A program made the position numbers and the translations under genes. From positions 1 through 57,555 of the forward strand of contig PKTF01000371.1 in assembly GCA_002869275.1 (NCBI GenBank): 57,555 nucleotides of DNA. Reading direction: 5' to 3'. Position 1 is the stretch's first letter. The number at the start of each line of letters is the position of its first letter. Source of the DNA: Ignavibacteria bacterium (GTDB lineage Bacteria; Bacteroidota; Ignavibacteria; SZUA-365). Under the pieces are notes generated by a model. The model saw only the letters and a program-made list of their open reading frames with translations, did not search any database and had not been told where the DNA came from. Shown here in pieces: positions 1 to 57,555 of this stretch.

Positions 1-2486
1 ACGTTCATCGTGACGGAGGAACCCGGACAGAGAGCGCGGTCCTCCCCGGCATCCACGGTAGGCAGGGGCGCGACGGAAATACTCACAGTATCAATCGCCA
101 CGGCACCCTCGGCGTCTGTCACATGCAGGATATAGGCGGTCGTTGCCGCCGGGGTCGCCACGGGGCGGGCGCTGCGCGCATCGGACAGTGAGCCCGCCGG
201 TTCCCATCGATACTGGTAGGGTGGTCGTCCGCCACCGGCTCCGCCGCCCAGCAGCGCACTGCCATGCATACATATTGTCGTATCGCGGCCTGCACTCGCA
301 ACCGGTTCATTGAAGATGACGCGTAGGATGAAAGCATCGGTAAGACCGGAGAGATCGCCCTGGAAAATATTGCCCGCAGTACGAAAGCCACGGCTCTCGG
401 TACCACCGACGACGACGGCGTTACCGTCAGAATCGGTGCTCAGGCCATAGCAGATATCATGTGTCTCTCCTCCATAGAGCGTACCCCACAGGTACGCCCC
501 GGCCGCACTGAACTGCGAAAGGAACATATCATATCCGCCGCCCTTCTCTGATTGGAACGTCGAGCCGGCTACCGGAAAATTCTTGCTGCCCGTGAAACCC
601 GCCAGCAGAAGGTTCCCGTGTACATCCACCGACAGTCCCGTAATTTTATCCACCTCCAACCCGCCCAGATACGTAGACCAGCGCAGTACACCTTTTTGAT
701 CCATCGACGCGATGAAACCGTCGATCAATCCGCCCAGACGGCGCTGCGCGGAATTCCCCTCCAGCGGAAACCGCTTGCTCGCAGTATGTCCCGCCACGAA
801 GATATTTCCGTCGCTGTCGACGGCGATGCGTTCAGCGTTGTCTTCCTTCTCGCCTCCGAGGTAGGTGCTCCAGAGGAGTTTCTTCGAACGGCCGTCAATA
901 CCCAGCACGAAGGCATCGAAACTGCCTCCTCCGTATGTAGTCTGCAAACCTTTCGAGAGGGCCGGCAGGTTCGTACTCTCCGTACGACCAGTGAGGAACA
1001 TATCGCCTTTCTCGTTGACGGCGATTCCCGCGGCAAAATCCATGCTCCAGCCGCCGATGTAACTCGCCCACTGACGGATGCCCTGACTGTTGAACTGTGC
1101 GACGAACATGTCGTAGTCGCCGGCATTGCTGGTCTGTATCGCATTCGGCGTCACAGGGAAATTCGTGCTGTACGTTCCCCCTGCGAGGTACAGGGCACCG
1201 CCCCTGGACACGGTGATATCACTGCACTCGTCAGTGTAACTCCCTCCGAGGTACGTCGCCCACATTCTCTTTCCCTGCGTATCGAGCGCAAGCAAAAAAA
1301 CGTCATAGCGCCCACCGCTTCGTGGCTGCTGCGCCTGCGGTGAAAGCGGAAGATCTGTGCTCGAGGTCGAACCCGCGACATACACCGTTCCATCGGGCGA
1401 CAACGCGATCTGCGGATTTTCTTCGGAACCGGAGCCCCCGTAGTACGTGGACCAGAGCTGTCGGCGTTCGCGCGAAAACGCGCTGATAAACACTTCGAAA
1501 TTTCCACGAGGAGTGCTTTGAAGCGCTCCGGGCGTCACCGGGAAATCGGTTCCGGCCGTATATCCGCACAAAAAGATATCACCATCGTCCCCCAGCGCGA
1601 CGTCTCTCGCATAATCCGAAAGCGCTCCACCCATGAAGGTGCTCCACTGGAGAAATGGATCAATCACCAGCGGACGACTCCTGTCCCAGTCCGCGATATG
1701 GAACGACAATGAGCTTCCTTCGATGCGCCACGCCGCATCCCTGGGTTGCACTTCGCCGTCTCCTTCCGTCTGGTACACCCATGGGGCGCTGTCACGCAGC
1801 TCACCGTACCGATAAGCAAAGCGGACGCCTCCGTCCGCGGACCTCGTGGGCATACCCGCACCGCGCGTTGCCAGAATAATGGATTCAGGATTGGCACCGG
1901 GTGCCACGAGAAACTCGTATTTCATCCCTCCGTTCTCGAGCACACAACGAAAATCAATCCCGGGATACAGGTTCTCATAGACGATTTCGGTATGTCCGGC
2001 AACCTGGACGATGCCATCGGGAGATGACGGACTATAATAATTGTAGTGCGTACCGTTTGGACGTCGGAAGCCGACGCCGGGATTCAAACTGGATGTGAAA
2101 CGATAATCGATGCGATAGGACTGCAGTGCCGCGGGACGAGGGTACGGCTGTTCGGCATTCACAGGATGCTTGTCTGCATCAGAACGCACTCCCTGGTGCA
2201 CGATGCTGAACCCATGGTCGAAAAAGAACACCTGGGCCCCGTCATGCATTGTCGTGACAGCACGCAATGCACCTGCATCCGACACGATGGACCACTGCCC
2301 TCTGTTCGGCAGTAACGCGAAGGTCTCGGTAGGGATGTCCGTGACAACTGGGGTCTTCGACAGTTTCGCCAGGGCCGGACCGGGAGACTCCGCGGTATCG
2401 AAGGACGTCGACGCGGCGTCCGCGACCGAAGCCAGCAGCAGGCATAGACAGAAGAACGTGTCGAGGAAGGTGTTACGAATGTTCAT
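1..2486 (-). CDS. SBBP-repeat (DUF7948-like) secreted surface protein, C-terminal part missing
   Basis: The frame is open without a stop from an ATG at 2486 to the window edge (at least 828 codons), so the gene is 3'-truncated by the window and is not a pseudogene. A hydrophobic signal peptide is followed by the motif TFALLPNRGQW, typical of the N-terminus of DUF7948/SBBP proteins. Repeats of the form 'WSTYLGG...D....I.VD..GN.FVAG.T.S..FP' then form SBBP beta-propeller blades (roughly residues 290-680). From about residue 720 an Ig/PKD-like segment begins (ASAGRDTTIC, then DAGEDRALC), as in FCB cell-surface proteins that end in a sorting domain. The exact ligand or role is unknown; adhesion or surface display is likely. 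The end of the protein, where a T9SS signal would lie, is outside the window. Confidence 0.85.
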   Translation of the reverse strand, partial: MNIRNTFLDTFFCLCLLLASVADAASTSFDTAESPGPALAKLSKTPVVTDIPTETFALLPNRGQWSIVSDAGALRAVTTMHDGAQVFFFDHGFSIVHQGVRSDADKHPVNAEQPYPRPAALQSYRIDYRFTSSLNPGVGFRRPNGTHYNYYSPSSPDGIVQVAGHTEIVYENLYPGIDFRCVLENGGMKYEFLVAPGANPESIILATRGAGMPTRSADGGVRFAYRYGELRDSAPWVYQTEGDGEVQPRDAAWRIEGSSLSFHIADWDRSRPLVIDPFLQWSTFMGGALSDYARDVALGDDGDIFLCGYTAGTDFPVTPGALQSTPRGNFEVFISAFSRERRQLWSTYYGGSGSEENPQIALSPDGTVYVAGSTSSTDLPLSPQAQQPRSGGRYDVFLLALDTQGKRMWATYLGGSYTDECSDITVSRGGALYLAGGTYSTNFPVTPNAIQTSNAGDYDMFVAQFNSQGIRQWASYIGGWSMDFAAGIAVNEKGDMFLTGRTESTNLPALSKGLQTTYGGGSFDAFVLGIDGRSKKLLWSTYLGGEKEDNAERIAVDSDGNIFVAGHTASKRFPLEGNSAQRRLGGLIDGFIASMDQKGVLRWSTYLGGLEVDKITGLSVDVHGNLLLAGFTGSKNFPVAGSTFQSEKGGGYDMFLSQFSAAGAYLWGTLYGGETHDICYGLSTDSDGNAVVVGGTESRGFRTAGNIFQGDLSGLTDAFILRVIFNEPVASAGRDTTICMHGSALLGGGAGGGRPPYQYRWEPAGSLSDARSARPVATPAATTAYILHVTDAEGAVAIDTVSISVAPLPTVDAGEDRALCPGSSVTMN

Positions 2487-2548
2487 AGGCTCTGGTCCAG
2501 TCGAACATGATGGGGGAGAAACCGACGAGCAACGGCCAAAACATGGCC

Positions 2549-2580
2549 GCCTTCACACCCTGCGGACAGAGTGTGAAGGC
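2549..2580 (-). terminator. Perfect 10-bp hairpin downstream of the T9SS protein gene
   Basis: The arms GCCTTCACAC and GTGTGAAGGC are perfect complements around a 12-nt loop. The hairpin lies in the 125-nt gap after the stop of the leftward gene ending at 2612 and before the SBBP gene start at 2486. There is no T-run, so termination is only inferred. It could also be an mRNA-stabilising hairpin in a two-gene transcript. Confidence 0.45.
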
Positions 2581-2611
2581 AGGGTCCTTTCACATTCAGA
2601 TTGTTCCCATC

Positions 2612-3667
2612 TCAATGTACGACAGTCAGCGGACGAATGGCAACATTGCCGCCCTGTGAGAGGCGCAGGAAATACTGTCCGGCGGGCAGATTCTGCAGTG
2701 CCATGCGTTCCGCATGCGTCCCGGAACCGGCGTGACCGACGTGGACTTCTCGGAGTACGCGCCCGTACAGGTCTGTCAGCGCGAGCTGCACATCACCCGC
2801 ATCGCGCGTGTTCCATCGAACCGTAACATCTCCGGCTCTCGCAGGATTGGGATAGGCGGCGTCGATCCGCAGACCGCCAGCGACGGGCACGGGGTCCACG
2901 GCCGTCTGTCCGTCGACGACTGCCCATGTCACGGATTCGAGCATCGGTGTGCTGCTGTTCTCATCAGTCGAATCGACGACGATGGTCGCGGAGATGCCGG
3001 CTTTAGTCATGAAATTATATGAAACAATCGTCGTGTAGCTTTCGCTGATGATCTGCCCGTTGAATTCAAGCTTTGTCGTTGAGCGCTCCCAGTCTTTGAC
3101 GACAATACACTGCGCCTCACCCTGCGGCGTTTTAATCGTTCCGTCGGCTATCACTTCGATGCGTGACTCCTCGACCTGCGACATCCCTTCGAACGGTACC
3201 ATGGTGCCGCTGGTATAATTCCAGGACGTTCCCTTTTTGAATGGAAATTTCATCGAGGGGCGTTCGGGGCTGTACTTCAGGAGGTAATCAGCACCCTGCA
3301 CGATCGTACCGAATCCCTGGAAATACAACCCCGTATCGTCGAGGCGCAGGTACATGAAACCCGTGCCTTCGGCGGACGTGACGGCCTGCGCGTGGGTCGC
3401 TGTCGGAAATTCATGCGGGAATGTGGTCGTGGCCGGGTCCAGATACTGTCGCTGGAACATGCTGGATTGCGTCTGAAACCCTGTGAAATCGTATACCGGG
3501 CCTGAAAGATCGAAAGTCTTTCCGGCGGCGTCACCAGCCTCATAGCTCGTCACCTGAGCGGTAGACATTTCCGTCTCGACATCGGCCCTGTCAAAACTGA
3601 TCTGGGATAGGGCTGTGAAGGGAAACAGTATTGACAGCATGAATAGAGTAGCCAGTTTCATCATCAA
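2612..3667 (-). CDS. Secreted protein with T9SS type A sorting domain
   Basis: A 351-residue protein of unknown function. The N-terminus is a signal peptide (MMMKLATLFMLSILFPFTALSQ). The last 90 or so residues (from about 265) are a type A sorting domain: 'AAYPNPARAGDVTVRW', then 'LTDLYGRVLREV' and 'LPAGQYFLRLSQGG', which directs export across the outer membrane by T9SS. The middle part has no domain I recognise; it contains a segment about a homogeneous 'KFPFKKGTSWNYTSG', like proteins that carry an extracellular beta-rich domain. An AAGGAG ribosome site precedes three consecutive ATG codons, so the exact start is ambiguous by two residues. It is probably transcribed ahead of the SBBP surface protein gene on the same strand. 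Confidence 0.8.
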   Translation of the reverse strand: MMMKLATLFMLSILFPFTALSQISFDRADVETEMSTAQVTSYEAGDAAGKTFDLSGPVYDFTGFQTQSSMFQRQYLDPATTTFPHEFPTATHAQAVTSAEGTGFMYLRLDDTGLYFQGFGTIVQGADYLLKYSPERPSMKFPFKKGTSWNYTSGTMVPFEGMSQVEESRIEVIADGTIKTPQGEAQCIVVKDWERSTTKLEFNGQIISESYTTIVSYNFMTKAGISATIVVDSTDENSSTPMLESVTWAVVDGQTAVDPVPVAGGLRIDAAYPNPARAGDVTVRWNTRDAGDVQLALTDLYGRVLREVHVGHAGSGTHAERMALQNLPAGQYFLRLSQGGNVAIRPLTVVH

Positions 3668-3804
3668 ACTCCTTCTCGGGTGTTGTATCAGGGGATACAG
3701 AAGTATACAAAAATGTCGTTCGAAACGGAATTACCCTCACACCTGCATGTCCGAAACGGCTGTCGGATCGGTGGAATCGGACCATCTGCTTCCTGTTCGC
3801 TGGC

Positions 3805-3835
3805 TTGCTTTTACCCACCCCTCTCCGTAATTTTG
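3805..3835 (+). promoter_or_regulatory. Bacteroidota-type promoter of the acyl-CoA dehydrogenase/guaB unit
   Basis: TTG(C) at 3805 is followed after 19 nt by TAATTTTG at 3828-3835. This matches the Bacteroidota housekeeping pattern TTTG/TTG-N19-TAnnTTTG. It lies 55 nt upstream of the ATG at 3890, which supports that ATG over the longer open frame that begins at 3680 and would contain the promoter. Confidence 0.6.
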
Positions 3836-3889
3836 AAGATATTCTGGATTGTTCAACCCTCCCCAGCAGTACCAAGAACCGGATCCACG

Positions 3890-5053
3890 ATGCAGACTGG
3901 ACCAGATTTCTACAATATCGACAGCCTCCTGCAGGAAGACGAGCTTATGCTGCGCGATGCAGTGCGCAGTTTTGTCGCGAAAGACGTGCTTCCCGTAATC
4001 GAAGAGGCGGCTCGTGATGCCCGCTTTCCGATGCATCTGCCCAAAATCATGGCCTCTCTCGGAATTTTCGGTCCGACATTGCCGGAGGAATACGGCTGCG
4101 CCGGTGCAAGCAACGTGATGTACGGTTTGATGATGCAGGAACTCGAGCGTGGCGACAGCGGTATCCGCAGTTTCGCCAGCGTGCAAAGTTCGCTGGTCAT
4201 GTATCCGATCCACCGCTATGGCACCGAAGAACAGCGGCGTCGGTGGCTCCCGCTCCTCGCCGCCGCGGATGCCATCGGTTGCTTCGGGCTCACGGAACCC
4301 GATCACGGCTCGGATCCGGGCGGCATGGAAACCCGCGCGGTGCTCGACGGCGATCACTACGTCCTCAACGGCGCGAAGATGTGGATCACCAACGGCGGCA
4401 TTGCCGACGTGGCCGTGGTATGGGCCAAGCTCGACGGTGAAGTGCGGGGATTCCTGGTGGAGAAAGACACACCCGGGTTCAGCGCTCCCGAAATGAAAGG
4501 AAAGCATTCGCTGCGCGCATCGGTCACCTCGGAACTGGTATTCCAGGATTGCCGCATTCCCGCGGTAAACATTCTGCCGGACGCCCGTGGACTCAAAGCA
4601 CCGCTCTCCTGTCTCACGCAGGCGCGCTATGGAATTGCCTGGGGTGCGATCGGAGCAGCGCAGGCCTGTTACGATACCGCGAGAGAGTACGCATTGACAC
4701 GTACCCAGTTCGACAAGCCCATCGCCTCGTTTCAGCTCGTACAGCAGAAGCTGGTATTCATGCTGACGGAAATCACCAAGGCGCAGCTGCTGGCGCTGCA
4801 TCTCGGCCGGATGAAGGACGAGGGCAGCATGACCTTCGGTCATGTATCCATGGCCAAGCGCAACAACGTCGATATCGCCCTGCGCATCGCCCGCATGGCT
4901 CGCGACATCCTCGGCGCGAACGGGATACTCGATGAATACCCGGTCATGCGCCACATGAACAACCTTGAATCCGTGCGGACCTACGAAGGCACGCATGACA
5001 TCCACACGTTGATCCTCGGTCAGGAGATCACAGGGATCGCCGCTTACAGTTAA
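3890..5053 (+). CDS. Glutaryl-CoA dehydrogenase family acyl-CoA dehydrogenase
   Basis: A 387-residue flavoenzyme of the acyl-CoA dehydrogenase fold. It closely follows the glutaryl-CoA dehydrogenase pattern: '[16 protein letters not shown]' with the Arg and Ser that bind the glutaryl carboxylate, '[21 protein letters not shown]' for FAD and substrate, '[12 protein letters not shown]', and '[14 protein letters not shown]' carrying the catalytic Glu. The reaction expected is oxidative decarboxylation of glutaryl-CoA to crotonyl-CoA in lysine/tryptophan breakdown, but a related short-chain acyl-CoA activity is possible. The start at 3890 is chosen because it matches family length and lies just downstream of a good promoter. 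guaB follows after 23 nt, so the two are probably cotranscribed, which is an unusual pairing. Confidence 0.85.
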
Positions 5054-5076
5054 TCCACCAGTCTCGGGAAAGCACC

Positions 5077-6549
5077 ATGCCGCAGAAGCGAATTCGTACC
5101 GGTCTCACATTTGACGACGTCCTGCTTGTGCCGCGAAAGTCTTCCATCCTCCCTCGGGAGGCGGACATTCGCACACGGCTGACGCGCAACATCTCCCTGA
5201 ACGTACCCCTGCTCAGCGCGGCCATGGATACCGTGACCGAATCGGAAATGGCCATAGCCCTCGCCCGCGAAGGTGGAATCGGCATCATCAACAAGAACAT
5301 GAGCATCGCCAAGCAGGCCGAGGAAATCGACAAGGTCAAGCGTTCGGAAAGTGGCATGATCGTCAATCCCATCACGCTGCGGCCCGACAAGACCGTCGCG
5401 GATGCACATGACCTGATGCAGAAATACAGCATCTCCGGTATTCCCATCGTGGATGACAACAACAAACTCATCGGTATTCTGACGAACAGGGACCTGCGTT
5501 TCGAGCCGAACCGCTCCATGCTGGTCTATGACATCATGACCAAGGACACGCTGGTCACCGCTCCCCTCGGCACCACTCTGGAGGAAGCAGAATCCATCCT
5601 CCAGGAACACCGCATCGAGAAACTGCCCGTCGTCGACAAGAAGGGCAGGCTTCGCGGGCTGCTGACCTTCAAGGACATCATGAAGAAAAAGCATCACCCG
5701 AATGCCTGCAAAGACAAACTCGGCCGACTGCGCGTCGCCGCCGCCGTCGGCATCGCAAGCGATACCATGGACCGCGTCAAGGCCCTGGTCGATGCCCACG
5801 TCGATGTGATCGTCGTGGACACGGCACACGGACATTCCACTGCCGTCCTCGATATGGTGAAACGTGTCAAAAAGCAGTTCCCCGACACCGACGTCATCGC
5901 AGGCAACGTGGCGACGGCAAAGGCTACCGAAGACCTTATCAAAGCCGGTGCCGACGCTGTCAAGATCGGTATCGGTCCGGGAAGTATCTGCACGACCCGC
6001 GTGGTGACGGGCATCGGCGTACCGCAGATCACCGCCATCATGGACTGCGCAGAAATCGCTGCGAAATATGACGTCCCCATCATCGCCGACGGCGGGATCA
6101 AGCAGACCGGTGACGTTCCGAAAGCACTCGCCGCGGGAGCCGACTCAGTGATGCTCGGGAGCATGTTCGCCGGACTCGAAGAGAGCCCCGGGGAAAAAAT
6201 TCTCTACGAAGGCCGCCGTTACAAGGTCTATCGTGGCATGGGATCGCTCGGTGCGATGAAGGAAGGCAGCAAGGACCGGTATTTCCAGGATGTTGAGGAA
6301 GACATCAAAAAGCTCGTTCCCGAAGGTATCGAAGGCATGGTGCCGTATCGCGGGAAACTCGAGGAGATGGTATATCAGCTTCTCGGTGGATTGCGCGCGG
6401 CGATGGGTTATTGCGGCGTCGGCAATATCAGGGAACTGAAGACGAAGACCGAGTTCATGCAGATCACGTCCGCCGGTCTGAAAGAAAGCCATCCGCACGA
6501 TGTCTTCATCACCAAGGAAGCACCGAACTATCAGGCCGGCAACGCCTGA
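5077..6549 (+). CDS. guaB: IMP dehydrogenase
   Basis: A 490-residue enzyme that oxidises IMP to XMP with NAD+, the committed step of GMP synthesis in the cytoplasm. The N-terminus '[17 protein letters not shown]' is diagnostic. Two CBS domains (about residues 95-205) interrupt the TIM barrel. The catalytic Cys305 lies in 'GPGSICTTR'. The flap and IMP site show '[10 protein letters not shown]' and '[11 protein letters not shown]'. Length and layout are standard. It follows the acyl-CoA dehydrogenase gene by 23 nt. Confidence 0.97.
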
Positions 6550-6555
6550 TCGTCG

Positions 6556-6679
6556 TTATCCACAGCGGATACGCAGTGCCTGAAATTCGGACAGGATAAT
6601 AATCGGCGTATACGTGCTGTTTTCATCTGTTTAGCGTACTGCACGCCGGTTATCCACACATTTCCAAAACTTATCCACA
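6556..6679 (+). promoter_or_regulatory. Cluster of three perfect DnaA boxes between guaB and the aminopeptidase P gene
   Basis: TTATCCACA, the strongest DnaA-box form (identical to E. coli R1), occurs at 6556-6564, 6650-6658 and 6671-6679, all on the plus strand. Start-to-start distances are 94 and 21 bp, close to whole numbers of helical turns (9 and 2). The 139-nt intergenic gap contains little else apart from a modestly AT-rich patch near 6594-6630. The copy nearest the gene ends 10 nt before the GTG start at 6689. The site could be part of a replication origin, a DnaA-titration site or a DnaA-regulated promoter. No dnaA, dnaN or gyrase gene is in the window. Confidence 0.75.
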
Positions 6680-6688
6680 GCCTGTACT

Positions 6689-7810
6689 GTGAAACGCGTA
6701 GCAAAGCTCTCATCAAACACCACGGCGGCGCAAACACGCCGCGATGAGAGTCTGCGTGCGCTGCAGGCCGAGCTGCGCGGCGGAGCCGCGGATGCGTTCC
6801 TGATCACGCACCTCCCGCATGTCCGCTACCTGAGCGGATTTACCGGCTCCAACGGCTGGCTCCTCGTCCGGCAGAGGTCCGCCATCCTGCTGACCGACCC
6901 ACGCTACCGTGAACAGGTGCAGAACGAGGTGACGGGGATGCGTACGATCATCGTCGCGGGCACAACACTGACCCAGGGTCTCATCGACAACGACCTCCTG
7001 CGAAATATCGGCATGCTGGGTTTCGAGACCGCCCATCTTTCGTACTCCACCGTCGCGAATCTCAAGAAAGTTCTCCGTCCGATCCGCCTGATACCCATCC
7101 ATGCGGCAGTGGAGGAGCTTCGGCAGGAAAAGTATCCTGATGAAATTCGCTCGATCCAGCAGGCGATTGCGTGCAGTGAAACGGTGTGGCACGAGGTGCT
7201 CGAATTGCTGCGTCCCGGCATTACGGAAATCGAGATCGCCGCAGAGATCACCTGCCGCCAGCGCCTGTACGGCGCGGACGGCGATTCCTTCGATCCCATC
7301 GTGCTTTTCGGGAAACGCAGTTCACTGGTTCACGGACAACCCTCGAGAGCGCTTCTGCGTTCCGGACAGGCTGTTCTGATGGATTTCGGCTGCCGCATCG
7401 AGGGATACTGCAGCGATATCACCCGTACGGTATTTTTCGGTAACGCTCCCGCAAAACTACGTCGCGTGTACGATATCGTCAGGGAGGCGCAGGAGCTGGG
7501 CAGGTCCTCGGTCTGTGCCGGCATGCCGTGCAGCGAAATCGACTCCATCGTCCGCGGGCATATCACCGACGCAGGATTCGGCGATCACTTCGAGCACGGG
7601 CTCGGACACGGCATCGGGCTGGAGGTACATGAGCAGCCGCTGCTTTCCTGGCGCAACGACACCCTTCTCGAACCGGGCATGGTGGTTACGATCGAACCCG
7701 GCGTGTACATTCCGGGTGTGGGAGGTGTGCGGATCGAAGACGACGTGATCATCACCACTGATGGCGCAGAGAGCCTGACCTCGCTTCCGCGCGAGCTGAT
7801 GGAGTTGTGA
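6689..7810 (+). CDS. Aminopeptidase P family (M24B) metallopeptidase
   Basis: A 373-residue protein of the pita-bread fold that removes N-terminal residues preceding proline (Xaa-Pro aminopeptidase or Xaa-Pro dipeptidase). The N-terminal creatinase-like domain covers about residues 20-150 ('LPHVRYLSGFTGSNGWLLV'). The catalytic domain has all five metal ligands in order: Asp in 'LMDFGC', Asp in 'CSDITRT', His in 'HGLGHGIGLEVHE', Glu in 'TIEPGVY' and Glu in 'VRIEDDV'. The start is GTG at 6689; no suitable ATG lies nearby, and the family normally begins about here. Its promoter region contains the DnaA boxes. The glycosyltransferase gene begins at or near its stop codon. Confidence 0.9.
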   Translation: MKRVAKLSSNTTAAQTRRDESLRALQAELRGGAADAFLITHLPHVRYLSGFTGSNGWLLVRQRSAILLTDPRYREQVQNEVTGMRTIIVAGTTLTQGLIDNDLLRNIGMLGFETAHLSYSTVANLKKVLRPIRLIPIHAAVEELRQEKYPDEIRSIQQAIACSETVWHEVLELLRPGITEIEIAAEITCRQRLYGADGDSFDPIVLFGKRSSLVHGQPSRALLRSGQAVLMDFGCRIEGYCSDITRTVFFGNAPAKLRRVYDIVREAQELGRSSVCAGMPCSEIDSIVRGHITDAGFGDHFEHGLGHGIGLEVHEQPLLSWRNDTLLEPGMVVTIEPGVYIPGVGGVRIEDDVIITTDGAESLTSLPRELMEL

Positions 7811-7812
7811 CG

Positions 7813-9195
7813 ATGCCGGACCAGCGTCGAACCCACCGCGTTCTTGTCGTCGCCTACTACTTCCCTCCGCTGGGATTGAGCGGCGTACAGCGTACGTTGA
7901 AATTCGTGCGCTACCTGCCGCAGTTCGGCTGGCAGCCCACCGTGCTGACGGTTGAGGACCGCGGGTATTTTGCCAAGGACGAGGCGCTTCTGCGGGAGAT
8001 CGACGGCCTCGACATCGATGTGATACGGACACCCTCGATAGATCCGCTGCATCTGTTCCGCAGGCGCAGCGTGGTGCGCATGCCTTCGGGTCAGACGCTC
8101 GGAAGGCTGAGCAAGCTCAGCCAGGCGCTGTTCATTCCCGACAACAAAATCGGGTGGAAAAAACATGCCGTCGCCGCCGCGATGGAATATCTGGCTGAAC
8201 ATCCGGTGGATGTCATTTACGCCACGGCTCCACCCTACACGGATTTCCTTATCGGGATGGAACTCAAACGCAGAACCGGCCTCCCGCTGGTACTCGATTA
8301 CCGCGACGCCTGGGTGGAAAACCCCCTGCACAGCTATCTGACACCGCTGCATCGTGCACAGCACAGCCGGCTCGAGCGCAAGACTCTTCGCGCTGCCGAC
8401 GCGGTCGTCAGTATCAACCGCCCGATCAAAGAACGCATTCTCAAAGGGAACAGCTTTCTGTCGCACGGTGAAGTGCAGATTATTTCGCAGGGATACGACC
8501 AGGCCGATTTCGAAACGGTCCGCCCCGATCGCGCGCAGGACGGTGTGCTGCGTTTCCTCTATGCCGGCACGTTCTATTACAACCGGACGCCGGAGTACTT
8601 CCTGAGAGCGCTCCAAAAAGTATTCACCCAGAAGCCGGAACTGCGCGGCAGTATCGAGGCGCATTTCGTGGGCACAACGCGCGAAGAAGATACACGGCTG
8701 ATCGAGGTCCTGCAGCTGAGCGACGCGGTGCGTCAGCACGGCTACCTCCCGCACAACGAGACCGTGCAGCAGCTGATCGACGCTGATGTCCTGTGGATGA
8801 CGATCGGCCGCGGCAAAGGCGAAGACATGATGTCGACGGGAAAACTCTACGAGTATCTCGGAGCGCGCAAGCCCGTACTCGCGTGCATTCCCGACGGCGA
8901 CGCGCGACAAGTCCTCAGTAAAAGCGGCGCTGCATTCATCGTTGCTCCTGACGATATCGATGCCATTGCGGATCAGATCCTGACCTTGTATGACCTGCAC
9001 AAAAATGATAGATTGCCTGCTCCGTCTTACTCCTATGTCGAGCAGTTTTCGCGTCGAACACTTGCAGGACAACTCGCAACGCTGCTGGCTTCGCTCCTCG
9101 AAGCAGATCCTGACGGCGCGGGCGTGCGCACACGTTCAGCGGGAACGCGAGTGCAGCAGAATAACGATACACACACATCACACGACGAAACATGA
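7813..9195 (+). CDS. Glycosyltransferase family 4-like protein
   Basis: A 460-residue GT-B fold enzyme of unknown acceptor. The N-terminal domain has 'LVVAYYFPPLGLSGVQRTLKFVRYLPQFGW', typical of GT4 enzymes, and 'LDYRDAWVENP'. The C-terminal Rossmann domain has 'RFLYAGTFYYNRTPEYFLRAL' and the sugar-nucleotide segment 'MSTGKLYEYLGARKPVLACIP' containing the conserved Glu. There are no membrane segments, so it acts at the cytoplasmic face. ATG 7813 is preferred because GGAG at 7801-7804 is 8 nt upstream; GTG at 7807 would overlap the previous gene. It overlaps purD by 4 nt (ATGA). It may act in surface polysaccharide assembly along with the epimerase gene downstream. Confidence 0.85.
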   Translation: MPDQRRTHRVLVVAYYFPPLGLSGVQRTLKFVRYLPQFGWQPTVLTVEDRGYFAKDEALLREIDGLDIDVIRTPSIDPLHLFRRRSVVRMPSGQTLGRLSKLSQALFIPDNKIGWKKHAVAAAMEYLAEHPVDVIYATAPPYTDFLIGMELKRRTGLPLVLDYRDAWVENPLHSYLTPLHRAQHSRLERKTLRAADAVVSINRPIKERILKGNSFLSHGEVQIISQGYDQADFETVRPDRAQDGVLRFLYAGTFYYNRTPEYFLRALQKVFTQKPELRGSIEAHFVGTTREEDTRLIEVLQLSDAVRQHGYLPHNETVQQLIDADVLWMTIGRGKGEDMMSTGKLYEYLGARKPVLACIPDGDARQVLSKSGAAFIVAPDDIDAIADQILTLYDLHKNDRLPAPSYSYVEQFSRRTLAGQLATLLASLLEADPDGAGVRTRSAGTRVQQNNDTHTSHDET

Positions 9196-10475
9196 ACATC
9201 CTGGTAATCGGCGGCGGTGGTCGCGAGCACGCCATCTGCTGGAAACTCAAACACAGTAAGCTCACAACCACCCTGTACTGCGCACCCGGAAACGCGGGCA
9301 CCTCTCTCCTGGGCGAGAATGTCGCCATAAAACCAACAGACATCGACCGGCTGTTGGAATTCGTACAGAGCAACGACATCGACCTCACCGTGGTCGGTCC
9401 TGAAGCGCCCCTTGCCGCGGGTATTGTGGACCGCTTTCGTGAGGCCGGACACCGTGTCTTCGGTCCCACCAGGGCCGCGGCCCAGCTTGAAACCAGCAAA
9501 GCCTTCGCGAAAGAATTCATGAAACGCCACCGTATTCCCACCGCGGGGTACGAGGTGTTTCACAAAGGAGACGAAGACCGCCTCCGCGAGTACCTGCGCA
9601 GCGCATCCTACCCTCTCGTTCTCAAAGCTGACGGACTCGCCGCGGGCAAGGGCGTGATCATCGCCGAAAGCGCGAACGAAGCGGTGACCAATGCGATTCC
9701 GATGCTCGCCGGAGATTCCTTCGGAGACGCTGGTTCCACCCTCGTCGTCGAGGAGTTCCTGACGGGAATCGAAGCTTCGGTCTTCGCCCTTACGGACGGA
9801 AACCGCTTTGTCACGCTCGCACCGGCGCAGGACCACAAGCGCATACTCGACCACGACCTCGGGAAGAACACCGGAGGAATGGGCGCGTTTGCTCCGACAC
9901 CGCATATGCCAACCGAGTTGCTGGCCGACGTCAAGATCCGCATCATCAAACCGGTCATCGACGGCATGCGCGCGGACGGCATTCCCTACAGCGGCGTGTT
10001 GTATGTCGGACTGATGCTCACCGAGGACGGACCGAAAGTGCTGGAATTCAACTGTCGTTTCGGCGATCCCGAAACGCAGGCCGTGCTGCCGCTGATCGAT
10101 TACGACCTGGCCGAGCTGCTGCGTGACATTTCCGACAGCAAGCTTTCGCTCAACCGCCTTCCGCAGCACGACGCAAACGCCGTTTGTGTGGTCATCGCTT
10201 CGAGCGGCTACCCGGATGCGTATGAGACCGGGAAAGTGATCTATGGCCTCGATGGCATAGACGAAAGCAAGGAAGGCGTCCTCGTGTTTCACGCCGGGAC
10301 GAAGCAGGACGGTAACGACGTCCTCACCGCAGGCGGCCGCGTACTAGGCGTTACTGCACTCGGAGAAGACAAGGACTTCGCCGCCAGTATCCGCCTCGCG
10401 TACAATGCCGTCAACCGCATCCGTTTCGACGGTGCATATTACCGCACCGACATCGGCCGAAAGGCAATCGACTAG
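9192..10475 (+). CDS. purD: Phosphoribosylamine-glycine ligase (GAR synthetase)
   Basis: A 427-residue ATP-grasp ligase catalysing the second step of de novo purine synthesis. The N-terminus 'MNILVIGGGGREHAICWKL' and 'VVGPEAPLAAGIVD' are diagnostic. The ATP-grasp core includes 'LVLKADGLAAGKGVII', 'AQDHKRILDHDLGKNTGGMGAFAP' and 'EFNCRFGDPETQ'. Length is standard. It is translationally coupled to the glycosyltransferase gene (ATGA overlap) and shares a strand with guaB, so two purine genes lie within 4 kb. Confidence 0.97.
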   Translation: MNILVIGGGGREHAICWKLKHSKLTTTLYCAPGNAGTSLLGENVAIKPTDIDRLLEFVQSNDIDLTVVGPEAPLAAGIVDRFREAGHRVFGPTRAAAQLETSKAFAKEFMKRHRIPTAGYEVFHKGDEDRLREYLRSASYPLVLKADGLAAGKGVIIAESANEAVTNAIPMLAGDSFGDAGSTLVVEEFLTGIEASVFALTDGNRFVTLAPAQDHKRILDHDLGKNTGGMGAFAPTPHMPTELLADVKIRIIKPVIDGMRADGIPYSGVLYVGLMLTEDGPKVLEFNCRFGDPETQAVLPLIDYDLAELLRDISDSKLSLNRLPQHDANAVCVVIASSGYPDAYETGKVIYGLDGIDESKEGVLVFHAGTKQDGNDVLTAGGRVLGVTALGEDKDFAASIRLAYNAVNRIRFDGAYYRTDIGRKAID

Positions 10476-10506
10476 TGGTCTTCATTTCAGCAATCACATA
10501 CGACAC

Positions 10507-10893
10507 ATGAGCAAACAGCAGAAATCACTGGCGGAAAAATGGGGGATCATTCCCTGGCTGAAAATCCGCATCGACCGGGAGCCCGCCTATCTCGAAGAAC
10601 TGATCAGACCTCTCTGTGACGACAACAAATTCGTCACCCAGGGCGTCTGTGATCTGGCCTTCGTGGCACCGACATCCGCGGCAGAGCTGAAACAGAAAGC
10701 ACGGCGGCTGCGGCCGGCTATTGATCCTGATGGTGTGATCTGGGTGCTTTATCCAAAAGAGGAATTCAGAGAAAAGTACAATTTCGACGGCAGCCTCGAG
10801 GAGATGGTTGAGATTGTGAAGTCTCTCGGCCTGCGGCAGACCAAACTTGTCGCTGTCAACACCGAGCTGACCTCCGTGCGCTTCAGTCTGTAA
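10507..10893 (+). CDS. Small DUF3052-like protein
   Basis: A 128-residue soluble protein. The pattern 'SLAEKWGI' at the start, a central 'FVAPTSAAELKQKARRLRPAIDPDGVIWVLYPKEE' and the terminal 'VNTELTSVRFSL' resemble DUF3052, a family with a Rossmann-like topology and no assigned function. An ATG at 10507 is chosen over an upstream in-frame start at 10405 because the latter would overlap purD by 70 nt. It lies between purD and the epimerase in the same transcription direction. Confidence 0.7.
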   Translation: MSKQQKSLAEKWGIIPWLKIRIDREPAYLEELIRPLCDDNKFVTQGVCDLAFVAPTSAAELKQKARRLRPAIDPDGVIWVLYPKEEFREKYNFDGSLEEMVEIVKSLGLRQTKLVAVNTELTSVRFSL

Positions 10894-10915
10894 CCTATCA
10901 AGGAGCATCCGCCCA

Positions 10916-12007
10916 ATGCCCACTCTGCTCACGGTCATCGGCACGCGACCACAATTCATCAAGTACGCCGCGCTGGCAGGCTCCGGCCCGCGTCCATACG
11001 ATGAAATCGTGGTGGACACCGGGCAGCATTTTGACGGGCATCTGAGCGCCATTTTCCTCAGAGAGTACCAGCTCTCGCACCCCCACATCACCTTTCCGCC
11101 AATGGAAGCCGTCGGCATTCCCCGTCTCGCCTCCCTGCTTTCACAACTGGACGCCGTCTGCGAACAACATCGACCTGATGCACTGCTGTGTCTCGGCGAC
11201 ACCGACAGCACTCTTGCAGCCGGGCTGACAGCGGTGAAGAATAACGTTCCGCTGATCCACATCGAAGCCGGAGAGAGAAGTCGCGACCGGGATGGAACAA
11301 GGATACCCCCGGCATCCGCGGCGGAGGAAAGCAATCGCGTCACCGTTGATCACCTGTCTTCGCTGCTCCTCTGTGCAACAGAACGCGCAACAGAAAACCT
11401 CAGGCAGGAAGCAAGCACCGGTCATGTCACGTTCACGGGCGATATCATGTACGACCTGTTTCTTCGTGCCAGTCAGGCCCTGCCCCCTGCCGGGGATTGC
11501 CCGACCCTGCCGGACATCCCGGACGGGGATTACGGGGTATGCACAGTGCACCGTGCGATCAACACCGACGACACAAACCGCTTACGCGCATTGCTCGATA
11601 CACTCAACAGCCTGGATTTCCCTGTCTTTCTCCCCATGCACCCGCGCACGCGTCTGCGCATGGAGGAGGCGAACATCGAGATTCCCGACGGGAGCCTGCG
11701 CTTTCTTCCTCCTCTGGGACACCGTGACATCCTCGTCCTCCTCCGCGGCGCCACATGGGTATTCACCGATTCCGGTGGTCTCACCCGCGAAGCATATTTC
11801 TCCGGCGTCCCTTCGCTTTGCCTCGATGACTCGACCGCGTGGTATGATCTGACCGCTGCTGGTTGGTGCACGATCACCGGAGCTGATTCCACGCGGATTC
11901 GTGAAGCCCTGCATCGGCGTCCTGCTGTCCAGCCAGACTATTCACAATTCGGTACGGGTGACGCAGCTCAGCGCAGCGTCGAAGCGATCAGTCGTTTTCT
12001 CGGCTGA
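10916..12007 (+). CDS. wecB: UDP-N-acetylglucosamine 2-epimerase (non-hydrolysing type)
   Basis: A 363-residue GT-B-like enzyme that interconverts UDP-GlcNAc (or a derivative) and the ManNAc form for surface polysaccharide synthesis. The N-terminus 'LTVIGTRPQFIKYAAL' and 'VDTGQHFDGHLS', then 'LCLGDTDSTLAAGLTA', 'PLIHIEAGERSRD' and 'EESNRVTVDHLS', are family signatures with the catalytic acidic residues. 'TVHRAINTDD' and 'TDSGGLTREAYFSGVPSLCL' complete the site. It is shorter on the N-side than E. coli WecB and the usual PEE before SNR is replaced by AEES, so it may act on a modified sugar. AAGGAG precedes the ATG. Its 3' end overlaps the converging membrane-protein gene by 20 nt. Confidence 0.85.
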   Translation: MPTLLTVIGTRPQFIKYAALAGSGPRPYDEIVVDTGQHFDGHLSAIFLREYQLSHPHITFPPMEAVGIPRLASLLSQLDAVCEQHRPDALLCLGDTDSTLAAGLTAVKNNVPLIHIEAGERSRDRDGTRIPPASAAEESNRVTVDHLSSLLLCATERATENLRQEASTGHVTFTGDIMYDLFLRASQALPPAGDCPTLPDIPDGDYGVCTVHRAINTDDTNRLRALLDTLNSLDFPVFLPMHPRTRLRMEEANIEIPDGSLRFLPPLGHRDILVLLRGATWVFTDSGGLTREAYFSGVPSLCLDDSTAWYDLTAAGWCTITGADSTRIREALHRRPAVQPDYSQFGTGDAAQRSVEAISRFLG

Positions 12008-12536
12008 GTTCCTCTCCTGACGACGAATACTCTCCGCCCAGTCTTCTGCGAATGTAATCGAACAAACTCCCCAGCAGCGTGATGCTTCCGATCACCAGCA
12101 CCGCGATGATCCACGGCTTGCACCCTTCCTGCAGATCGTAATGCCCCCAGATCTCGACATGTTTCCACGGGCTGTCGAACGCCAGCCAGACCATTGTGAG
12201 GAAAAGCAAAATCACCACGAGCGCGTGCAGTAACATGGCGACACGGCGTCCGTTTCGTGTGAATGCCGCATTCATCTGAAACTTGTACAGGAAAATGAAG
12301 AACACGAGCAATCCGACGATGCCGACGGAGATGGCGAGAAGGCCCTGGATGTCCCGGTCTTCAGGCCACACGGCCACCACGGCAAGGACCCACAGCGCAA
12401 TGATCGTCAGCGGCAGCGTGAATGAAATCGCGAAGAGGAAAACGCGCGAATAGAAGCGGTCGGCCCGCTCACGGTTCCTTGCTTCGACAGACTCGTTCAC
12501 CATGGTCCGAGATTCAATTTTTCGGTGGTCTTCCAT
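11988..12536 (-). CDS. Membrane protein with four predicted helices, function unknown
   Basis: A 182-residue protein. A charged N-terminus (about 40 residues) is followed by four hydrophobic segments: 'FLFAISFTLPLTIIALWVLAV', 'LLAISVGIVGLLVFFIFLY', 'MLLHALVVILLFLTMVWLAF' and 'PWIIAVLVIGSITLLGSLF'. I do not recognise a family. The start at 12536 is chosen because GAAGGTG lies just upstream; a longer frame to 12662 would run into the phospholipase D-like gene. It sits 10 nt downstream of that gene and is probably in the same leftward operon. Confidence 0.75.
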   Translation of the reverse strand: MEDHRKIESRTMVNESVEARNRERADRFYSRVFLFAISFTLPLTIIALWVLAVVAVWPEDRDIQGLLAISVGIVGLLVFFIFLYKFQMNAAFTRNGRRVAMLLHALVVILLFLTMVWLAFDSPWKHVEIWGHYDLQEGCKPWIIAVLVIGSITLLGSLFDYIRRRLGGEYSSSGEELSREND

Positions 12537-12546
12537 TGCATCACCT

Positions 12547-13779
12547 TCAGTTTCCACTACCATCGTCGCGTTTTCTCGGGGTATATGTCGTGGCCGTATC
12601 CATGACAGACACATACGGACCATCCCAGCTGCGAGCATATTTGCGGTGCAGTGCAGCAGCAAGTGCCGGTGAGTGCAGCATCAACCCCGCGTTCCGAGAA
12701 CTGAAAAAATAGTCGCGCGACCAGTTGCTGGTCCCGATCCACGCCCTTTCGGCATCAGCCAGCAGGTACTTGCAGTGTTCCACACGCGCAAACGAGATAA
12801 AGCCATTGCTGTACTCGGGAATGGAAGAAATCTTCACCGTGATATTCTCCGTGCGCTGCATTCGTTTCAAGGCCTCCTGGCGTTTTGGCGAAAGCGACCA
12901 GTCAGAAACGAGCAGCGAAATTCGCACCCCGCGCTGTGCAGCCGCAAATAATTCCGCGTCGAACTCCTCGAAGGCGCTGTACGACAGGACCTGCAGTTTC
13001 AGTGAGTCTTCAGCGGAGCGAATGAGAGCGGGGATGGCATCGCCGTCCCAGCCGTAACCTTCCGGCAGAAGGTGTCGCGGACTGAACACCGGAACGATCA
13101 TATGCTTACCCACCGCATCGTTGATCTCCACGGGGCTGCCGTCGTATGCCGTGCTTCCCGCGCTGCTGTTCTCGGCGTCGTCTGGTGACGCACCGCCCGC
13201 AAGGGCCCAGTCGTAGTCGAACACCCGAGTAAACGCAGCAGCGACCGGGACACTGGTGAGCCGCACCCCGAGTTCGTTGATATGCGATAATGCACGCCAG
13301 TCCATGTTCTGGCTCCCGACAAACAGGCTCCGACCGTCGACGATGAAGTACTTCGCGTGCAGCACGCCGCCGTCCACCTGCTTCAGGTCGAGGATACGCA
13401 CGTCGATCCCGTCTGTTCCGTCGAGACGTTCGAGCGTTTCAGGATACACCGTTGAGAATTTTTTTTCCGCGAGCACGCGCACGACGACTCCACGTTGTGC
13501 AGCGCGTATGATCTCGTCAATAACCGGCTCCAGCGCTTCTCCCTCCCTGTTTGCGATGTAGAATTGCGCGATGTCCAGACTGCGGACGGCGTCGCGGATC
13601 ATCTCCACCCACACACCGGAGGTATTGGGGATAGTAGGATCATCGAGGTCCGTTTCGAGGGGAACGCTCTCCACCAGCTGAATCGAAGGTGCGACGTCCA
13701 CGAGTGGCGGCTTCTCCTGCCGGCATGTGCCGGTGAAGAGCAGCAAGAGGATCGGAAACACGCGGAGAACGGCCATCAT
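12547..13779 (-). CDS. Phospholipase D-like protein with two HKD motifs, exported
   Basis: A 410-residue protein with two PLD catalytic repeats: HxK(x4)D at about His141 ('LHAKYFIVDG') with 'GSQNMDWRA', and at about His335 ('EHCKYLLADA') with 'GTSNWSRDYF'. A hydrophobic N-terminus ends in 'LLLLFTGTCRQ', a possible but imperfect lipobox, so the protein is periplasmic or lipid-anchored. The two sites together form one active centre for phosphodiester hydrolysis or transfer (phospholipid, cardiolipin-like or nuclease); the substrate cannot be told. Its ATG overlaps the stop of the upstream aldehyde dehydrogenase (ATGATG), indicating translational coupling. Confidence 0.85.
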   Translation of the reverse strand: MMAVLRVFPILLLLFTGTCRQEKPPLVDVAPSIQLVESVPLETDLDDPTIPNTSGVWVEMIRDAVRSLDIAQFYIANREGEALEPVIDEIIRAAQRGVVVRVLAEKKFSTVYPETLERLDGTDGIDVRILDLKQVDGGVLHAKYFIVDGRSLFVGSQNMDWRALSHINELGVRLTSVPVAAAFTRVFDYDWALAGGASPDDAENSSAGSTAYDGSPVEINDAVGKHMIVPVFSPRHLLPEGYGWDGDAIPALIRSAEDSLKLQVLSYSAFEEFDAELFAAAQRGVRISLLVSDWSLSPKRQEALKRMQRTENITVKISSIPEYSNGFISFARVEHCKYLLADAERAWIGTSNWSRDYFFSSRNAGLMLHSPALAAALHRKYARSWDGPYVSVMDTATTYTPRKRDDGSGN

Positions 13780-15140
13780 GCAATCCACACAGTTTTGATA
13801 TTGACAAACTCCTTGATGCCGTAATGCGAGAGTTCGCGTCCATAGCCCGACTTCTTGATCCCACCGAAAGGCAGCCGCGGATCTGATTTCACCAGCCCGT
13901 TGATGAACACGCTCCCGCTTTCGATGTGTGCGGCCAGTATTTCAGCGCGATCGAGATCCCTGGTCCACAAACTTGCGCCAAGACCGAACTCGCTGTCGTT
14001 CGCGACGCGCACGGCTTCCTCGGCATTCCTGACGGTGATTACGGCGGCGACGGGACCGAACGTTTCCTGGTCATACAGCGGCATGCCTTTCCGGACTCCG
14101 GCGACAACTGTCGGGGGATAGAACGCGCCTGGTCCGTCGAGACGGCTGCCGCCTGTCAGCACCCGGGCTCCCAGTTCCACCGACATGTGAAGCTGGGAAT
14201 CGAGTTCGAGCAGCAGGTCTTCCCTCGCCATCGCACCGACTTCGGTTTCCTCGTCCAGAGGATCCCCGACGCACATGCCGGCCATCGCAGACACGAAGCG
14301 CTCAAGAAAACTCTCGGCAATGTCTTCGACCACGATGAAACGCTTCGCGGCGATGCAGCTCTGTCCGGTATTGATCATGCGGGCCGTGGCCGCGGTCGCA
14401 GCCGCCTTGTCGATGTCCGCGTCCGCCAGAACGATGAACGGATCGCTGCCGCCCAGTTCGAGCACCGTTTTCTTCAGATGCGCACCTGCTCCGCCTGCAA
14501 CCTGGCTCCCTGCCTGCTCTGAACCGGTGAGCGTCGCTGCGGCGACGTGCGGATGTTCGAGAACCGCCGGGACAGAAGAGGACGGGATAAGCAGCGTCTG
14601 GAAGCAGCCGTCAGGAAAACCGGCTGTGGTAAACACCTCTTCGATCAGCAGTGCGCAGCGCGGCACATTCGAGGCATGCTTCAGCAGTCCGGTATTCCCT
14701 GCCATCAATGCAGGGGCGGCAAAGCGGAACACCTGCCAGAACGGAAAATTCCATGGCATGACCGCAAGAACAACACCCAGCGGATCAAATCGCGCGTAGC
14801 TGCGGCTTCCATCCGAAGGGAGAATTTCCTTTTCGAGGATATCCGCGGCATGCTCTGCGTAATACGAGCATACCCATGCGCACTTTTCCACCTCGGCACG
14901 CGATTGCACTATGGGTTTGCCCATTTCCAGCGTCATGGCCCGGGCGAAGCGCTCGACGTCCTCACGCAGCACCGCTGCCGCACGGTGCAGCAGGCGCGCA
15001 CGTTCGGCCATTGCAGTTTCGCGCCAGGCGAGAAACCGCTCACGGGCACATTCTATCTTCTTTTCGATTGCTGTACTGTCGTCTGCGACAAACGTCTCGA
15101 GGATTTCTCCCGTGGCGGGATTGATCGATGAGATCGGCAT
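13776..15140 (-). CDS. gabD: NAD(P)-dependent succinate-semialdehyde dehydrogenase
   Basis: A 454-residue aldehyde dehydrogenase. The start 'MPISSINPATGE' is typical of the family and fixes ATG 15140, 45 codons inside the open frame. Key elements are 'VMPWNFPFWQVFRFAAPALMAGN', 'LTGSEQAGSQVAG', the general base in 'VLELGGSDPFIV', and the nucleophile in 'NTGQSCIAAKR'. The short length (454) and 'GQSCIAAKR' match the SSADH/short-chain subgroup (converts succinate semialdehyde to succinate). An alternative aliphatic aldehyde substrate is possible. It is first in a leftward operon with the PLD-like and membrane-protein genes. Confidence 0.85.
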   Translation of the reverse strand: MPISSINPATGEILETFVADDSTAIEKKIECARERFLAWRETAMAERARLLHRAAAVLREDVERFARAMTLEMGKPIVQSRAEVEKCAWVCSYYAEHAADILEKEILPSDGSRSYARFDPLGVVLAVMPWNFPFWQVFRFAAPALMAGNTGLLKHASNVPRCALLIEEVFTTAGFPDGCFQTLLIPSSSVPAVLEHPHVAAATLTGSEQAGSQVAGGAGAHLKKTVLELGGSDPFIVLADADIDKAAATAATARMINTGQSCIAAKRFIVVEDIAESFLERFVSAMAGMCVGDPLDEETEVGAMAREDLLLELDSQLHMSVELGARVLTGGSRLDGPGAFYPPTVVAGVRKGMPLYDQETFGPVAAVITVRNAEEAVRVANDSEFGLGASLWTRDLDRAEILAAHIESGSVFINGLVKSDPRLPFGGIKKSGYGRELSHYGIKEFVNIKTVWIA

Positions 15141-15300
15141 GCGTCTGCTCCACGATAAAAGATGAAGATGGAAATCTCGGAGGATAAAATGCGGAATCAC
15201 CTGATCAGGGGCAAATACAGGGAATCCGGGAACCTTACTGGCGTTACGGCATATAAAGAGCACGGCCCCGCACAATGGAGCTGGTCACCTTGCTGTTCTG

Positions 15301-15330
15301 TTGCAACTGGAGCGCAGACTCTGTATTTTG
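15301..15330 (+). promoter_or_regulatory. Putative Bacteroidota-type promoter for the TPR protein gene
   Basis: TTGC at 15301 is followed after 19 nt by TATTTTG (15324-15330), one base short of TAnnTTTG. It sits 33 nt before the ATG at 15364. The rest of the 223-nt divergent gap shows no other clear element. Confidence 0.4.
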
Positions 15331-15363
15331 GCCTAGATTCGTCCTTATTCATATCCATCTCCG

Positions 15364-16515
15364 ATGCTCATGAAAACGCTCGCCACTTCCTTCCTGCTCA
15401 TCGTTTGTTTCCTACTCCCGTACACCAAGGCTCATGCACAATTCGCCTTCGGAATGCAATACTCGGTTGCTGCCGAGGATGCCTACGCCAAGGTCACGTT
15501 GCCCGCGAGCGCGCTCGTCGACATTATCGAGGCATCGGAAGAAGGTATCGAAAGGAAGGATGTCTGCCTCGGCGACAAGCCCACCGGCACGCTCAACGGT
15601 TACCAGGCCGATTTTGACGGCGACGGCAGTGAAGAGATGTGGATGTATTACCACACGGGGCCCGAAGAGGGCGGCTGCAATGTCACTGTCATCGTATCGC
15701 CTGTGGGCGGTGGCAAGTACATGCTGCAGGACCTGATGAACTTCCCCGGCCACAACGTGGTCATGCGGCCGATCATCACGCTTGACGAGGGCGTACAGAT
15801 GTATCTGCAGACCTCGCAGACGTTCGAGGACGGGACAGAAGAAATCAAGGGTGCCGTGCTCTCGCTCAAGCAGACGGCATTGCTGGTCCTCACCAGCTGG
15901 ACACAGCGCGCCGGGATGAAGGATGAAGCCTTCATCACCGAGCAGGTTGACGCCGTATTCACCGACACGAATTTTGACAATTTTAAAGAACTGATCGTCC
16001 GTTTCAGCTTCCACGAGACGGGAGGCGGCGCCCCGACTTCCAAGAATCTCGTCGACCAGTTCATTCTCACGCTCGACTTCCTTCCGAATCACCTGCGTTA
16101 CGGTGTGTATGACTCCGTCGGGTATGCCAAGATTCAGGAAGCCGAAAACATGGCAAAGATAGGCCGCGGCAAGCTCAACCGCGACGAAACACGCATCGAA
16201 GGGATCATCAATCTGCAGGAAGCTCTCCAGCTCAATCCCTTCATGACCTGGGCCCGCGTCCGTCTTGGTGAATTCCTTTTGCACGACGGCAAATACGCTG
16301 ATGCAGAGCAGACGCTGCTGCTCGCCAAGACATTCAACGCCGTGTACAACAAGACCTATCGCATTCTCGGCGATACGTACCTGCGCCTCAACGATCTTCA
16401 GAAAGCGCTTTCAGCCTATCAGAGGTATATGGACCTCGGGCCCGAGTCGAATTACTACAAGAAGAAAGTTGAGCACAACATCAAGCAGATCACGATTCCC
16501 AAAAATCGTCGCTAA
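15364..16515 (+). CDS. Exported TPR-repeat protein
   Basis: A 383-residue protein with a signal peptide (MLMKTLATSFLLIVCFLLPYTKAHA). The middle region 'QADFDGDGSEEMWMYYHTG' resembles an FG-GAP/calcium-loop style segment (about residue 80). The C-terminal third (about 275-375) contains two TPR repeats: 'LNPFMTWARVRLGEFLLHDGKYADAEQTL' and 'YRILGDTYLRLNDLQKALSAYQRYMDLGP'. Function unknown; probably a periplasmic scaffold. A second ATG at 15370 (MKTLATS) may be the real start. It precedes the SPOR-domain gene on the same strand. Confidence 0.75.
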   Translation: MLMKTLATSFLLIVCFLLPYTKAHAQFAFGMQYSVAAEDAYAKVTLPASALVDIIEASEEGIERKDVCLGDKPTGTLNGYQADFDGDGSEEMWMYYHTGPEEGGCNVTVIVSPVGGGKYMLQDLMNFPGHNVVMRPIITLDEGVQMYLQTSQTFEDGTEEIKGAVLSLKQTALLVLTSWTQRAGMKDEAFITEQVDAVFTDTNFDNFKELIVRFSFHETGGGAPTSKNLVDQFILTLDFLPNHLRYGVYDSVGYAKIQEAENMAKIGRGKLNRDETRIEGIINLQEALQLNPFMTWARVRLGEFLLHDGKYADAEQTLLLAKTFNAVYNKTYRILGDTYLRLNDLQKALSAYQRYMDLGPESNYYKKKVEHNIKQITIPKNRR

Positions 16516-16546
16516 TTGCCATCCATCATAGCGGAGAGTGACACCC

Positions 16547-17764
16547 GTGCCTGATTTCAATTTTGCGAAGGGAAACAGTAAACGGGACACTGGAGGTTCT
16601 TCCAGACCACGTCAGCCGAGGGCCGGATCCGGTGGATCCGAGGCCGAACAATCGGTGCCACCCGCGGGAGAAGACATGACTTCCAACAGCGATGTACCGT
16701 CCGAAAACACGGCTTCTCACGATGCTGCTTCACGCAGAACGGGAAGCGTCCTGGACAAGTACCCGGAACGCGACCTGTCGCACCTGACGGGCAGCACGCC
16801 TCCGCCGCCCACGCAAGACGATATACCGCCTAGTCCGCCGGAAACGATGCAGTCAGCTTCTCCCGGAGCGATCACCGAACCGGAGTCACCCGGGACTGGC
16901 AACACCGCGGTGAATACCAGCAGCGACGAAGCGGCATCCGAGACCGGGCAGAAAGCTCAGGCGACTTCCAGCAAGTGGCCGCTCTTTGCACTCCTCGGAG
17001 TGGTCCTATTTCTCCTCCTCATCGCCTTCATCTGGCACGTCAATCCCTGGCCGCCGTTAAAAGATTCGATATCCGCATTATTTACTTCCTCTGATCCCGT
17101 TGAAGCCGTCATTCCCGCAACGGAAATTGACGCAGAAGCAGAAATGGTACCGGAACCCGCTGTGCGCAGCTGGGACTACTTCATTCAGGTATCTTCCTGG
17201 CCTGATCTCGCAAAGGCCGACCTGGATGCGGAGCGCTTCCGCGCGCAGGGCTTTGACGTGATCGTGGAAAGCGAGTTCATCCCTTCAAAAGGCGGCACGT
17301 ATTATCGCGTACGCCTCGGTCCTTACGAAAACGCGGCCGAAGCGGAAGGTCATCTTGCACAGCATGCCACGGCGTTGCCTGCGGGAGCTTTCGTCGACAG
17401 TACCAGGCTGGCAGAGGATGAAATCATCGAGGAGGTCGTGATCGACGAACCCGCGCTCCCGATGACCACGCGCCCGCGCAGAAATGCCCTGACAGCGGCG
17501 GCTGACATCGTCACCGAACCGATGAACGGCTGGGCAGTTAAGGTATCGTCCTTCAAGAGCGATGATATTGCTCGTAATGAAGCGCGCAAGCTGCTCGAAC
17601 AGGGCTATCCTTCATTCATTACCCGGAAGCGTATCGGGGCCGCAACCTGGTATCGCGTGCTCGTCGGACCGTTCTCGCAGAAAGACGACGCAAACCGCTA
17701 CATGCAGCTACTGAACGTCACCTATGGAAATGAAGCCTATACGGTAGATCTCGCATCGTACTAG
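16547..17764 (+). CDS. Bitopic membrane protein with two SPOR domains
   Basis: A 405-residue protein. Residues 1-140 are a disordered, Pro/Ser/Glu-rich cytoplasmic segment; a membrane helix follows (about 143-168, 'KWPLFALLGVVLFLLLIAFIW'); the periplasmic part carries two SPOR domains, 'DYFIQVSSWPDLAKADLDAE...YYRVRLGPYEN' and 'GWAVKVSSFKSDDIARNEAR...WYRVLVGPFSQ'. SPOR domains bind denuded peptidoglycan glycans at division sites, so a role at the septum or in cell-wall organisation is likely. GTG 16547 is chosen because GGAG lies 10 nt before it; GTG 16538 is too close. Confidence 0.85.
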   Translation: MPDFNFAKGNSKRDTGGSSRPRQPRAGSGGSEAEQSVPPAGEDMTSNSDVPSENTASHDAASRRTGSVLDKYPERDLSHLTGSTPPPPTQDDIPPSPPETMQSASPGAITEPESPGTGNTAVNTSSDEAASETGQKAQATSSKWPLFALLGVVLFLLLIAFIWHVNPWPPLKDSISALFTSSDPVEAVIPATEIDAEAEMVPEPAVRSWDYFIQVSSWPDLAKADLDAERFRAQGFDVIVESEFIPSKGGTYYRVRLGPYENAAEAEGHLAQHATALPAGAFVDSTRLAEDEIIEEVVIDEPALPMTTRPRRNALTAAADIVTEPMNGWAVKVSSFKSDDIARNEARKLLEQGYPSFITRKRIGAATWYRVLVGPFSQKDDANRYMQLLNVTYGNEAYTVDLASY

Positions 17765-18034
17765 ATGCACCCATGTCATCCTGTGATGGCGGACCTCATT
17801 TTCGTTAGGCTTTTATTTGCACAACCCTTACATTACATACTTAGCCAAGGTTCCGTGGAATGCAGCGGAGCCGACAGTTGCTGTAAGACGCGAAAATACA
17901 CTGTATTCGTTGTTACCAATACGGCATTTTCGTGTCTAACAGTTACGCCGAACCCCCACTCGGCCAGCCCAATTTATAACGTGAGTACCAGAACACTAGT
18001 TGTTTACTTTCCACTTAATCAACAGGAGATTCGC

Positions 18035-20065
18035 ATGAAAAAACTGTTTCTGCTCGTCGTTCTTCTGGCGTTCGCCGGAACGACTCAGGCACAGCAGGCT
18101 GTCGTCCAGACACCTGAAGCCCCGCAGCACTTGATCCTCGGAAAGGACCAGGCGCCTGCTATGACGATTGAACAGCAATTACTTCCCATGAACGAGCCGC
18201 TGACGTACGATCGTGCACGCAATTCAGCCAGTTCGCTCAATAAGGCCGCGCAGTTCGACCTCTTCGAGATCGGTCTCATGGCGAACACGTACGCGATGAT
18301 CGGCGACAGCCGTGTTCAGATCGCCTGCAATCCGAAGAATGACGATGTTGCGGTGATTTTCCGTGGCAACGATCGTTCCTCCTCGGGCGACGGTAACACG
18401 CTGTACATTCGCTACTCCACCGACGGTGGTGCAACCTGGGGTTCCCAGGGCGACAACATTGCAACAACCGCCAGCCCCCGCTACCCGAACATCTTCCTGC
18501 CGACCAGCGGCAGCCCGAGCACCGCAGTTCTGTGGCCGCAGGTCATTCAGTTCGGCGACGGTTCCAGCGGATTTGGCGATGTATACAGCATGAAGTCAGA
18601 TATCGGCAATGGCAACCCGTCCTACGGCGCCTTCCCGACTCCGCCCAACTGGTCGATCCCCTACCAGATCATTGAAGATCAGACCACCGGCGAACTCTTC
18701 TCGCTCGCACTCGCTCTCGAGCCTGCCAATGGCGCCTCGACCGGCGAACTTTTCGTCATTCGTTCCGCCGATGCCGGCGCAAGCTGGGCCCCGGTGACCT
18801 TTGACAATCCTGCGTACACCAGCGACCTGATTCCGAACGGATACTTCGGCGGCAGCCTCCGCCTGGAGATTTCTCCGGACGGCAGCACGATGATCATGGC
18901 CTTCCCACTGATCATCGAAAGCGAGCCCGGCCGCGCCTTCCTGCTGGATGAGAACCATGAAATCGCATGGCGCGTATCCACTGACAAGGGCGCCACGTGG
19001 GGCGAACTGCAGCGCATGAGCCCCTCGGGCGACGCCGATCTTCCTGCACCGCTCAACACCACGTGTGCGATGGCATGGGATTTCGATCTGACGATCGATT
19101 ACATGAACCGCCCGCACTTCCTGGTCGTGCTCTCCGCAGACCTCAATCCGTTTGATCCGTTTGCAGAAGCACCGACGGATTCCACCATCAACCTCATTCA
19201 TGTCGACTCGACGTTCGCCAGTGAGGTCACGATTGTTGACGGCAACTGGAAGGTCTTCCCGATTGGTCCCGTCCGCCGCGTGCGTACCGACCGCGCATCC
19301 TTCACCGCCGGATCGATGGACGATACGCCGGCCGTGTTCCGCAACGAGCCCAAGTGGGCCCGCAGCCTCGACGGAAAGAAAGTCTACGCGAAGTGGACCT
19401 CTTCGATCTTCAGCTGGCGCATTGGTGATGTTGCCGGACAGGCAACCCTGTTCGCCGATACGATCCACCAGGTCTATGTAAACGGACGTCACGTGGACAG
19501 CAAGTCCCTCGACGCCTGGACCAACAAATGGGACTACGCGAACCCTGACAACAATACCTACGAGATGGACAGCCTCATGCGCGCCACGGCCCTTGAGGAC
19601 GTCGATGCCAAGTACACGAAGATCGCCCGCTACGCCGGTAACGACGGCCGTCTGCACATCATCTTCACCGAATGGGGTGTTGGTGAGACCGTTGATGATG
19701 ATCCTCTGTATACGGATCAGACCGTCTGGTACCTGCAGAGCGACGATGTCGTTGTGGCAGTGTCCGATGTCGCGAGTGTTGAGCAGATCGACAGCCGCCC
19801 CGGCGACTTCACTCTGCATCAGAACTTCCCGAACCCCTTCAATCCTAGCACCTCGATTTCCTTCACGCTGCCGGCAGCCAGCCATGTCTCCCTGCGCGTG
19901 TACAATCTGCTCGGACAGGAAGTGGCAACGCTCGTGGATGAGTACCGCAGTGCCGGTACCCACAGCGCGACCTTCGACGCCAGCGAGCTGAGCACCGGTA
20001 TGTATATCTACCGTCTCGAAAGCGGCTCCAACAGCGTCTCCCGCAAGATGATGCTCAACAAATAA
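18035..20065 (+). CDS. Secreted Asp-box (BNR-like) protein with T9SS sorting domain, paralog 1
   Basis: A 676-residue protein. Signal peptide MKKLFLLVVLLAFAGTTQAQQ. Asp-box motifs typical of sialidase-like beta-propellers occur as 'YSTDGGATWGSQ', 'RSADAGASWAPV' and 'VSTDKGATWGEL'. The C-terminal 85 residues are a T9SS type A domain: 'LHQNFPNPFNPSTSISFTLP', 'VYNLLGQEVATLVD' and 'LSTGMYIYRLESG'. I see no sialidase catalytic arginine set, so enzymatic activity is doubtful. ATG 18035 has an AGGAG site upstream; the open frame from 17765 is rejected as an artefact. The next gene is a close paralog. Confidence 0.85.
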   Translation: MKKLFLLVVLLAFAGTTQAQQAVVQTPEAPQHLILGKDQAPAMTIEQQLLPMNEPLTYDRARNSASSLNKAAQFDLFEIGLMANTYAMIGDSRVQIACNPKNDDVAVIFRGNDRSSSGDGNTLYIRYSTDGGATWGSQGDNIATTASPRYPNIFLPTSGSPSTAVLWPQVIQFGDGSSGFGDVYSMKSDIGNGNPSYGAFPTPPNWSIPYQIIEDQTTGELFSLALALEPANGASTGELFVIRSADAGASWAPVTFDNPAYTSDLIPNGYFGGSLRLEISPDGSTMIMAFPLIIESEPGRAFLLDENHEIAWRVSTDKGATWGELQRMSPSGDADLPAPLNTTCAMAWDFDLTIDYMNRPHFLVVLSADLNPFDPFAEAPTDSTINLIHVDSTFASEVTIVDGNWKVFPIGPVRRVRTDRASFTAGSMDDTPAVFRNEPKWARSLDGKKVYAKWTSSIFSWRIGDVAGQATLFADTIHQVYVNGRHVDSKSLDAWTNKWDYANPDNNTYEMDSLMRATALEDVDAKYTKIARYAGNDGRLHIIFTEWGVGETVDDDPLYTDQTVWYLQSDDVVVAVSDVASVEQIDSRPGDFTLHQNFPNPFNPSTSISFTLPAASHVSLRVYNLLGQEVATLVDEYRSAGTHSATFDASELSTGMYIYRLESGSNSVSRKMMLNK

Positions 20066-20090
20066 GCACCGCATCATCTGATGATTTAAA

Positions 20091-20119
20091 GTCTCCCGCT
20101 TCGGCGGGAGACTTTTTTT
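20091..20119 (+). terminator. Rho-independent terminator after Asp-box paralog 1
   Basis: A perfect 9-bp stem (GTCTCCCGC / GCGGGAGAC) with a TTCG tetraloop is followed by seven T residues. It separates the two paralogous genes into independent transcripts. Confidence 0.95.
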
Positions 20120-20233
20120 GTTACCTTTTTCTCTTCTTTGTGTCAATAGGGCAAACAGGGAGCATTTCGCGACAGACCCGGGCAGCAGCGTTCACGACTC
20201 TCATGTACGCAACCTCAATAGCTGGAGTCCATC

Positions 20234-22288
20234 ATGGTTATCCGGATAGCTACCGCTTTGTGCCTTTTCGTCATTCTTGTATTCACAGCCACAGCGCAGC
20301 AGCAAACAACGGTTGCCTCGTCCATTCTCGAGGTGTCTCCTTCCAGCCTTGCTGCTGATCGTTCCGCTGCCTCTGTTCCCGTGACCGGCAACTTTCAGGA
20401 GACGCGTGTAAAGGCCCCACCTCTTTCGGTTCGATCCAGTCGGCCCGCGGCGATGTATCGCAGCACGGTTCCCGTGGGACAGACCGAGATCGGAGTCATG
20501 GCCAACACCTGGTGCATGATCGGGGGTGAACGGAATCAGATCGCCTGTGATCCCCTGTCAGAGAGAGTGGCCATCGTATTCCGCGGCAACGACCGGGGTG
20601 AAAGCGATGGTAACACCCTGTACATTCGTCATTCCGACAACCACGGGGCGACCTGGTCACCACGGGGAGATAACATGGCAACCAGTGCAAATCCCCGATA
20701 CCCTAATATCTGCCTTCCGCACGCGACGGGAAGTGCGTCGGCGCATACCGCCCTCACCTGGGCACAGGTCGTGGGCTTCGGTGACGGCAGCGACGGGTTC
20801 GGAGAAATCCATTCCATGAAAGCCGCACTGGACAACAGCAACCCTCTTTACAGCACGGTGGTCACGCCCCCCAACTGGGGTATCCCATCCGAGATTATCG
20901 CAGACCAGGTCAGCGGCGCGCTGTACTGTGTCTCCGAAGCCATTGAGCCCGCAAACGGTGCATTCACCGACGAACATTACATCATGACCTCCACCGACGG
21001 CGGTGAGACATGGCAGCCCGTGAGTCTGAGCAACCCGGTATTTACCGGAGACCTCGTTCCCAACGGTTTCTTTTCGACGAATATGCGACTCGCCCTTTCG
21101 CCCGATGGTTCGACAATGATTGCCGCATTCGCCCTCATCATCGAAAGTGAGCCCGGGCGCGCCAACATTCTCGACAGCAACCATGAAATCGCCTGGCGGT
21201 ATTCAACGGACAACGGGCAGTCCTGGGGTGAGCTGAATCGTCTCCGGATTTCTGATCTGGCCCAGAAGCCTGATCCGTTCAATGCGAAGTGTACGATGTC
21301 CTGGGATCTGGACGTCGTACTCGATCGCGACAACAGGCCGCATTTTCTTACCGTGTGTTCCGCCGACCTGAATCCCTTCACACCGTTCGATGAAGCGCCG
21401 ACCGATTCCACCATCAACCTTCTGCACGTGGATTCCACGTTCACCACCGAGATCGCCATGACGGGAGACAACACGTGGGCCATGCTGCCGGTCGGTCCGG
21501 CACGCCGCGTACGAATAGACCGCCTGTCCTTCACCGCCGGCACGAACGACGAATCTGCATGGGTATTCCGCAACGAACCACAGTGGGCACGCAGCCATGA
21601 CGGTACGAAGCTGTACGCGAAATGGATATCCCCCATACTATCCTGGCGCGTTGCGAATGTCGCCGGACAGGCAACCCTGTTCGCCGATACCCTGACGCAG
21701 GTCTACGCCAACGGCAGGCATGTCGACAGCCTCAATCTGGATGCCTGGGCATATGAATGGGATTTCGTGATGCCCGACCATAATCCGCCCGAGCTCGACA
21801 GCCTGATGCGCCTCACCGCGCTGGTTGACGTGGGAGCAAAGTTCTCGAAGATTGCGCGGCTCGCCGGCGACAGCGGCGAACTTCATGTCCTGTACGTGGA
21901 ATGGGGTATTGGGGATACTCCGGACGATGATCCTGTCAACAGCGATCAAACAGTCTGGTATCTCCATGATTCAATCATCCCCGATATTCTGCTCGATGCG
22001 GACACCGACGTCTCGCCTCTCCCCGTCACCGTGACGCTCGGTCAGAACTATCCCAATCCGTTCAATCCAGCGACGAGTATTCCTTATTCATTGCCAAGGA
22101 CATCCACTGCCGATCTGCGTGTTTACGACATGCTGGGCCGGGAAGTTGCCGTGCTTGTGAGCGGTGAACAGATGGCCGGAGCGCATCGAGCGGCCTTCGA
22201 TGCAGATGGATTGCCAAGCGGTATGTATCTCTATCGATTGACCACGAATGAAACCAGTACTTCTCGAATTATGATGCTCACGAAATAA
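20234..22288 (+). CDS. Secreted Asp-box (BNR-like) protein with T9SS sorting domain, paralog 2
   Basis: A 684-residue protein, collinear with the upstream gene over nearly its full length ('IGVMANTWCMIGGERNQIACDP', 'VFRGNDRGESDGNTLYIRHSDNHGATW' and 'APTDSTINLLHVDSTF' all have counterparts). It has a signal peptide, Asp-boxes, and a type A sorting domain beginning 'LGQNYPNPFNPATSIPYSLP'. The two are a tandem duplication that has diverged most in the N-terminal 80 residues. Function unknown. The second copy is closed by its own terminator. Confidence 0.85.
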   Translation: MVIRIATALCLFVILVFTATAQQQTTVASSILEVSPSSLAADRSAASVPVTGNFQETRVKAPPLSVRSSRPAAMYRSTVPVGQTEIGVMANTWCMIGGERNQIACDPLSERVAIVFRGNDRGESDGNTLYIRHSDNHGATWSPRGDNMATSANPRYPNICLPHATGSASAHTALTWAQVVGFGDGSDGFGEIHSMKAALDNSNPLYSTVVTPPNWGIPSEIIADQVSGALYCVSEAIEPANGAFTDEHYIMTSTDGGETWQPVSLSNPVFTGDLVPNGFFSTNMRLALSPDGSTMIAAFALIIESEPGRANILDSNHEIAWRYSTDNGQSWGELNRLRISDLAQKPDPFNAKCTMSWDLDVVLDRDNRPHFLTVCSADLNPFTPFDEAPTDSTINLLHVDSTFTTEIAMTGDNTWAMLPVGPARRVRIDRLSFTAGTNDESAWVFRNEPQWARSHDGTKLYAKWISPILSWRVANVAGQATLFADTLTQVYANGRHVDSLNLDAWAYEWDFVMPDHNPPELDSLMRLTALVDVGAKFSKIARLAGDSGELHVLYVEWGIGDTPDDDPVNSDQTVWYLHDSIIPDILLDADTDVSPLPVTVTLGQNYPNPFNPATSIPYSLPRTSTADLRVYDMLGREVAVLVSGEQMAGAHRAAFDADGLPSGMYLYRLTTNETSTSRIMMLTK

Positions 22289-22320
22289 CATCACCCTGTT
22301 GATTGACCACGAGAAGTACA

Positions 22321-22359
22321 AAGCCCCCACCCGTTACCGGATGGGGGCTTGATTTTTTT
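22321..22359 (+). terminator. Rho-independent terminator after Asp-box paralog 2
   Basis: The stem AAGCCCCCACCCG / CGGATGGGGGCTT pairs at 12 of 13 positions around TTAC and is followed by GA and seven T residues. It lies between convergent genes; only the plus orientation has the T-run. Confidence 0.93.
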
Positions 22360-22375
22360 GAACCGCAGCGAGAGA

Positions 22376-23125
22376 TTATTGAGAGATACTGTCGCGAAAA
22401 TTCGCGAGCAGCGCTCCTGATCGCTTCAGACTGTCGAGAATGCTCTCGAAGGCCTCGTGGCGTCCCTGCTTACGCGCCTGTTCGAGCAGATTCTTCTTCA
22501 CGACCTTGGCAAACACCGTGGGAGAAATGTGTGCGTCGCCCTGGGTCACGAAGGTCCCGAAAACATCGTTCTGATACAGGTACCATACATGAAAGCCTTC
22601 GATGATATCGCTCGAAAGGGCCACGCGGGCGACGATCGAGTCCGCCCGATGACGTGAAAGCTGATGCTCAGTCATAAGGTAATTCATGCACAAGGTATAG
22701 TGGTTTTCCCCGCGCGCGACGCGGTGCGGCTCGGGCAGCTCGGCCGTGATTTCATGCAGTTCCTCCCGCTGGGTATCAATGCCGGCCTGCAGAACGAAAA
22801 TCTGCGTCAGCAATTCCTGGCAGGATTCATCTGTTTCGCTGTCGATATGTTCTTCGAGGCGGGCCAGCTGATCTTCAGACAGACCGGTTTCCGGGTCGAG
22901 TATCAGAGCAAGTTTGCGATCCGCACCCACAGTCTGGTTGTAGGACTGCATGATATCGCGGATCTCGGATTGCTGCTCGGCGATGGACTCTGAATGCTCC
23001 TCCGCTTCGCGTGCCATGTTCTGGAATTCCTCAATGCTCATCTGTTTGCCGCCGCAGGCCGTACACAGCACGATTGCGGCCAACAGAAGAATATTGCGAA
23101 ACAACGCGGAATCAATTCGTGTCAT
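22376..23125 (-). CDS. Lipoprotein with coiled-coil segment, function unknown
   Basis: A 249-residue protein with a lipoprotein signal peptide ending in 'VLCTAC', so the mature protein begins at Cys in the outer or inner membrane. The mature N-terminus 'EEFQNMAREAEEHSESIAEQQSEIRDIMQ' is a predicted coiled coil. The remainder is charged and helical with a hydrophilic composition, including 'ETDESCQELLTQIF'. No family recognised. ATG 23125 is chosen; a GTG two codons earlier is possible. It is convergent with the Asp-box gene. Confidence 0.7.
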   Translation of the reverse strand: MTRIDSALFRNILLLAAIVLCTACGGKQMSIEEFQNMAREAEEHSESIAEQQSEIRDIMQSYNQTVGADRKLALILDPETGLSEDQLARLEEHIDSETDESCQELLTQIFVLQAGIDTQREELHEITAELPEPHRVARGENHYTLCMNYLMTEHQLSRHRADSIVARVALSSDIIEGFHVWYLYQNDVFGTFVTQGDAHISPTVFAKVVKKNLLEQARKQGRHEAFESILDSLKRSGALLANFRDSISQ

Positions 23126-23445
23126 AGACACTCACTGAAGATGAAACAACGGTGGTCGAGTGAGACCGCCTCGCGCTAAAGCGCCCGCCGTGACCGGGAA
23201 CGTTTGGTCCGCGGTACATCGGCACCGAAAGCACACTTCAGCGGACAGACAATTCTGTCTGCTGCATGAGGGTGCATGATCAGGGGAAGGCATTCACTCT
23301 TTCACTGCCGCCGGGCAATGAAGGGTCTGAAATCTGCGAAAAAATTCACAAAAAACAAATGGGCACGGCATCTTGTTTTTGTGGGCGTGGCGTCTTGTTT
23401 TTGACTGTGCTTCGGGGTCCACATCAGCCGAAAATCGCGCAGAAA
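23126..23445. other. Intergenic region with a short tandem repeat
   Basis: About 320 nt without a gene. The main structure is a 22-nt period direct repeat of 'GGGC(A/G)(C/T)GGC(A/G)TCTTGTTTTTG' at 23361-23381 and 23383-23403. The TTGTTTTT in each copy is complementary to AAAAACAA just upstream (about 23352-23359), so two alternative hairpins could form. No promoter or terminator is convincing. Confidence 0.4.
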
Positions 23446-24123
23446 TCAAAGTTCGAGCGTTTCGCCGTATTCCATGACCCTGGCCTGCATTCCCTGCGCC
23501 TCGACCTTTTTGGCGAATACCTGAGGATCGGCGGCGATCACGGGGAACGTGTTGTAATGTATTGGAATGGCCAGACCCGGCTTGACAAATTCGACAGCCT
23601 TGACCGCGTCGTCGATGCCCATGGTGAAATTATCTCCGATCGGTGCCATCATACAGTCGATGTGATCGCGCTCACCGATAAGCTGCATGTCGAGAAACAG
23701 TCCGGTATCACCGCAATGATACAGCGTCTTCCCCCCCATTGTGATGACGACGCCCGCGGGTTCGCCCATATACAATCCTTCAGGTGATGAGGAGCCATGA
23801 TGGGCAATGGTGAACTTCACCCTGCCGAACGGGAAATTGTACGCCCCGCCGATATGCATGTTGTGCGCATTGACGCCCTTCTCCGACGCATAGTTGGCGA
23901 GTTCGTTCACGGCGATGATCAGGGCATTCTGCTTTTCGGCAATGTCGAGCGCGTCGCCGAGATGGTCTCCGTGCGCATGGGTCAGTACCACGTACTGCGC
24001 CTTCACGCTGTCGACTGCAAGCGGGGCGGTGGGATTACCGGTGAGAAATGGATCAATCACGACCGTGTGGGTTCCATCATCGAGAAGAAAGGACGAGTGG
24101 CTGAGGTAGGTCAGTTTCAGCAT
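23446..24123 (-). CDS. MBL-fold metal-dependent hydrolase, UPF0173 family
   Basis: A 225-residue metallo-beta-lactamase fold protein. The zinc motif 'LTHAHGDHLGDA' (about residues 48-59), a third ligand His in 'TIAHHGSSSPEG', 'YHCGDTGLF' and the terminal 'IPIHYNTFP' match UPF0173 (YtkL-like) hydrolases, whose natural substrate is unknown. The protein is complete and cytoplasmic. It is divergent from the first glutamate dehydrogenase gene. Confidence 0.92.
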   Translation of the reverse strand: MLKLTYLSHSSFLLDDGTHTVVIDPFLTGNPTAPLAVDSVKAQYVVLTHAHGDHLGDALDIAEKQNALIIAVNELANYASEKGVNAHNMHIGGAYNFPFGRVKFTIAHHGSSSPEGLYMGEPAGVVITMGGKTLYHCGDTGLFLDMQLIGERDHIDCMMAPIGDNFTMGIDDAVKAVEFVKPGLAIPIHYNTFPVIAADPQVFAKKVEAQGMQARVMEYGETLEL

Positions 24124-24235
24124 GATAATTCTCCGAATCTATGGCTTCTGGCGTGTCGGTAAATATAGATGCCCCGTGCCGGGAACGCAATATTCCCTTC
24201 CAGAACGATTTTTTCACCGAAATATCCGAATTTCC

Positions 24236-24266
24236 TTTTTCCCGCCAGGCGATTTCCTTAACTTTG
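24236..24266 (+). promoter_or_regulatory. Putative promoter of glutamate dehydrogenase 1
   Basis: TAACTTTG at 24259-24266 matches TAnnTTTG exactly. The upstream element 19 nt away is TTTT rather than TTTG. The leader to the ATG at 24327 is about 55 nt. An imperfect inverted repeat GGGAA-N7-TTCCC at 24181-24197 lies further upstream and could be an operator. Confidence 0.5.
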
Positions 24267-24326
24267 TGGAAGGGCGTTTTCGTCTCTTACACGTTTTCTT
24301 CAGCAACTATTTGAGAAGGAATCTCA

Positions 24327-25667
24327 ATGGCTACCGCACTGAACGACTTCATGCAGGAAGTCAAGACCAAAAACCCCGGTGAAGCGGAATTTCATCAAGC
24401 CGTGGAAGAGGTTGTGGAAACACTGCTTCCGGTCCTGGACAAACATCCGGAATATCGGAAAGCTCGCATCATGGAACGCATGGTGGAACCGGAACGTGTG
24501 ATCATGTTCCGCGTCCCCTGGATGGCTGACAACGGTGAAGTCCGCGTTAATCGCGGATATCGCATCGAGTTCAGCAGCGCGATCGGTCCCTACAAGGGCG
24601 GACTGCGATTCCATCCCAGCGTTACGCTCAGCATCCTCAAATTCCTGGGATTCGAACAAATCTTCAAAAACAGCCTTACCACCCTCCCCATGGGCGGCGG
24701 TAAGGGCGGCTCGGACTTCGATCCGAAGTTCAAGTCCAAAAACGAAATCATGCGCTTCTGCCAGAGTTTCATGAGCGAACTGTTCCGTCATATCGGACCG
24801 AATACCGACGTACCCGCCGGTGATATCGGTGTGGGCGGACAGGAAATCGGCTACATGTTCGGGCAGTACAAGAAACTGCGCAACTCCTTTGACGGTGTGC
24901 TCACCGGCAAGGGACTCTCCTGGGGCGGAAGCCTCATTCGTCCGGAAGCGACAGGCTTCGGCGTCGTGTATTTCGCCAATGAAATGCTCGCCACGAAGGG
25001 CCAGTCGTTCGAAGGAAAAACCGTCACCATCTCCGGCTTCGGCAACGTCGCCTGGGGCGCCGCGACCAAGGTCAACCAACTCGGCGGCAAGGTCGTGACG
25101 CTCTCCGGTCCTGACGGTTACATCCACGATCCTGACGGTATCAGCGGCGAGAAGATCGAGTACATGCTCGAGCTGCGCGCCAGCAATCAGGACATTGTCG
25201 AACCATACGCTGAGCAGTTCGGTGTGGAATTCGTGCCCAACAAGCACCCGTGGGAAGTCAAGTGCGACATCGCACTGCCCTGCGCCACGCAGAACGAACT
25301 CAACGAGGAAGATGCGAAGAACCTCATCGCCAACGGCTGCCTCTGCATCAGTGAAGGCGCCAACATGCCGACCACTCCGGAAGCTGCGAAGCTCATCCTC
25401 GAATCTGATATTCTGTACGGTCCCGCCAAGGCAGCCAATGCCGGCGGCGTCGCCGTGTCGGGTCTCGAAATGACGCAGAATTCCATCCGCATGAACTGGT
25501 CTCGTGAGGAAGTGGACAACCACCTGCACCGCATCATGAAGAACATCCACCAATCCTGCCTTGTTGCCGCCGATACCTATGGTACGTCGGGGAATTACGT
25601 CGCAGGAGCTAACATCGCCGGCTTCACGAAAGTGGCCGACGCGATGCTCGCACAGGGCGTCGTATAA
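24327..25667 (+). CDS. Glutamate dehydrogenase 1, predicted NAD-type (clostridial-like)
   Basis: A 446-residue hexameric-type glutamate dehydrogenase: L-glutamate + NAD+ + H2O <-> 2-oxoglutarate + NH4+ + NADH. Substrate motifs '[13 protein letters not shown]', '[14 protein letters not shown]' (catalytic Lys) and '[11 protein letters not shown]' (catalytic Asp) are intact. The coenzyme site reads 'SGFGNVAWGAATKV' and 'LSGPDGYIHDPDGI', with Phe238, Pro262 and Asp263. These match the NAD-specific Clostridium symbiosum enzyme at the positions known to set coenzyme choice. The protein differs there from its neighbour GDH 2. GAAGGA lies before the ATG. It converges on the first receiver/ATP-grasp gene through a shared palindromic terminator. 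Confidence 0.95.
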   Translation: MATALNDFMQEVKTKNPGEAEFHQAVEEVVETLLPVLDKHPEYRKARIMERMVEPERVIMFRVPWMADNGEVRVNRGYRIEFSSAIGPYKGGLRFHPSVTLSILKFLGFEQIFKNSLTTLPMGGGKGGSDFDPKFKSKNEIMRFCQSFMSELFRHIGPNTDVPAGDIGVGGQEIGYMFGQYKKLRNSFDGVLTGKGLSWGGSLIRPEATGFGVVYFANEMLATKGQSFEGKTVTISGFGNVAWGAATKVNQLGGKVVTLSGPDGYIHDPDGISGEKIEYMLELRASNQDIVEPYAEQFGVEFVPNKHPWEVKCDIALPCATQNELNEEDAKNLIANGCLCISEGANMPTTPEAAKLILESDILYGPAKAANAGGVAVSGLEMTQNSIRMNWSREEVDNHLHRIMKNIHQSCLVAADTYGTSGNYVAGANIAGFTKVADAMLAQGVV

Positions 25668-25684
25668 TCCGACTACCCGTGTAC

Positions 25685-25720
25685 AAACAAAACACCCCGC
25701 CGCGGCGGGGTGTTTTGTTT
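25685..25720. terminator. 36-bp perfect palindrome, bidirectional terminator
   Basis: The 36 bases are an exact palindrome with arms AAACAAAACACCCCGCCG and its complement. Each strand therefore shows an A-rich lead, a GC stem and a T-rich tail (TGTTTTGTTT). It terminates GDH 1 on the plus strand and the convergent receiver/ATP-grasp gene on the minus strand. Confidence 0.95.
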
Positions 25721-25739
25721 TATGGTTGATGTTCGCGAA

Positions 25740-28700
25740 CTACACGACGAATCGATCGTCTTCGTCATCACTCTTGTATATGTCGCCCATATCACGGCAG
25801 CATCGAAAAATGGCCCCTGAGCCTGACTGCCCATCGACACGAATCTCCATGTCCTCGGATGTGCGAACGTGGCGAACGAACGTGGTCTGCTCCACCTCTT
25901 CCAGCGATTCGATCCAGTCCCAGTCGATAAGATCCTCTTCCTTGTAGTGCCGGGTGGTAAAGTATGCGATATGGAAAGATGTCAGGTTCTGGAAGAAATG
26001 TGACCCCTGCGAGGGATCGGGCAGCATGTCGGGAAGCGACGTCTCCACTACTGCATGCGCGCCCGAGATACCGGTAAAGCGCACGGGGATGCCCAGGAAA
26101 TGATCCGCCGAGCCCCAGCGGCCCGGACCAACGAGCAGGTAAGGCGTCTTCGCCTCGACAAGCTTGCGGTTGAGTTCCGCCACTTCGATCGCCATTTCCT
26201 GCGTCTTCGCACTGTCGAAGGTGTCGGATTTTACGTACACGATATCCTTCAGGCGGTAGATGCCGTTGCCGAGAACGTTTTTGCTGTACAGCACGAGGTT
26301 TTCGCTCTCGAGGTACTCTGGCTTGATTTCCACCGAACCTTCCTCTTTCACCATCGGCCGCACCTGCAGGAAATCGAATTCGGAGATGTCGTCGAAATGC
26401 TGTCCGAGCACGCCGGCGAACTCGATTTCCACCGGGCAATTCATCGCCGTTTCACACAGTGTCATAAGAAGCCTGAGGACCTTCGCAAGAGGGATATAAT
26501 CCGACTGCAGTATGGGCGCGAAGTTCACAACGCGCAACCCCTTGCGGAATGTGCCCTCGTACAGCGAATCATCTTCCGTGCAGAATGTCGAGGCCATGTA
26601 TTCCAGCGTGCCGTGCTTTTCGGAATCCTTCATACTGAGGAGCACAAGGTTTTCATCCTCGCTGGGATCCTCTTTCAGAGGATCCGATTCAAGATCGATG
26701 GCGAAGAATTTCTTTTGCGAATTCGTGAAATAATCACGCCGCGTCGCAAACTGCGGCATGATGGTAGGATACTGCGGACAGAACTGCGCGCTCACGCCAC
26801 CGTCGACGATGGTCTTTCCCAATCCCACTGCCAGGTTCACGACGCCGTCTGATTGCTTCGCATCACCGAAGGGATAATAATTGAACGAGCGCGCAACCCC
26901 GGAGTAATGGGGATAGTAATAATTGTCGAAACGCGTGCCGGCCGTCTCCTGGACAATCACCGCCATCTGTTCTTCCTCGACGCGGTGGCCCGTGGCCTCG
27001 ATGTAGTTCTTCGCGCTCTTGAGGTAGGTCGACGCGTACACGTATTTGATCGCCTGCAGCAATTCTTCAAAGCGTACATAGAGATCATCGTTGCTGTTCG
27101 GAAGCATGACCGTGGCGTAGATACCCGCGAAGGGCTGGTACAACGTATCCTCGAGCAGGCTCGACGAACGAATTGCGAGCGGCTGGTTGTTCTGCCGCAC
27201 GATTACGCGCAGGTCTTCCTCGATATTGCTGGGGAAGCGCCCGTTCATGAAATGCTGCACGATTTCTTCATCCGGAATATTCTGTACGACCACGGGCAGC
27301 AGGTCGTTCAGCTCCATGAACTGGTTGAAGACGTCCGTACACAAAATCACCGAGCGGGGAATCTTGATGCGCACATTCGGGAAGTATGACGGATGCAGAT
27401 AATTCTTGAGGATGTTGTCGATGAAGGCGAGACCGCGCGCCTTGCCGCCCATCGATCCGCCCCCGACACGCAGGAACGTGGCGCTTGAATCGAAGTCCTC
27501 ATGCGACAGTTCGGCGATCATGCCGCGTTCGTCGTAAATCACCAGCTCGTCGATCTTGCGGATGATATAGGAACGCAACTCATCGAAGGATTCGAATTCC
27601 GTGATCTTTACCGGCTTGATTTCCTGCGCCAGGCGAAAGCGCGTACGCGCGAGCAGCCAGTTGGAAAAGTGGTCATGAGAGGCGTGATAGCGCAGCGACT
27701 CGTCGGGCACACTGTGCAGTTTTTTACGCAGCTGACGGATGGTGCGTGCCCGGTCGACCTCGGTACCATCGGGCATACGGAAAATGAAATCGCCGAAACC
27801 GAAATTCGTGAGCATGTAATCACGCACTTCCTGCAGCAATGTACGCGATCCCTTATTCACGAATGCTGCGTTCAGGCTCGCAATCTCTTCACGTAATTCT
27901 TCCTGCGACGATTGCACCAGCACGGGCAGTTCAGGACATTTTTCGCGTACACGACGGATGTACTTCAAACCTGCACGGCTGTCCTCTTTGCCGTCGACGG
28001 GAAATTTTACATCGGTGATAATTCCGAGCAATTCCTGCCGGTACTTGTGGAAATAGCGCCAGGCCTCCTCGTAGTTGGTCGCGTGCAGGATCTTCGGACG
28101 GGCGCGCTGGCGCAGCAGTTTCTCGGCAAAATTCTTCCCTTCTTCGATGAGCATCTGCCCCTGCTTGATCAGCTCAGTGTAAATCAGCGGCAAATACGAT
28201 GAGTAGAACTGCGGCGAGTCCTCCACGAGAATGATTGCGCGCACACCGAAATCCTTGCAGTCCGACCGCGCATTGATCAGATCCTCGAGCAGCTTGATGA
28301 TGGCGAGGAACAGCTTGCGGTCACCCGACCAGATGAATGTGCGGTCAAACAGGTCGATCGCTCCTTCGTTGAGCAGAATCTGCAGCTCTTTGCTCTGATA
28401 GCCCAGCAGCGCGACAGGGATGTCGGGGTTCATATCCTTGACCGAGCGACAGAAGACATCGAGGCGCATGTCACCCAGGCGCATCATCGTGATGACGAGA
28501 TCGAACTGATGCTGTTCGAGAGCCTCGAGCGCGGCTTCGCCGGAATACACGCGCGTGATCGACGGCGCATAATGCAGATTCAGTTCGAGGTACTCGCTGA
28601 AGATTGCCTCGGTCAGCTGTCCGTCGTCGACCAGCGTATAAAAGTCATAGCGGCTGGAAACCAGCAGGATATTATTGACGCGGAAGCGCATCAGATCCTT

Positions 28701-28796
28701 GAAATCGAGATCATGCGGACTGATATCCCGGTTCGAAAAACCCGATTGCTGGATGATGTCCCGGAGTTCGTCTCGTTTGATGCGTCTGCGCTTCAT
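25740..28796 (-). CDS. Receiver-ATP-grasp (PPDK_N) fusion protein 1, function unknown
   Basis: A 1018-residue cytoplasmic protein. Residues 41-160 are a degenerate response-regulator receiver: the phospho-Asp position in 'DLVITMMRLGD' is Met104. Residues 186-325 are a second receiver that looks intact: Glu192-Asp193, Asp262 ('GIITDVKF'), Ser296/297 and Lys315. Residues about 440-840 are the PEP/pyruvate-binding ATP-grasp half of PEP synthase, with 'GGSMGGKARGLAF', 'PLAIRSSSLLED', 'GVARSFNYYPFG' and 'FLQVRPMV'. No phosphohistidine swivel (G-x-S-H-A) or PEP barrel follows. Instead a C-terminal block holds 'LVGPGRWGSADHF' (from Gly890) and 'GSHFFQNLTS'. It is not a PEP synthase; a signal- and ATP-responsive regulator or modifier of GDH is my inference. 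The start at 28796 follows GGCGGGAAT. Confidence 0.9.
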   Translation of the reverse strand: MKRRRIKRDELRDIIQQSGFSNRDISPHDLDFKDLMRFRVNNILLVSSRYDFYTLVDDGQLTEAIFSEYLELNLHYAPSITRVYSGEAALEALEQHQFDLVITMMRLGDMRLDVFCRSVKDMNPDIPVALLGYQSKELQILLNEGAIDLFDRTFIWSGDRKLFLAIIKLLEDLINARSDCKDFGVRAIILVEDSPQFYSSYLPLIYTELIKQGQMLIEEGKNFAEKLLRQRARPKILHATNYEEAWRYFHKYRQELLGIITDVKFPVDGKEDSRAGLKYIRRVREKCPELPVLVQSSQEELREEIASLNAAFVNKGSRTLLQEVRDYMLTNFGFGDFIFRMPDGTEVDRARTIRQLRKKLHSVPDESLRYHASHDHFSNWLLARTRFRLAQEIKPVKITEFESFDELRSYIIRKIDELVIYDERGMIAELSHEDFDSSATFLRVGGGSMGGKARGLAFIDNILKNYLHPSYFPNVRIKIPRSVILCTDVFNQFMELNDLLPVVVQNIPDEEIVQHFMNGRFPSNIEEDLRVIVRQNNQPLAIRSSSLLEDTLYQPFAGIYATVMLPNSNDDLYVRFEELLQAIKYVYASTYLKSAKNYIEATGHRVEEEQMAVIVQETAGTRFDNYYYPHYSGVARSFNYYPFGDAKQSDGVVNLAVGLGKTIVDGGVSAQFCPQYPTIMPQFATRRDYFTNSQKKFFAIDLESDPLKEDPSEDENLVLLSMKDSEKHGTLEYMASTFCTEDDSLYEGTFRKGLRVVNFAPILQSDYIPLAKVLRLLMTLCETAMNCPVEIEFAGVLGQHFDDISEFDFLQVRPMVKEEGSVEIKPEYLESENLVLYSKNVLGNGIYRLKDIVYVKSDTFDSAKTQEMAIEVAELNRKLVEAKTPYLLVGPGRWGSADHFLGIPVRFTGISGAHAVVETSLPDMLPDPSQGSHFFQNLTSFHIAYFTTRHYKEEDLIDWDWIESLEEVEQTTFVRHVRTSEDMEIRVDGQSGSGAIFRCCRDMGDIYKSDDEDDRFVV

Positions 28797-28933
28797 ATTC
28801 CCGCCGTTGATTGTAGGCTGTCTCAAATAATCTACGCCTGATGGCAGGCACCTGCAAGTCACCCTCACGCAAAAAAGATTTTTGTATGTGAATATTTTTA
28901 CACAATTTTATGGAAAGCCTGACACGATGTCGT

Positions 28934-28974
28934 TGTAGGGAATTCCCTACATGAAGCAGGATAGATCCCCTACA
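28934..28974. promoter_or_regulatory. Palindromic operator TGTAGGG-AATT-CCCTACA plus half-site
   Basis: TGTAGGGAATTCCCTACA at 28934-28951 is an 18-bp perfect palindrome. The half-site CCCTACA recurs at 28968-28974, 23 bp (about two helical turns) after the first CCCTACA. The half-site overlaps the expected -33 region of the promoter at 28996, as class II activators do. The binding protein is unknown. No such palindrome is visible upstream of GDH 1 or GDH 3. Confidence 0.7.
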
Positions 28975-28995
28975 CTACGATTCTCCGAATCGTCA

Positions 28996-29003
28996 TAATT
29001 TTG
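28996..29003 (+). promoter_or_regulatory. Putative -7 element of the GDH 2 promoter
   Basis: TAATTTTG matches TAnnTTTG. The -33 position (CACT) is poor, consistent with need for an activator bound at the adjacent CCCTACA half-site. The leader to the ATG is about 170 nt. Confidence 0.5.
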
Positions 29004-29127
29004 TAGAGATATATCGGACCTTTTTCCCCGTTTATTACAGCCTGACACACCGAACGACGAGACTTCCCCAAGCGTATTGACTGTGCATCTCTTCATAGAA
29101 TTGGCAGAATATCAGAACTGTATCTGA

Positions 29128-30522
<1,395 letters not shown>

Positions 30523-30552
30523 GAGCACCGAAACAGCGCGGTTCTCTAGCGC

Positions 30553-30595
30553 AACGCCCCCTGTCCTCCAATGGACAGGGGGCGTTCTATTTTAC
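30553..30595. terminator. Terminator between GDH 2 and receiver-ATP-grasp gene 2
   Basis: A perfect 14-bp stem AACGCCCCCTGTCC / GGACAGGGGGCGTT with a 6-nt loop is followed by CTATTTTAC on the plus strand. It sits at the same relative place as the palindromic terminator of the first pair but is unrelated in sequence. Confidence 0.9.
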
Positions 30596-30622
30596 AAATG
30601 CCGTGTTAAACTCCTTGCAGCC

Positions 30623-33600
30623 TCAGCTCTCCACCACGTTGTTCCGCTTCAGCACGACACCGCGACCGCTCTGTCCATCAACGATGATCTCCATGTCTTC
30701 CTCGGCAACAACGTGCCGCAGATGCGCAGTCTCCTCCACACACTCCAGTCCGTTCATCCACTCCCAGTCAATGCTGTGCGAATCGTTGTAATGGCGGAGC
30801 GTGAAATATGTGATACGAAAGGACGTAAGGTTCTGGAAGAAATGTGATCCCTGTGATGGATCGATGATCATGTTCGGCAGCGTGGTTTCCACAATGGCCG
30901 TGGCGGCCGAGATGTCACCGAATCCGACGGGGATTCCCAGTGAAGGATCGGACGATCCCCAGCGGCCCGGACCGATCAGCAGATACGGCCGGTGCGCCTC
31001 GAGCAGCTGCCGGTTGATCTCCGCGATCTCGCGGGCCATCGCACGCGTCTTCATCGCGTCGAACGTTTCGGGTTTGACAAACACGATGTCTCGCAGCCGC
31101 TTCAGTCCGTTGCCCAACGTCTGCTCACTCTGAAATACGATATCTTCGGGAGGGATGGCATCAAAATCGATATTGACGCTCCCCTCCTGCTTGACCATCG
31201 GACGCAGCTGAAGGAAACTGAACTCGGCAGGCATGGGTTTATCGGGCGATAGCTGCACGGCAAATTCGATTTCCACCGGACAGTTCACCGCGGTCTCGCA
31301 CATCTCAACCAGCAGCCGAATCACATTGTTCAGCGGGATCACCTCCGACTTCAGCACCGGTGCGAACGTGAGTACACGCGGACCTTCGCGACTCATCCCC
31401 TCGTAAAGACGGTCATCCTGACCCGAATATGTTGATGCGAGATATGTGAGGGTGTTGTGCTCCTCTGCCTGTTTCAGGGTCAGCTGCGCGAGGTTCTGAT
31501 CTTCCTTCGGGTACTTCCGAATGATATCCGATTCGATATCGAGGGCGAAGAAATCGAGCTGTGAATTGTGAAACAGGTCGCGTGTGGTCCCGAACTGGGG
31601 GTACACATGTGGATACGCCGGCGAATACTGCAGACTGGTGCCGCCGTCCACGATGGTCTTACCCAGACCGAGTGCCAGGTTCACCACGCCGTCTTTCTGC
31701 TTCGCCTTCCCGAAGGGATAGTAGTTGAACGAGCGCGCCACGCCGGAGATGTGCGGGTAGAAGTACTGTCCGTGACGTTGCCCCACCATCTCCTGGATAA
31801 TCACGGCCATGCGCTCTTCCTCGATGCGGTTCGCCGTAGCCTCGATGTAATTCTTTGCCTGACGAAAATACGTCGAGGCAAAAACATATTTGATCGCCTG
31901 GGTCAGATTGTGGAATCGTACCGAGGGATCGCTGCTGCTGTTCGGGATCATCACCGTCGCATAAATGCCCGCGAAGGGCTGATACATCGCGTCCTCGAGC
32001 AGTGAAGACGATCGCACTGCCAGCGGGAAATGCGCCTTGTCAAGAATTGCTCGCAGATCGCCCAGCACTGTGGCCGGGAGGTCGGCATGCAGAAACGCGC
32101 GCAAGATCTCCTGGTCGCTCACATTCTGCACCGCAAGCGGCAGCAGGTCGTTCTGTTCGATGAACTGTGAAAAGACGTCAGTTCCCAGGACGATCGTGCG
32201 TGGGATGGATATGCGCATTCCCGGGAAAAAGTCTCCGGAGAGGTAGCGACGCAGGAGATTGTCCGTAAAGGCGAGGCCGCGGCCTTTGCCGCCGAGCGAA
32301 CCGGAACCGATGCGCAGGAAGGTATCCATCGGATCGTATTCCGCTCGTGCGAAATCCGAGATGACGCCTTTCTGATCCTGAATGAGATGGTCGCTGATGG
32401 CTTTCAGCAAATAGGTCCGCAGCTCGTCCGTGGAATCGAATTGCGTGACCTTCACAGGCTTGAGTTTCTTCGACAGCTCGAAACGCGTCCGGGCTTTCAG
32501 CCAGTTGCTGAAATGGTCACGCGAGGCATGGTAGAGCAGCGATCCGTCGGGAATGTAACGCAGTTTCTCGCGCAGTTCGCGGAGGTTGTGTGCACGGGTC
32601 ACCTCTTCGCCTTCGGGTGTACGGAAAACGAAGTCACCGAAGCCGAAATTCTCTTTCATGAACTCGCTCAGCGACTGCAGCAGCATGCGCGAATTCTTAT
32701 CGGCAAATGAAATGCCTTCCTGTTCGATCTGCAGGCGCAGTTCGGTGTTGGACGACTGGATAAGTATCGGCAGTTCGGGCTGTTCCTTCCGCACGGTACG
32801 TGAGAATTTGAGTCCCGCCAGCTCATCCATTTCTCCTTCACATTCAAAGCGCATATCGGATATGATGCCCAGCAATGTCTTGCCATATTTTCGGTACAGC
32901 GTCATCGCTTCGTCGTAGGAATTCGCCATGATGATCTTCGGCCGCGCACGCTGGCGCAGCAGTTTGTCGGCAAAATTCTTCCCTTCCTCGATCAATGCCT
33001 GCACCTGCCAGATCAGTTCGGCGTAAATCAATGGCAGGTACGAGGAATAAAACCAGGGAGAATCCTCCACCAGCATAATGGTGCGCACTCCGAAATCAAG
33101 ACAGTCCACCGGCGCATTCCGAATGTCCTCGAGCAGCTTGATGATGGCGAGGAAGAGTTTGCGGTCACCCGACCACACGAAGATGCTGTCGAAGGTGGAC
33201 AGGTCGGCGGTTTTCATGTAGAGGTCGAACTCGGCCGATTGGAACGACAGCAGCACTACTGGCAAGTCGGGATGCTGCCGCTTGAGATTTCCGCAGAATG
33301 AGGCCAGGTCCATGTCTCCCAGTCGCAGCATGGAGATGACGAGATCGAAATCCTCGCTTTCCAGTTTGCGCAACGCCGCCTCACCCGAATTCACACGCGT
33401 GATATGCGGGGCATAGTGGAGATTGAGCTCCGTGTACTCATTGAAGATGGCCTCTGTCAACTGGCCATCCTCCACGAGGGTGTAATAGTCATACAGACTC
33501 GATACGAGCAGGATCTTGTTGATCCTGAACGTCATCAAGTCCTTGAAATCGAGCTGCCGCACCTTTGGAAGGGACGTCCCAATGCCGGATTCCTGGATGA

Positions 33601-33640
33601 GGTCGGTAACCTCGTCGTCATGTGTCAGTTTCGAACTCAT
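30623..33640 (-). CDS. Receiver-ATP-grasp (PPDK_N) fusion protein 2, function unknown
   Basis: A 1005-residue paralog of the 25740-28796 protein, collinear to the residue: degenerate first receiver with Met104 ('DLVISMLRLGD'), intact-looking second receiver with Glu192-Asp193, Asp262 ('GIISDMRF') and Lys315, then the ATP-grasp half of PEP synthase ('GSGSLGGKGRGLAF', 'PLAVRSSSLLEDA', 'FLQLRPMV') and the C-terminal block 'LIGPGRWGSSDPSLG' from Gly890 and 'GSHFFQNLTS'. The swivel His domain and PEP barrel are absent. It begins 11 nt after the stop of GDH 3, so GDH 3 and this gene share a transcript, and it converges on GDH 2. A regulatory or modifying role on GDH is inferred from context only. 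Confidence 0.9.
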   Translation of the reverse strand: MSSKLTHDDEVTDLIQESGIGTSLPKVRQLDFKDLMTFRINKILLVSSLYDYYTLVEDGQLTEAIFNEYTELNLHYAPHITRVNSGEAALRKLESEDFDLVISMLRLGDMDLASFCGNLKRQHPDLPVVLLSFQSAEFDLYMKTADLSTFDSIFVWSGDRKLFLAIIKLLEDIRNAPVDCLDFGVRTIMLVEDSPWFYSSYLPLIYAELIWQVQALIEEGKNFADKLLRQRARPKIIMANSYDEAMTLYRKYGKTLLGIISDMRFECEGEMDELAGLKFSRTVRKEQPELPILIQSSNTELRLQIEQEGISFADKNSRMLLQSLSEFMKENFGFGDFVFRTPEGEEVTRAHNLRELREKLRYIPDGSLLYHASRDHFSNWLKARTRFELSKKLKPVKVTQFDSTDELRTYLLKAISDHLIQDQKGVISDFARAEYDPMDTFLRIGSGSLGGKGRGLAFTDNLLRRYLSGDFFPGMRISIPRTIVLGTDVFSQFIEQNDLLPLAVQNVSDQEILRAFLHADLPATVLGDLRAILDKAHFPLAVRSSSLLEDAMYQPFAGIYATVMIPNSSSDPSVRFHNLTQAIKYVFASTYFRQAKNYIEATANRIEEERMAVIIQEMVGQRHGQYFYPHISGVARSFNYYPFGKAKQKDGVVNLALGLGKTIVDGGTSLQYSPAYPHVYPQFGTTRDLFHNSQLDFFALDIESDIIRKYPKEDQNLAQLTLKQAEEHNTLTYLASTYSGQDDRLYEGMSREGPRVLTFAPVLKSEVIPLNNVIRLLVEMCETAVNCPVEIEFAVQLSPDKPMPAEFSFLQLRPMVKQEGSVNIDFDAIPPEDIVFQSEQTLGNGLKRLRDIVFVKPETFDAMKTRAMAREIAEINRQLLEAHRPYLLIGPGRWGSSDPSLGIPVGFGDISAATAIVETTLPNMIIDPSQGSHFFQNLTSFRITYFTLRHYNDSHSIDWEWMNGLECVEETAHLRHVVAEEDMEIIVDGQSGRGVVLKRNNVVES

Positions 33641-33651
33641 AGGCCGCGCTG

Positions 33652-34938
33652 TTACACCCAGCCACGCATTTTACATGCTTCAGCCACGCGTGCGATGGCG
33701 ATCATATAGGCCGCATCCCGCATGGGGATGTTGCGGCGATGCGCCATCTGCGAAACGGAGAAGTACGCGTCGGTCATCTGCGTATCGAGCTTGCTGATCA
33801 CCTCGTCGCGCGTCCAGAAGTAATTCATGTTGCTCTGCACCTGCTCGAAGTAACTGCAGGTGACACCACCCGCATTTGCCAGGAAGTCCGGCACAAGCCA
33901 GATCTTCTTTTCGCGGATGACGGCGTCCGCCGGGGGCGTGGTCGGACCGTTCGCGCCCTCGGCGATGATCTTCACGCTGCCCTTGATGCCCTTCACGGTA
34001 TCCCGGTTGATCTGGTTTTCCATTGCCGCGGGAATCAGTACATCGACCTCCTGCTCGATCCACGCGTCTCCGGGCAGCACCGTGTATCCTGCCTCTGCAG
34101 CCTTGTCGCGGTTGATTTCTCCGTAGGAGTTTGTCATGCTGCGCAGCTGCTTGAGGTCCACTCCGTCCTTGCGGAAAAACGCGAACGCTTCCTGCGCCGT
34201 CTGATCCCAGCTTGAGACGCAGAGCACCTTGCCGCCGTAGGAATGGAAGAGATCGATGGCATACTGTGCCACGTTGCCGAAGCCCTGCACTGACGCTGTC
34301 GCTTCCTCCATACGCAGCCCCAGTTCGCTCAGCGCCTCGCGCACGGTGTAGATGACACCATAACCCGTGGCTTCGGTGCGTCCGAGCGATCCGCCCATGC
34401 CGACTGGTTTTCCGGTGATGAAGCCCGGGGCCTTGCGTCCGGTGAGATGCTCATATTCATCGAGCATCCAGAGCATGTGCTGTGACGAGGTCATGACGTC
34501 CGGAGCCGGCACATCGCGGTCGGGCCCGATCGCATCGATGAGTTGTCGCACCCAGCCGCGGCAGAGGGCCTCCTGTTCGCGTGGCGAAAGGTTGTGCGGA
34601 TCGCAGATCACACCGCCCTTGGCGCCTCCGAGGGGAATGTCGACCACGGCGGTTTTCCACGTCATCCACATGGAAAGCGCGCGCACGGTGTCCACCGTCT
34701 CCTGTGGGTGGAAGCGCACACCGCCCTTTCCAGGACCGCGCGCGGTGTTGTGCTGAATCCGGAAGCCGCGGAAGACCTTGTAGCTTCCATCGTCCATACG
34801 GATCGGGATGTTGAAATGCATTTCGCGATCGGGCACGCGCAGCAGGTCTCGTGTGGCTTCGTCGAGCCCCAGCTGATTGGCGACGGCGTCAAACTGCTCC
34901 TGCGCCATCCGGTAGGGATTGAAAGATTCTGTGCTCAT
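33652..34938 (-). CDS. Glutamate dehydrogenase 3, Glu/Leu/Phe/Val dehydrogenase family
   Basis: A 428-residue enzyme of a different GDH subfamily (RocG/GudB and archaeal type) from GDH 1 and 2. Motifs: 'RGFRIQHNTARGPGKGGVRFHP', 'IPLGGAKGGVICDP' (catalytic Lys), 'DVPAPDVMTSSQHMLWM' (catalytic Asp) and 'EGANGPTTP'. The Rossmann turn is 'VQGFGNVAQYA', and the end of the second strand is 'VLCVSSWDQTA', where the usual acidic NAD-selecting residue is replaced by Ser, so coenzyme choice is uncertain. ATG 34938 gives family length. It is transcribed ahead of receiver-ATP-grasp gene 2 and divergently from the GAF-ATP-grasp gene. Confidence 0.93.
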   Translation of the reverse strand: MSTESFNPYRMAQEQFDAVANQLGLDEATRDLLRVPDREMHFNIPIRMDDGSYKVFRGFRIQHNTARGPGKGGVRFHPQETVDTVRALSMWMTWKTAVVDIPLGGAKGGVICDPHNLSPREQEALCRGWVRQLIDAIGPDRDVPAPDVMTSSQHMLWMLDEYEHLTGRKAPGFITGKPVGMGGSLGRTEATGYGVIYTVREALSELGLRMEEATASVQGFGNVAQYAIDLFHSYGGKVLCVSSWDQTAQEAFAFFRKDGVDLKQLRSMTNSYGEINRDKAAEAGYTVLPGDAWIEQEVDVLIPAAMENQINRDTVKGIKGSVKIIAEGANGPTTPPADAVIREKKIWLVPDFLANAGGVTCSYFEQVQSNMNYFWTRDEVISKLDTQMTDAYFSVSQMAHRRNIPMRDAAYMIAIARVAEACKMRGWV

Positions 34939-35186
34939 TCGGCTCTCCGAACAAATTCTGATATCTGAATCGTAGCGTACTGCCCGAGGATCGTCTGGTC
35001 GTTCCGTGCAACTATATTTCTCGTAAGCACGCGATTTTGACCGTGGAAACAACATACAAGTTTTGCCGTCAACACTCAATTCCGTACCGGCAGCTCCGTT
35101 TCCTATCCAGACAGCAGACCGCAATGTCTTTATCCTTGCTCCGCCAATCCGTATCTTCCGAATGCATACACAACGGCAGGGGCTCG

Positions 35187-38100
35187 ATGAAAAACAAGGA
35201 AAAATCTCTCGGCGATCTCCTTTACGCACTCGGTGAACGCGCCAAGGAACTCAACTGCCTCTACCATGTGGAGGAAGTACTCGCGAGACCGGAAACGATG
35301 CTGGAGGAAATATTCGCGGAAGTGATCAAGGCCATTCCACCCGGGTGGCAATTCCCCGACATCTGCCGCGCCCGCATCACGTTTGGCGGGCGGTCGCATA
35401 CCTCCGTCGATTTTGTCGAAACCCCGTGGCGTCTCGCAGCGGACATCATGGTGCATGAAAAAGCCGAAGGCCGTCTCGAAGTGTTTTATACACGCGAGGT
35501 GGGCCCGGCGGATGAAGGCCCGTTCCTGCAGGACGAGCGCAAGCTCATCAACACCATCACCGACCGTCTCGGCCATCACATCCAGCATCAGCGCATGCGC
35601 AACGTCTTCTCTGAATGGCAGTCGCTCAAGGAGCAGCTCGCTGAAAAGAAGCGCGAAGAATGGAAAGTCATCCTGCAGATGCTGCGGCGCACCGATCAGA
35701 ACTTGTATACGAGCATCTCCCGCAAGATGCTCAACCGCCTCTGCTGGGCCGGCATCAAGAACGCCTGCGACCTCATGCAGCGTTTCGGCTCGAAGGACAA
35801 CGACCAGGACGATGTATTCGGTGAATCCAACGTTCCGCGGCAGCGCGAGCAGCTGCACCATTTCATCACATCGAGTGACGAGATCTACCAGATCGCTGCC
35901 GAAAATCTTGGCGAGGATGAAATTCTCTCCCTCATCCAGAAATGGATCAAGGACGACAAGGCGTCCTTTCTCGTCAATACCGTTGAAAACCAGCACACGT
36001 CGCTCTCCGAAATCGTGGACGCCATCGCTCGGTACTACCACATTTTCCCCGAAGGAATCGACCTTTCGCCCGCAACGGAGAAAGGGCTCCGCGTTTCTCT
36101 CATCCGGCGGTTTTTCACCGACCAGCTTCCATATATCAACGTGGCGAAGCATTTCCTCGATGCGCATGATTTCTTCGAGCTGACCAAACGCACAATTTTC
36201 CACCAGAAGAGTCACGGCAAGCTCGGCGGCAAGAGTTCGGGGCTCTTCCTCGCCTGGCATATTATCCGCAAGGAGGCCGAGGCCAGCGGGCGCTTCCAGA
36301 ACGTGCGCATCCCGAAGACGCGCTACATCACCTCCGACGGCATCCTCAACTTCATCCACTACAACAATCTCGAAGAGGTGTTCAACCAGAAGTACCTCGA
36401 CATCGAACAGGTACGGGAGGAATACCCGTCCATCATCCAGGTGTTCAAGAATTCCTATTTCTCGCCCGAGGTGATCAAGGGACTGTCGATGGCGCTGGAT
36501 GAGTTCGGCGATAATCCGCTGATCGTACGCAGCTCGAGTCTGCTCGAAGACAGCATGAGTGCGGCCTTCTCAGGGAAGTACAAAAGCCTCTTCCTCGCCA
36601 ATGCCGGCACGAAGGCACAGAACCTTGCTGCGCTGCTCGATGCGATCGCTGAGGTGTACGCCTCCACCTTCGGACCCGATCCGATCGAATACCGGGCCGA
36701 ACGTGGGCTGCTGGACTTCCACGAGGAAATGGGCATCATGATCCAGGAGGTGGTGGGAACACGTGTGGGCAAATACCTGATGCCGGCCTGGTCGGGCGTG
36801 GCTTTCAGCAACAACGAATTCCGCTGGTCGCCGCGTATCAAGCGTGAAGACGGCCTCATCCGTCTCGTGCCCGGGCTGGGTACGCGCGCCGTGGACCGTA
36901 TCGGTGACGACTACCCGGTGCTGCTCGCGCCCGGACAGCCCAACCTGCGTGTCAACATCACGCCCGACGAAATCGTCCGCTATTCTCCCAAGAAGATCGA
37001 CGTCATCAACCTCGAAAAGGAGACCTTCGAAACCATCGACATCCTCGACCTGCTGCGGGAGAGCGGGAACGATTATCCGGCGATCAACACGCTCGTCTCG
37101 CAGTATGACGGCGATATGATCCGACAGCCCTTCGGCTTCGATCTCGATTTCGAGAACGACGTGTACGCGGTGACCTTCAACGGCCTCATATCCAACACCG
37201 GTTTCGTGAAAGAGATCCATGAAATGCTCACGCTGCTGCAGGAGAAGCTCAACACGCCGGTGGATATCGAGTTCGCCTCCGACGGTCAGAACCTCTACCT
37301 CCTGCAATGCCGTCCCCAGAGCTTCACCCGACACAACATTCCTTCGCCCATCCCGCAGGATATTCCCCGTGAAAACACCATCTTCACGGCAAACCGTTAT
37401 ATCTCGAACGGCACGCTGCCAGACGTCACTCATATTGTCTACGTCGATCCCATCCGCTACTCCGAACTGCGCGACCGCATCGACCTGGTGACAATCGGAC
37501 GTATCGTGGGCAAGCTCAACAAGCTGCTGCCCAAGCGGCAGTTCATCCTGATGGGTCCGGGACGCTGGGGCAGCCGGGGCGACATCAAGCTGGGGGTGAG
37601 CGTGACGTATTCAGACATCAACAACACCTCGCTGCTCGTGGAAATCGCGCGCGAACAGGGCGGTTACCTTCCCGACCTTTCTTTCGGTACACATTTTTTC
37701 CAGGACCTCGTCGAAGCGTCCATCCGCTACTTGCCGGTATATCCCGACGAGCCGTCGGTGCAGTTCAACGAGGCCTTTATCAAGCGCAGCCGCAACATCC
37801 TCCCCGACATCCTGCCGGACTATGCGAACTATGCAGATTGTGTATTCGTGGTGGACGTCCCCGCCAGCACGGAAGACAAAGTACTGCACGTACTGATGAA
37901 CGCCGAACTGGAACAGGCGATCGGATACCTCGACGAGCCCTCCAACGGCACCCCCGAGGCTCCCGAAGCCACCGCTCCACGGCAGAGGACACCTGACGAT
38001 CACTGGGAGTGGCGTCTGCGCATGACCGAGCGTATCGCGGCCGATCTCGATCTCGACCGCTATGGGGTAAAAGCCCTGTATGTCTTCGGAAGCACGAAGA

Positions 38101-38363
38101 ACGGCACTGCCGGTCCGTCAAGCGATATCGACATCCTCGTCCACGTCGACTCCACTGACGAACAGATGGCCTGTCTCGACAACTGGTTCCGCGGCTGCGG
38201 CATGAGCATGGCAGAGATGAACTTCCTGCGCACCGGATACACGTCCGACAACCTCCTCGACGTGCATTACGTCACCGACGACGACATCGCCAACAGGTCG
38301 AGCTACGCCGTAAAAATCGATGCAATCACCGATGCGGCGAGGCTGTTGAGAAAACGGGAATAA
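35187..38363 (+). CDS. GAF-ATP-grasp-nucleotidyltransferase fusion protein, function unknown
   Basis: A 1058-residue cytoplasmic protein. Residues about 10-135 resemble the GAF-like sensor found before histidine kinases ('ELNCLYHVEEVLARP', 'IPPGWQFPDICRARI', 'DEGPFLQDERKLINTI'). An alpha-helical linker follows. The PPDK_N ATP-grasp part (from about 340) has 'GKLGGKSSGLF' (Lys349), 'PLIVRSSSLLEDSMSAAFSG' and 'LLQCRPQS'. The shared block has 'ILMGPGRWGSRGDIKLG' (Gly790) and 'FGTHFFQDL'. Residues about 955-1058 are a Pol-beta-type nucleotidyltransferase: Gly968-Ser969, then Asp980-x-Asp982. No swivel His or PEP barrel is present. ATG 35187 follows GGCAGGGG. It is divergent from GDH 3. Nucleotidylylation of a partner protein, by analogy to GlnE/GlnD control of nitrogen metabolism, is an inference. 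Confidence 0.88.
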   Translation: MKNKEKSLGDLLYALGERAKELNCLYHVEEVLARPETMLEEIFAEVIKAIPPGWQFPDICRARITFGGRSHTSVDFVETPWRLAADIMVHEKAEGRLEVFYTREVGPADEGPFLQDERKLINTITDRLGHHIQHQRMRNVFSEWQSLKEQLAEKKREEWKVILQMLRRTDQNLYTSISRKMLNRLCWAGIKNACDLMQRFGSKDNDQDDVFGESNVPRQREQLHHFITSSDEIYQIAAENLGEDEILSLIQKWIKDDKASFLVNTVENQHTSLSEIVDAIARYYHIFPEGIDLSPATEKGLRVSLIRRFFTDQLPYINVAKHFLDAHDFFELTKRTIFHQKSHGKLGGKSSGLFLAWHIIRKEAEASGRFQNVRIPKTRYITSDGILNFIHYNNLEEVFNQKYLDIEQVREEYPSIIQVFKNSYFSPEVIKGLSMALDEFGDNPLIVRSSSLLEDSMSAAFSGKYKSLFLANAGTKAQNLAALLDAIAEVYASTFGPDPIEYRAERGLLDFHEEMGIMIQEVVGTRVGKYLMPAWSGVAFSNNEFRWSPRIKREDGLIRLVPGLGTRAVDRIGDDYPVLLAPGQPNLRVNITPDEIVRYSPKKIDVINLEKETFETIDILDLLRESGNDYPAINTLVSQYDGDMIRQPFGFDLDFENDVYAVTFNGLISNTGFVKEIHEMLTLLQEKLNTPVDIEFASDGQNLYLLQCRPQSFTRHNIPSPIPQDIPRENTIFTANRYISNGTLPDVTHIVYVDPIRYSELRDRIDLVTIGRIVGKLNKLLPKRQFILMGPGRWGSRGDIKLGVSVTYSDINNTSLLVEIAREQGGYLPDLSFGTHFFQDLVEASIRYLPVYPDEPSVQFNEAFIKRSRNILPDILPDYANYADCVFVVDVPASTEDKVLHVLMNAELEQAIGYLDEPSNGTPEAPEATAPRQRTPDDHWEWRLRMTERIAADLDLDRYGVKALYVFGSTKNGTAGPSSDIDILVHVDSTDEQMACLDNWFRGCGMSMAEMNFLRTGYTSDNLLDVHYVTDDDIANRSSYAVKIDAITDAARLLRKRE

Positions 38364-38369
38364 TACGAT

Positions 38370-39230
38370 TCAACATAACTCCCGCTTCGCATCCTCAGGA
38401 TGCGCGGGATCGAAGCGCACGAGCGCGAGTTCGCGGCCGTTGTGGGCTGCGGAGTAGCACCAGCTGCGACCGATCTGCTCCTTCCATTCACCAGTGATGG
38501 AAGCGGATTCGTGGATGTGTCCGTGGAGGGTGATGAGGGGCTGGCGCTGCTCAATGAAACGCTTGATCGCGACGCTTCCGACATGCACATCCAGCGGAGC
38601 GTGGTCGATCATCTTGCCGTCGAGTGCGGCGCGGTCGAGTTTCGTCTTGTACGGGGGTGAATGAAACAGCATGATGGAGGAAGGGACGTCCATCTCTGCA
38701 GTCAGCTCTGCCAGGTCTTCCTGTATGGTACGGTAGCGCAGTTCGCGTGCATCCAGCGGAACAGAATGCCGGCCGTCTTCCGGTGCGATGCAGCCGGGTT
38801 CTAAGTAGCGTGATACGTCGTAGCGCTCCCAGTCTTTGCGCTGAAACGGCGTAGGCGGCACGTAGGCATACCCGCCAAGCGCATATTCTCGCCAGGGAAG
38901 GTTTGTATTGTGGAGATATGTCCACAGTCCCTTATAGCTCTCATCCAGGATCTGCGCCTCATGTACTCGCGGATCATCATTGCCGAAAATGAGGAACACA
39001 CGTGGATACCTCTCCCCCATCTCCTCCTTGAGCCTTCGAAACCTTACCGCAAAGTACTCGTCGATAAAATCCGTCACCGGCGGATAGAGGCCGGCAGCCG
39101 AACGCGCGTGTGAAGGCAGCAGGTCCCCGCCGAGAAAGACAGCGTCCGGCACCTCTTCCACGATGCGTGTGAAGAGCTGTTCATAGCGATGCTGGTGTCC
39201 GTGAAGATCGGAAACGAAGAAGCAGAGCAT
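38370..39230 (-). CDS. Calcineurin-like metallophosphoesterase
   Basis: A 286-residue protein with the full dimetal signature: 'SDLHGHQHRY', 'FLGGDLLPS', 'IFGNDDPRV', a His in 'LFHSPPYKT' and 'LHGHIHESAS'. No signal peptide, so cytoplasmic. The substrate (phosphodiester, phosphomonoester or nucleotide) cannot be told. It converges on the preceding fusion gene with a 6-nt gap. A hairpin (38389-38405) lies within its last codons without a T-run. Confidence 0.9.
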   Translation of the reverse strand: MLCFFVSDLHGHQHRYEQLFTRIVEEVPDAVFLGGDLLPSHARSAAGLYPPVTDFIDEYFAVRFRRLKEEMGERYPRVFLIFGNDDPRVHEAQILDESYKGLWTYLHNTNLPWREYALGGYAYVPPTPFQRKDWERYDVSRYLEPGCIAPEDGRHSVPLDARELRYRTIQEDLAELTAEMDVPSSIMLFHSPPYKTKLDRAALDGKMIDHAPLDVHVGSVAIKRFIEQRQPLITLHGHIHESASITGEWKEQIGRSWCYSAAHNGRELALVRFDPAHPEDAKRELC

Positions 39231-39239
39231 GGCGTGGCG

Positions 39240-39866
39240 TCAACGTCGGAACTGGAAATAGTAATGCAGTGAGAGCAGCGCCCAGGAATAGCCGTCGTTG
39301 TCGCTTCCGCGTTCGATGATATCCCATTCGTCTGTCGACGAGTACGTAACACCGAACAGTGCACGAATACCGAGTTTACGCCAGGAGATGACTTCCAGTC
39401 CCACCCCGGCTCCGTAAGCGAAATGCACCCCTGGAGAAGGATCCTGCAACGAGACACCGTCTCGCAATGTACTGTTGATGGAGAGGAGTCCACCCCGTGC
39501 CTGCAATATTGGGAACAGGCTTCCGCGCAGCAGCGGCGCACGCAGTTCGAAGAGCAGTCCGGCCTCGTAGAAATCGGTGTTGGACTCGAGCGCATACTGC
39601 GTCGAGCGCATCTTCCCCCCGCCACCGTAAAGACCTACCGCGATATTCCGATGCGTGATGTAGGCCGCCTCAGCGAAACCGATGGGACGGAAATGGTAAT
39701 GCTTGCTCTCCTTGGTGAGGTCCCCCCCGAGCACTCCGACACCGCCCGCAACACCCAGGCGCATCGATCGCAGCCGCGGGGCATAAGGATAGCCGCGCAT
39801 CTGTGCTTCTGCGGTCAGGGAAAGGAGAAGCGTAAACAGAAGTGCAAGAGAGAAAAGGTGTTTCAT
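39240..39866 (-). CDS. Outer-membrane beta-barrel protein
   Basis: A 208-residue protein with signal peptide MKHLFSLALLFTLLLSLTAEA. The mature part alternates short amphipathic strands ('GVAGGVGVLGGDLT', 'IAVGLYGGGGKM', 'FYEAGLLFELRAPL', 'FAYGAGVGLEVISW', 'RALFGVTYSS') and ends in 'LSLHYYFQFRR', typical of a small outer-membrane barrel. ATG 39866 is chosen because a signal peptide begins there; an open frame to 39989 overlaps the divergent nth start. No specific ligand can be assigned. Confidence 0.75.
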   Translation of the reverse strand: MKHLFSLALLFTLLLSLTAEAQMRGYPYAPRLRSMRLGVAGGVGVLGGDLTKESKHYHFRPIGFAEAAYITHRNIAVGLYGGGGKMRSTQYALESNTDFYEAGLLFELRAPLLRGSLFPILQARGGLLSINSTLRDGVSLQDPSPGVHFAYGAGVGLEVISWRKLGIRALFGVTYSSTDEWDIIERGSDNDGYSWALLSLHYYFQFRR

Positions 39867-39973
39867 AGAAATCCCGTACATTGACGTGAAACGGATCAGG
39901 CACCGGCGCGCTGTACGGCAGACATGCGATTGGTGAGCAGACTGATGTTGTGAGAGTATAAGCAAATCCGGCC

Positions 39974-40645
39974 ATGAGCGCAAAGACACCCCCGACCCTT
40001 TTTGAATCCGAATCCTTACCCGAAAAGAAAGCCCGCATGCGCAAGGTGCTGCGTGCGCTGAGAACGGAATTCCCTGTTCCCGCCTGTGCCCTGCTGCACG
40101 AGGACCCCTTCCAACTGTTGATCGCGACCATTCTCTCGGCGCAGTGCACTGATGAACGCGTGAACATGGTCACGCCCGACCTCTTCGCGAAATATTCCAC
40201 CGCAGAGGAAATGGCGCTTGCCCCGCAGGAAGAGATCGCCGAGATCATCCATAGCACGGGGTTCTACCAGAACAAGTCAAAGAACATCAAGGCCTGCTGC
40301 CAGGCGCTGGTGGAGCAACACAACGGTGAGGTACCGGGGACGATGGAGGAGTTGGTGGCTCTGCCCGGTGTGGGCAGGAAGACCGCCAACGTCGTGCTGG
40401 GTAACGCCTTCGGGGTGCCGGGGTATCCGGTGGACACCCACGTCCGCCGTATCGCCAATCTCATGGAGTTCACCGACTCCGAGAATCCAGAAATCATCGA
40501 GCAGCATCTCTGTGCGATCACCCCGAAGAAGTACTGGACCGACGCCAGCCACCTCCTCATCCTTCACGGACGCAAGACCTGTATCGCCCGACGGCCGCGG
40601 TGCGGGGAGTGCGGGGTACGGAAGTGGTGTCCGGCCGGGATCTGA
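39974..40645 (+). CDS. nth: Endonuclease III
   Basis: A 223-residue bifunctional DNA glycosylase/AP lyase that removes oxidised pyrimidines. The helix-hairpin-helix 'LPGVGRKTANVV' carries the catalytic Lys136, and 'YPVDTHVRR' the catalytic Asp154. The [4Fe-4S] cluster cysteines are C203, C210, C213 and C219 in the standard C-x6-C-x2-C-x5-C spacing. It is divergent from the barrel-protein gene. Confidence 0.96.
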   Translation: MSAKTPPTLFESESLPEKKARMRKVLRALRTEFPVPACALLHEDPFQLLIATILSAQCTDERVNMVTPDLFAKYSTAEEMALAPQEEIAEIIHSTGFYQNKSKNIKACCQALVEQHNGEVPGTMEELVALPGVGRKTANVVLGNAFGVPGYPVDTHVRRIANLMEFTDSENPEIIEQHLCAITPKKYWTDASHLLILHGRKTCIARRPRCGECGVRKWCPAGI

Positions 40646-40654
40646 GAACAGGGA

Positions 40655-40750
40655 TTAGAACAGATTACTCTGATGCCTTACAGGGATTACACGGATTTCG
40701 CAGAGGATTATAACACCCCCTCGTTCCAACGCTCCAGCGTTGGAACGAGG
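40655..40750. repeat. Dispersed-repeat-like segment with perfect hairpin
   Basis: A low-complexity segment with repeated GATTA/GGATT words ('GGATTAGAACAGATTAC...GGGATTACACGGATTTCGCAGAGGATTA') leads into a perfect 15-bp inverted repeat CCTCGTTCCAACGCT-CC-AGCGTTGGAACGAGG at 40719-40750. Hairpins of this TCGTTCC(A/C)ACGCT type are known as dispersed palindromic (REP-like) elements in many environmental genomes. No transposase is adjacent. The hairpin could also end the convergent nth and peptidase transcripts. Confidence 0.55.
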
Positions 40751-40765
40751 CTAAGGGCGCAAAAT

Positions 40766-41842
40766 CTACTCCGCCGACAACCGCAGCAACTCCACCACCA
40801 TCGTGAGGGCCTTCTCCATGTCTTCGATATGGATATGCTCCTCGGTGGAATGCTCGAGACGGGCGCCGATGCCGACGACGGCCATTTCGATGCCTTCGTT
40901 GTTGTAGATGGAGGCGTCGGTGAAGCCCGTAATGAACGTCGTGGTGGCTTCGACTCCAGCCACACGCAGGGCTTTCTTGGCCATCTCCACAGTCCAGCTG
41001 TCATCAGGAATATCGACTGCCTTGCAGAGGTTGTTGACCGTGATCTCCACGGTCGCGCCGATCGATTCGACTTCGCGCGTGATGATCTCGACCATTTCCT
41101 TCGAAAGTGCGTCGGCCTTGTCATGCGTCAGCGAACGGCACTCGGCCAGGAAGCTGGCACGATCAGGCACGCCGTTGCGGATGATGCCGCCTTCGATCAC
41201 GCCCACGTTGGCGGTGGTCTCTTCGTCGAGACGACCGAGGCGCAGCGCGCTGATGGCTTTTGATGCTGCAAGGATAGCAGAGATGCCTTTCTCCGGCTCC
41301 ATACCGGCATGCGCCGCACGCCCGGTGATGGCAACGTCAATGGCGAAGTACGAGGGACCGCCGATTACGATGGTGTCCAGCGTGTCGTTGTCGAGCAAGA
41401 AGCCCTTTTTCGCTGTGAGTTTTGAATAGTCGAGGTTTTTCACTCCCAGCAATCCGACTTCCTCCTGCCGGCTGATGGCGACCTCCACCGGGGGACGCAC
41501 CTCTGCGATGCGCAGCGCTTCGAGCATCTCGGCGATGCCGGCCTTGTCGTCCGCAGCGAGAATGGTGTCGCCCTTGGAGCGAATGACACCGTCCGCCAGG
41601 ACAGGTTCGATGCCCACACCGGGCTTGACCGTGTCGGCGTGACAGGAGAGCAGAATCGGGTCCTTCCCTTCACAGCCTTTCGCAGGGAAACGCGCGATGA
41701 GATTCCCATAATCATCGGTCTCTGCCTCGCCGCCGAGCGCTTCGAATTCCTTTTTCAGGTACGCGATCATCTCAGCTTCCTCGCCGGATTCTGATGGAAT
41801 ACGTACCATTTCCATGAACTGCTTGATCATGCGTTCAGACAT
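40766..41842 (-). CDS. Peptidase T-like M20 family metallopeptidase
   Basis: A 358-residue di-zinc exopeptidase of the PepT-like subgroup. Metal ligands: His and Asp in 'LSCHADTVKPG', bridging Asp in 'AADDKAGIA', the Glu-Glu pair in 'SRQEEVGLLG', Asp in 'LLDNDTLD' and a late His in 'HSTEEHIHIEDM'. The lid domain (about 170-285) includes 'GRAAHAGMEPEKG'. It probably releases N-terminal residues from short peptides in the cytoplasm. Complete, with a normal family length. Confidence 0.88.
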   Translation of the reverse strand: MSERMIKQFMEMVRIPSESGEEAEMIAYLKKEFEALGGEAETDDYGNLIARFPAKGCEGKDPILLSCHADTVKPGVGIEPVLADGVIRSKGDTILAADDKAGIAEMLEALRIAEVRPPVEVAISRQEEVGLLGVKNLDYSKLTAKKGFLLDNDTLDTIVIGGPSYFAIDVAITGRAAHAGMEPEKGISAILAASKAISALRLGRLDEETTANVGVIEGGIIRNGVPDRASFLAECRSLTHDKADALSKEMVEIITREVESIGATVEITVNNLCKAVDIPDDSWTVEMAKKALRVAGVEATTTFITGFTDASIYNNEGIEMAVVGIGARLEHSTEEHIHIEDMEKALTMVVELLRLSAE

Positions 41843-41892
41843 AACAACCTCGTTTCACGATGAAATATGATTTCGCTTTTCTCTGTCCGTTA

Positions 41893-42756
41893 TCAGTCGA
41901 AGGTAACAACGATCTCGTCGTCGATATCGAACTTGATGCCTTCGATACCCTTCAGAACTTCCTGTGCGGCTGCCGGACTCATCTCCTCGCTCTTTTCGAG
42001 AACTTTCAATGCCTCGGGATTGTCGAGCATCTGATCAAAGTTGAAGTCGATGAGCGTGATGGTGGAGCCATCAACGAACTGCGCATTCGTTTCCTCGATA
42101 TCGCCATTGACCTTGATGGCCAGAGTCATGCGCATACCACGGAATAATTCCTTCATCTGCTCAAATTCCATGTCACTCTCACCGGGTTCATCGCTCTGCT
42201 CATCTTCAGGCATGTCCTCGGTTATTTCTTCCTCGATCTCCTCTTCCTCGATGAACGGCTTGATCACAAGTCGCGCCGGCGATCCGGGAGTAAACTGGAA
42301 GTGGATACGCTCTTCCTTCTCCTCAGCGCTCTGCTCCTCGCCCGGCATGTCGGGAAGAGCGGATCCCGGATTCTGGTCCATGTTGATCGCGTTGATGTCG
42401 TCGAACGTAAAGCGTGCAGAGTATCCCGTCCCTGTGGCGGATTCCACTTCCTCGTAGGAGACAAGCTTGACGCCGGCGCCCATCTTCTCTGCACGCTCGG
42501 CAACATCGTCCTCGCTGAACATGGAGAACGGTTCAGCCTGCTCAACAGGCTCATCGGAATCTTCCTCTTCACCCTCGACCTTGAATGCGTCGCCCATTCC
42601 TTCCAGCATACCGATGACCATCTTGTTCATCAGCATGCGTTCTTCGATCGTCCCGCTGCCGTCGCTGTTGACTGACACCAGCATCTGCGTCTCGATGCAG
42701 CCGCTCACTGTCAGTCCGAGCATTGCCAGGAGTACTGTATAAAAAACTCGGTTCAT
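41893..42756 (-). CDS. Highly acidic lipoprotein, function unknown
   Basis: A 287-residue protein with signal peptide and lipobox 'LTVSGC' (Cys at about residue 20). The start of the mature part, 'SVNSDGSGTIEERMLMNK', resembles lipoproteins with a LppM-like domain that respond to 'G-S-G'. Two strongly acidic stretches follow: 'EGEEEDSDEPVEQ' near residue 60 and a longer run near 175-195 of Glu/Asp. The hydrophobic 'MLMNKMVIGMLEGM' segment lies between. GGAGG is 6 nt before ATG 42756, so an upstream start at 42810 is rejected. No family is certain. Confidence 0.75.
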   Translation of the reverse strand: MNRVFYTVLLAMLGLTVSGCIETQMLVSVNSDGSGTIEERMLMNKMVIGMLEGMGDAFKVEGEEEDSDEPVEQAEPFSMFSEDDVAERAEKMGAGVKLVSYEEVESATGTGYSARFTFDDINAINMDQNPGSALPDMPGEEQSAEEKEERIHFQFTPGSPARLVIKPFIEEEEIEEEITEDMPEDEQSDEPGESDMEFEQMKELFRGMRMTLAIKVNGDIEETNAQFVDGSTITLIDFNFDQMLDNPEALKVLEKSEEMSPAAAQEVLKGIEGIKFDIDDEIVVTFD

Positions 42757-42831
42757 GATACCTCCGTTATTGACATTGTTCGAGTTGTACAAGTTCATGC
42801 AATATAGCACGAGAAGAATCTGCGCGATGCA

Positions 42832-44565
42832 TCAATGTGTCGAGTCCTCTGAATTGACCAGGTAGCGCTTGATTTTCTGTGTCGTCGTTTTCTCAAATTC
42901 GGTTTCACGGACCACGACGTCGCGGATCTGCTTGTGCGCCGGCAGCCTGCTGTTGAGCGCACGCAATTCGTTCTGCAGAAGTTCCTGCACATACTCAGGC
43001 GTGACGTCCTTCGCCGCCTTTTCCGCGTGCTCATACACCACATTGGCATCGGGCACGATCATCACGGCAATTCGCTCGTCACCGTCTTCGCCCTTCTTTC
43101 CGTATACAACGCATTCGAGTACAGCAGGAATACGATTGACCTCGTCTTCCATTTCCTCGGGAAACACGTTTTCTCCGTTCCGCGCAATAATCACGTTTTT
43201 CTTCCGGCCGTTGATATGCAGGAAGCCGTCTTCGTCCACATATCCGAAGTCGCCGGTACGGAACCATCCATCCTGCAGCACCTCACGCGTGCCGGTTTCA
43301 TTTTTATAGTAGCCCTGCATCACGCTGTCGCCGGCGACCACGATCTCGCCGCGGCCTCTGGAATCCGGATCGTCGATGCGAATGCTCACGCCCGGCAGGG
43401 GCACGCCGGCTGCTTCGTCTTTGAATCTGTACAGGCGATTGAGCGCGAGGATGGGACTGGTCTCCGTCAGGCCATAGCCCTGAAGAAAGCTGAATCCGAG
43501 CGCCCGAAATCCGCGTGAAACCTCCACGTCCGGTGCCGCGCCTCCCGCGATGAGAATACGGATGGCACCACCGAACTGCGCGTGTACTTCACTGAACACC
43601 TTTCGCCGCACGCCGCTCACGCCCGCACGCTCGAGCATGCCGGTGATGGCCTGCAGAGGGCGTATAATCGCCGCCGTGAGTTTCTTCTCTGAGATCGCCT
43701 GCATGATGCGGCGGTACATCTTGTCGAACAGCAAGGGAACACCCAGCAGAATCGTGGGCTTGACACTACGCATGTCTTCGGCCACGGTTTTCAGCGACCT
43801 CGCGTAATGCGCCGAGGCGCCCTGTACTAGCGGACACAAAAAACCGCAGGTACATTCATAGGTATGGTGCATCGGAAGAACAGAAAGGAAACGGTCTTCC
43901 TTGAGGATCTCCAGCATCTGCAGCATGGCACGAAGGTTGGTACTGATGTTTCTCTGAGAAAGCATCACGCCCTTCGCACGTCCCATCGAACCCGAGGTAA
44001 ACACGAGAATGGAAAGCGCTTCGGGATCGACCTTCGGAAATGCCGATGCGTCCATTGTCAGCTCCACGCCCTCGATCATGGCCTTCATCGATCGCACCGC
44101 ACCGCGAACAGCGGTGATGTCCATATCCACCAGGAACTCCAGGCCTTTGACATCGTGAAGAAAGGATTCGAACATGTCGCGATAGGATTCGGAAAACACG
44201 GCCGCCCGGGCATCCGAAGCGTGCAGGATGGTGAGGATTTCATTTTCCTGAAGATTCCTGTCGATGGGTACTGCGACGCAGTTGAATGTGGTGATGGCAA
44301 GGTAGGCGATGCCCCACTGCACACGGTTTTCTGCAATCACTGCGACATGATCGCGCTCCCTGATTCCCATCTGCTTCAGCGCGGCGCCGAACCGCAGGAC
44401 GTTCTCGAACAGCTGCGCGTAGGTCACCTGCTGAATCGGCGTGGGATTGAGGTCGGCCAGCGCGATTCGATCGGGATGCTCGTGAAGACCGTTCAGCAGG
44501 ATATCCTGGAACTGCCGTATTTCCGGTACGGTGTAGAGCGGATACTCTTCCATCGTTGTTTTCAT
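42832..44565 (-). CDS. AMP-dependent acyl-CoA synthetase (long-chain fatty acid-CoA ligase type)
   Basis: A 577-residue adenylate-forming enzyme. Core motifs: 'LVFTSGSMGRAKGVMLSQRNI' (phosphate loop), 'LPMHHTYECTCGFLCPL', 'GYGLTETSPILALN', 'GWFRTGDFGYVDEDGFLHINGRKKN' and the C-terminal region with the hinge 'NGENVFPEEMEDEV'. It likely activates fatty acids as acyl-AMP then acyl-CoA (or transfers them to an acyl carrier). No transmembrane helix. It follows the ZIP gene in the leftward direction and may be cotranscribed. Confidence 0.9.
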   Translation of the reverse strand: MKTTMEEYPLYTVPEIRQFQDILLNGLHEHPDRIALADLNPTPIQQVTYAQLFENVLRFGAALKQMGIRERDHVAVIAENRVQWGIAYLAITTFNCVAVPIDRNLQENEILTILHASDARAAVFSESYRDMFESFLHDVKGLEFLVDMDITAVRGAVRSMKAMIEGVELTMDASAFPKVDPEALSILVFTSGSMGRAKGVMLSQRNISTNLRAMLQMLEILKEDRFLSVLPMHHTYECTCGFLCPLVQGASAHYARSLKTVAEDMRSVKPTILLGVPLLFDKMYRRIMQAISEKKLTAAIIRPLQAITGMLERAGVSGVRRKVFSEVHAQFGGAIRILIAGGAAPDVEVSRGFRALGFSFLQGYGLTETSPILALNRLYRFKDEAAGVPLPGVSIRIDDPDSRGRGEIVVAGDSVMQGYYKNETGTREVLQDGWFRTGDFGYVDEDGFLHINGRKKNVIIARNGENVFPEEMEDEVNRIPAVLECVVYGKKGEDGDERIAVMIVPDANVVYEHAEKAAKDVTPEYVQELLQNELRALNSRLPAHKQIRDVVVRETEFEKTTTQKIKRYLVNSEDSTH

Positions 44566-44610
44566 GATTTCTCCAGGTGCGTGTATTCTTCAGTACGTTC
44601 GCTTGCGGGA

Positions 44611-45423
44611 TCACACAAACATCAGCAGCGAGAAGGCCATGACCACCATTCCTCCAATCAGTCCGTAAATGGAAAGATGGTGCTCACCATATTCACGTGC
44701 GCCGGGCAGCAGTTCGTCCAGCGAGATGAAGACCATGATTCCGGCCACCGAAGCGAATACGATTCCAAAAATGATGTCGGAGAAGAACTGCATGAGAATA
44801 AAGTAACCGATCAGAGCGCCAACAGGTTCGGCCAGTCCCGAACTGAAGGACAGCAGAAAGGCCTTTCTCCGCTTTCCGGTTGCATAAAAAATTGGAATGG
44901 ATACCGCGATCCCTTCAGGAATGTTATGCACGGCGATGGCCACTGCGATGGGAATACCGAGTGCGGGATCTTCCACGGCGGAAAGGAAGGTCGCGAGGCC
45001 TTCGGGGAAGTTATGGATCGCAATCGCGATGGCGGAAAACACACCCGTGCGCATCAGTCGGCTCATGTCGGGAGTCGAACCGTTTGCCGGGATATCCTCG
45101 ACCTTGCGCATTTCATGCGGATTGTCGGCGGAAGGAACAAGTTTATCAATGATGGCGATGACGGCGATACCACCGAAAAAACCTCCAACAGTGGCCCAGT
45201 TGCCGTCAACAACACCAAGTGCTTCGATGAGGGAGTCCTTGGCCTTGACGAAAATCTCGACCATGGAGACGTAGATCATGACCCCTGCTGAAAAGCCCAT
45301 GGCGAGTGACAGGAATTTCGTATTCGTGCGTTTCGCAAAGAATGCGAGCGCGCTGCCGATGCCGGTGGAGAGTCCGGCGAACACCGTCAGTAAAAAAGCA
45401 AAAAGTATGTTGGGACTGTCCAT
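44611..45423 (-). CDS. ZIP family divalent metal transporter (ZupT-like)
   Basis: A 270-residue inner-membrane protein with eight hydrophobic segments. The metal-binding helices show '[17 protein letters not shown]' and '[18 protein letters not shown]', the HNxPEG pair diagnostic of ZupT-like ZIP importers of Zn2+/Fe2+/Mn2+. The gene lies 12 nt after a CDF exporter gene, so the importer and exporter of the same metal class share a transcript. Confidence 0.92.
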
Positions 45424-45435
45424 TGCGTCTCCGGG

Positions 45436-46365
45436 TCAGTGCTCGTGTTCCGTAAGCGGTGAGGACGTATTCGAAGAAGTTTCCATCAAGCACTTCTCGT
45501 CCTCGTACTCGATTTCTATGGTAAGATGTTCGATGTCCATTCCGTCAACCAATCCCTTCACCGCCCGCTTGATCTCGACGACTTCCGCGGTTGAGCTGGA
45601 TCGGTCAACAACAATGTGCGCAGAAAGCACATGCCGCGCACCATCGAGGGACCAGATATGCATGTGATGGACAGAGCGAACGCGTGACAGGCGGCAGATT
45701 TCCGATTCGAGATTCTCGATGTCCACATCATCCGGTACAGCCTGCAGAAACAGCGCGATGGTTTTATTGAAGTTCACAAACACGTTGTAATACAGGATGT
45801 ACGAAGCAATGGCCAGCGACATCAGAGCATCCAGCACGGGCAGATGCCAGAACTGCATGATGATACTGGCAATAAGCACGGCGATCCAGCCGAGCACGTC
45901 CTCGATGAGATGCCATGCCACCACGCGTGCGTTCATTGACTTGCTGTTGCGCAGGCGCAGTACGGCCACGCCATTGAGTATCACACCCGCGATGGCGAAC
46001 CACATCATACCTTCGGCGTTCGGGTTCAGCGGATTGGCGATGCGGGGAATCGCCTCGAAGATGATGAACATCGATCCCGCGATGAGAATCACCGCGTTGA
46101 GCAGTGCGCCGAGCAGTGAAAATCGCTGATAACCGTAGGAAAAACGTTCGTTGCTTTCTTTTTTCGAATACCTCTCAAGAAACCAGCTCAATCCGAGGAT
46201 CATGCTGTCGCCGAAATCGTGCAGCGCATCAGAGAGAATCGCCAGGCTGTTCGTCCACAAACCACCGATAATCTCGGCGATGGCGAAGAGCAGGTTCAGG
46301 AAAAACGCGAAGCGAATGTCGCTGCTGCTCTCAGCATGATGATGGTGGTCATGACCGTGTCCCAT
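45436..46365 (-). CDS. Cation diffusion facilitator (CDF) metal exporter
   Basis: A 309-residue membrane protein with six predicted helices and a His-rich N-terminus (MGHGHDHHHHAES). The zinc site is 'LSDALHDFGDS' in helix 2 and 'WHLIEDVLGW' in helix 5 (HxxxD each). The C-terminal cytoplasmic domain contains 'HHMHIWSLDG', a regulatory metal-binding fold, and ends in a His-containing tail 'SSPLTEHEH'. It most likely pumps out Zn2+ (or Co2+/Cd2+) in exchange for protons. Confidence 0.93.
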   Translation of the reverse strand: MGHGHDHHHHAESSSDIRFAFFLNLLFAIAEIIGGLWTNSLAILSDALHDFGDSMILGLSWFLERYSKKESNERFSYGYQRFSLLGALLNAVILIAGSMFIIFEAIPRIANPLNPNAEGMMWFAIAGVILNGVAVLRLRNSKSMNARVVAWHLIEDVLGWIAVLIASIIMQFWHLPVLDALMSLAIASYILYYNVFVNFNKTIALFLQAVPDDVDIENLESEICRLSRVRSVHHMHIWSLDGARHVLSAHIVVDRSSSTAEVVEIKRAVKGLVDGMDIEHLTIEIEYEDEKCLMETSSNTSSPLTEHEH

Positions 46366-46457
46366 CAGCTATCTGTCCCATGTACGAACGATTGAGGCAT
46401 GCGCATAAGGTACGAATTCATCGTGACCGTCCCAATATCCCTGGCCCGGGAACAGGG

Positions 46458-47345
46458 TCAGAGTCCGACCACCAGTGTCGCACCGATCAACAGTACGACG
46501 ATGGCCACGGCTTTTCGAGGCAGGTATTTCTCGCGAAACAGGTGTCCTCCGAACATGGCCGCGAAGAACACCGACAGCCGTTTTACGGACAGCACGAGCG
46601 CTACCGGCGCCAGGCTCACCGCCTCGATATGGGCGAAGCGGTACCCGAGTGTGCACGCGGCGACAAGCAGCACCCACGGCAGTTGCGCACGCAGTTGCGC
46701 ACGCAGTTCCGCGCGCACCGGCTGCAGCGTATGCCGTCGGACCATGGCAAAAAGCATGAAATACAGGGCAAGAAAGAGATTCTGAAAAGCCAGCATGGGC
46801 AAGGGACGCAGCTGCATTTCTGTGAGCAGATAGCGGTCGGCCACGGCGGTCGCGGTGAAAAGCAGCAGTGCCGCGATGATGTAATGGTGCTTTCGCGAGG
46901 TGGTGAATACCGTGAACGGCGCCAGCAGCGAGGCGCCCGGACGCATTTCCAGTACATACGTACCGACAATCAGCAGCAGCACGCCCCCGAGCTCCGTCCC
47001 CGACAATGCCTCACCAAGGATGAGGAACGCCGTGAGTGCCACGAGTCCGGGCGTGAGCACCATCATCGGAAGCGCACCACTGATCTCGAGGTTCTTGATG
47101 GCGAGCATCACGCAGAGAAATGCCAGTGCACCCAGCAAGGTTTTTGCCAGCAGCACTGCCAGGGCGGCGAGACTGACCGTGCCGTAATCGATGAAGACGA
47201 ACAGCGGCAGTGTCAGCAGCAGCGTCACCAGGGAGAGCAGGACGGAGAAATCCAGCGCCTCGAGGCGAAAGAGTATTTTCTTCTGTGTGACCGCAGCCGC
47301 CGCTGAAAGCAGCGCCGAGCCGAAAGCCAGTGAAAACCAGATCAC
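46458..47345 (-). CDS. EamA/DMT family transporter
   Basis: A 295-residue protein with ten predicted membrane helices in two EamA-like halves (about 1-140 and 150-295). The first helix is 'MIWFSLAFGSALLSAAAAVTQKK'. The substrate is unknown. An in-frame 12-bp tandem repeat (gcacgcagttgc-like, about 46680-46712) encodes 'RAELRAQLRAQL' in the cytoplasmic loop between helices, so this loop may vary in length among strains. Confidence 0.85.
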   Translation of the reverse strand: MIWFSLAFGSALLSAAAAVTQKKILFRLEALDFSVLLSLVTLLLTLPLFVFIDYGTVSLAALAVLLAKTLLGALAFLCVMLAIKNLEISGALPMMVLTPGLVALTAFLILGEALSGTELGGVLLLIVGTYVLEMRPGASLLAPFTVFTTSRKHHYIIAALLLFTATAVADRYLLTEMQLRPLPMLAFQNLFLALYFMLFAMVRRHTLQPVRAELRAQLRAQLPWVLLVAACTLGYRFAHIEAVSLAPVALVLSVKRLSVFFAAMFGGHLFREKYLPRKAVAIVVLLIGATLVVGL

Positions 47346-47372
47346 GAATCCACCTCAGTGTTGAAGCCCATG

Positions 47373-49652
47373 CTACCAGAGCATGCGAAGTCGTACAGTG
47401 AAGTTACGGCCGGGCTCGTCGCGCAGCAATCCGCGCAGCGTGGACAGGTGACGGCGCCATGGCCGGTCGAACATGTTTTCCACACCCGCAAAGAACTGTA
47501 TTCCTACCCCTGCGAAGCGCAGCTGCGTCGAACGCATGTGGAGACTGTACAGCGCGTAACCGGGGGTACGGTCTTCACCTGCAGCTACGGCATCCTGGTC
47601 CGCGGCGGCATCGAGCGAAACGTCCGCATACAGAAATTCTCCGATCGGCATGCGAAATCCCAGTCGCACGCTGAGCGGAGGCATCTGCGGGAGATCGATG
47701 TCGTTCTTCGTATCCTGGCCGCGCACAAAAGACGCGGTTGCGTACAGCACCGCTGCATCGAAGGGACTATACTCCCCCGTCAGTTCCGCGCCGTACAGCC
47801 GGGCTTCTCCGATGTTGGTCTTCATGTACAGCGTGTCGCTCATGCGCTCATCAACGACGAGGTCGCTCATCAGCCGTAAGAAGGTATTGGCGCGAATGGA
47901 TACGCGGCTGCCGTGCAGGCGCATTCCGAAATCGAACATGCTGCCCCGCTCGGCCGCGAGGTCTTCGTCGCCGAGCCACAACGCATCCCCGAGCTCAATG
48001 TACTGGTAGCGCTCCTCGAGCGAGGGCGCGCGGAAGGCGCGGGAGGCGTTGAGCGTCAGCGAAAGCGCATCGGTCAGATGGTAGAGCGCCCCGGCGTGCA
48101 TGCTCCAGGAAATTTCATCCGATTCCTCGGCAGTCCATCTCAGAGCGCGTCCCGGGGGAGAATCGTTGCGCTGACCGTCGCTATCTATATAGACGAGGTC
48201 GTAACCCTCTTCGTTCTCCACGTGTATCTGGTCAACACGTCCGCCGAGGGAAAGGCGCATGCGTCCGTCGAGGAGCGTCCATTCATCCTGCAGGAATGCG
48301 CCGATACTACGGAAGCTGGCGTCGGGCAGGGGCAGATCGGCGATGGTGGTACTGCTGGCATGCAGTTCACGCAGGCGAATGCCGCTATAGCGTCGTGCCC
48401 AGGCATCCGCGCCGGCGATGATGCGGTGTCCGCCGAACAGCCAGGTATTCTGCAGTTGCAGGGCATCCATCTCGTGATCGGCCGAGGGACGCAGGGTGAC
48501 TTTGTCATTCGGCACGATTTCGACGTTGCGGCCGATGCTCTGCCGCAAATAACGCAGGGTCAGGTTCGACACGTGTGTTCCAAGCGGACCTGTCGCATAT
48601 TCCGCTGTGATCAGTTCGCGATCTTCGTCAGGATAGCGCGCCGAGGCCGATGCAGGAAATGATGATCCACCGGGAATGCCGACATCCTGAGCATGAAAGC
48701 GCTGGTAGCGGAGTCGGACTTCGTGACTGCGGTAGGGACGCAGTCCAGCGGAGAAGCTCATGTTGCGATCGTGAAAACGGCTGTCGCTCAGTGTGCCGTT
48801 GGGAGTCTCGGCATCCACGGCGCTGCGCAGCATCCCGTGTGCATGCGCGTACCACCACCGGTCGGCCATGTCAAGCGTCAGCGCCCCAGCACTCCCCCGG
48901 TTCACACTTGCATAACTGCTGCTGAGAGCTCCGCCGAAATACAATCCGTCGGTATATCCACCCGCGCGTGTGACGATATTGACCACACCGCCCGTGGCAC
49001 CGCTGCCGTAAAGGCTTGAGGCCGGACCACGAATCACTTCTATTCTGTCGACATCGGTGAGATCGATCATCGAGAGTCCGGCCGCATGCGCCGTGGCTGT
49101 TTCGATCCGCGCACCGTCGACGAGCGTCACCACGTTGCTGCGTGAAAGACCACGGATGCTCACATCCGTGCCCCACATGCCATCGCGCACAAGGGCAATC
49201 CCCGGCTCGGCGGCAAGGGCATCCGGCACGCTTACAGTGACCCGCCGAAGAAGGTGCTCTGCCCCGATCACGCTCACCGGCTGTGGAGTATTGCGCAGCA
49301 GATCTGCACCGCGCGTGCCGGTAATGCTCACCATTCCCAGATCGATGACCGCCTCGCGCAGGTGTATGCGCAGCTGCCGCGTGACGCCGGGTGTCAGTTC
49401 CACGCGCTGCTCATTCATCGCATAACCGAGATGCGAGCTACGCAGCAGAACACTTCGAGCAGGCAGTCCTTCAAAGAAAAATGCTCCGTCATTGTCGGTC
49501 GTGGCAGCTCGGTCGAGCGCCGGCAGCAGCACGTGCACACCGGGCAGCGGCTGGTCCGCGCCATCAGTGACGACACCCCGGAGAGCGGCATTCTGCGCAG
49601 CAAGAACTCCAGGTATCACGACGAACAGCGAGAAGAAAAACAGGCGAAACAT
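47373..49652 (-). CDS. TonB-dependent outer-membrane receptor
   Basis: A 759-residue protein with signal peptide MFRLFFFSLFVVIPGVLAAQ. Residues about 22-105 are a CarboxypepD_reg-like beta-sandwich ('LRGVVTDGADQPLPGVHVLLP'). The plug domain (about 110-220) shows 'TPQPVSVIGAEHLL', 'ALAAEPGIALVRDG' and 'VDRIEVIRGPASSLYGSGATGGVVNIVTR'. A 22-strand barrel follows and ends in 'LRMLW' with the C-terminal aromatic. The ligand is unknown; cobalamin, siderophore or metal-complex uptake is possible, and Zn transporters lie a little downstream. It has its own promoter and leader hairpin. Confidence 0.93.
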   Translation of the reverse strand: MFRLFFFSLFVVIPGVLAAQNAALRGVVTDGADQPLPGVHVLLPALDRAATTDNDGAFFFEGLPARSVLLRSSHLGYAMNEQRVELTPGVTRQLRIHLREAVIDLGMVSITGTRGADLLRNTPQPVSVIGAEHLLRRVTVSVPDALAAEPGIALVRDGMWGTDVSIRGLSRSNVVTLVDGARIETATAHAAGLSMIDLTDVDRIEVIRGPASSLYGSGATGGVVNIVTRAGGYTDGLYFGGALSSSYASVNRGSAGALTLDMADRWWYAHAHGMLRSAVDAETPNGTLSDSRFHDRNMSFSAGLRPYRSHEVRLRYQRFHAQDVGIPGGSSFPASASARYPDEDRELITAEYATGPLGTHVSNLTLRYLRQSIGRNVEIVPNDKVTLRPSADHEMDALQLQNTWLFGGHRIIAGADAWARRYSGIRLRELHASSTTIADLPLPDASFRSIGAFLQDEWTLLDGRMRLSLGGRVDQIHVENEEGYDLVYIDSDGQRNDSPPGRALRWTAEESDEISWSMHAGALYHLTDALSLTLNASRAFRAPSLEERYQYIELGDALWLGDEDLAAERGSMFDFGMRLHGSRVSIRANTFLRLMSDLVVDERMSDTLYMKTNIGEARLYGAELTGEYSPFDAAVLYATASFVRGQDTKNDIDLPQMPPLSVRLGFRMPIGEFLYADVSLDAAADQDAVAAGEDRTPGYALYSLHMRSTQLRFAGVGIQFFAGVENMFDRPWRRHLSTLRGLLRDEPGRNFTVRLRMLW

Positions 49653-49665
49653 GGGCTATCCTTTC

Positions 49666-49715
49666 AAAAAAAAATGACAACGATGCAATCTTTCCGGACC
49701 GCGATCCGGATTGCA
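49666..49715 (-). promoter_or_regulatory. Leader hairpin and T-run upstream of the TonB receptor gene
   Basis: In the 100-nt leader of the receptor mRNA, TGCAAT and ATTGCA arms (49684-49715) enclose CCGGA / TCCGG arms. The run of nine T residues (49666-49674 on the minus strand) follows 9-10 nt after the stem and lies just ahead of the ribosome site. The layout resembles an attenuator, but the gap between stem and T-run is larger than usual and no known riboswitch was recognised. Confidence 0.4.
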
Positions 49716-49766
49716 CAGTTGACATCCTCTTGTTGTGCGCAGGCGATTGCTCGTCCGTGCGCACTA

Positions 49767-49797
49767 CAAAATTACGATTTCTTTTTCAGAGTCCCAA
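49767..49797 (-). promoter_or_regulatory. Bacteroidota-type promoter of the TonB receptor gene
   Basis: Reading the minus strand, TTGG at 49797-49794, 19 nt, then TAATTTTG at 49774-49767. Both elements and the 19-nt spacing match the Bacteroidota pattern. It lies 115 nt upstream of the receptor start and just past the stop of the M28 peptidase gene. Confidence 0.65.
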
Positions 49798-49806
49798 TAT
49801 CCGCTT

Positions 49807-51579
49807 TCAAAGCTCCACGATCAGCAGCACCTTCTCGCCGTCCCGCAGCACTTCTACGGTGATGCGCTGACCGGATTTGAATTCGGAGAGGCGGTCCATG
49901 TATTCGTACACGCCGTTGACGGACTTGCCTTCCATGGAGACGATGATGTCGCCTTTCTTCATACCGGCGCGAAAAGCAGGACGCCCTTCCATCACGGCAT
50001 CGGCACGCAGCCCTTTCTCATTGCTGGATGACACATCGGGCATGATACCGAGCGTGACCTTGAAGCGCTTCGACGTCGCCGGGCGGCTCTTCGGTCCGGA
50101 TTCCACGTATGTCAGCGCATCGGGACGCTGCGCGACTGCCTCGACGATGCCATGCACCAGATCCGCCAGCAGCTTTTCTCCCACGTAGTTCAGCTTGTCG
50201 GCGTCATCTTCAGGCGTATGATAATACTGGTTTATGCCGGTGAAGAAAAACAGCACGGGTACGTCACGCGAATAGAATGCCGCGTGATCTGACGGACCGT
50301 ACCCCTCGGGTGAGAGCTTGGCGGTGAACCCTTCTTTCGCCACGACATCCTCGACAAGGGCGGACAATCCCTCTGCCGTGCCCGTGCCGCTGATGCTCAG
50401 ACTTTTTTCACCCTCGGGCATGCGTCCGACCATGTCGAGATTGCACATGAGTTTGAGCGACTGCAGATCCACCGGCGGATTGTCGACGAAATACTTGGCG
50501 CCGAGCAGGCCCATCTCTTCCGCGGTGAAGGCGACGACGAGGATGCTGCGACCGGGTACCTTGCCCGATGCCGAGATCCGTTCCGCAACCTCGATGATGG
50601 CCGCGACGCCCGAAGCGTTATCGTCGGCCCCATTGTGTACGGCACTCGTATCGGGGCGACGCGAACCCGAACCCGGACCACCCATGCCGAGATGATCGTA
50701 GTGCGCGCCGAGGACGATATACTCATCCGCATGCGGACCCTCGCCCTTGATCAAGCCGATGACGTTATGTCCCTCGATACTGTGCCTCTCCATGCGAATG
50801 CTGCTGGACACGCTGCCCGAGCATGCGGTACGCAGCGGAGCACGTTGCGTGTTCAGTTCTTTCTCCAGTGATTCGATGGTTGTTTCGCCCAGGAGGTCAT
50901 CGGCGAGTGTACGCGAGATGCTCAGCACCGGAAGGTCCATGGCGCGTTCCTGCTGCTGATAGCCCATTTCGACGAGTGCGTCATCCTTGTCGAATCCCGG
51001 CCCGGATGTAAAGAGCACTCCCGCCGCGCCGTGGTCATGTGCAACCATGGCTTTTTTCCGCAGCGACATGAAAGGATCGAAGTCCCCACTCTCGCTGTCG
51101 GGACTCCCGCGCAGCACGAGCACCCATTTGCCTGTAACGTCGAGTCCTTCGTAGTCATGCCACGCCGAACTGTCCAGCTCGAAATCGAAGCCATATCCAG
51201 CGAACACCACCCCGGCCTCGACCGCGGCTTCACCGGTAAAGGAAACGGGAGTGAAATTCTTTCCGAGCTCCGCCACGACACCGTCCACAGTGAGGGCACA
51301 GTCGTCTGCGGCGCTGATACCGGTTACGATCGGGAAACTCTGCATTCCGTCATTGTCCAGCAGTTCGAGTCCGGCCTCGCGAAGTCGGTCGCGGATGTAC
51401 TCGGCGGCAGCATCACCGCCCTCGGTGCCTGGCTTGCGGCCTTGCAGTTCGTCGGAGGCGAGAAACTCCACATGCTCGCGCAGTTCATCCGAGGTGATAT
51501 CCTCGGAGACCTGGGCACGCAGCATGTTCGGGAGAAGAAGAATGGCGATCAGAGGTAGGAAGCGGAAAATGTTCGTCAT
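49807..51579 (-). CDS. Secreted M28 family peptidase with PA and PDZ domains (copy 1)
   Basis: A 590-residue exported aminopeptidase. Signal peptide ends 'LPNMLRAQ'. A PA-like insert (about 100-235) precedes the second half of the M28 domain. Zinc site: 'GAHYDHLGMGG', 'NGADDNASGVA', 'AFTAEEMGLLG', 'NLDMVGRMPE' and 'SDHAAFYSRD'. A C-terminal PDZ domain (about 505-590, 'GLRADAVMEGRPAFRAGMKKGDIIVSMEGKSV') probably recognises C-termini. It is a tandem paralog of the gene upstream at 51813-53633. Confidence 0.92.
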   Translation of the reverse strand: MTNIFRFLPLIAILLLPNMLRAQVSEDITSDELREHVEFLASDELQGRKPGTEGGDAAAEYIRDRLREAGLELLDNDGMQSFPIVTGISAADDCALTVDGVVAELGKNFTPVSFTGEAAVEAGVVFAGYGFDFELDSSAWHDYEGLDVTGKWVLVLRGSPDSESGDFDPFMSLRKKAMVAHDHGAAGVLFTSGPGFDKDDALVEMGYQQQERAMDLPVLSISRTLADDLLGETTIESLEKELNTQRAPLRTACSGSVSSSIRMERHSIEGHNVIGLIKGEGPHADEYIVLGAHYDHLGMGGPGSGSRRPDTSAVHNGADDNASGVAAIIEVAERISASGKVPGRSILVVAFTAEEMGLLGAKYFVDNPPVDLQSLKLMCNLDMVGRMPEGEKSLSISGTGTAEGLSALVEDVVAKEGFTAKLSPEGYGPSDHAAFYSRDVPVLFFFTGINQYYHTPEDDADKLNYVGEKLLADLVHGIVEAVAQRPDALTYVESGPKSRPATSKRFKVTLGIMPDVSSSNEKGLRADAVMEGRPAFRAGMKKGDIIVSMEGKSVNGVYEYMDRLSEFKSGQRITVEVLRDGEKVLLIVEL

Positions 51580-51751
51580 GACATGGTCCTGTCGTTCGAA
51601 ATACGGGGAAAGTGAAGGATATCCTTCGACAGGACAAGTTAAGAAGGAAAAGGATAACGTTCACGGATATTCACCATGCGCAACGGACGGCAACACGGGT
51701 ACCGCCTCGAGATTCTGGAGAAGCCCGAAGCTGAGTCGCACCGGGTAATCG

Positions 51752-51788
51752 AAAAAACCCGCCACACCGAGCGGGGTGACGGGCTTTC
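51752..51788 (-). terminator. Imperfect terminator after M28 peptidase copy 2
   Basis: On the minus strand, a GC-rich imperfect stem (GCCCGTCACCCCGC then GGTGTGGCGGG, with a bulge) ends in TTTTTT. It falls between the two tandem peptidase genes, so they are probably separate transcripts. Confidence 0.6.
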
Positions 51789-51812
51789 CTGGATGGTGGG
51801 AATACTTCCTGG

Positions 51813-53633
51813 TTATTTGCTCACGAGCTTGACGGTGAGCGTGATTTCATCTTCTCCACGACGCACGACAACAGGCACTTCCTCGCCCGGCTTGTGGCGG
51901 CTCAGGGCCGTCATGTAATCGTAAATACTGCTGATCTCCGTCGTGCCGAAGAGGAGAAGGATGTCGCCGTCCTGCATGCCCGCTTCCTCGGCCGGACTTC
52001 CCGGACTCGTGCCGGTAATTTTGAAACCTTCGGAGTAGCCGTAATCGGGGATGGTCCCGACATACACGTTGAAGCGTGAGACCTTCTGTTTCTCTGTCTT
52101 CTTCACACGTGTGAAGGGAATACTCTCGAGCGCATCGGAAGCCTCGACGATTTCGGCGATGTAGCGTACGACCTCTTCCTGTCCCTTGTAATCCAGCTTG
52201 TGCGCGTCGTCGCTCGGACGATGATAGTCCGTATGCAGCCCGGTGAAGAAAAACAGCACCGGGATGTCTTTCGAATAGAAGGATGAATGGTCGCTGCTGC
52301 CGTGTCCGTCTTCGATCAGCGCGAGGTCGAAATTCTCCGCGTCGTTGAATTTGTTCACCAGCTCTTTCCACACCGGCGACGTGCCGATGCCCTGCACGTT
52401 GAGTCGTCGTGTGGCGACAGGCAGGCGTCCGATCATATCGAGGTTGTACATGGCGCGCACGCGCGAACGTTCGATCGTGGGTTCGTTCACCCAGTGTCCG
52501 GAACCCAGGAGGCCCATTTCCTCGCCGCTGAACGCCATGAAGAGCAGAGAGTGACGCGTGGGATTGGCGGTAAAATACTGCGCCAGTTCCAATACGCCGG
52601 CGGTGCCGGAGGCGTTGTCGTCCGCCCCGTTGTGAATCATCGGGATCTCGCCGCGGTAGAGGCTGCCGTGTCCGCCCCATCCCAGGTGGTCGTAATGTCC
52701 GCCGATGACGAACACCCCTTCCGCCCCGTCACTATTGCTGCCCGGCAGCAGCGCGAGCACGTTGCGCGTCTGTTTGCGTATGAGATCGACGTTGAAGCGG
52801 CCCTGGACTTCCATACTGCCGGACTCCCTGGCTGGGATCCCTTTCGCCATCGGGCCGCGTGCGGCCGGACCTTTCTTGAACTCCCCATCGATCTTTCCCT
52901 CAACGCCCGCAGCGGTAAGCAGCCGCCGCGCTGCCGCAGCAGTGATCCGCCCGACCGGAATACCGGTACGCGCAGGTGATCCGTCATACTTCAAACCGGA
53001 GATGCTCTTCCCTTCCTCCATGATCACGAGCAGCGCCGAGGCGCCTTTCTCGCGCGCGGTGACTTCCTTCCCACGCACGCTGGCCAGGACCGGTACCGAG
53101 CCGTGGGGATTGACGTCGTCGGGATACCCGCTCCGCACGATGACCACGCGTCCCTCAACCGAGAGTCCGGCATAGTCATCGATATCCTCCCCTGTTGCGA
53201 CGATACCATAACCGGCATAGACCGGTGTTCCTGTAAAACTGCCGGAAGCGGAGAACGCATACGGCATGAACTGCGTCGAATCCAGAGTCGTCGATTCACC
53301 GCCGGACTGCCAGGCCAGGGAATTGCCCGATGATTGCGCCCCGGTAATCACATCGAAGGTCTGGAAAAACGTACCGTTGTCACCCGCAGGCTGCAGTCCG
53401 TAGCGCAGAAATTCGCGCGCGATGTACTCGGCCGCAAGGTCGATCGACGGCGTGCCCGTGCCGCGTCCTTCAAGTTCATCCGACGCCAGCCATTCGACAT
53501 GCGCGCGCAGATCAGCCGCGGTCACCTCCAGCGAAGCATCGAGGTTGATGTTCGGCAGAACGGCCGTGCTTCCCTGCGCCTGCAACGCAGAACCGAGAGC
53601 GACGAAGACGAGAGCATATATCGTTGTTTTCAT
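51813..53633 (-). CDS. Secreted M28 family peptidase with PA and PDZ domains (copy 2)
   Basis: A 606-residue paralog of copy 1 with the same order: signal peptide (MKTTIYALVFVALGSALQAQ), M28 N-part with 'ASDELEGRGTGTPSIDLAAEYI', PA insert, zinc site ('GGHYDHLGWGG', 'NGADDNASGTAG', 'FSGEEMGLLGSGHW', 'NLDMIGRLPV', 'SDHSSFYSKD') and C-terminal PDZ ('SPAEEAGMQDGDILLLFG'). AAGGA precedes ATG 53633. The longer open frame to 54020 overlaps the divergent pspA and is rejected. It is divergent from pspA. Confidence 0.92.
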   Translation of the reverse strand: MKTTIYALVFVALGSALQAQGSTAVLPNINLDASLEVTAADLRAHVEWLASDELEGRGTGTPSIDLAAEYIAREFLRYGLQPAGDNGTFFQTFDVITGAQSSGNSLAWQSGGESTTLDSTQFMPYAFSASGSFTGTPVYAGYGIVATGEDIDDYAGLSVEGRVVIVRSGYPDDVNPHGSVPVLASVRGKEVTAREKGASALLVIMEEGKSISGLKYDGSPARTGIPVGRITAAAARRLLTAAGVEGKIDGEFKKGPAARGPMAKGIPARESGSMEVQGRFNVDLIRKQTRNVLALLPGSNSDGAEGVFVIGGHYDHLGWGGHGSLYRGEIPMIHNGADDNASGTAGVLELAQYFTANPTRHSLLFMAFSGEEMGLLGSGHWVNEPTIERSRVRAMYNLDMIGRLPVATRRLNVQGIGTSPVWKELVNKFNDAENFDLALIEDGHGSSDHSSFYSKDIPVLFFFTGLHTDYHRPSDDAHKLDYKGQEEVVRYIAEIVEASDALESIPFTRVKKTEKQKVSRFNVYVGTIPDYGYSEGFKITGTSPGSPAEEAGMQDGDILLLFGTTEISSIYDYMTALSRHKPGEEVPVVVRRGEDEITLTVKLVSK

Positions 53634-53834
53634 ATCATCTATATCCTTGTTTAGCGTTCTGTAATATACAACACCGCGGCTTGTCATTCTGTTTCCGTGC
53701 GGGGTGAGAATTCGCATCCACGGTAGACGCTGCACGAACACCGTTCTCACACTGGCATTCGATCTTGAAATTGATATATTGGCTGTACTTGAACAGAATA
53801 CACCGCAATACTGCATAATACATGGAGGTATCAC

Positions 53835-54503
53835 ATGGCAGGTATTTTTGCCCGCATCACGGATATTTTCAAAGCGAATATCAATGATATTCTCGACAAG
53901 GCCGAAGACCCGGAGAAAATGATCAAGCAGATGGTCATTGAAATGGAAGAAGCGGTCAACAAAGCGACGACGGCCGTCGGGTCGGCAATCGCCAACGAAA
54001 AACAGCTCGAGCGCCAGCATAAGGAGAAGCAGAAGCTTATCGGACAGTGGCAGCAGCGTGCCGTCAAGGCAGTGAACGCCGGACGCGACGACCTCGCGCG
54101 GCAGGCTCTCGAGAAGAAAAACATGTTCGAGAAAGCAGCGACGGATCTCGAAGCACCGCTGGCGGAGGCACAGAAAACCGCTGTGACGATGCGCTCACAG
54201 CTCGAACAGCTCAAGGCGAAGCTCGACGAAGCGCGCGTGCGCCAGGGCACGTTGATCGCGCGTCATCAGGCCGCAAAGGCCAAAAAGCAAATTTCCTCGA
54301 GCCTGGCGGGCATCGGTGACGGCGCCTTTGCCAACTTCGATAAGTACGAGCAGAAAGTGCTGCAGGTCGAATCCGAGGCCGAGGCCATGGCCGAGATCGC
54401 GGGCGATACGACGTCCCTTGACGACGAGTTCGCGAAGCTCGAGGCGGGTGATTCCGTCGAAGAAGAACTGGCGCTGCTCAAGGCCGCCGCCGAGAACAAG
54501 TAA
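53835..54503 (+). CDS. pspA: PspA/IM30 family envelope-stress protein
   Basis: A 222-residue coiled-coil protein of the ESCRT-III-like PspA/Vipp1 family that oligomerises on the inner membrane and maintains membrane integrity. The N-terminal amphipathic helix 'MAGIFARITDIFKANINDILDKAEDPEKMIKQM' is typical, followed by a long coiled coil (about 25-150). It is followed after 36 nt by the TY-chaperone-like gene. No PspF or PspBC partner is present, and I found no clean sigma-54 promoter. Confidence 0.93.
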   Translation: MAGIFARITDIFKANINDILDKAEDPEKMIKQMVIEMEEAVNKATTAVGSAIANEKQLERQHKEKQKLIGQWQQRAVKAVNAGRDDLARQALEKKNMFEKAATDLEAPLAEAQKTAVTMRSQLEQLKAKLDEARVRQGTLIARHQAAKAKKQISSSLAGIGDGAFANFDKYEQKVLQVESEAEAMAEIAGDTTSLDDEFAKLEAGDSVEEELALLKAAAENK

Positions 54504-54539
54504 CCTGTTGCACGATAGCATACCCAAGGAGCAGACAGC

Positions 54540-55136
54540 ATGGCAAACATTATCGCGGTTACCCGCAGAAATGTCAAAGCGTACCTCAAGGAAATCTACG
54601 GCAGGAATTACAGGAACAACGTGCAGGAAATCGACGGTGCTTTCGTCGTGCACCAGGGATCAGCCACGGTCAACATCTCGATCAAGCCGCTGAGCAAGAA
54701 CGACTGCCTCGTCAACGCGATGGCCTATGTCGTGCAGGGCGCGAAGATCGGACCAAAGATCCTCAGCCAGCTGATGCGCTGGAACGCCTCGAATCCGATC
54801 GGTGCGTACGGATTGCTGTTCGACGATACCATCGTCTTCAGCCACAGCATCGCCGGAGCGAATCTCGACCTCAACGAGTTTCGGCACACCATCCGCACAG
54901 TCGCCTTCGTCGCCGATGAAACCGACGACGATATCCGCGCGATCGCGGGCGGCTTCCGCGCCGTCGACGCACAGGGACTGATGGCCGATGATACACCGGC
55001 CAAAAAGCCTGCGGCGAAGAAGCCTGCGGCCAAAAAAGCACCTGCAAAGAAAACTGCCGCGAAGAAAACAACGGTACGGAAATCCGCTCCGAAAAAAGCG
55101 GCTGCAAAGAAAGTTCCTGCACGAAAGAAAAAATGA
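54540..55136 (+). CDS. TY-chaperone/YbjN-like protein with histone-H1-like Lys/Ala tail
   Basis: A 198-residue protein. Residues 1-145 look like the alpha-beta secretion-chaperone fold (YbjN/CesT-like): 'NVQEIDGAFVVHQGSATVNISI', 'VNAMAYVVQGAKIGPKILSQLMRWN' and 'FSHSIAGANLDLNEFRHTIRTVAFVADETDDDI'. Residues about 148-198 are a low-complexity basic tail of (A/P)KK repeats, as in histone-H1-like DNA-binding proteins. The fold assignment is tentative. It follows pspA by 36 nt and overlaps the next gene by ATGA, so it belongs to the pspA operon. Confidence 0.8.
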   Translation: MANIIAVTRRNVKAYLKEIYGRNYRNNVQEIDGAFVVHQGSATVNISIKPLSKNDCLVNAMAYVVQGAKIGPKILSQLMRWNASNPIGAYGLLFDDTIVFSHSIAGANLDLNEFRHTIRTVAFVADETDDDIRAIAGGFRAVDAQGLMADDTPAKKPAAKKPAAKKAPAKKTAAKKTTVRKSAPKKAAAKKVPARKKK

Positions 55137-55624
55137 ATTCCGTCGCTCCGTCTGTGCTGCTGTGCCTGGCACTGCTGCTCTGCGGGATCACGGATACCGC
55201 AGCGCAGCAATACCCGCGACATGCGGCCTCGGTTAATTATTCGGGGATTGTGATGTACGGCAGCCTCGCGGCGGAGTACGAATTCATTGCATCTGAGCAG
55301 GTGAGTCTGCGTCTCGGACTCGGCGGTGCCTACGGCAGCGTCGTGGTAGACAACGTCCAGGCCGAAGGCGCCACGGCGCTGTTCAGCTTCATGAGCCGTG
55401 GACGCAACAAGGTGGAAGTCGGCATCGGCTTTTCCATCATGCGAACCAACTTCACCATGATTTTCGATGAAGAGGAAGCTACTCGCGACACGCGCATGTT
55501 TCCGGCGCTCTCGCTCGCGTATCGCTACATGCCTGCAAAGAGCGGTTCATTTTTTCGCATCGGTATTGGATGGATGTACGGGTACGGACTGCCTGTAACG
55601 TTCAGCTACGGCTGGGTATTTTGA
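55133..55624 (+). CDS. Small exported protein, probable outer-membrane barrel
   Basis: A 163-residue protein with signal peptide ('SVLLCLALLLCGITDTAAQ'). The mature part alternates short strands ('SVNYSGIVMYGSLAAEYEF', 'VSLRLGLGGAYGSVVV', 'KVEVGIGFSIMRTNF', 'ALSLAYRYMP', 'FFRIGIGWMYGYGLPVTFSYGWVF') and ends with an aromatic residue, as in small outer-membrane barrels. No specific family. Its start overlaps the stop of the previous gene (ATGA). Confidence 0.75.
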   Translation: MNSVAPSVLLCLALLLCGITDTAAQQYPRHAASVNYSGIVMYGSLAAEYEFIASEQVSLRLGLGGAYGSVVVDNVQAEGATALFSFMSRGRNKVEVGIGFSIMRTNFTMIFDEEEATRDTRMFPALSLAYRYMPAKSGSFFRIGIGWMYGYGLPVTFSYGWVF

Positions 55625-55707
55625 CAAATTGTGCGGAATACGCCATATTACGCCTGATTGACTCAGCCTCAGTCGCGTAACCACATTTTGAGAAAAGGAG
55701 CTTTTCC

Positions 55708-55965
55708 ATGCCGCCAGGAGTTCAGCAATGGCCTGACGACAGTCTGGAACGCCGCGCCTACCGGGCGGTTGAAGATGTCCCGGTTGTCGAGACAAATGAC
55801 ACAAATCGGCTTGGATACCACGTTTTTCTGTTCCTGAAAGGCGAACTTGGTAGCATCGAGGAAGCCGTGCATGTCGCCCAGCCGCGCATGCTCATCGACA
55901 AGGACGATGCCGTACGGCGTATCGCCAATGCACTTGAGGAGGGAGACGGAAACGACGCCGTATGA
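55708..55965 (+). CDS. Small hypothetical protein
   Basis: An 85-residue acidic protein with no recognised domain. AAGGAGC lies 7-8 nt before the ATG, a strong ribosome site. The C-terminus overlaps the start of the zinc-ribbon gene by 4 nt, so the two are translationally coupled and probably function together. Confidence 0.7.
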   Translation: MPPGVQQWPDDSLERRAYRAVEDVPVVETNDTNRLGYHVFLFLKGELGSIEEAVHVAQPRMLIDKDDAVRRIANALEEGDGNDAV

Positions 55966-56171
55966 CCGAAGAAGAAATACGCGCGCACCAGGAACAGCTC
56001 AATTCCGAGCGACGCACCTGTGCGCAGTGCGGTTACGTGATCGATAATCCTGTTGCAGAGCGCTGTCCGCGCTGCAACAGTCCGGTCGAACGCAAGGTCA
56101 AAAGCTGCGGAGGCTGTTCCTTTAAAGGCGGCTGTGATTTCGCGCAGCAGCTCGACGACAGAAAGAAGTAA
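55962..56171 (+). CDS. Small zinc-ribbon protein
   Basis: A 69-residue protein with CxxC pairs: 'CAQCGYVIDNPVAERCPRCNSP' and then 'CGGCSFKGGCDF'. The first four cysteines form a zinc ribbon; the last three may form another metal site. ATGA overlap with the upstream gene. Function unknown. Confidence 0.8.
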   Translation: MTEEEIRAHQEQLNSERRTCAQCGYVIDNPVAERCPRCNSPVERKVKSCGGCSFKGGCDFAQQLDDRKK

Positions 56172-56207
56172 GCGATTGTATACAGTTTATCACTACCGGA
56201 GGCACAT

Positions 56208-56579
56208 ATGCAGATAAAAGAAGCCATCGAAGGGGACGTGGTGGTTCTCAGCCTGAGGGGCAACCTGATGGGAGAACCTGAAACGACTGAGTTCCGTGAC
56301 AAAATCAAGAACCTCGCACGGGACGGCTTCCTGAAAATCGTCCTGGACGTTTCGAAGATCAAATGGATCAACAGCTCGGGGCTCGGTTCCCTGATCTCTG
56401 CCCTTACGACGGTCAACAACGCCGGCGGAGACATGCGCATCTCCAATGTGACCGAGAAGATCAACAGCCTGTTCATGATCACTCAGCTGATCAAGGTCTT
56501 CAAGACGTTCGAATCGAACGAACGCGCCGTGGCGAGCTACCTCGTCGATCCGGTCTCCGGTACACCGATTGAAGGTTGA
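56208..56579 (+). CDS. STAS-domain protein, anti-sigma factor antagonist type
   Basis: A 123-residue protein of the SpoIIAA/RsbV fold: 'VVVLSLRGNLMGEPETTEFRDKI', 'KIVLDVSKIKWINSSGLGSLISAL' with the phosphorylatable Ser in NSSGLG, and 'ISNVTEKINSLFMITQLIKVFKTF'. It probably binds an anti-sigma factor or similar kinase when unphosphorylated. No partner kinase or phosphatase is in the window. GGAGG precedes the ATG. Confidence 0.92.
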   Translation: MQIKEAIEGDVVVLSLRGNLMGEPETTEFRDKIKNLARDGFLKIVLDVSKIKWINSSGLGSLISALTTVNNAGGDMRISNVTEKINSLFMITQLIKVFKTFESNERAVASYLVDPVSGTPIEG

Positions 56580-56698
56580 TCACGTAAAAGATTCTCGATT
56601 TGGATAGGGGAACCAGCGCGATCTTTCTCGATACCCAACTCAAGAAACCGAACGACGAATCGAAAAGCAGACCTTCAGACATATGTTCGCGAGTTCAC

Positions 56699-56758
56699 AT
56701 TCGCCAAAGTACATAGGCTGCTTCCCGATCAGGAAGCAGCCTGTTTATTTTGGCGAAT
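56699..56758. terminator. Nested inverted repeat between convergent genes
   Basis: An inner 11-bp perfect stem (AGGCTGCTTCC / GGAAGCAGCCT, 56715-56742) with a 6-nt loop lies inside an outer 10-bp perfect stem (ATTCGCCAAA / TTTGGCGAAT, 56699-56708 and 56749-56758). On the plus strand the inner stem is followed by GTTTATTTT. It probably ends the STAS gene transcript, and perhaps the convergent DUF2723 gene as well. Confidence 0.75.
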
Positions 56759-56810
56759 CCCATAAGCATTCAACGAAGCATCAGAATACACAGCGCTCCG
56801 AACCTCTAAC

Positions 56811-57555
56811 CTATTTCAATGCCGGTGCGGGCGCCGGCACGGCATTGCGCATCGCGGCATTTCTCTGCTTCCACTGCAGAATCCCTGAATCGCCCGGTGC
56901 GAATCCCAGCGCCTGATCGAACAGCCTGTCTGCACGGTCATGCATTCCCGCCTGTGCCAGATATACCCCGCGATTGAAAAACATCGACCCGTACATGCGC
57001 CCAATTCCATCCACCAGACGCCCTTCTCTATCGAAACCCCTGATCTCGAACTCGGGGAATGGTGTGTCCTGCGGAGCGGGAACATCTTCGGGCTGGTACA
57101 GCCGAAATGCCAGTCCCTCGGGTATGCGCTGGTAGCCCGGTGCGAACTGCTGTTCCATCTCGATGGTCACGTACACCGGACGCGTTTCATACGCCCGGTC
57201 GATCATGGTGTTGATCATATGGTTGAACGCGCTTTCGATCATCCCGGCATCGTAAGGCAGGTCGTGCTCGAATTTGTATAGTTCCTTCTGGAAAGCATTG
57301 ATTTCCCTCTCGACACTGCTGTACAGCTCCGGATGGCTGTTCCGAATCTGCTCGAAGTACCAGCTGCGACGGAACAGCTCCTTGTCGAGCACGATCATGT
57401 CCGTGCGTTCCCCTTCCACCTGCTGATAGTAGTACGCGGCCGACACCCAGTAATCCCATTGGAAGGAAAGCACGAGCGCATCCTCTTCGATGGAAGCGAA
57501 CATGTTCTTCGTGTAATCCTCTACCAGGTAGTTACCCCTCTGCGAAACGCTCGAG
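56811..57555 (-). CDS. C-terminal part of a DUF2723-family membrane protein
   Basis: The frame is open to the window edge (at least 247 codons), so the gene is 5'-truncated by the window. The visible part begins '...QRGNYLVEDYTKNMFASIEEDALVLSFQWDYWVSAAYYYQQVEGERTDMIVLDK', the pattern following the membrane part of DUF2723 (PMT-like glycosyltransferase) proteins of Bacteroidota. The C-terminus ends in a TPR-like segment ('NRGVYLAQAGMHDRADRLFDQALGFAPG'). Transmembrane segments must lie upstream. It may transfer sugars to surface proteins; the substrate is unknown. Confidence 0.8.
   Translation of the reverse strand, partial: SSVSQRGNYLVEDYTKNMFASIEEDALVLSFQWDYWVSAAYYYQQVEGERTDMIVLDKELFRRSWYFEQIRNSHPELYSSVEREINAFQKELYKFEHDLPYDAGMIESAFNHMINTMIDRAYETRPVYVTIEMEQQFAPGYQRIPEGLAFRLYQPEDVPAPQDTPFPEFEIRGFDREGRLVDGIGRMYGSMFFNRGVYLAQAGMHDRADRLFDQALGFAPGDSGILQWKQRNAAMRNAVPAPAPALK

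Follow-up and report, generated by a model that had tools for sequence, protein, structure and literature searches.

The 57,555-nucleotide stretch analyzed here, hereafter the window, is contig PKTF01000371.1 (positions 1 to 57,555, forward strand) of the Ignavibacteria bacterium assembly GCA_002869275.1. Within it, three glutamate dehydrogenase (GDH) genes lie inside 11 kb and alternate with three genes for proteins carrying a PPDK_N ATP-grasp domain, two of which are response regulators. Two of the GDHs are NADP-type relatives and the other is archaeal/NAD-type. The genes and features are as follows.

24327..25667 (+): third GDH, 73% identical to GDH1, convergent with RR1
25740..28796 (-): RR1, receiver/PPDK_N protein, divergent from GDH1
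29131..30522 (+): GDH1, NADP-specific glutamate dehydrogenase (NCBIfam NF006929, 784 bits; likely start ATG 29179)
30623..33640 (-): RR2, pseudo-receiver, intact receiver and PPDK_N core, directly downstream of GDH2
33652..34941 (-): GDH2, archaeal/NAD-type glutamate dehydrogenase, 429 aa (Pfam ELFV_dehydrog), divergent from the fusion
35187..38363 (+): fusion protein, 1058 aa: GAF-like domain, helical linker, PPDK_N, domain without a detected fold relative, MNT-type nucleotidyltransferase (NTase)
35205..35606 (+): GAF-like N-terminal putative sensor domain (residues 7-140)
36219..37358 (+): PPDK_N ATP-grasp nucleotide-binding domain (residues 345-724), with K349, R448, D693, E695, Q707 and R709 essentially invariant
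37359..37946 (+): domain without a detected fold relative (residues about 725-920), with GPGRWGS and the essentially invariant His836 in SFGTHFFQD
37692..37694 (+): codon of His836
37995..38360 (+): MNT-type nucleotidyltransferase domain (residues 937-1058)
38088..38132 (+): GSX10DXD active-site motif, G968 to D982
38259..38261 (+): predicted third catalytic acid, Asp1025
38370..39230 (-): calcineurin-like metallophosphoesterase (Pfam Metallophos, 1.2e-11), convergent, 6 bp from the fusion stop; proposed eraser
47373-54020: TonB-dependent receptor and two M28 peptidases with PDZ domains near the GDH cluster, suggesting peptide and amino-acid use

The first-pass annotation described a GAF sensor, an ATP-grasp domain and a Pol-beta nucleotidyltransferase joined in one polypeptide, and this observation is confirmed. 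The reading frame is open for 1058 codons. Pfam searches assigned PPDK_N to residues 345-724 (E 3.4e-58) and NTP_transf_2 to residues 957-992 (E 6.9e-9, above the curated cut-off). Gly968, Ser969, Asp980 and Asp982 had been numbered correctly, and the third acidic residue that the annotation had asked for is present as Asp1025 (LLDVH). The five residues read GS-D-D-D in 106 of 125 relatives' loci, a few of which are redundant, and thus the NTase looks catalytically complete by sequence. The NTase evolves at a dN/dS of about 0.10. The architecture is not a product of chance, as it is conserved in full over many phyla. The GAF label is plausible but weaker. The window protein itself has no Pfam GAF hit, 11 of 30 orthologous N-termini reach GAF only weakly (best E 0.0025), and Foldseek hits to GAF proteins were likewise weak, although the predicted model shows an alpha/beta sensor-like fold. 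The same segment does precede HisKA/HATPase_c domains in other proteins, as had been claimed. A profile search of the N-terminus against PDB found nothing useful.

In order to examine the domain anatomy, AlphaFold2 was run on 32 orthologs. The resulting model (mean pLDDT 79.8, pTM 0.63) contained a GAF-like alpha/beta domain, an all-helical linker (about residues 115-333), PPDK_N, a further domain and the NTase. Foldseek matched PPDK_N to the ATP domain of rifampin phosphotransferase and PEP synthase and, more weakly, the NTase to small nucleotidyltransferases including MNT antitoxins. The domain between them (722-925), predicted alone from 69 sequences, was confident (pLDDT 91.6, pTM 0.90), but had no PDB match at E <= 0.001. 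The possibility that it is a degenerate swivelling phosphohistidine domain was considered, but Foldseek gave no PPDK-type or other significant match. The six ATP-site residues (KRDEQR) and His836 are kept in 124 of 125 loci, and H836, R793 and W794 are shared with the short and receiver versions of the PPDK_N protein. About 780-aa relatives of the fusion that lack the GAF-like and NTase domains, and that are not beside GDH2, were seen in two further loci (L043, 5599-7935; L044, 5799-8129) and are possibly the older form.

The link to GDH, which had been only a guess from proximity, proved to be strong. We compared 80 loci from many phyla, whose records name Acidobacteria, Calditrichota, Spirochaetes, Zixibacteria, Myxococcota, Planctomycetota, Chloroflexota, Gemmatimonadota, Bacillota and others, nearly all of them MAGs, together with the isolate Oligosphaera ethanolica. 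The cultured strain Oligosphaera ethanolica DSM 24202 carries GDH2 and the fusion, but no phosphoesterase was found beside it. These were the best matches to the fusion and thus are not a random sample. All 56 loci with at least 3.6 kb of upstream sequence have GDH2 upstream of the fusion, either directly or with a short (about 580 aa) PPDK_N gene between them. In 149 related genomes, all 39 with GDH2 (>= 60% identity) also have the fusion, against 1 of the 110 others (Fisher 3e-35, not corrected for phylogeny; related genomes are not independent samples). No genome has GDH2 alone, and 32 of 40 fusions have GDH2 within 8 kb. Distances of fusion and GDH2 correlate only moderately (r 0.50), and strict co-inheritance is therefore not claimed.

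Of 89 receiver-PPDK_N genes, 70 lie within 3.5 kb of a GDH gene. These proteins have a response-regulator architecture with an ATP-grasp output, in which the first of two receivers has lost its phospho-Asp (0 of 31) while the second keeps E, D, D, S and K in 31 of 31. A histidine kinase and a response-regulator gene lie inside related GDH/receiver-PPDK_N clusters (loci L152, 3322-5397, and L154, 7285-9358) and may feed the receivers.

The convergent phosphoesterase occurs in 32 of the 149 genomes, every one with the fusion. Of the eight fusion genomes without it, four (designated G023, G078, G101 and G148) have a deleted or degenerate NTase and four (G050, G067, G085 and G117) keep most or all of the motif, with Ser969 changed to Thr in G117. 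Counting only the four clear losses, the phosphoesterase is present in 32 of 36 genomes with the NTase and in 0 of 4 with it deleted or degenerate (p 0.0008). In the multi-phylum set it is present in 33 of 68 loci, about half having none within reach, and the association with the NTase is borderline there (32 of 60 against 1 of 8, p 0.055). Both tests ignore shared ancestry. Its GD, GN and GHxH metal motifs (G35 D36, G83 N84, H190, G237 H238 and H240) are conserved in at least 93% of 68 members.

The interpretation that accompanied the first-pass annotation, which likened the protein to GlnD/GlnE and suggested a nucleotidylated GDH or a small-molecule product, is partly supported. The association with GDH and the complete motif hold. 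By contrast, no GlnE, GlnD, HD or ACT family match was found in Pfam or NCBIfam, and the resemblance to these glutamine synthetase adenylyl- and PII uridylyltransferases is one of logic only, namely a Pol-beta-superfamily nucleotidyltransferase tied to a nitrogen-assimilation enzyme, here with an ATP-grasp core and a separate phosphoesterase. By sequence and fold the NTase is nearest MntA, the adenylyltransferase of the HEPN/MNT type VII toxin-antitoxin system. MntA was the best NCBIfam model for the isolated domain, albeit below its curated cut-off (30.7 bits against 60). The two share the third acid and a small MNT-type fold, and the spacing G968-S969-x10-D980-x-D982 equals the GSX10DXD motif reported as the key active motif of MntA adenylyltransferases. 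MntA transfers AMP to a tyrosine of the partner protein encoded next door (PMC7641770), so a protein target stays plausible. Here, however, the domain is the C-terminus of a 1058-aa protein whose conserved neighbors are GDH2, PPDK_N and phosphoesterase, and no HEPN hit was found in the fusion or the scanned neighbors. The fusion shares with PEP synthase, PPDK and rifampin phosphotransferase the PPDK_N domain and its active-site residues, but Pfam found no PEP-utilisers swivelling domain or PEP/pyruvate barrel.

A further correction concerns which part accompanies GDH. The NTase has been inactivated (D982N in four loci) or deleted in several lineages without loss of the essentially invariant ATP-grasp core, and mostly without loss of GDH2. 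So the constant GDH partner is the PPDK_N core plus the domain without a detected fold relative, and the NTase is an accessory that is not needed for the core function. The short PPDK_N gene, the convergent phosphoesterase and the third GDH had not entered the earlier interpretation. In order to look for a modification site, we searched for a GDH2 Tyr, Ser, Thr or other residue conserved where the NTase is intact and lost where it is degenerate. None was found at >= 0.9 against <= 0.6 (86 versus 9 sequences). Residues that set fusion-linked GDH2 apart from unlinked GDHs exist, several of them shared with receiver-PPDK-linked GDHs, but they cannot be separated from phylogeny.

We hypothesize that the fusion belongs to a dedicated GDH control module, with an ATP-dependent core, an NTase "writer" and a phosphoesterase "eraser", and we place a probability of about 0.5 on this reading. 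Gene linkage, co-occurrence, domain content and conserved active-site residues were demonstrated by our analysis, whereas every activity and target that follows is inferred from sequence and gene context, and linkage cannot tell modifier from enzyme or scaffold. In this view, the GAF-like domain senses a ligand or partner, and the PPDK_N core, with the adjoining domain and its His836, binds or hydrolyses ATP and docks on, or phosphorylates, the GDH2 hexamer. The NTase would attach one or more nucleotides (AMP most likely, by analogy with MntA) to a protein of the module, either GDH2 or the PPDK_N core or its short paralogue, to change GDH activity, and the phosphoesterase would remove the nucleotide. 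Paralogues with receiver domains would do the ATP-dependent step for the other GDHs without the NTase. The narrower and more novel reading, in which the NTase nucleotidylates GDH2 itself and the phosphoesterase removes the nucleotide while the ATP-grasp core, with a new-fold domain and GAF or receiver inputs, sets the direction, would make the module an undescribed reversible covalent switch and a counterpart of GlnE/GlnD for GDH spread over many bacterial phyla. It is not excluded, but it remains doubtful.

The main rival, which we consider possible but less likely than the hypothesis above, is that the core is a phosphotransferase or ATP-driven docking factor acting on GDH, and that the NTase modifies only the core or its short paralogue as a form of self-control. 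The core is found beside three GDH types, mostly without an NTase, no GDH2 residue tracks NTase loss, and the short paralogue is often encoded between GDH2 and the fusion, although the MNT precedent modifies a separate partner protein. It is unlikely that the proteins form a metabolic enzyme set, in which the ATP-grasp and NTase domains build a small nucleotide or glutamate-derived molecule that the phosphoesterase degrades and GDH2 supplies or consumes the precursor. Other PPDK_N proteins in NCBIfam are ligases or small-molecule phosphotransferases, such as PigC and rifampin phosphotransferase, and some nucleotidyltransferase hits are aminoglycoside enzymes. However, the GAF-like and receiver domains point to signalling, the receiver versions pair with different GDH types without an NTase, and the swivelling phosphohistidine and PEP domains of PPDK-type enzymes were not found by Pfam. 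A toxin-antitoxin (HEPN/MNT) remnant fused by chance is very unlikely, since, despite the MNT-like sequence and fold and weak PADLOC matches to candidate-system models only, Pfam found no HEPN domain in the protein and the fusion is conserved over many phyla, mostly with an intact motif, beside GDH2.

Searches of the open-access literature, which leaves out most subscription papers, found no description of a GDH/PPDK_N/NTase system. Trans-acting gene(s) downstream of gdhA reportedly affect GDH activity in Bacteroides thetaiotaomicron (Baggio and Morrison 1996, as cited in PMC4539542), which resembles the arrangement proposed here, in which a gene beside a GDH gene would affect GDH activity in trans. 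The module offers a candidate, on present evidence no more than that, for this unidentified factor.

GDH sits where carbon and nitrogen metabolism meet, yet no general covalent control system for it comparable to that of glutamine synthetase has been described in bacteria. The large multi-part protein described here probably uses ATP to sense cell state and chemically tag a partner, and it is encoded beside one type of GDH in bacteria from many phyla, often with a possible tag-removing enzyme, so it looks like an undescribed control switch for a central nitrogen enzyme. A module this tightly tied to GDH would supply such a system, would give a role to a large set of proteins otherwise named only after their PPDK_N (PEP synthase-type) domain, and would turn a domain without a known fold relative into a testable enzyme or docking part.
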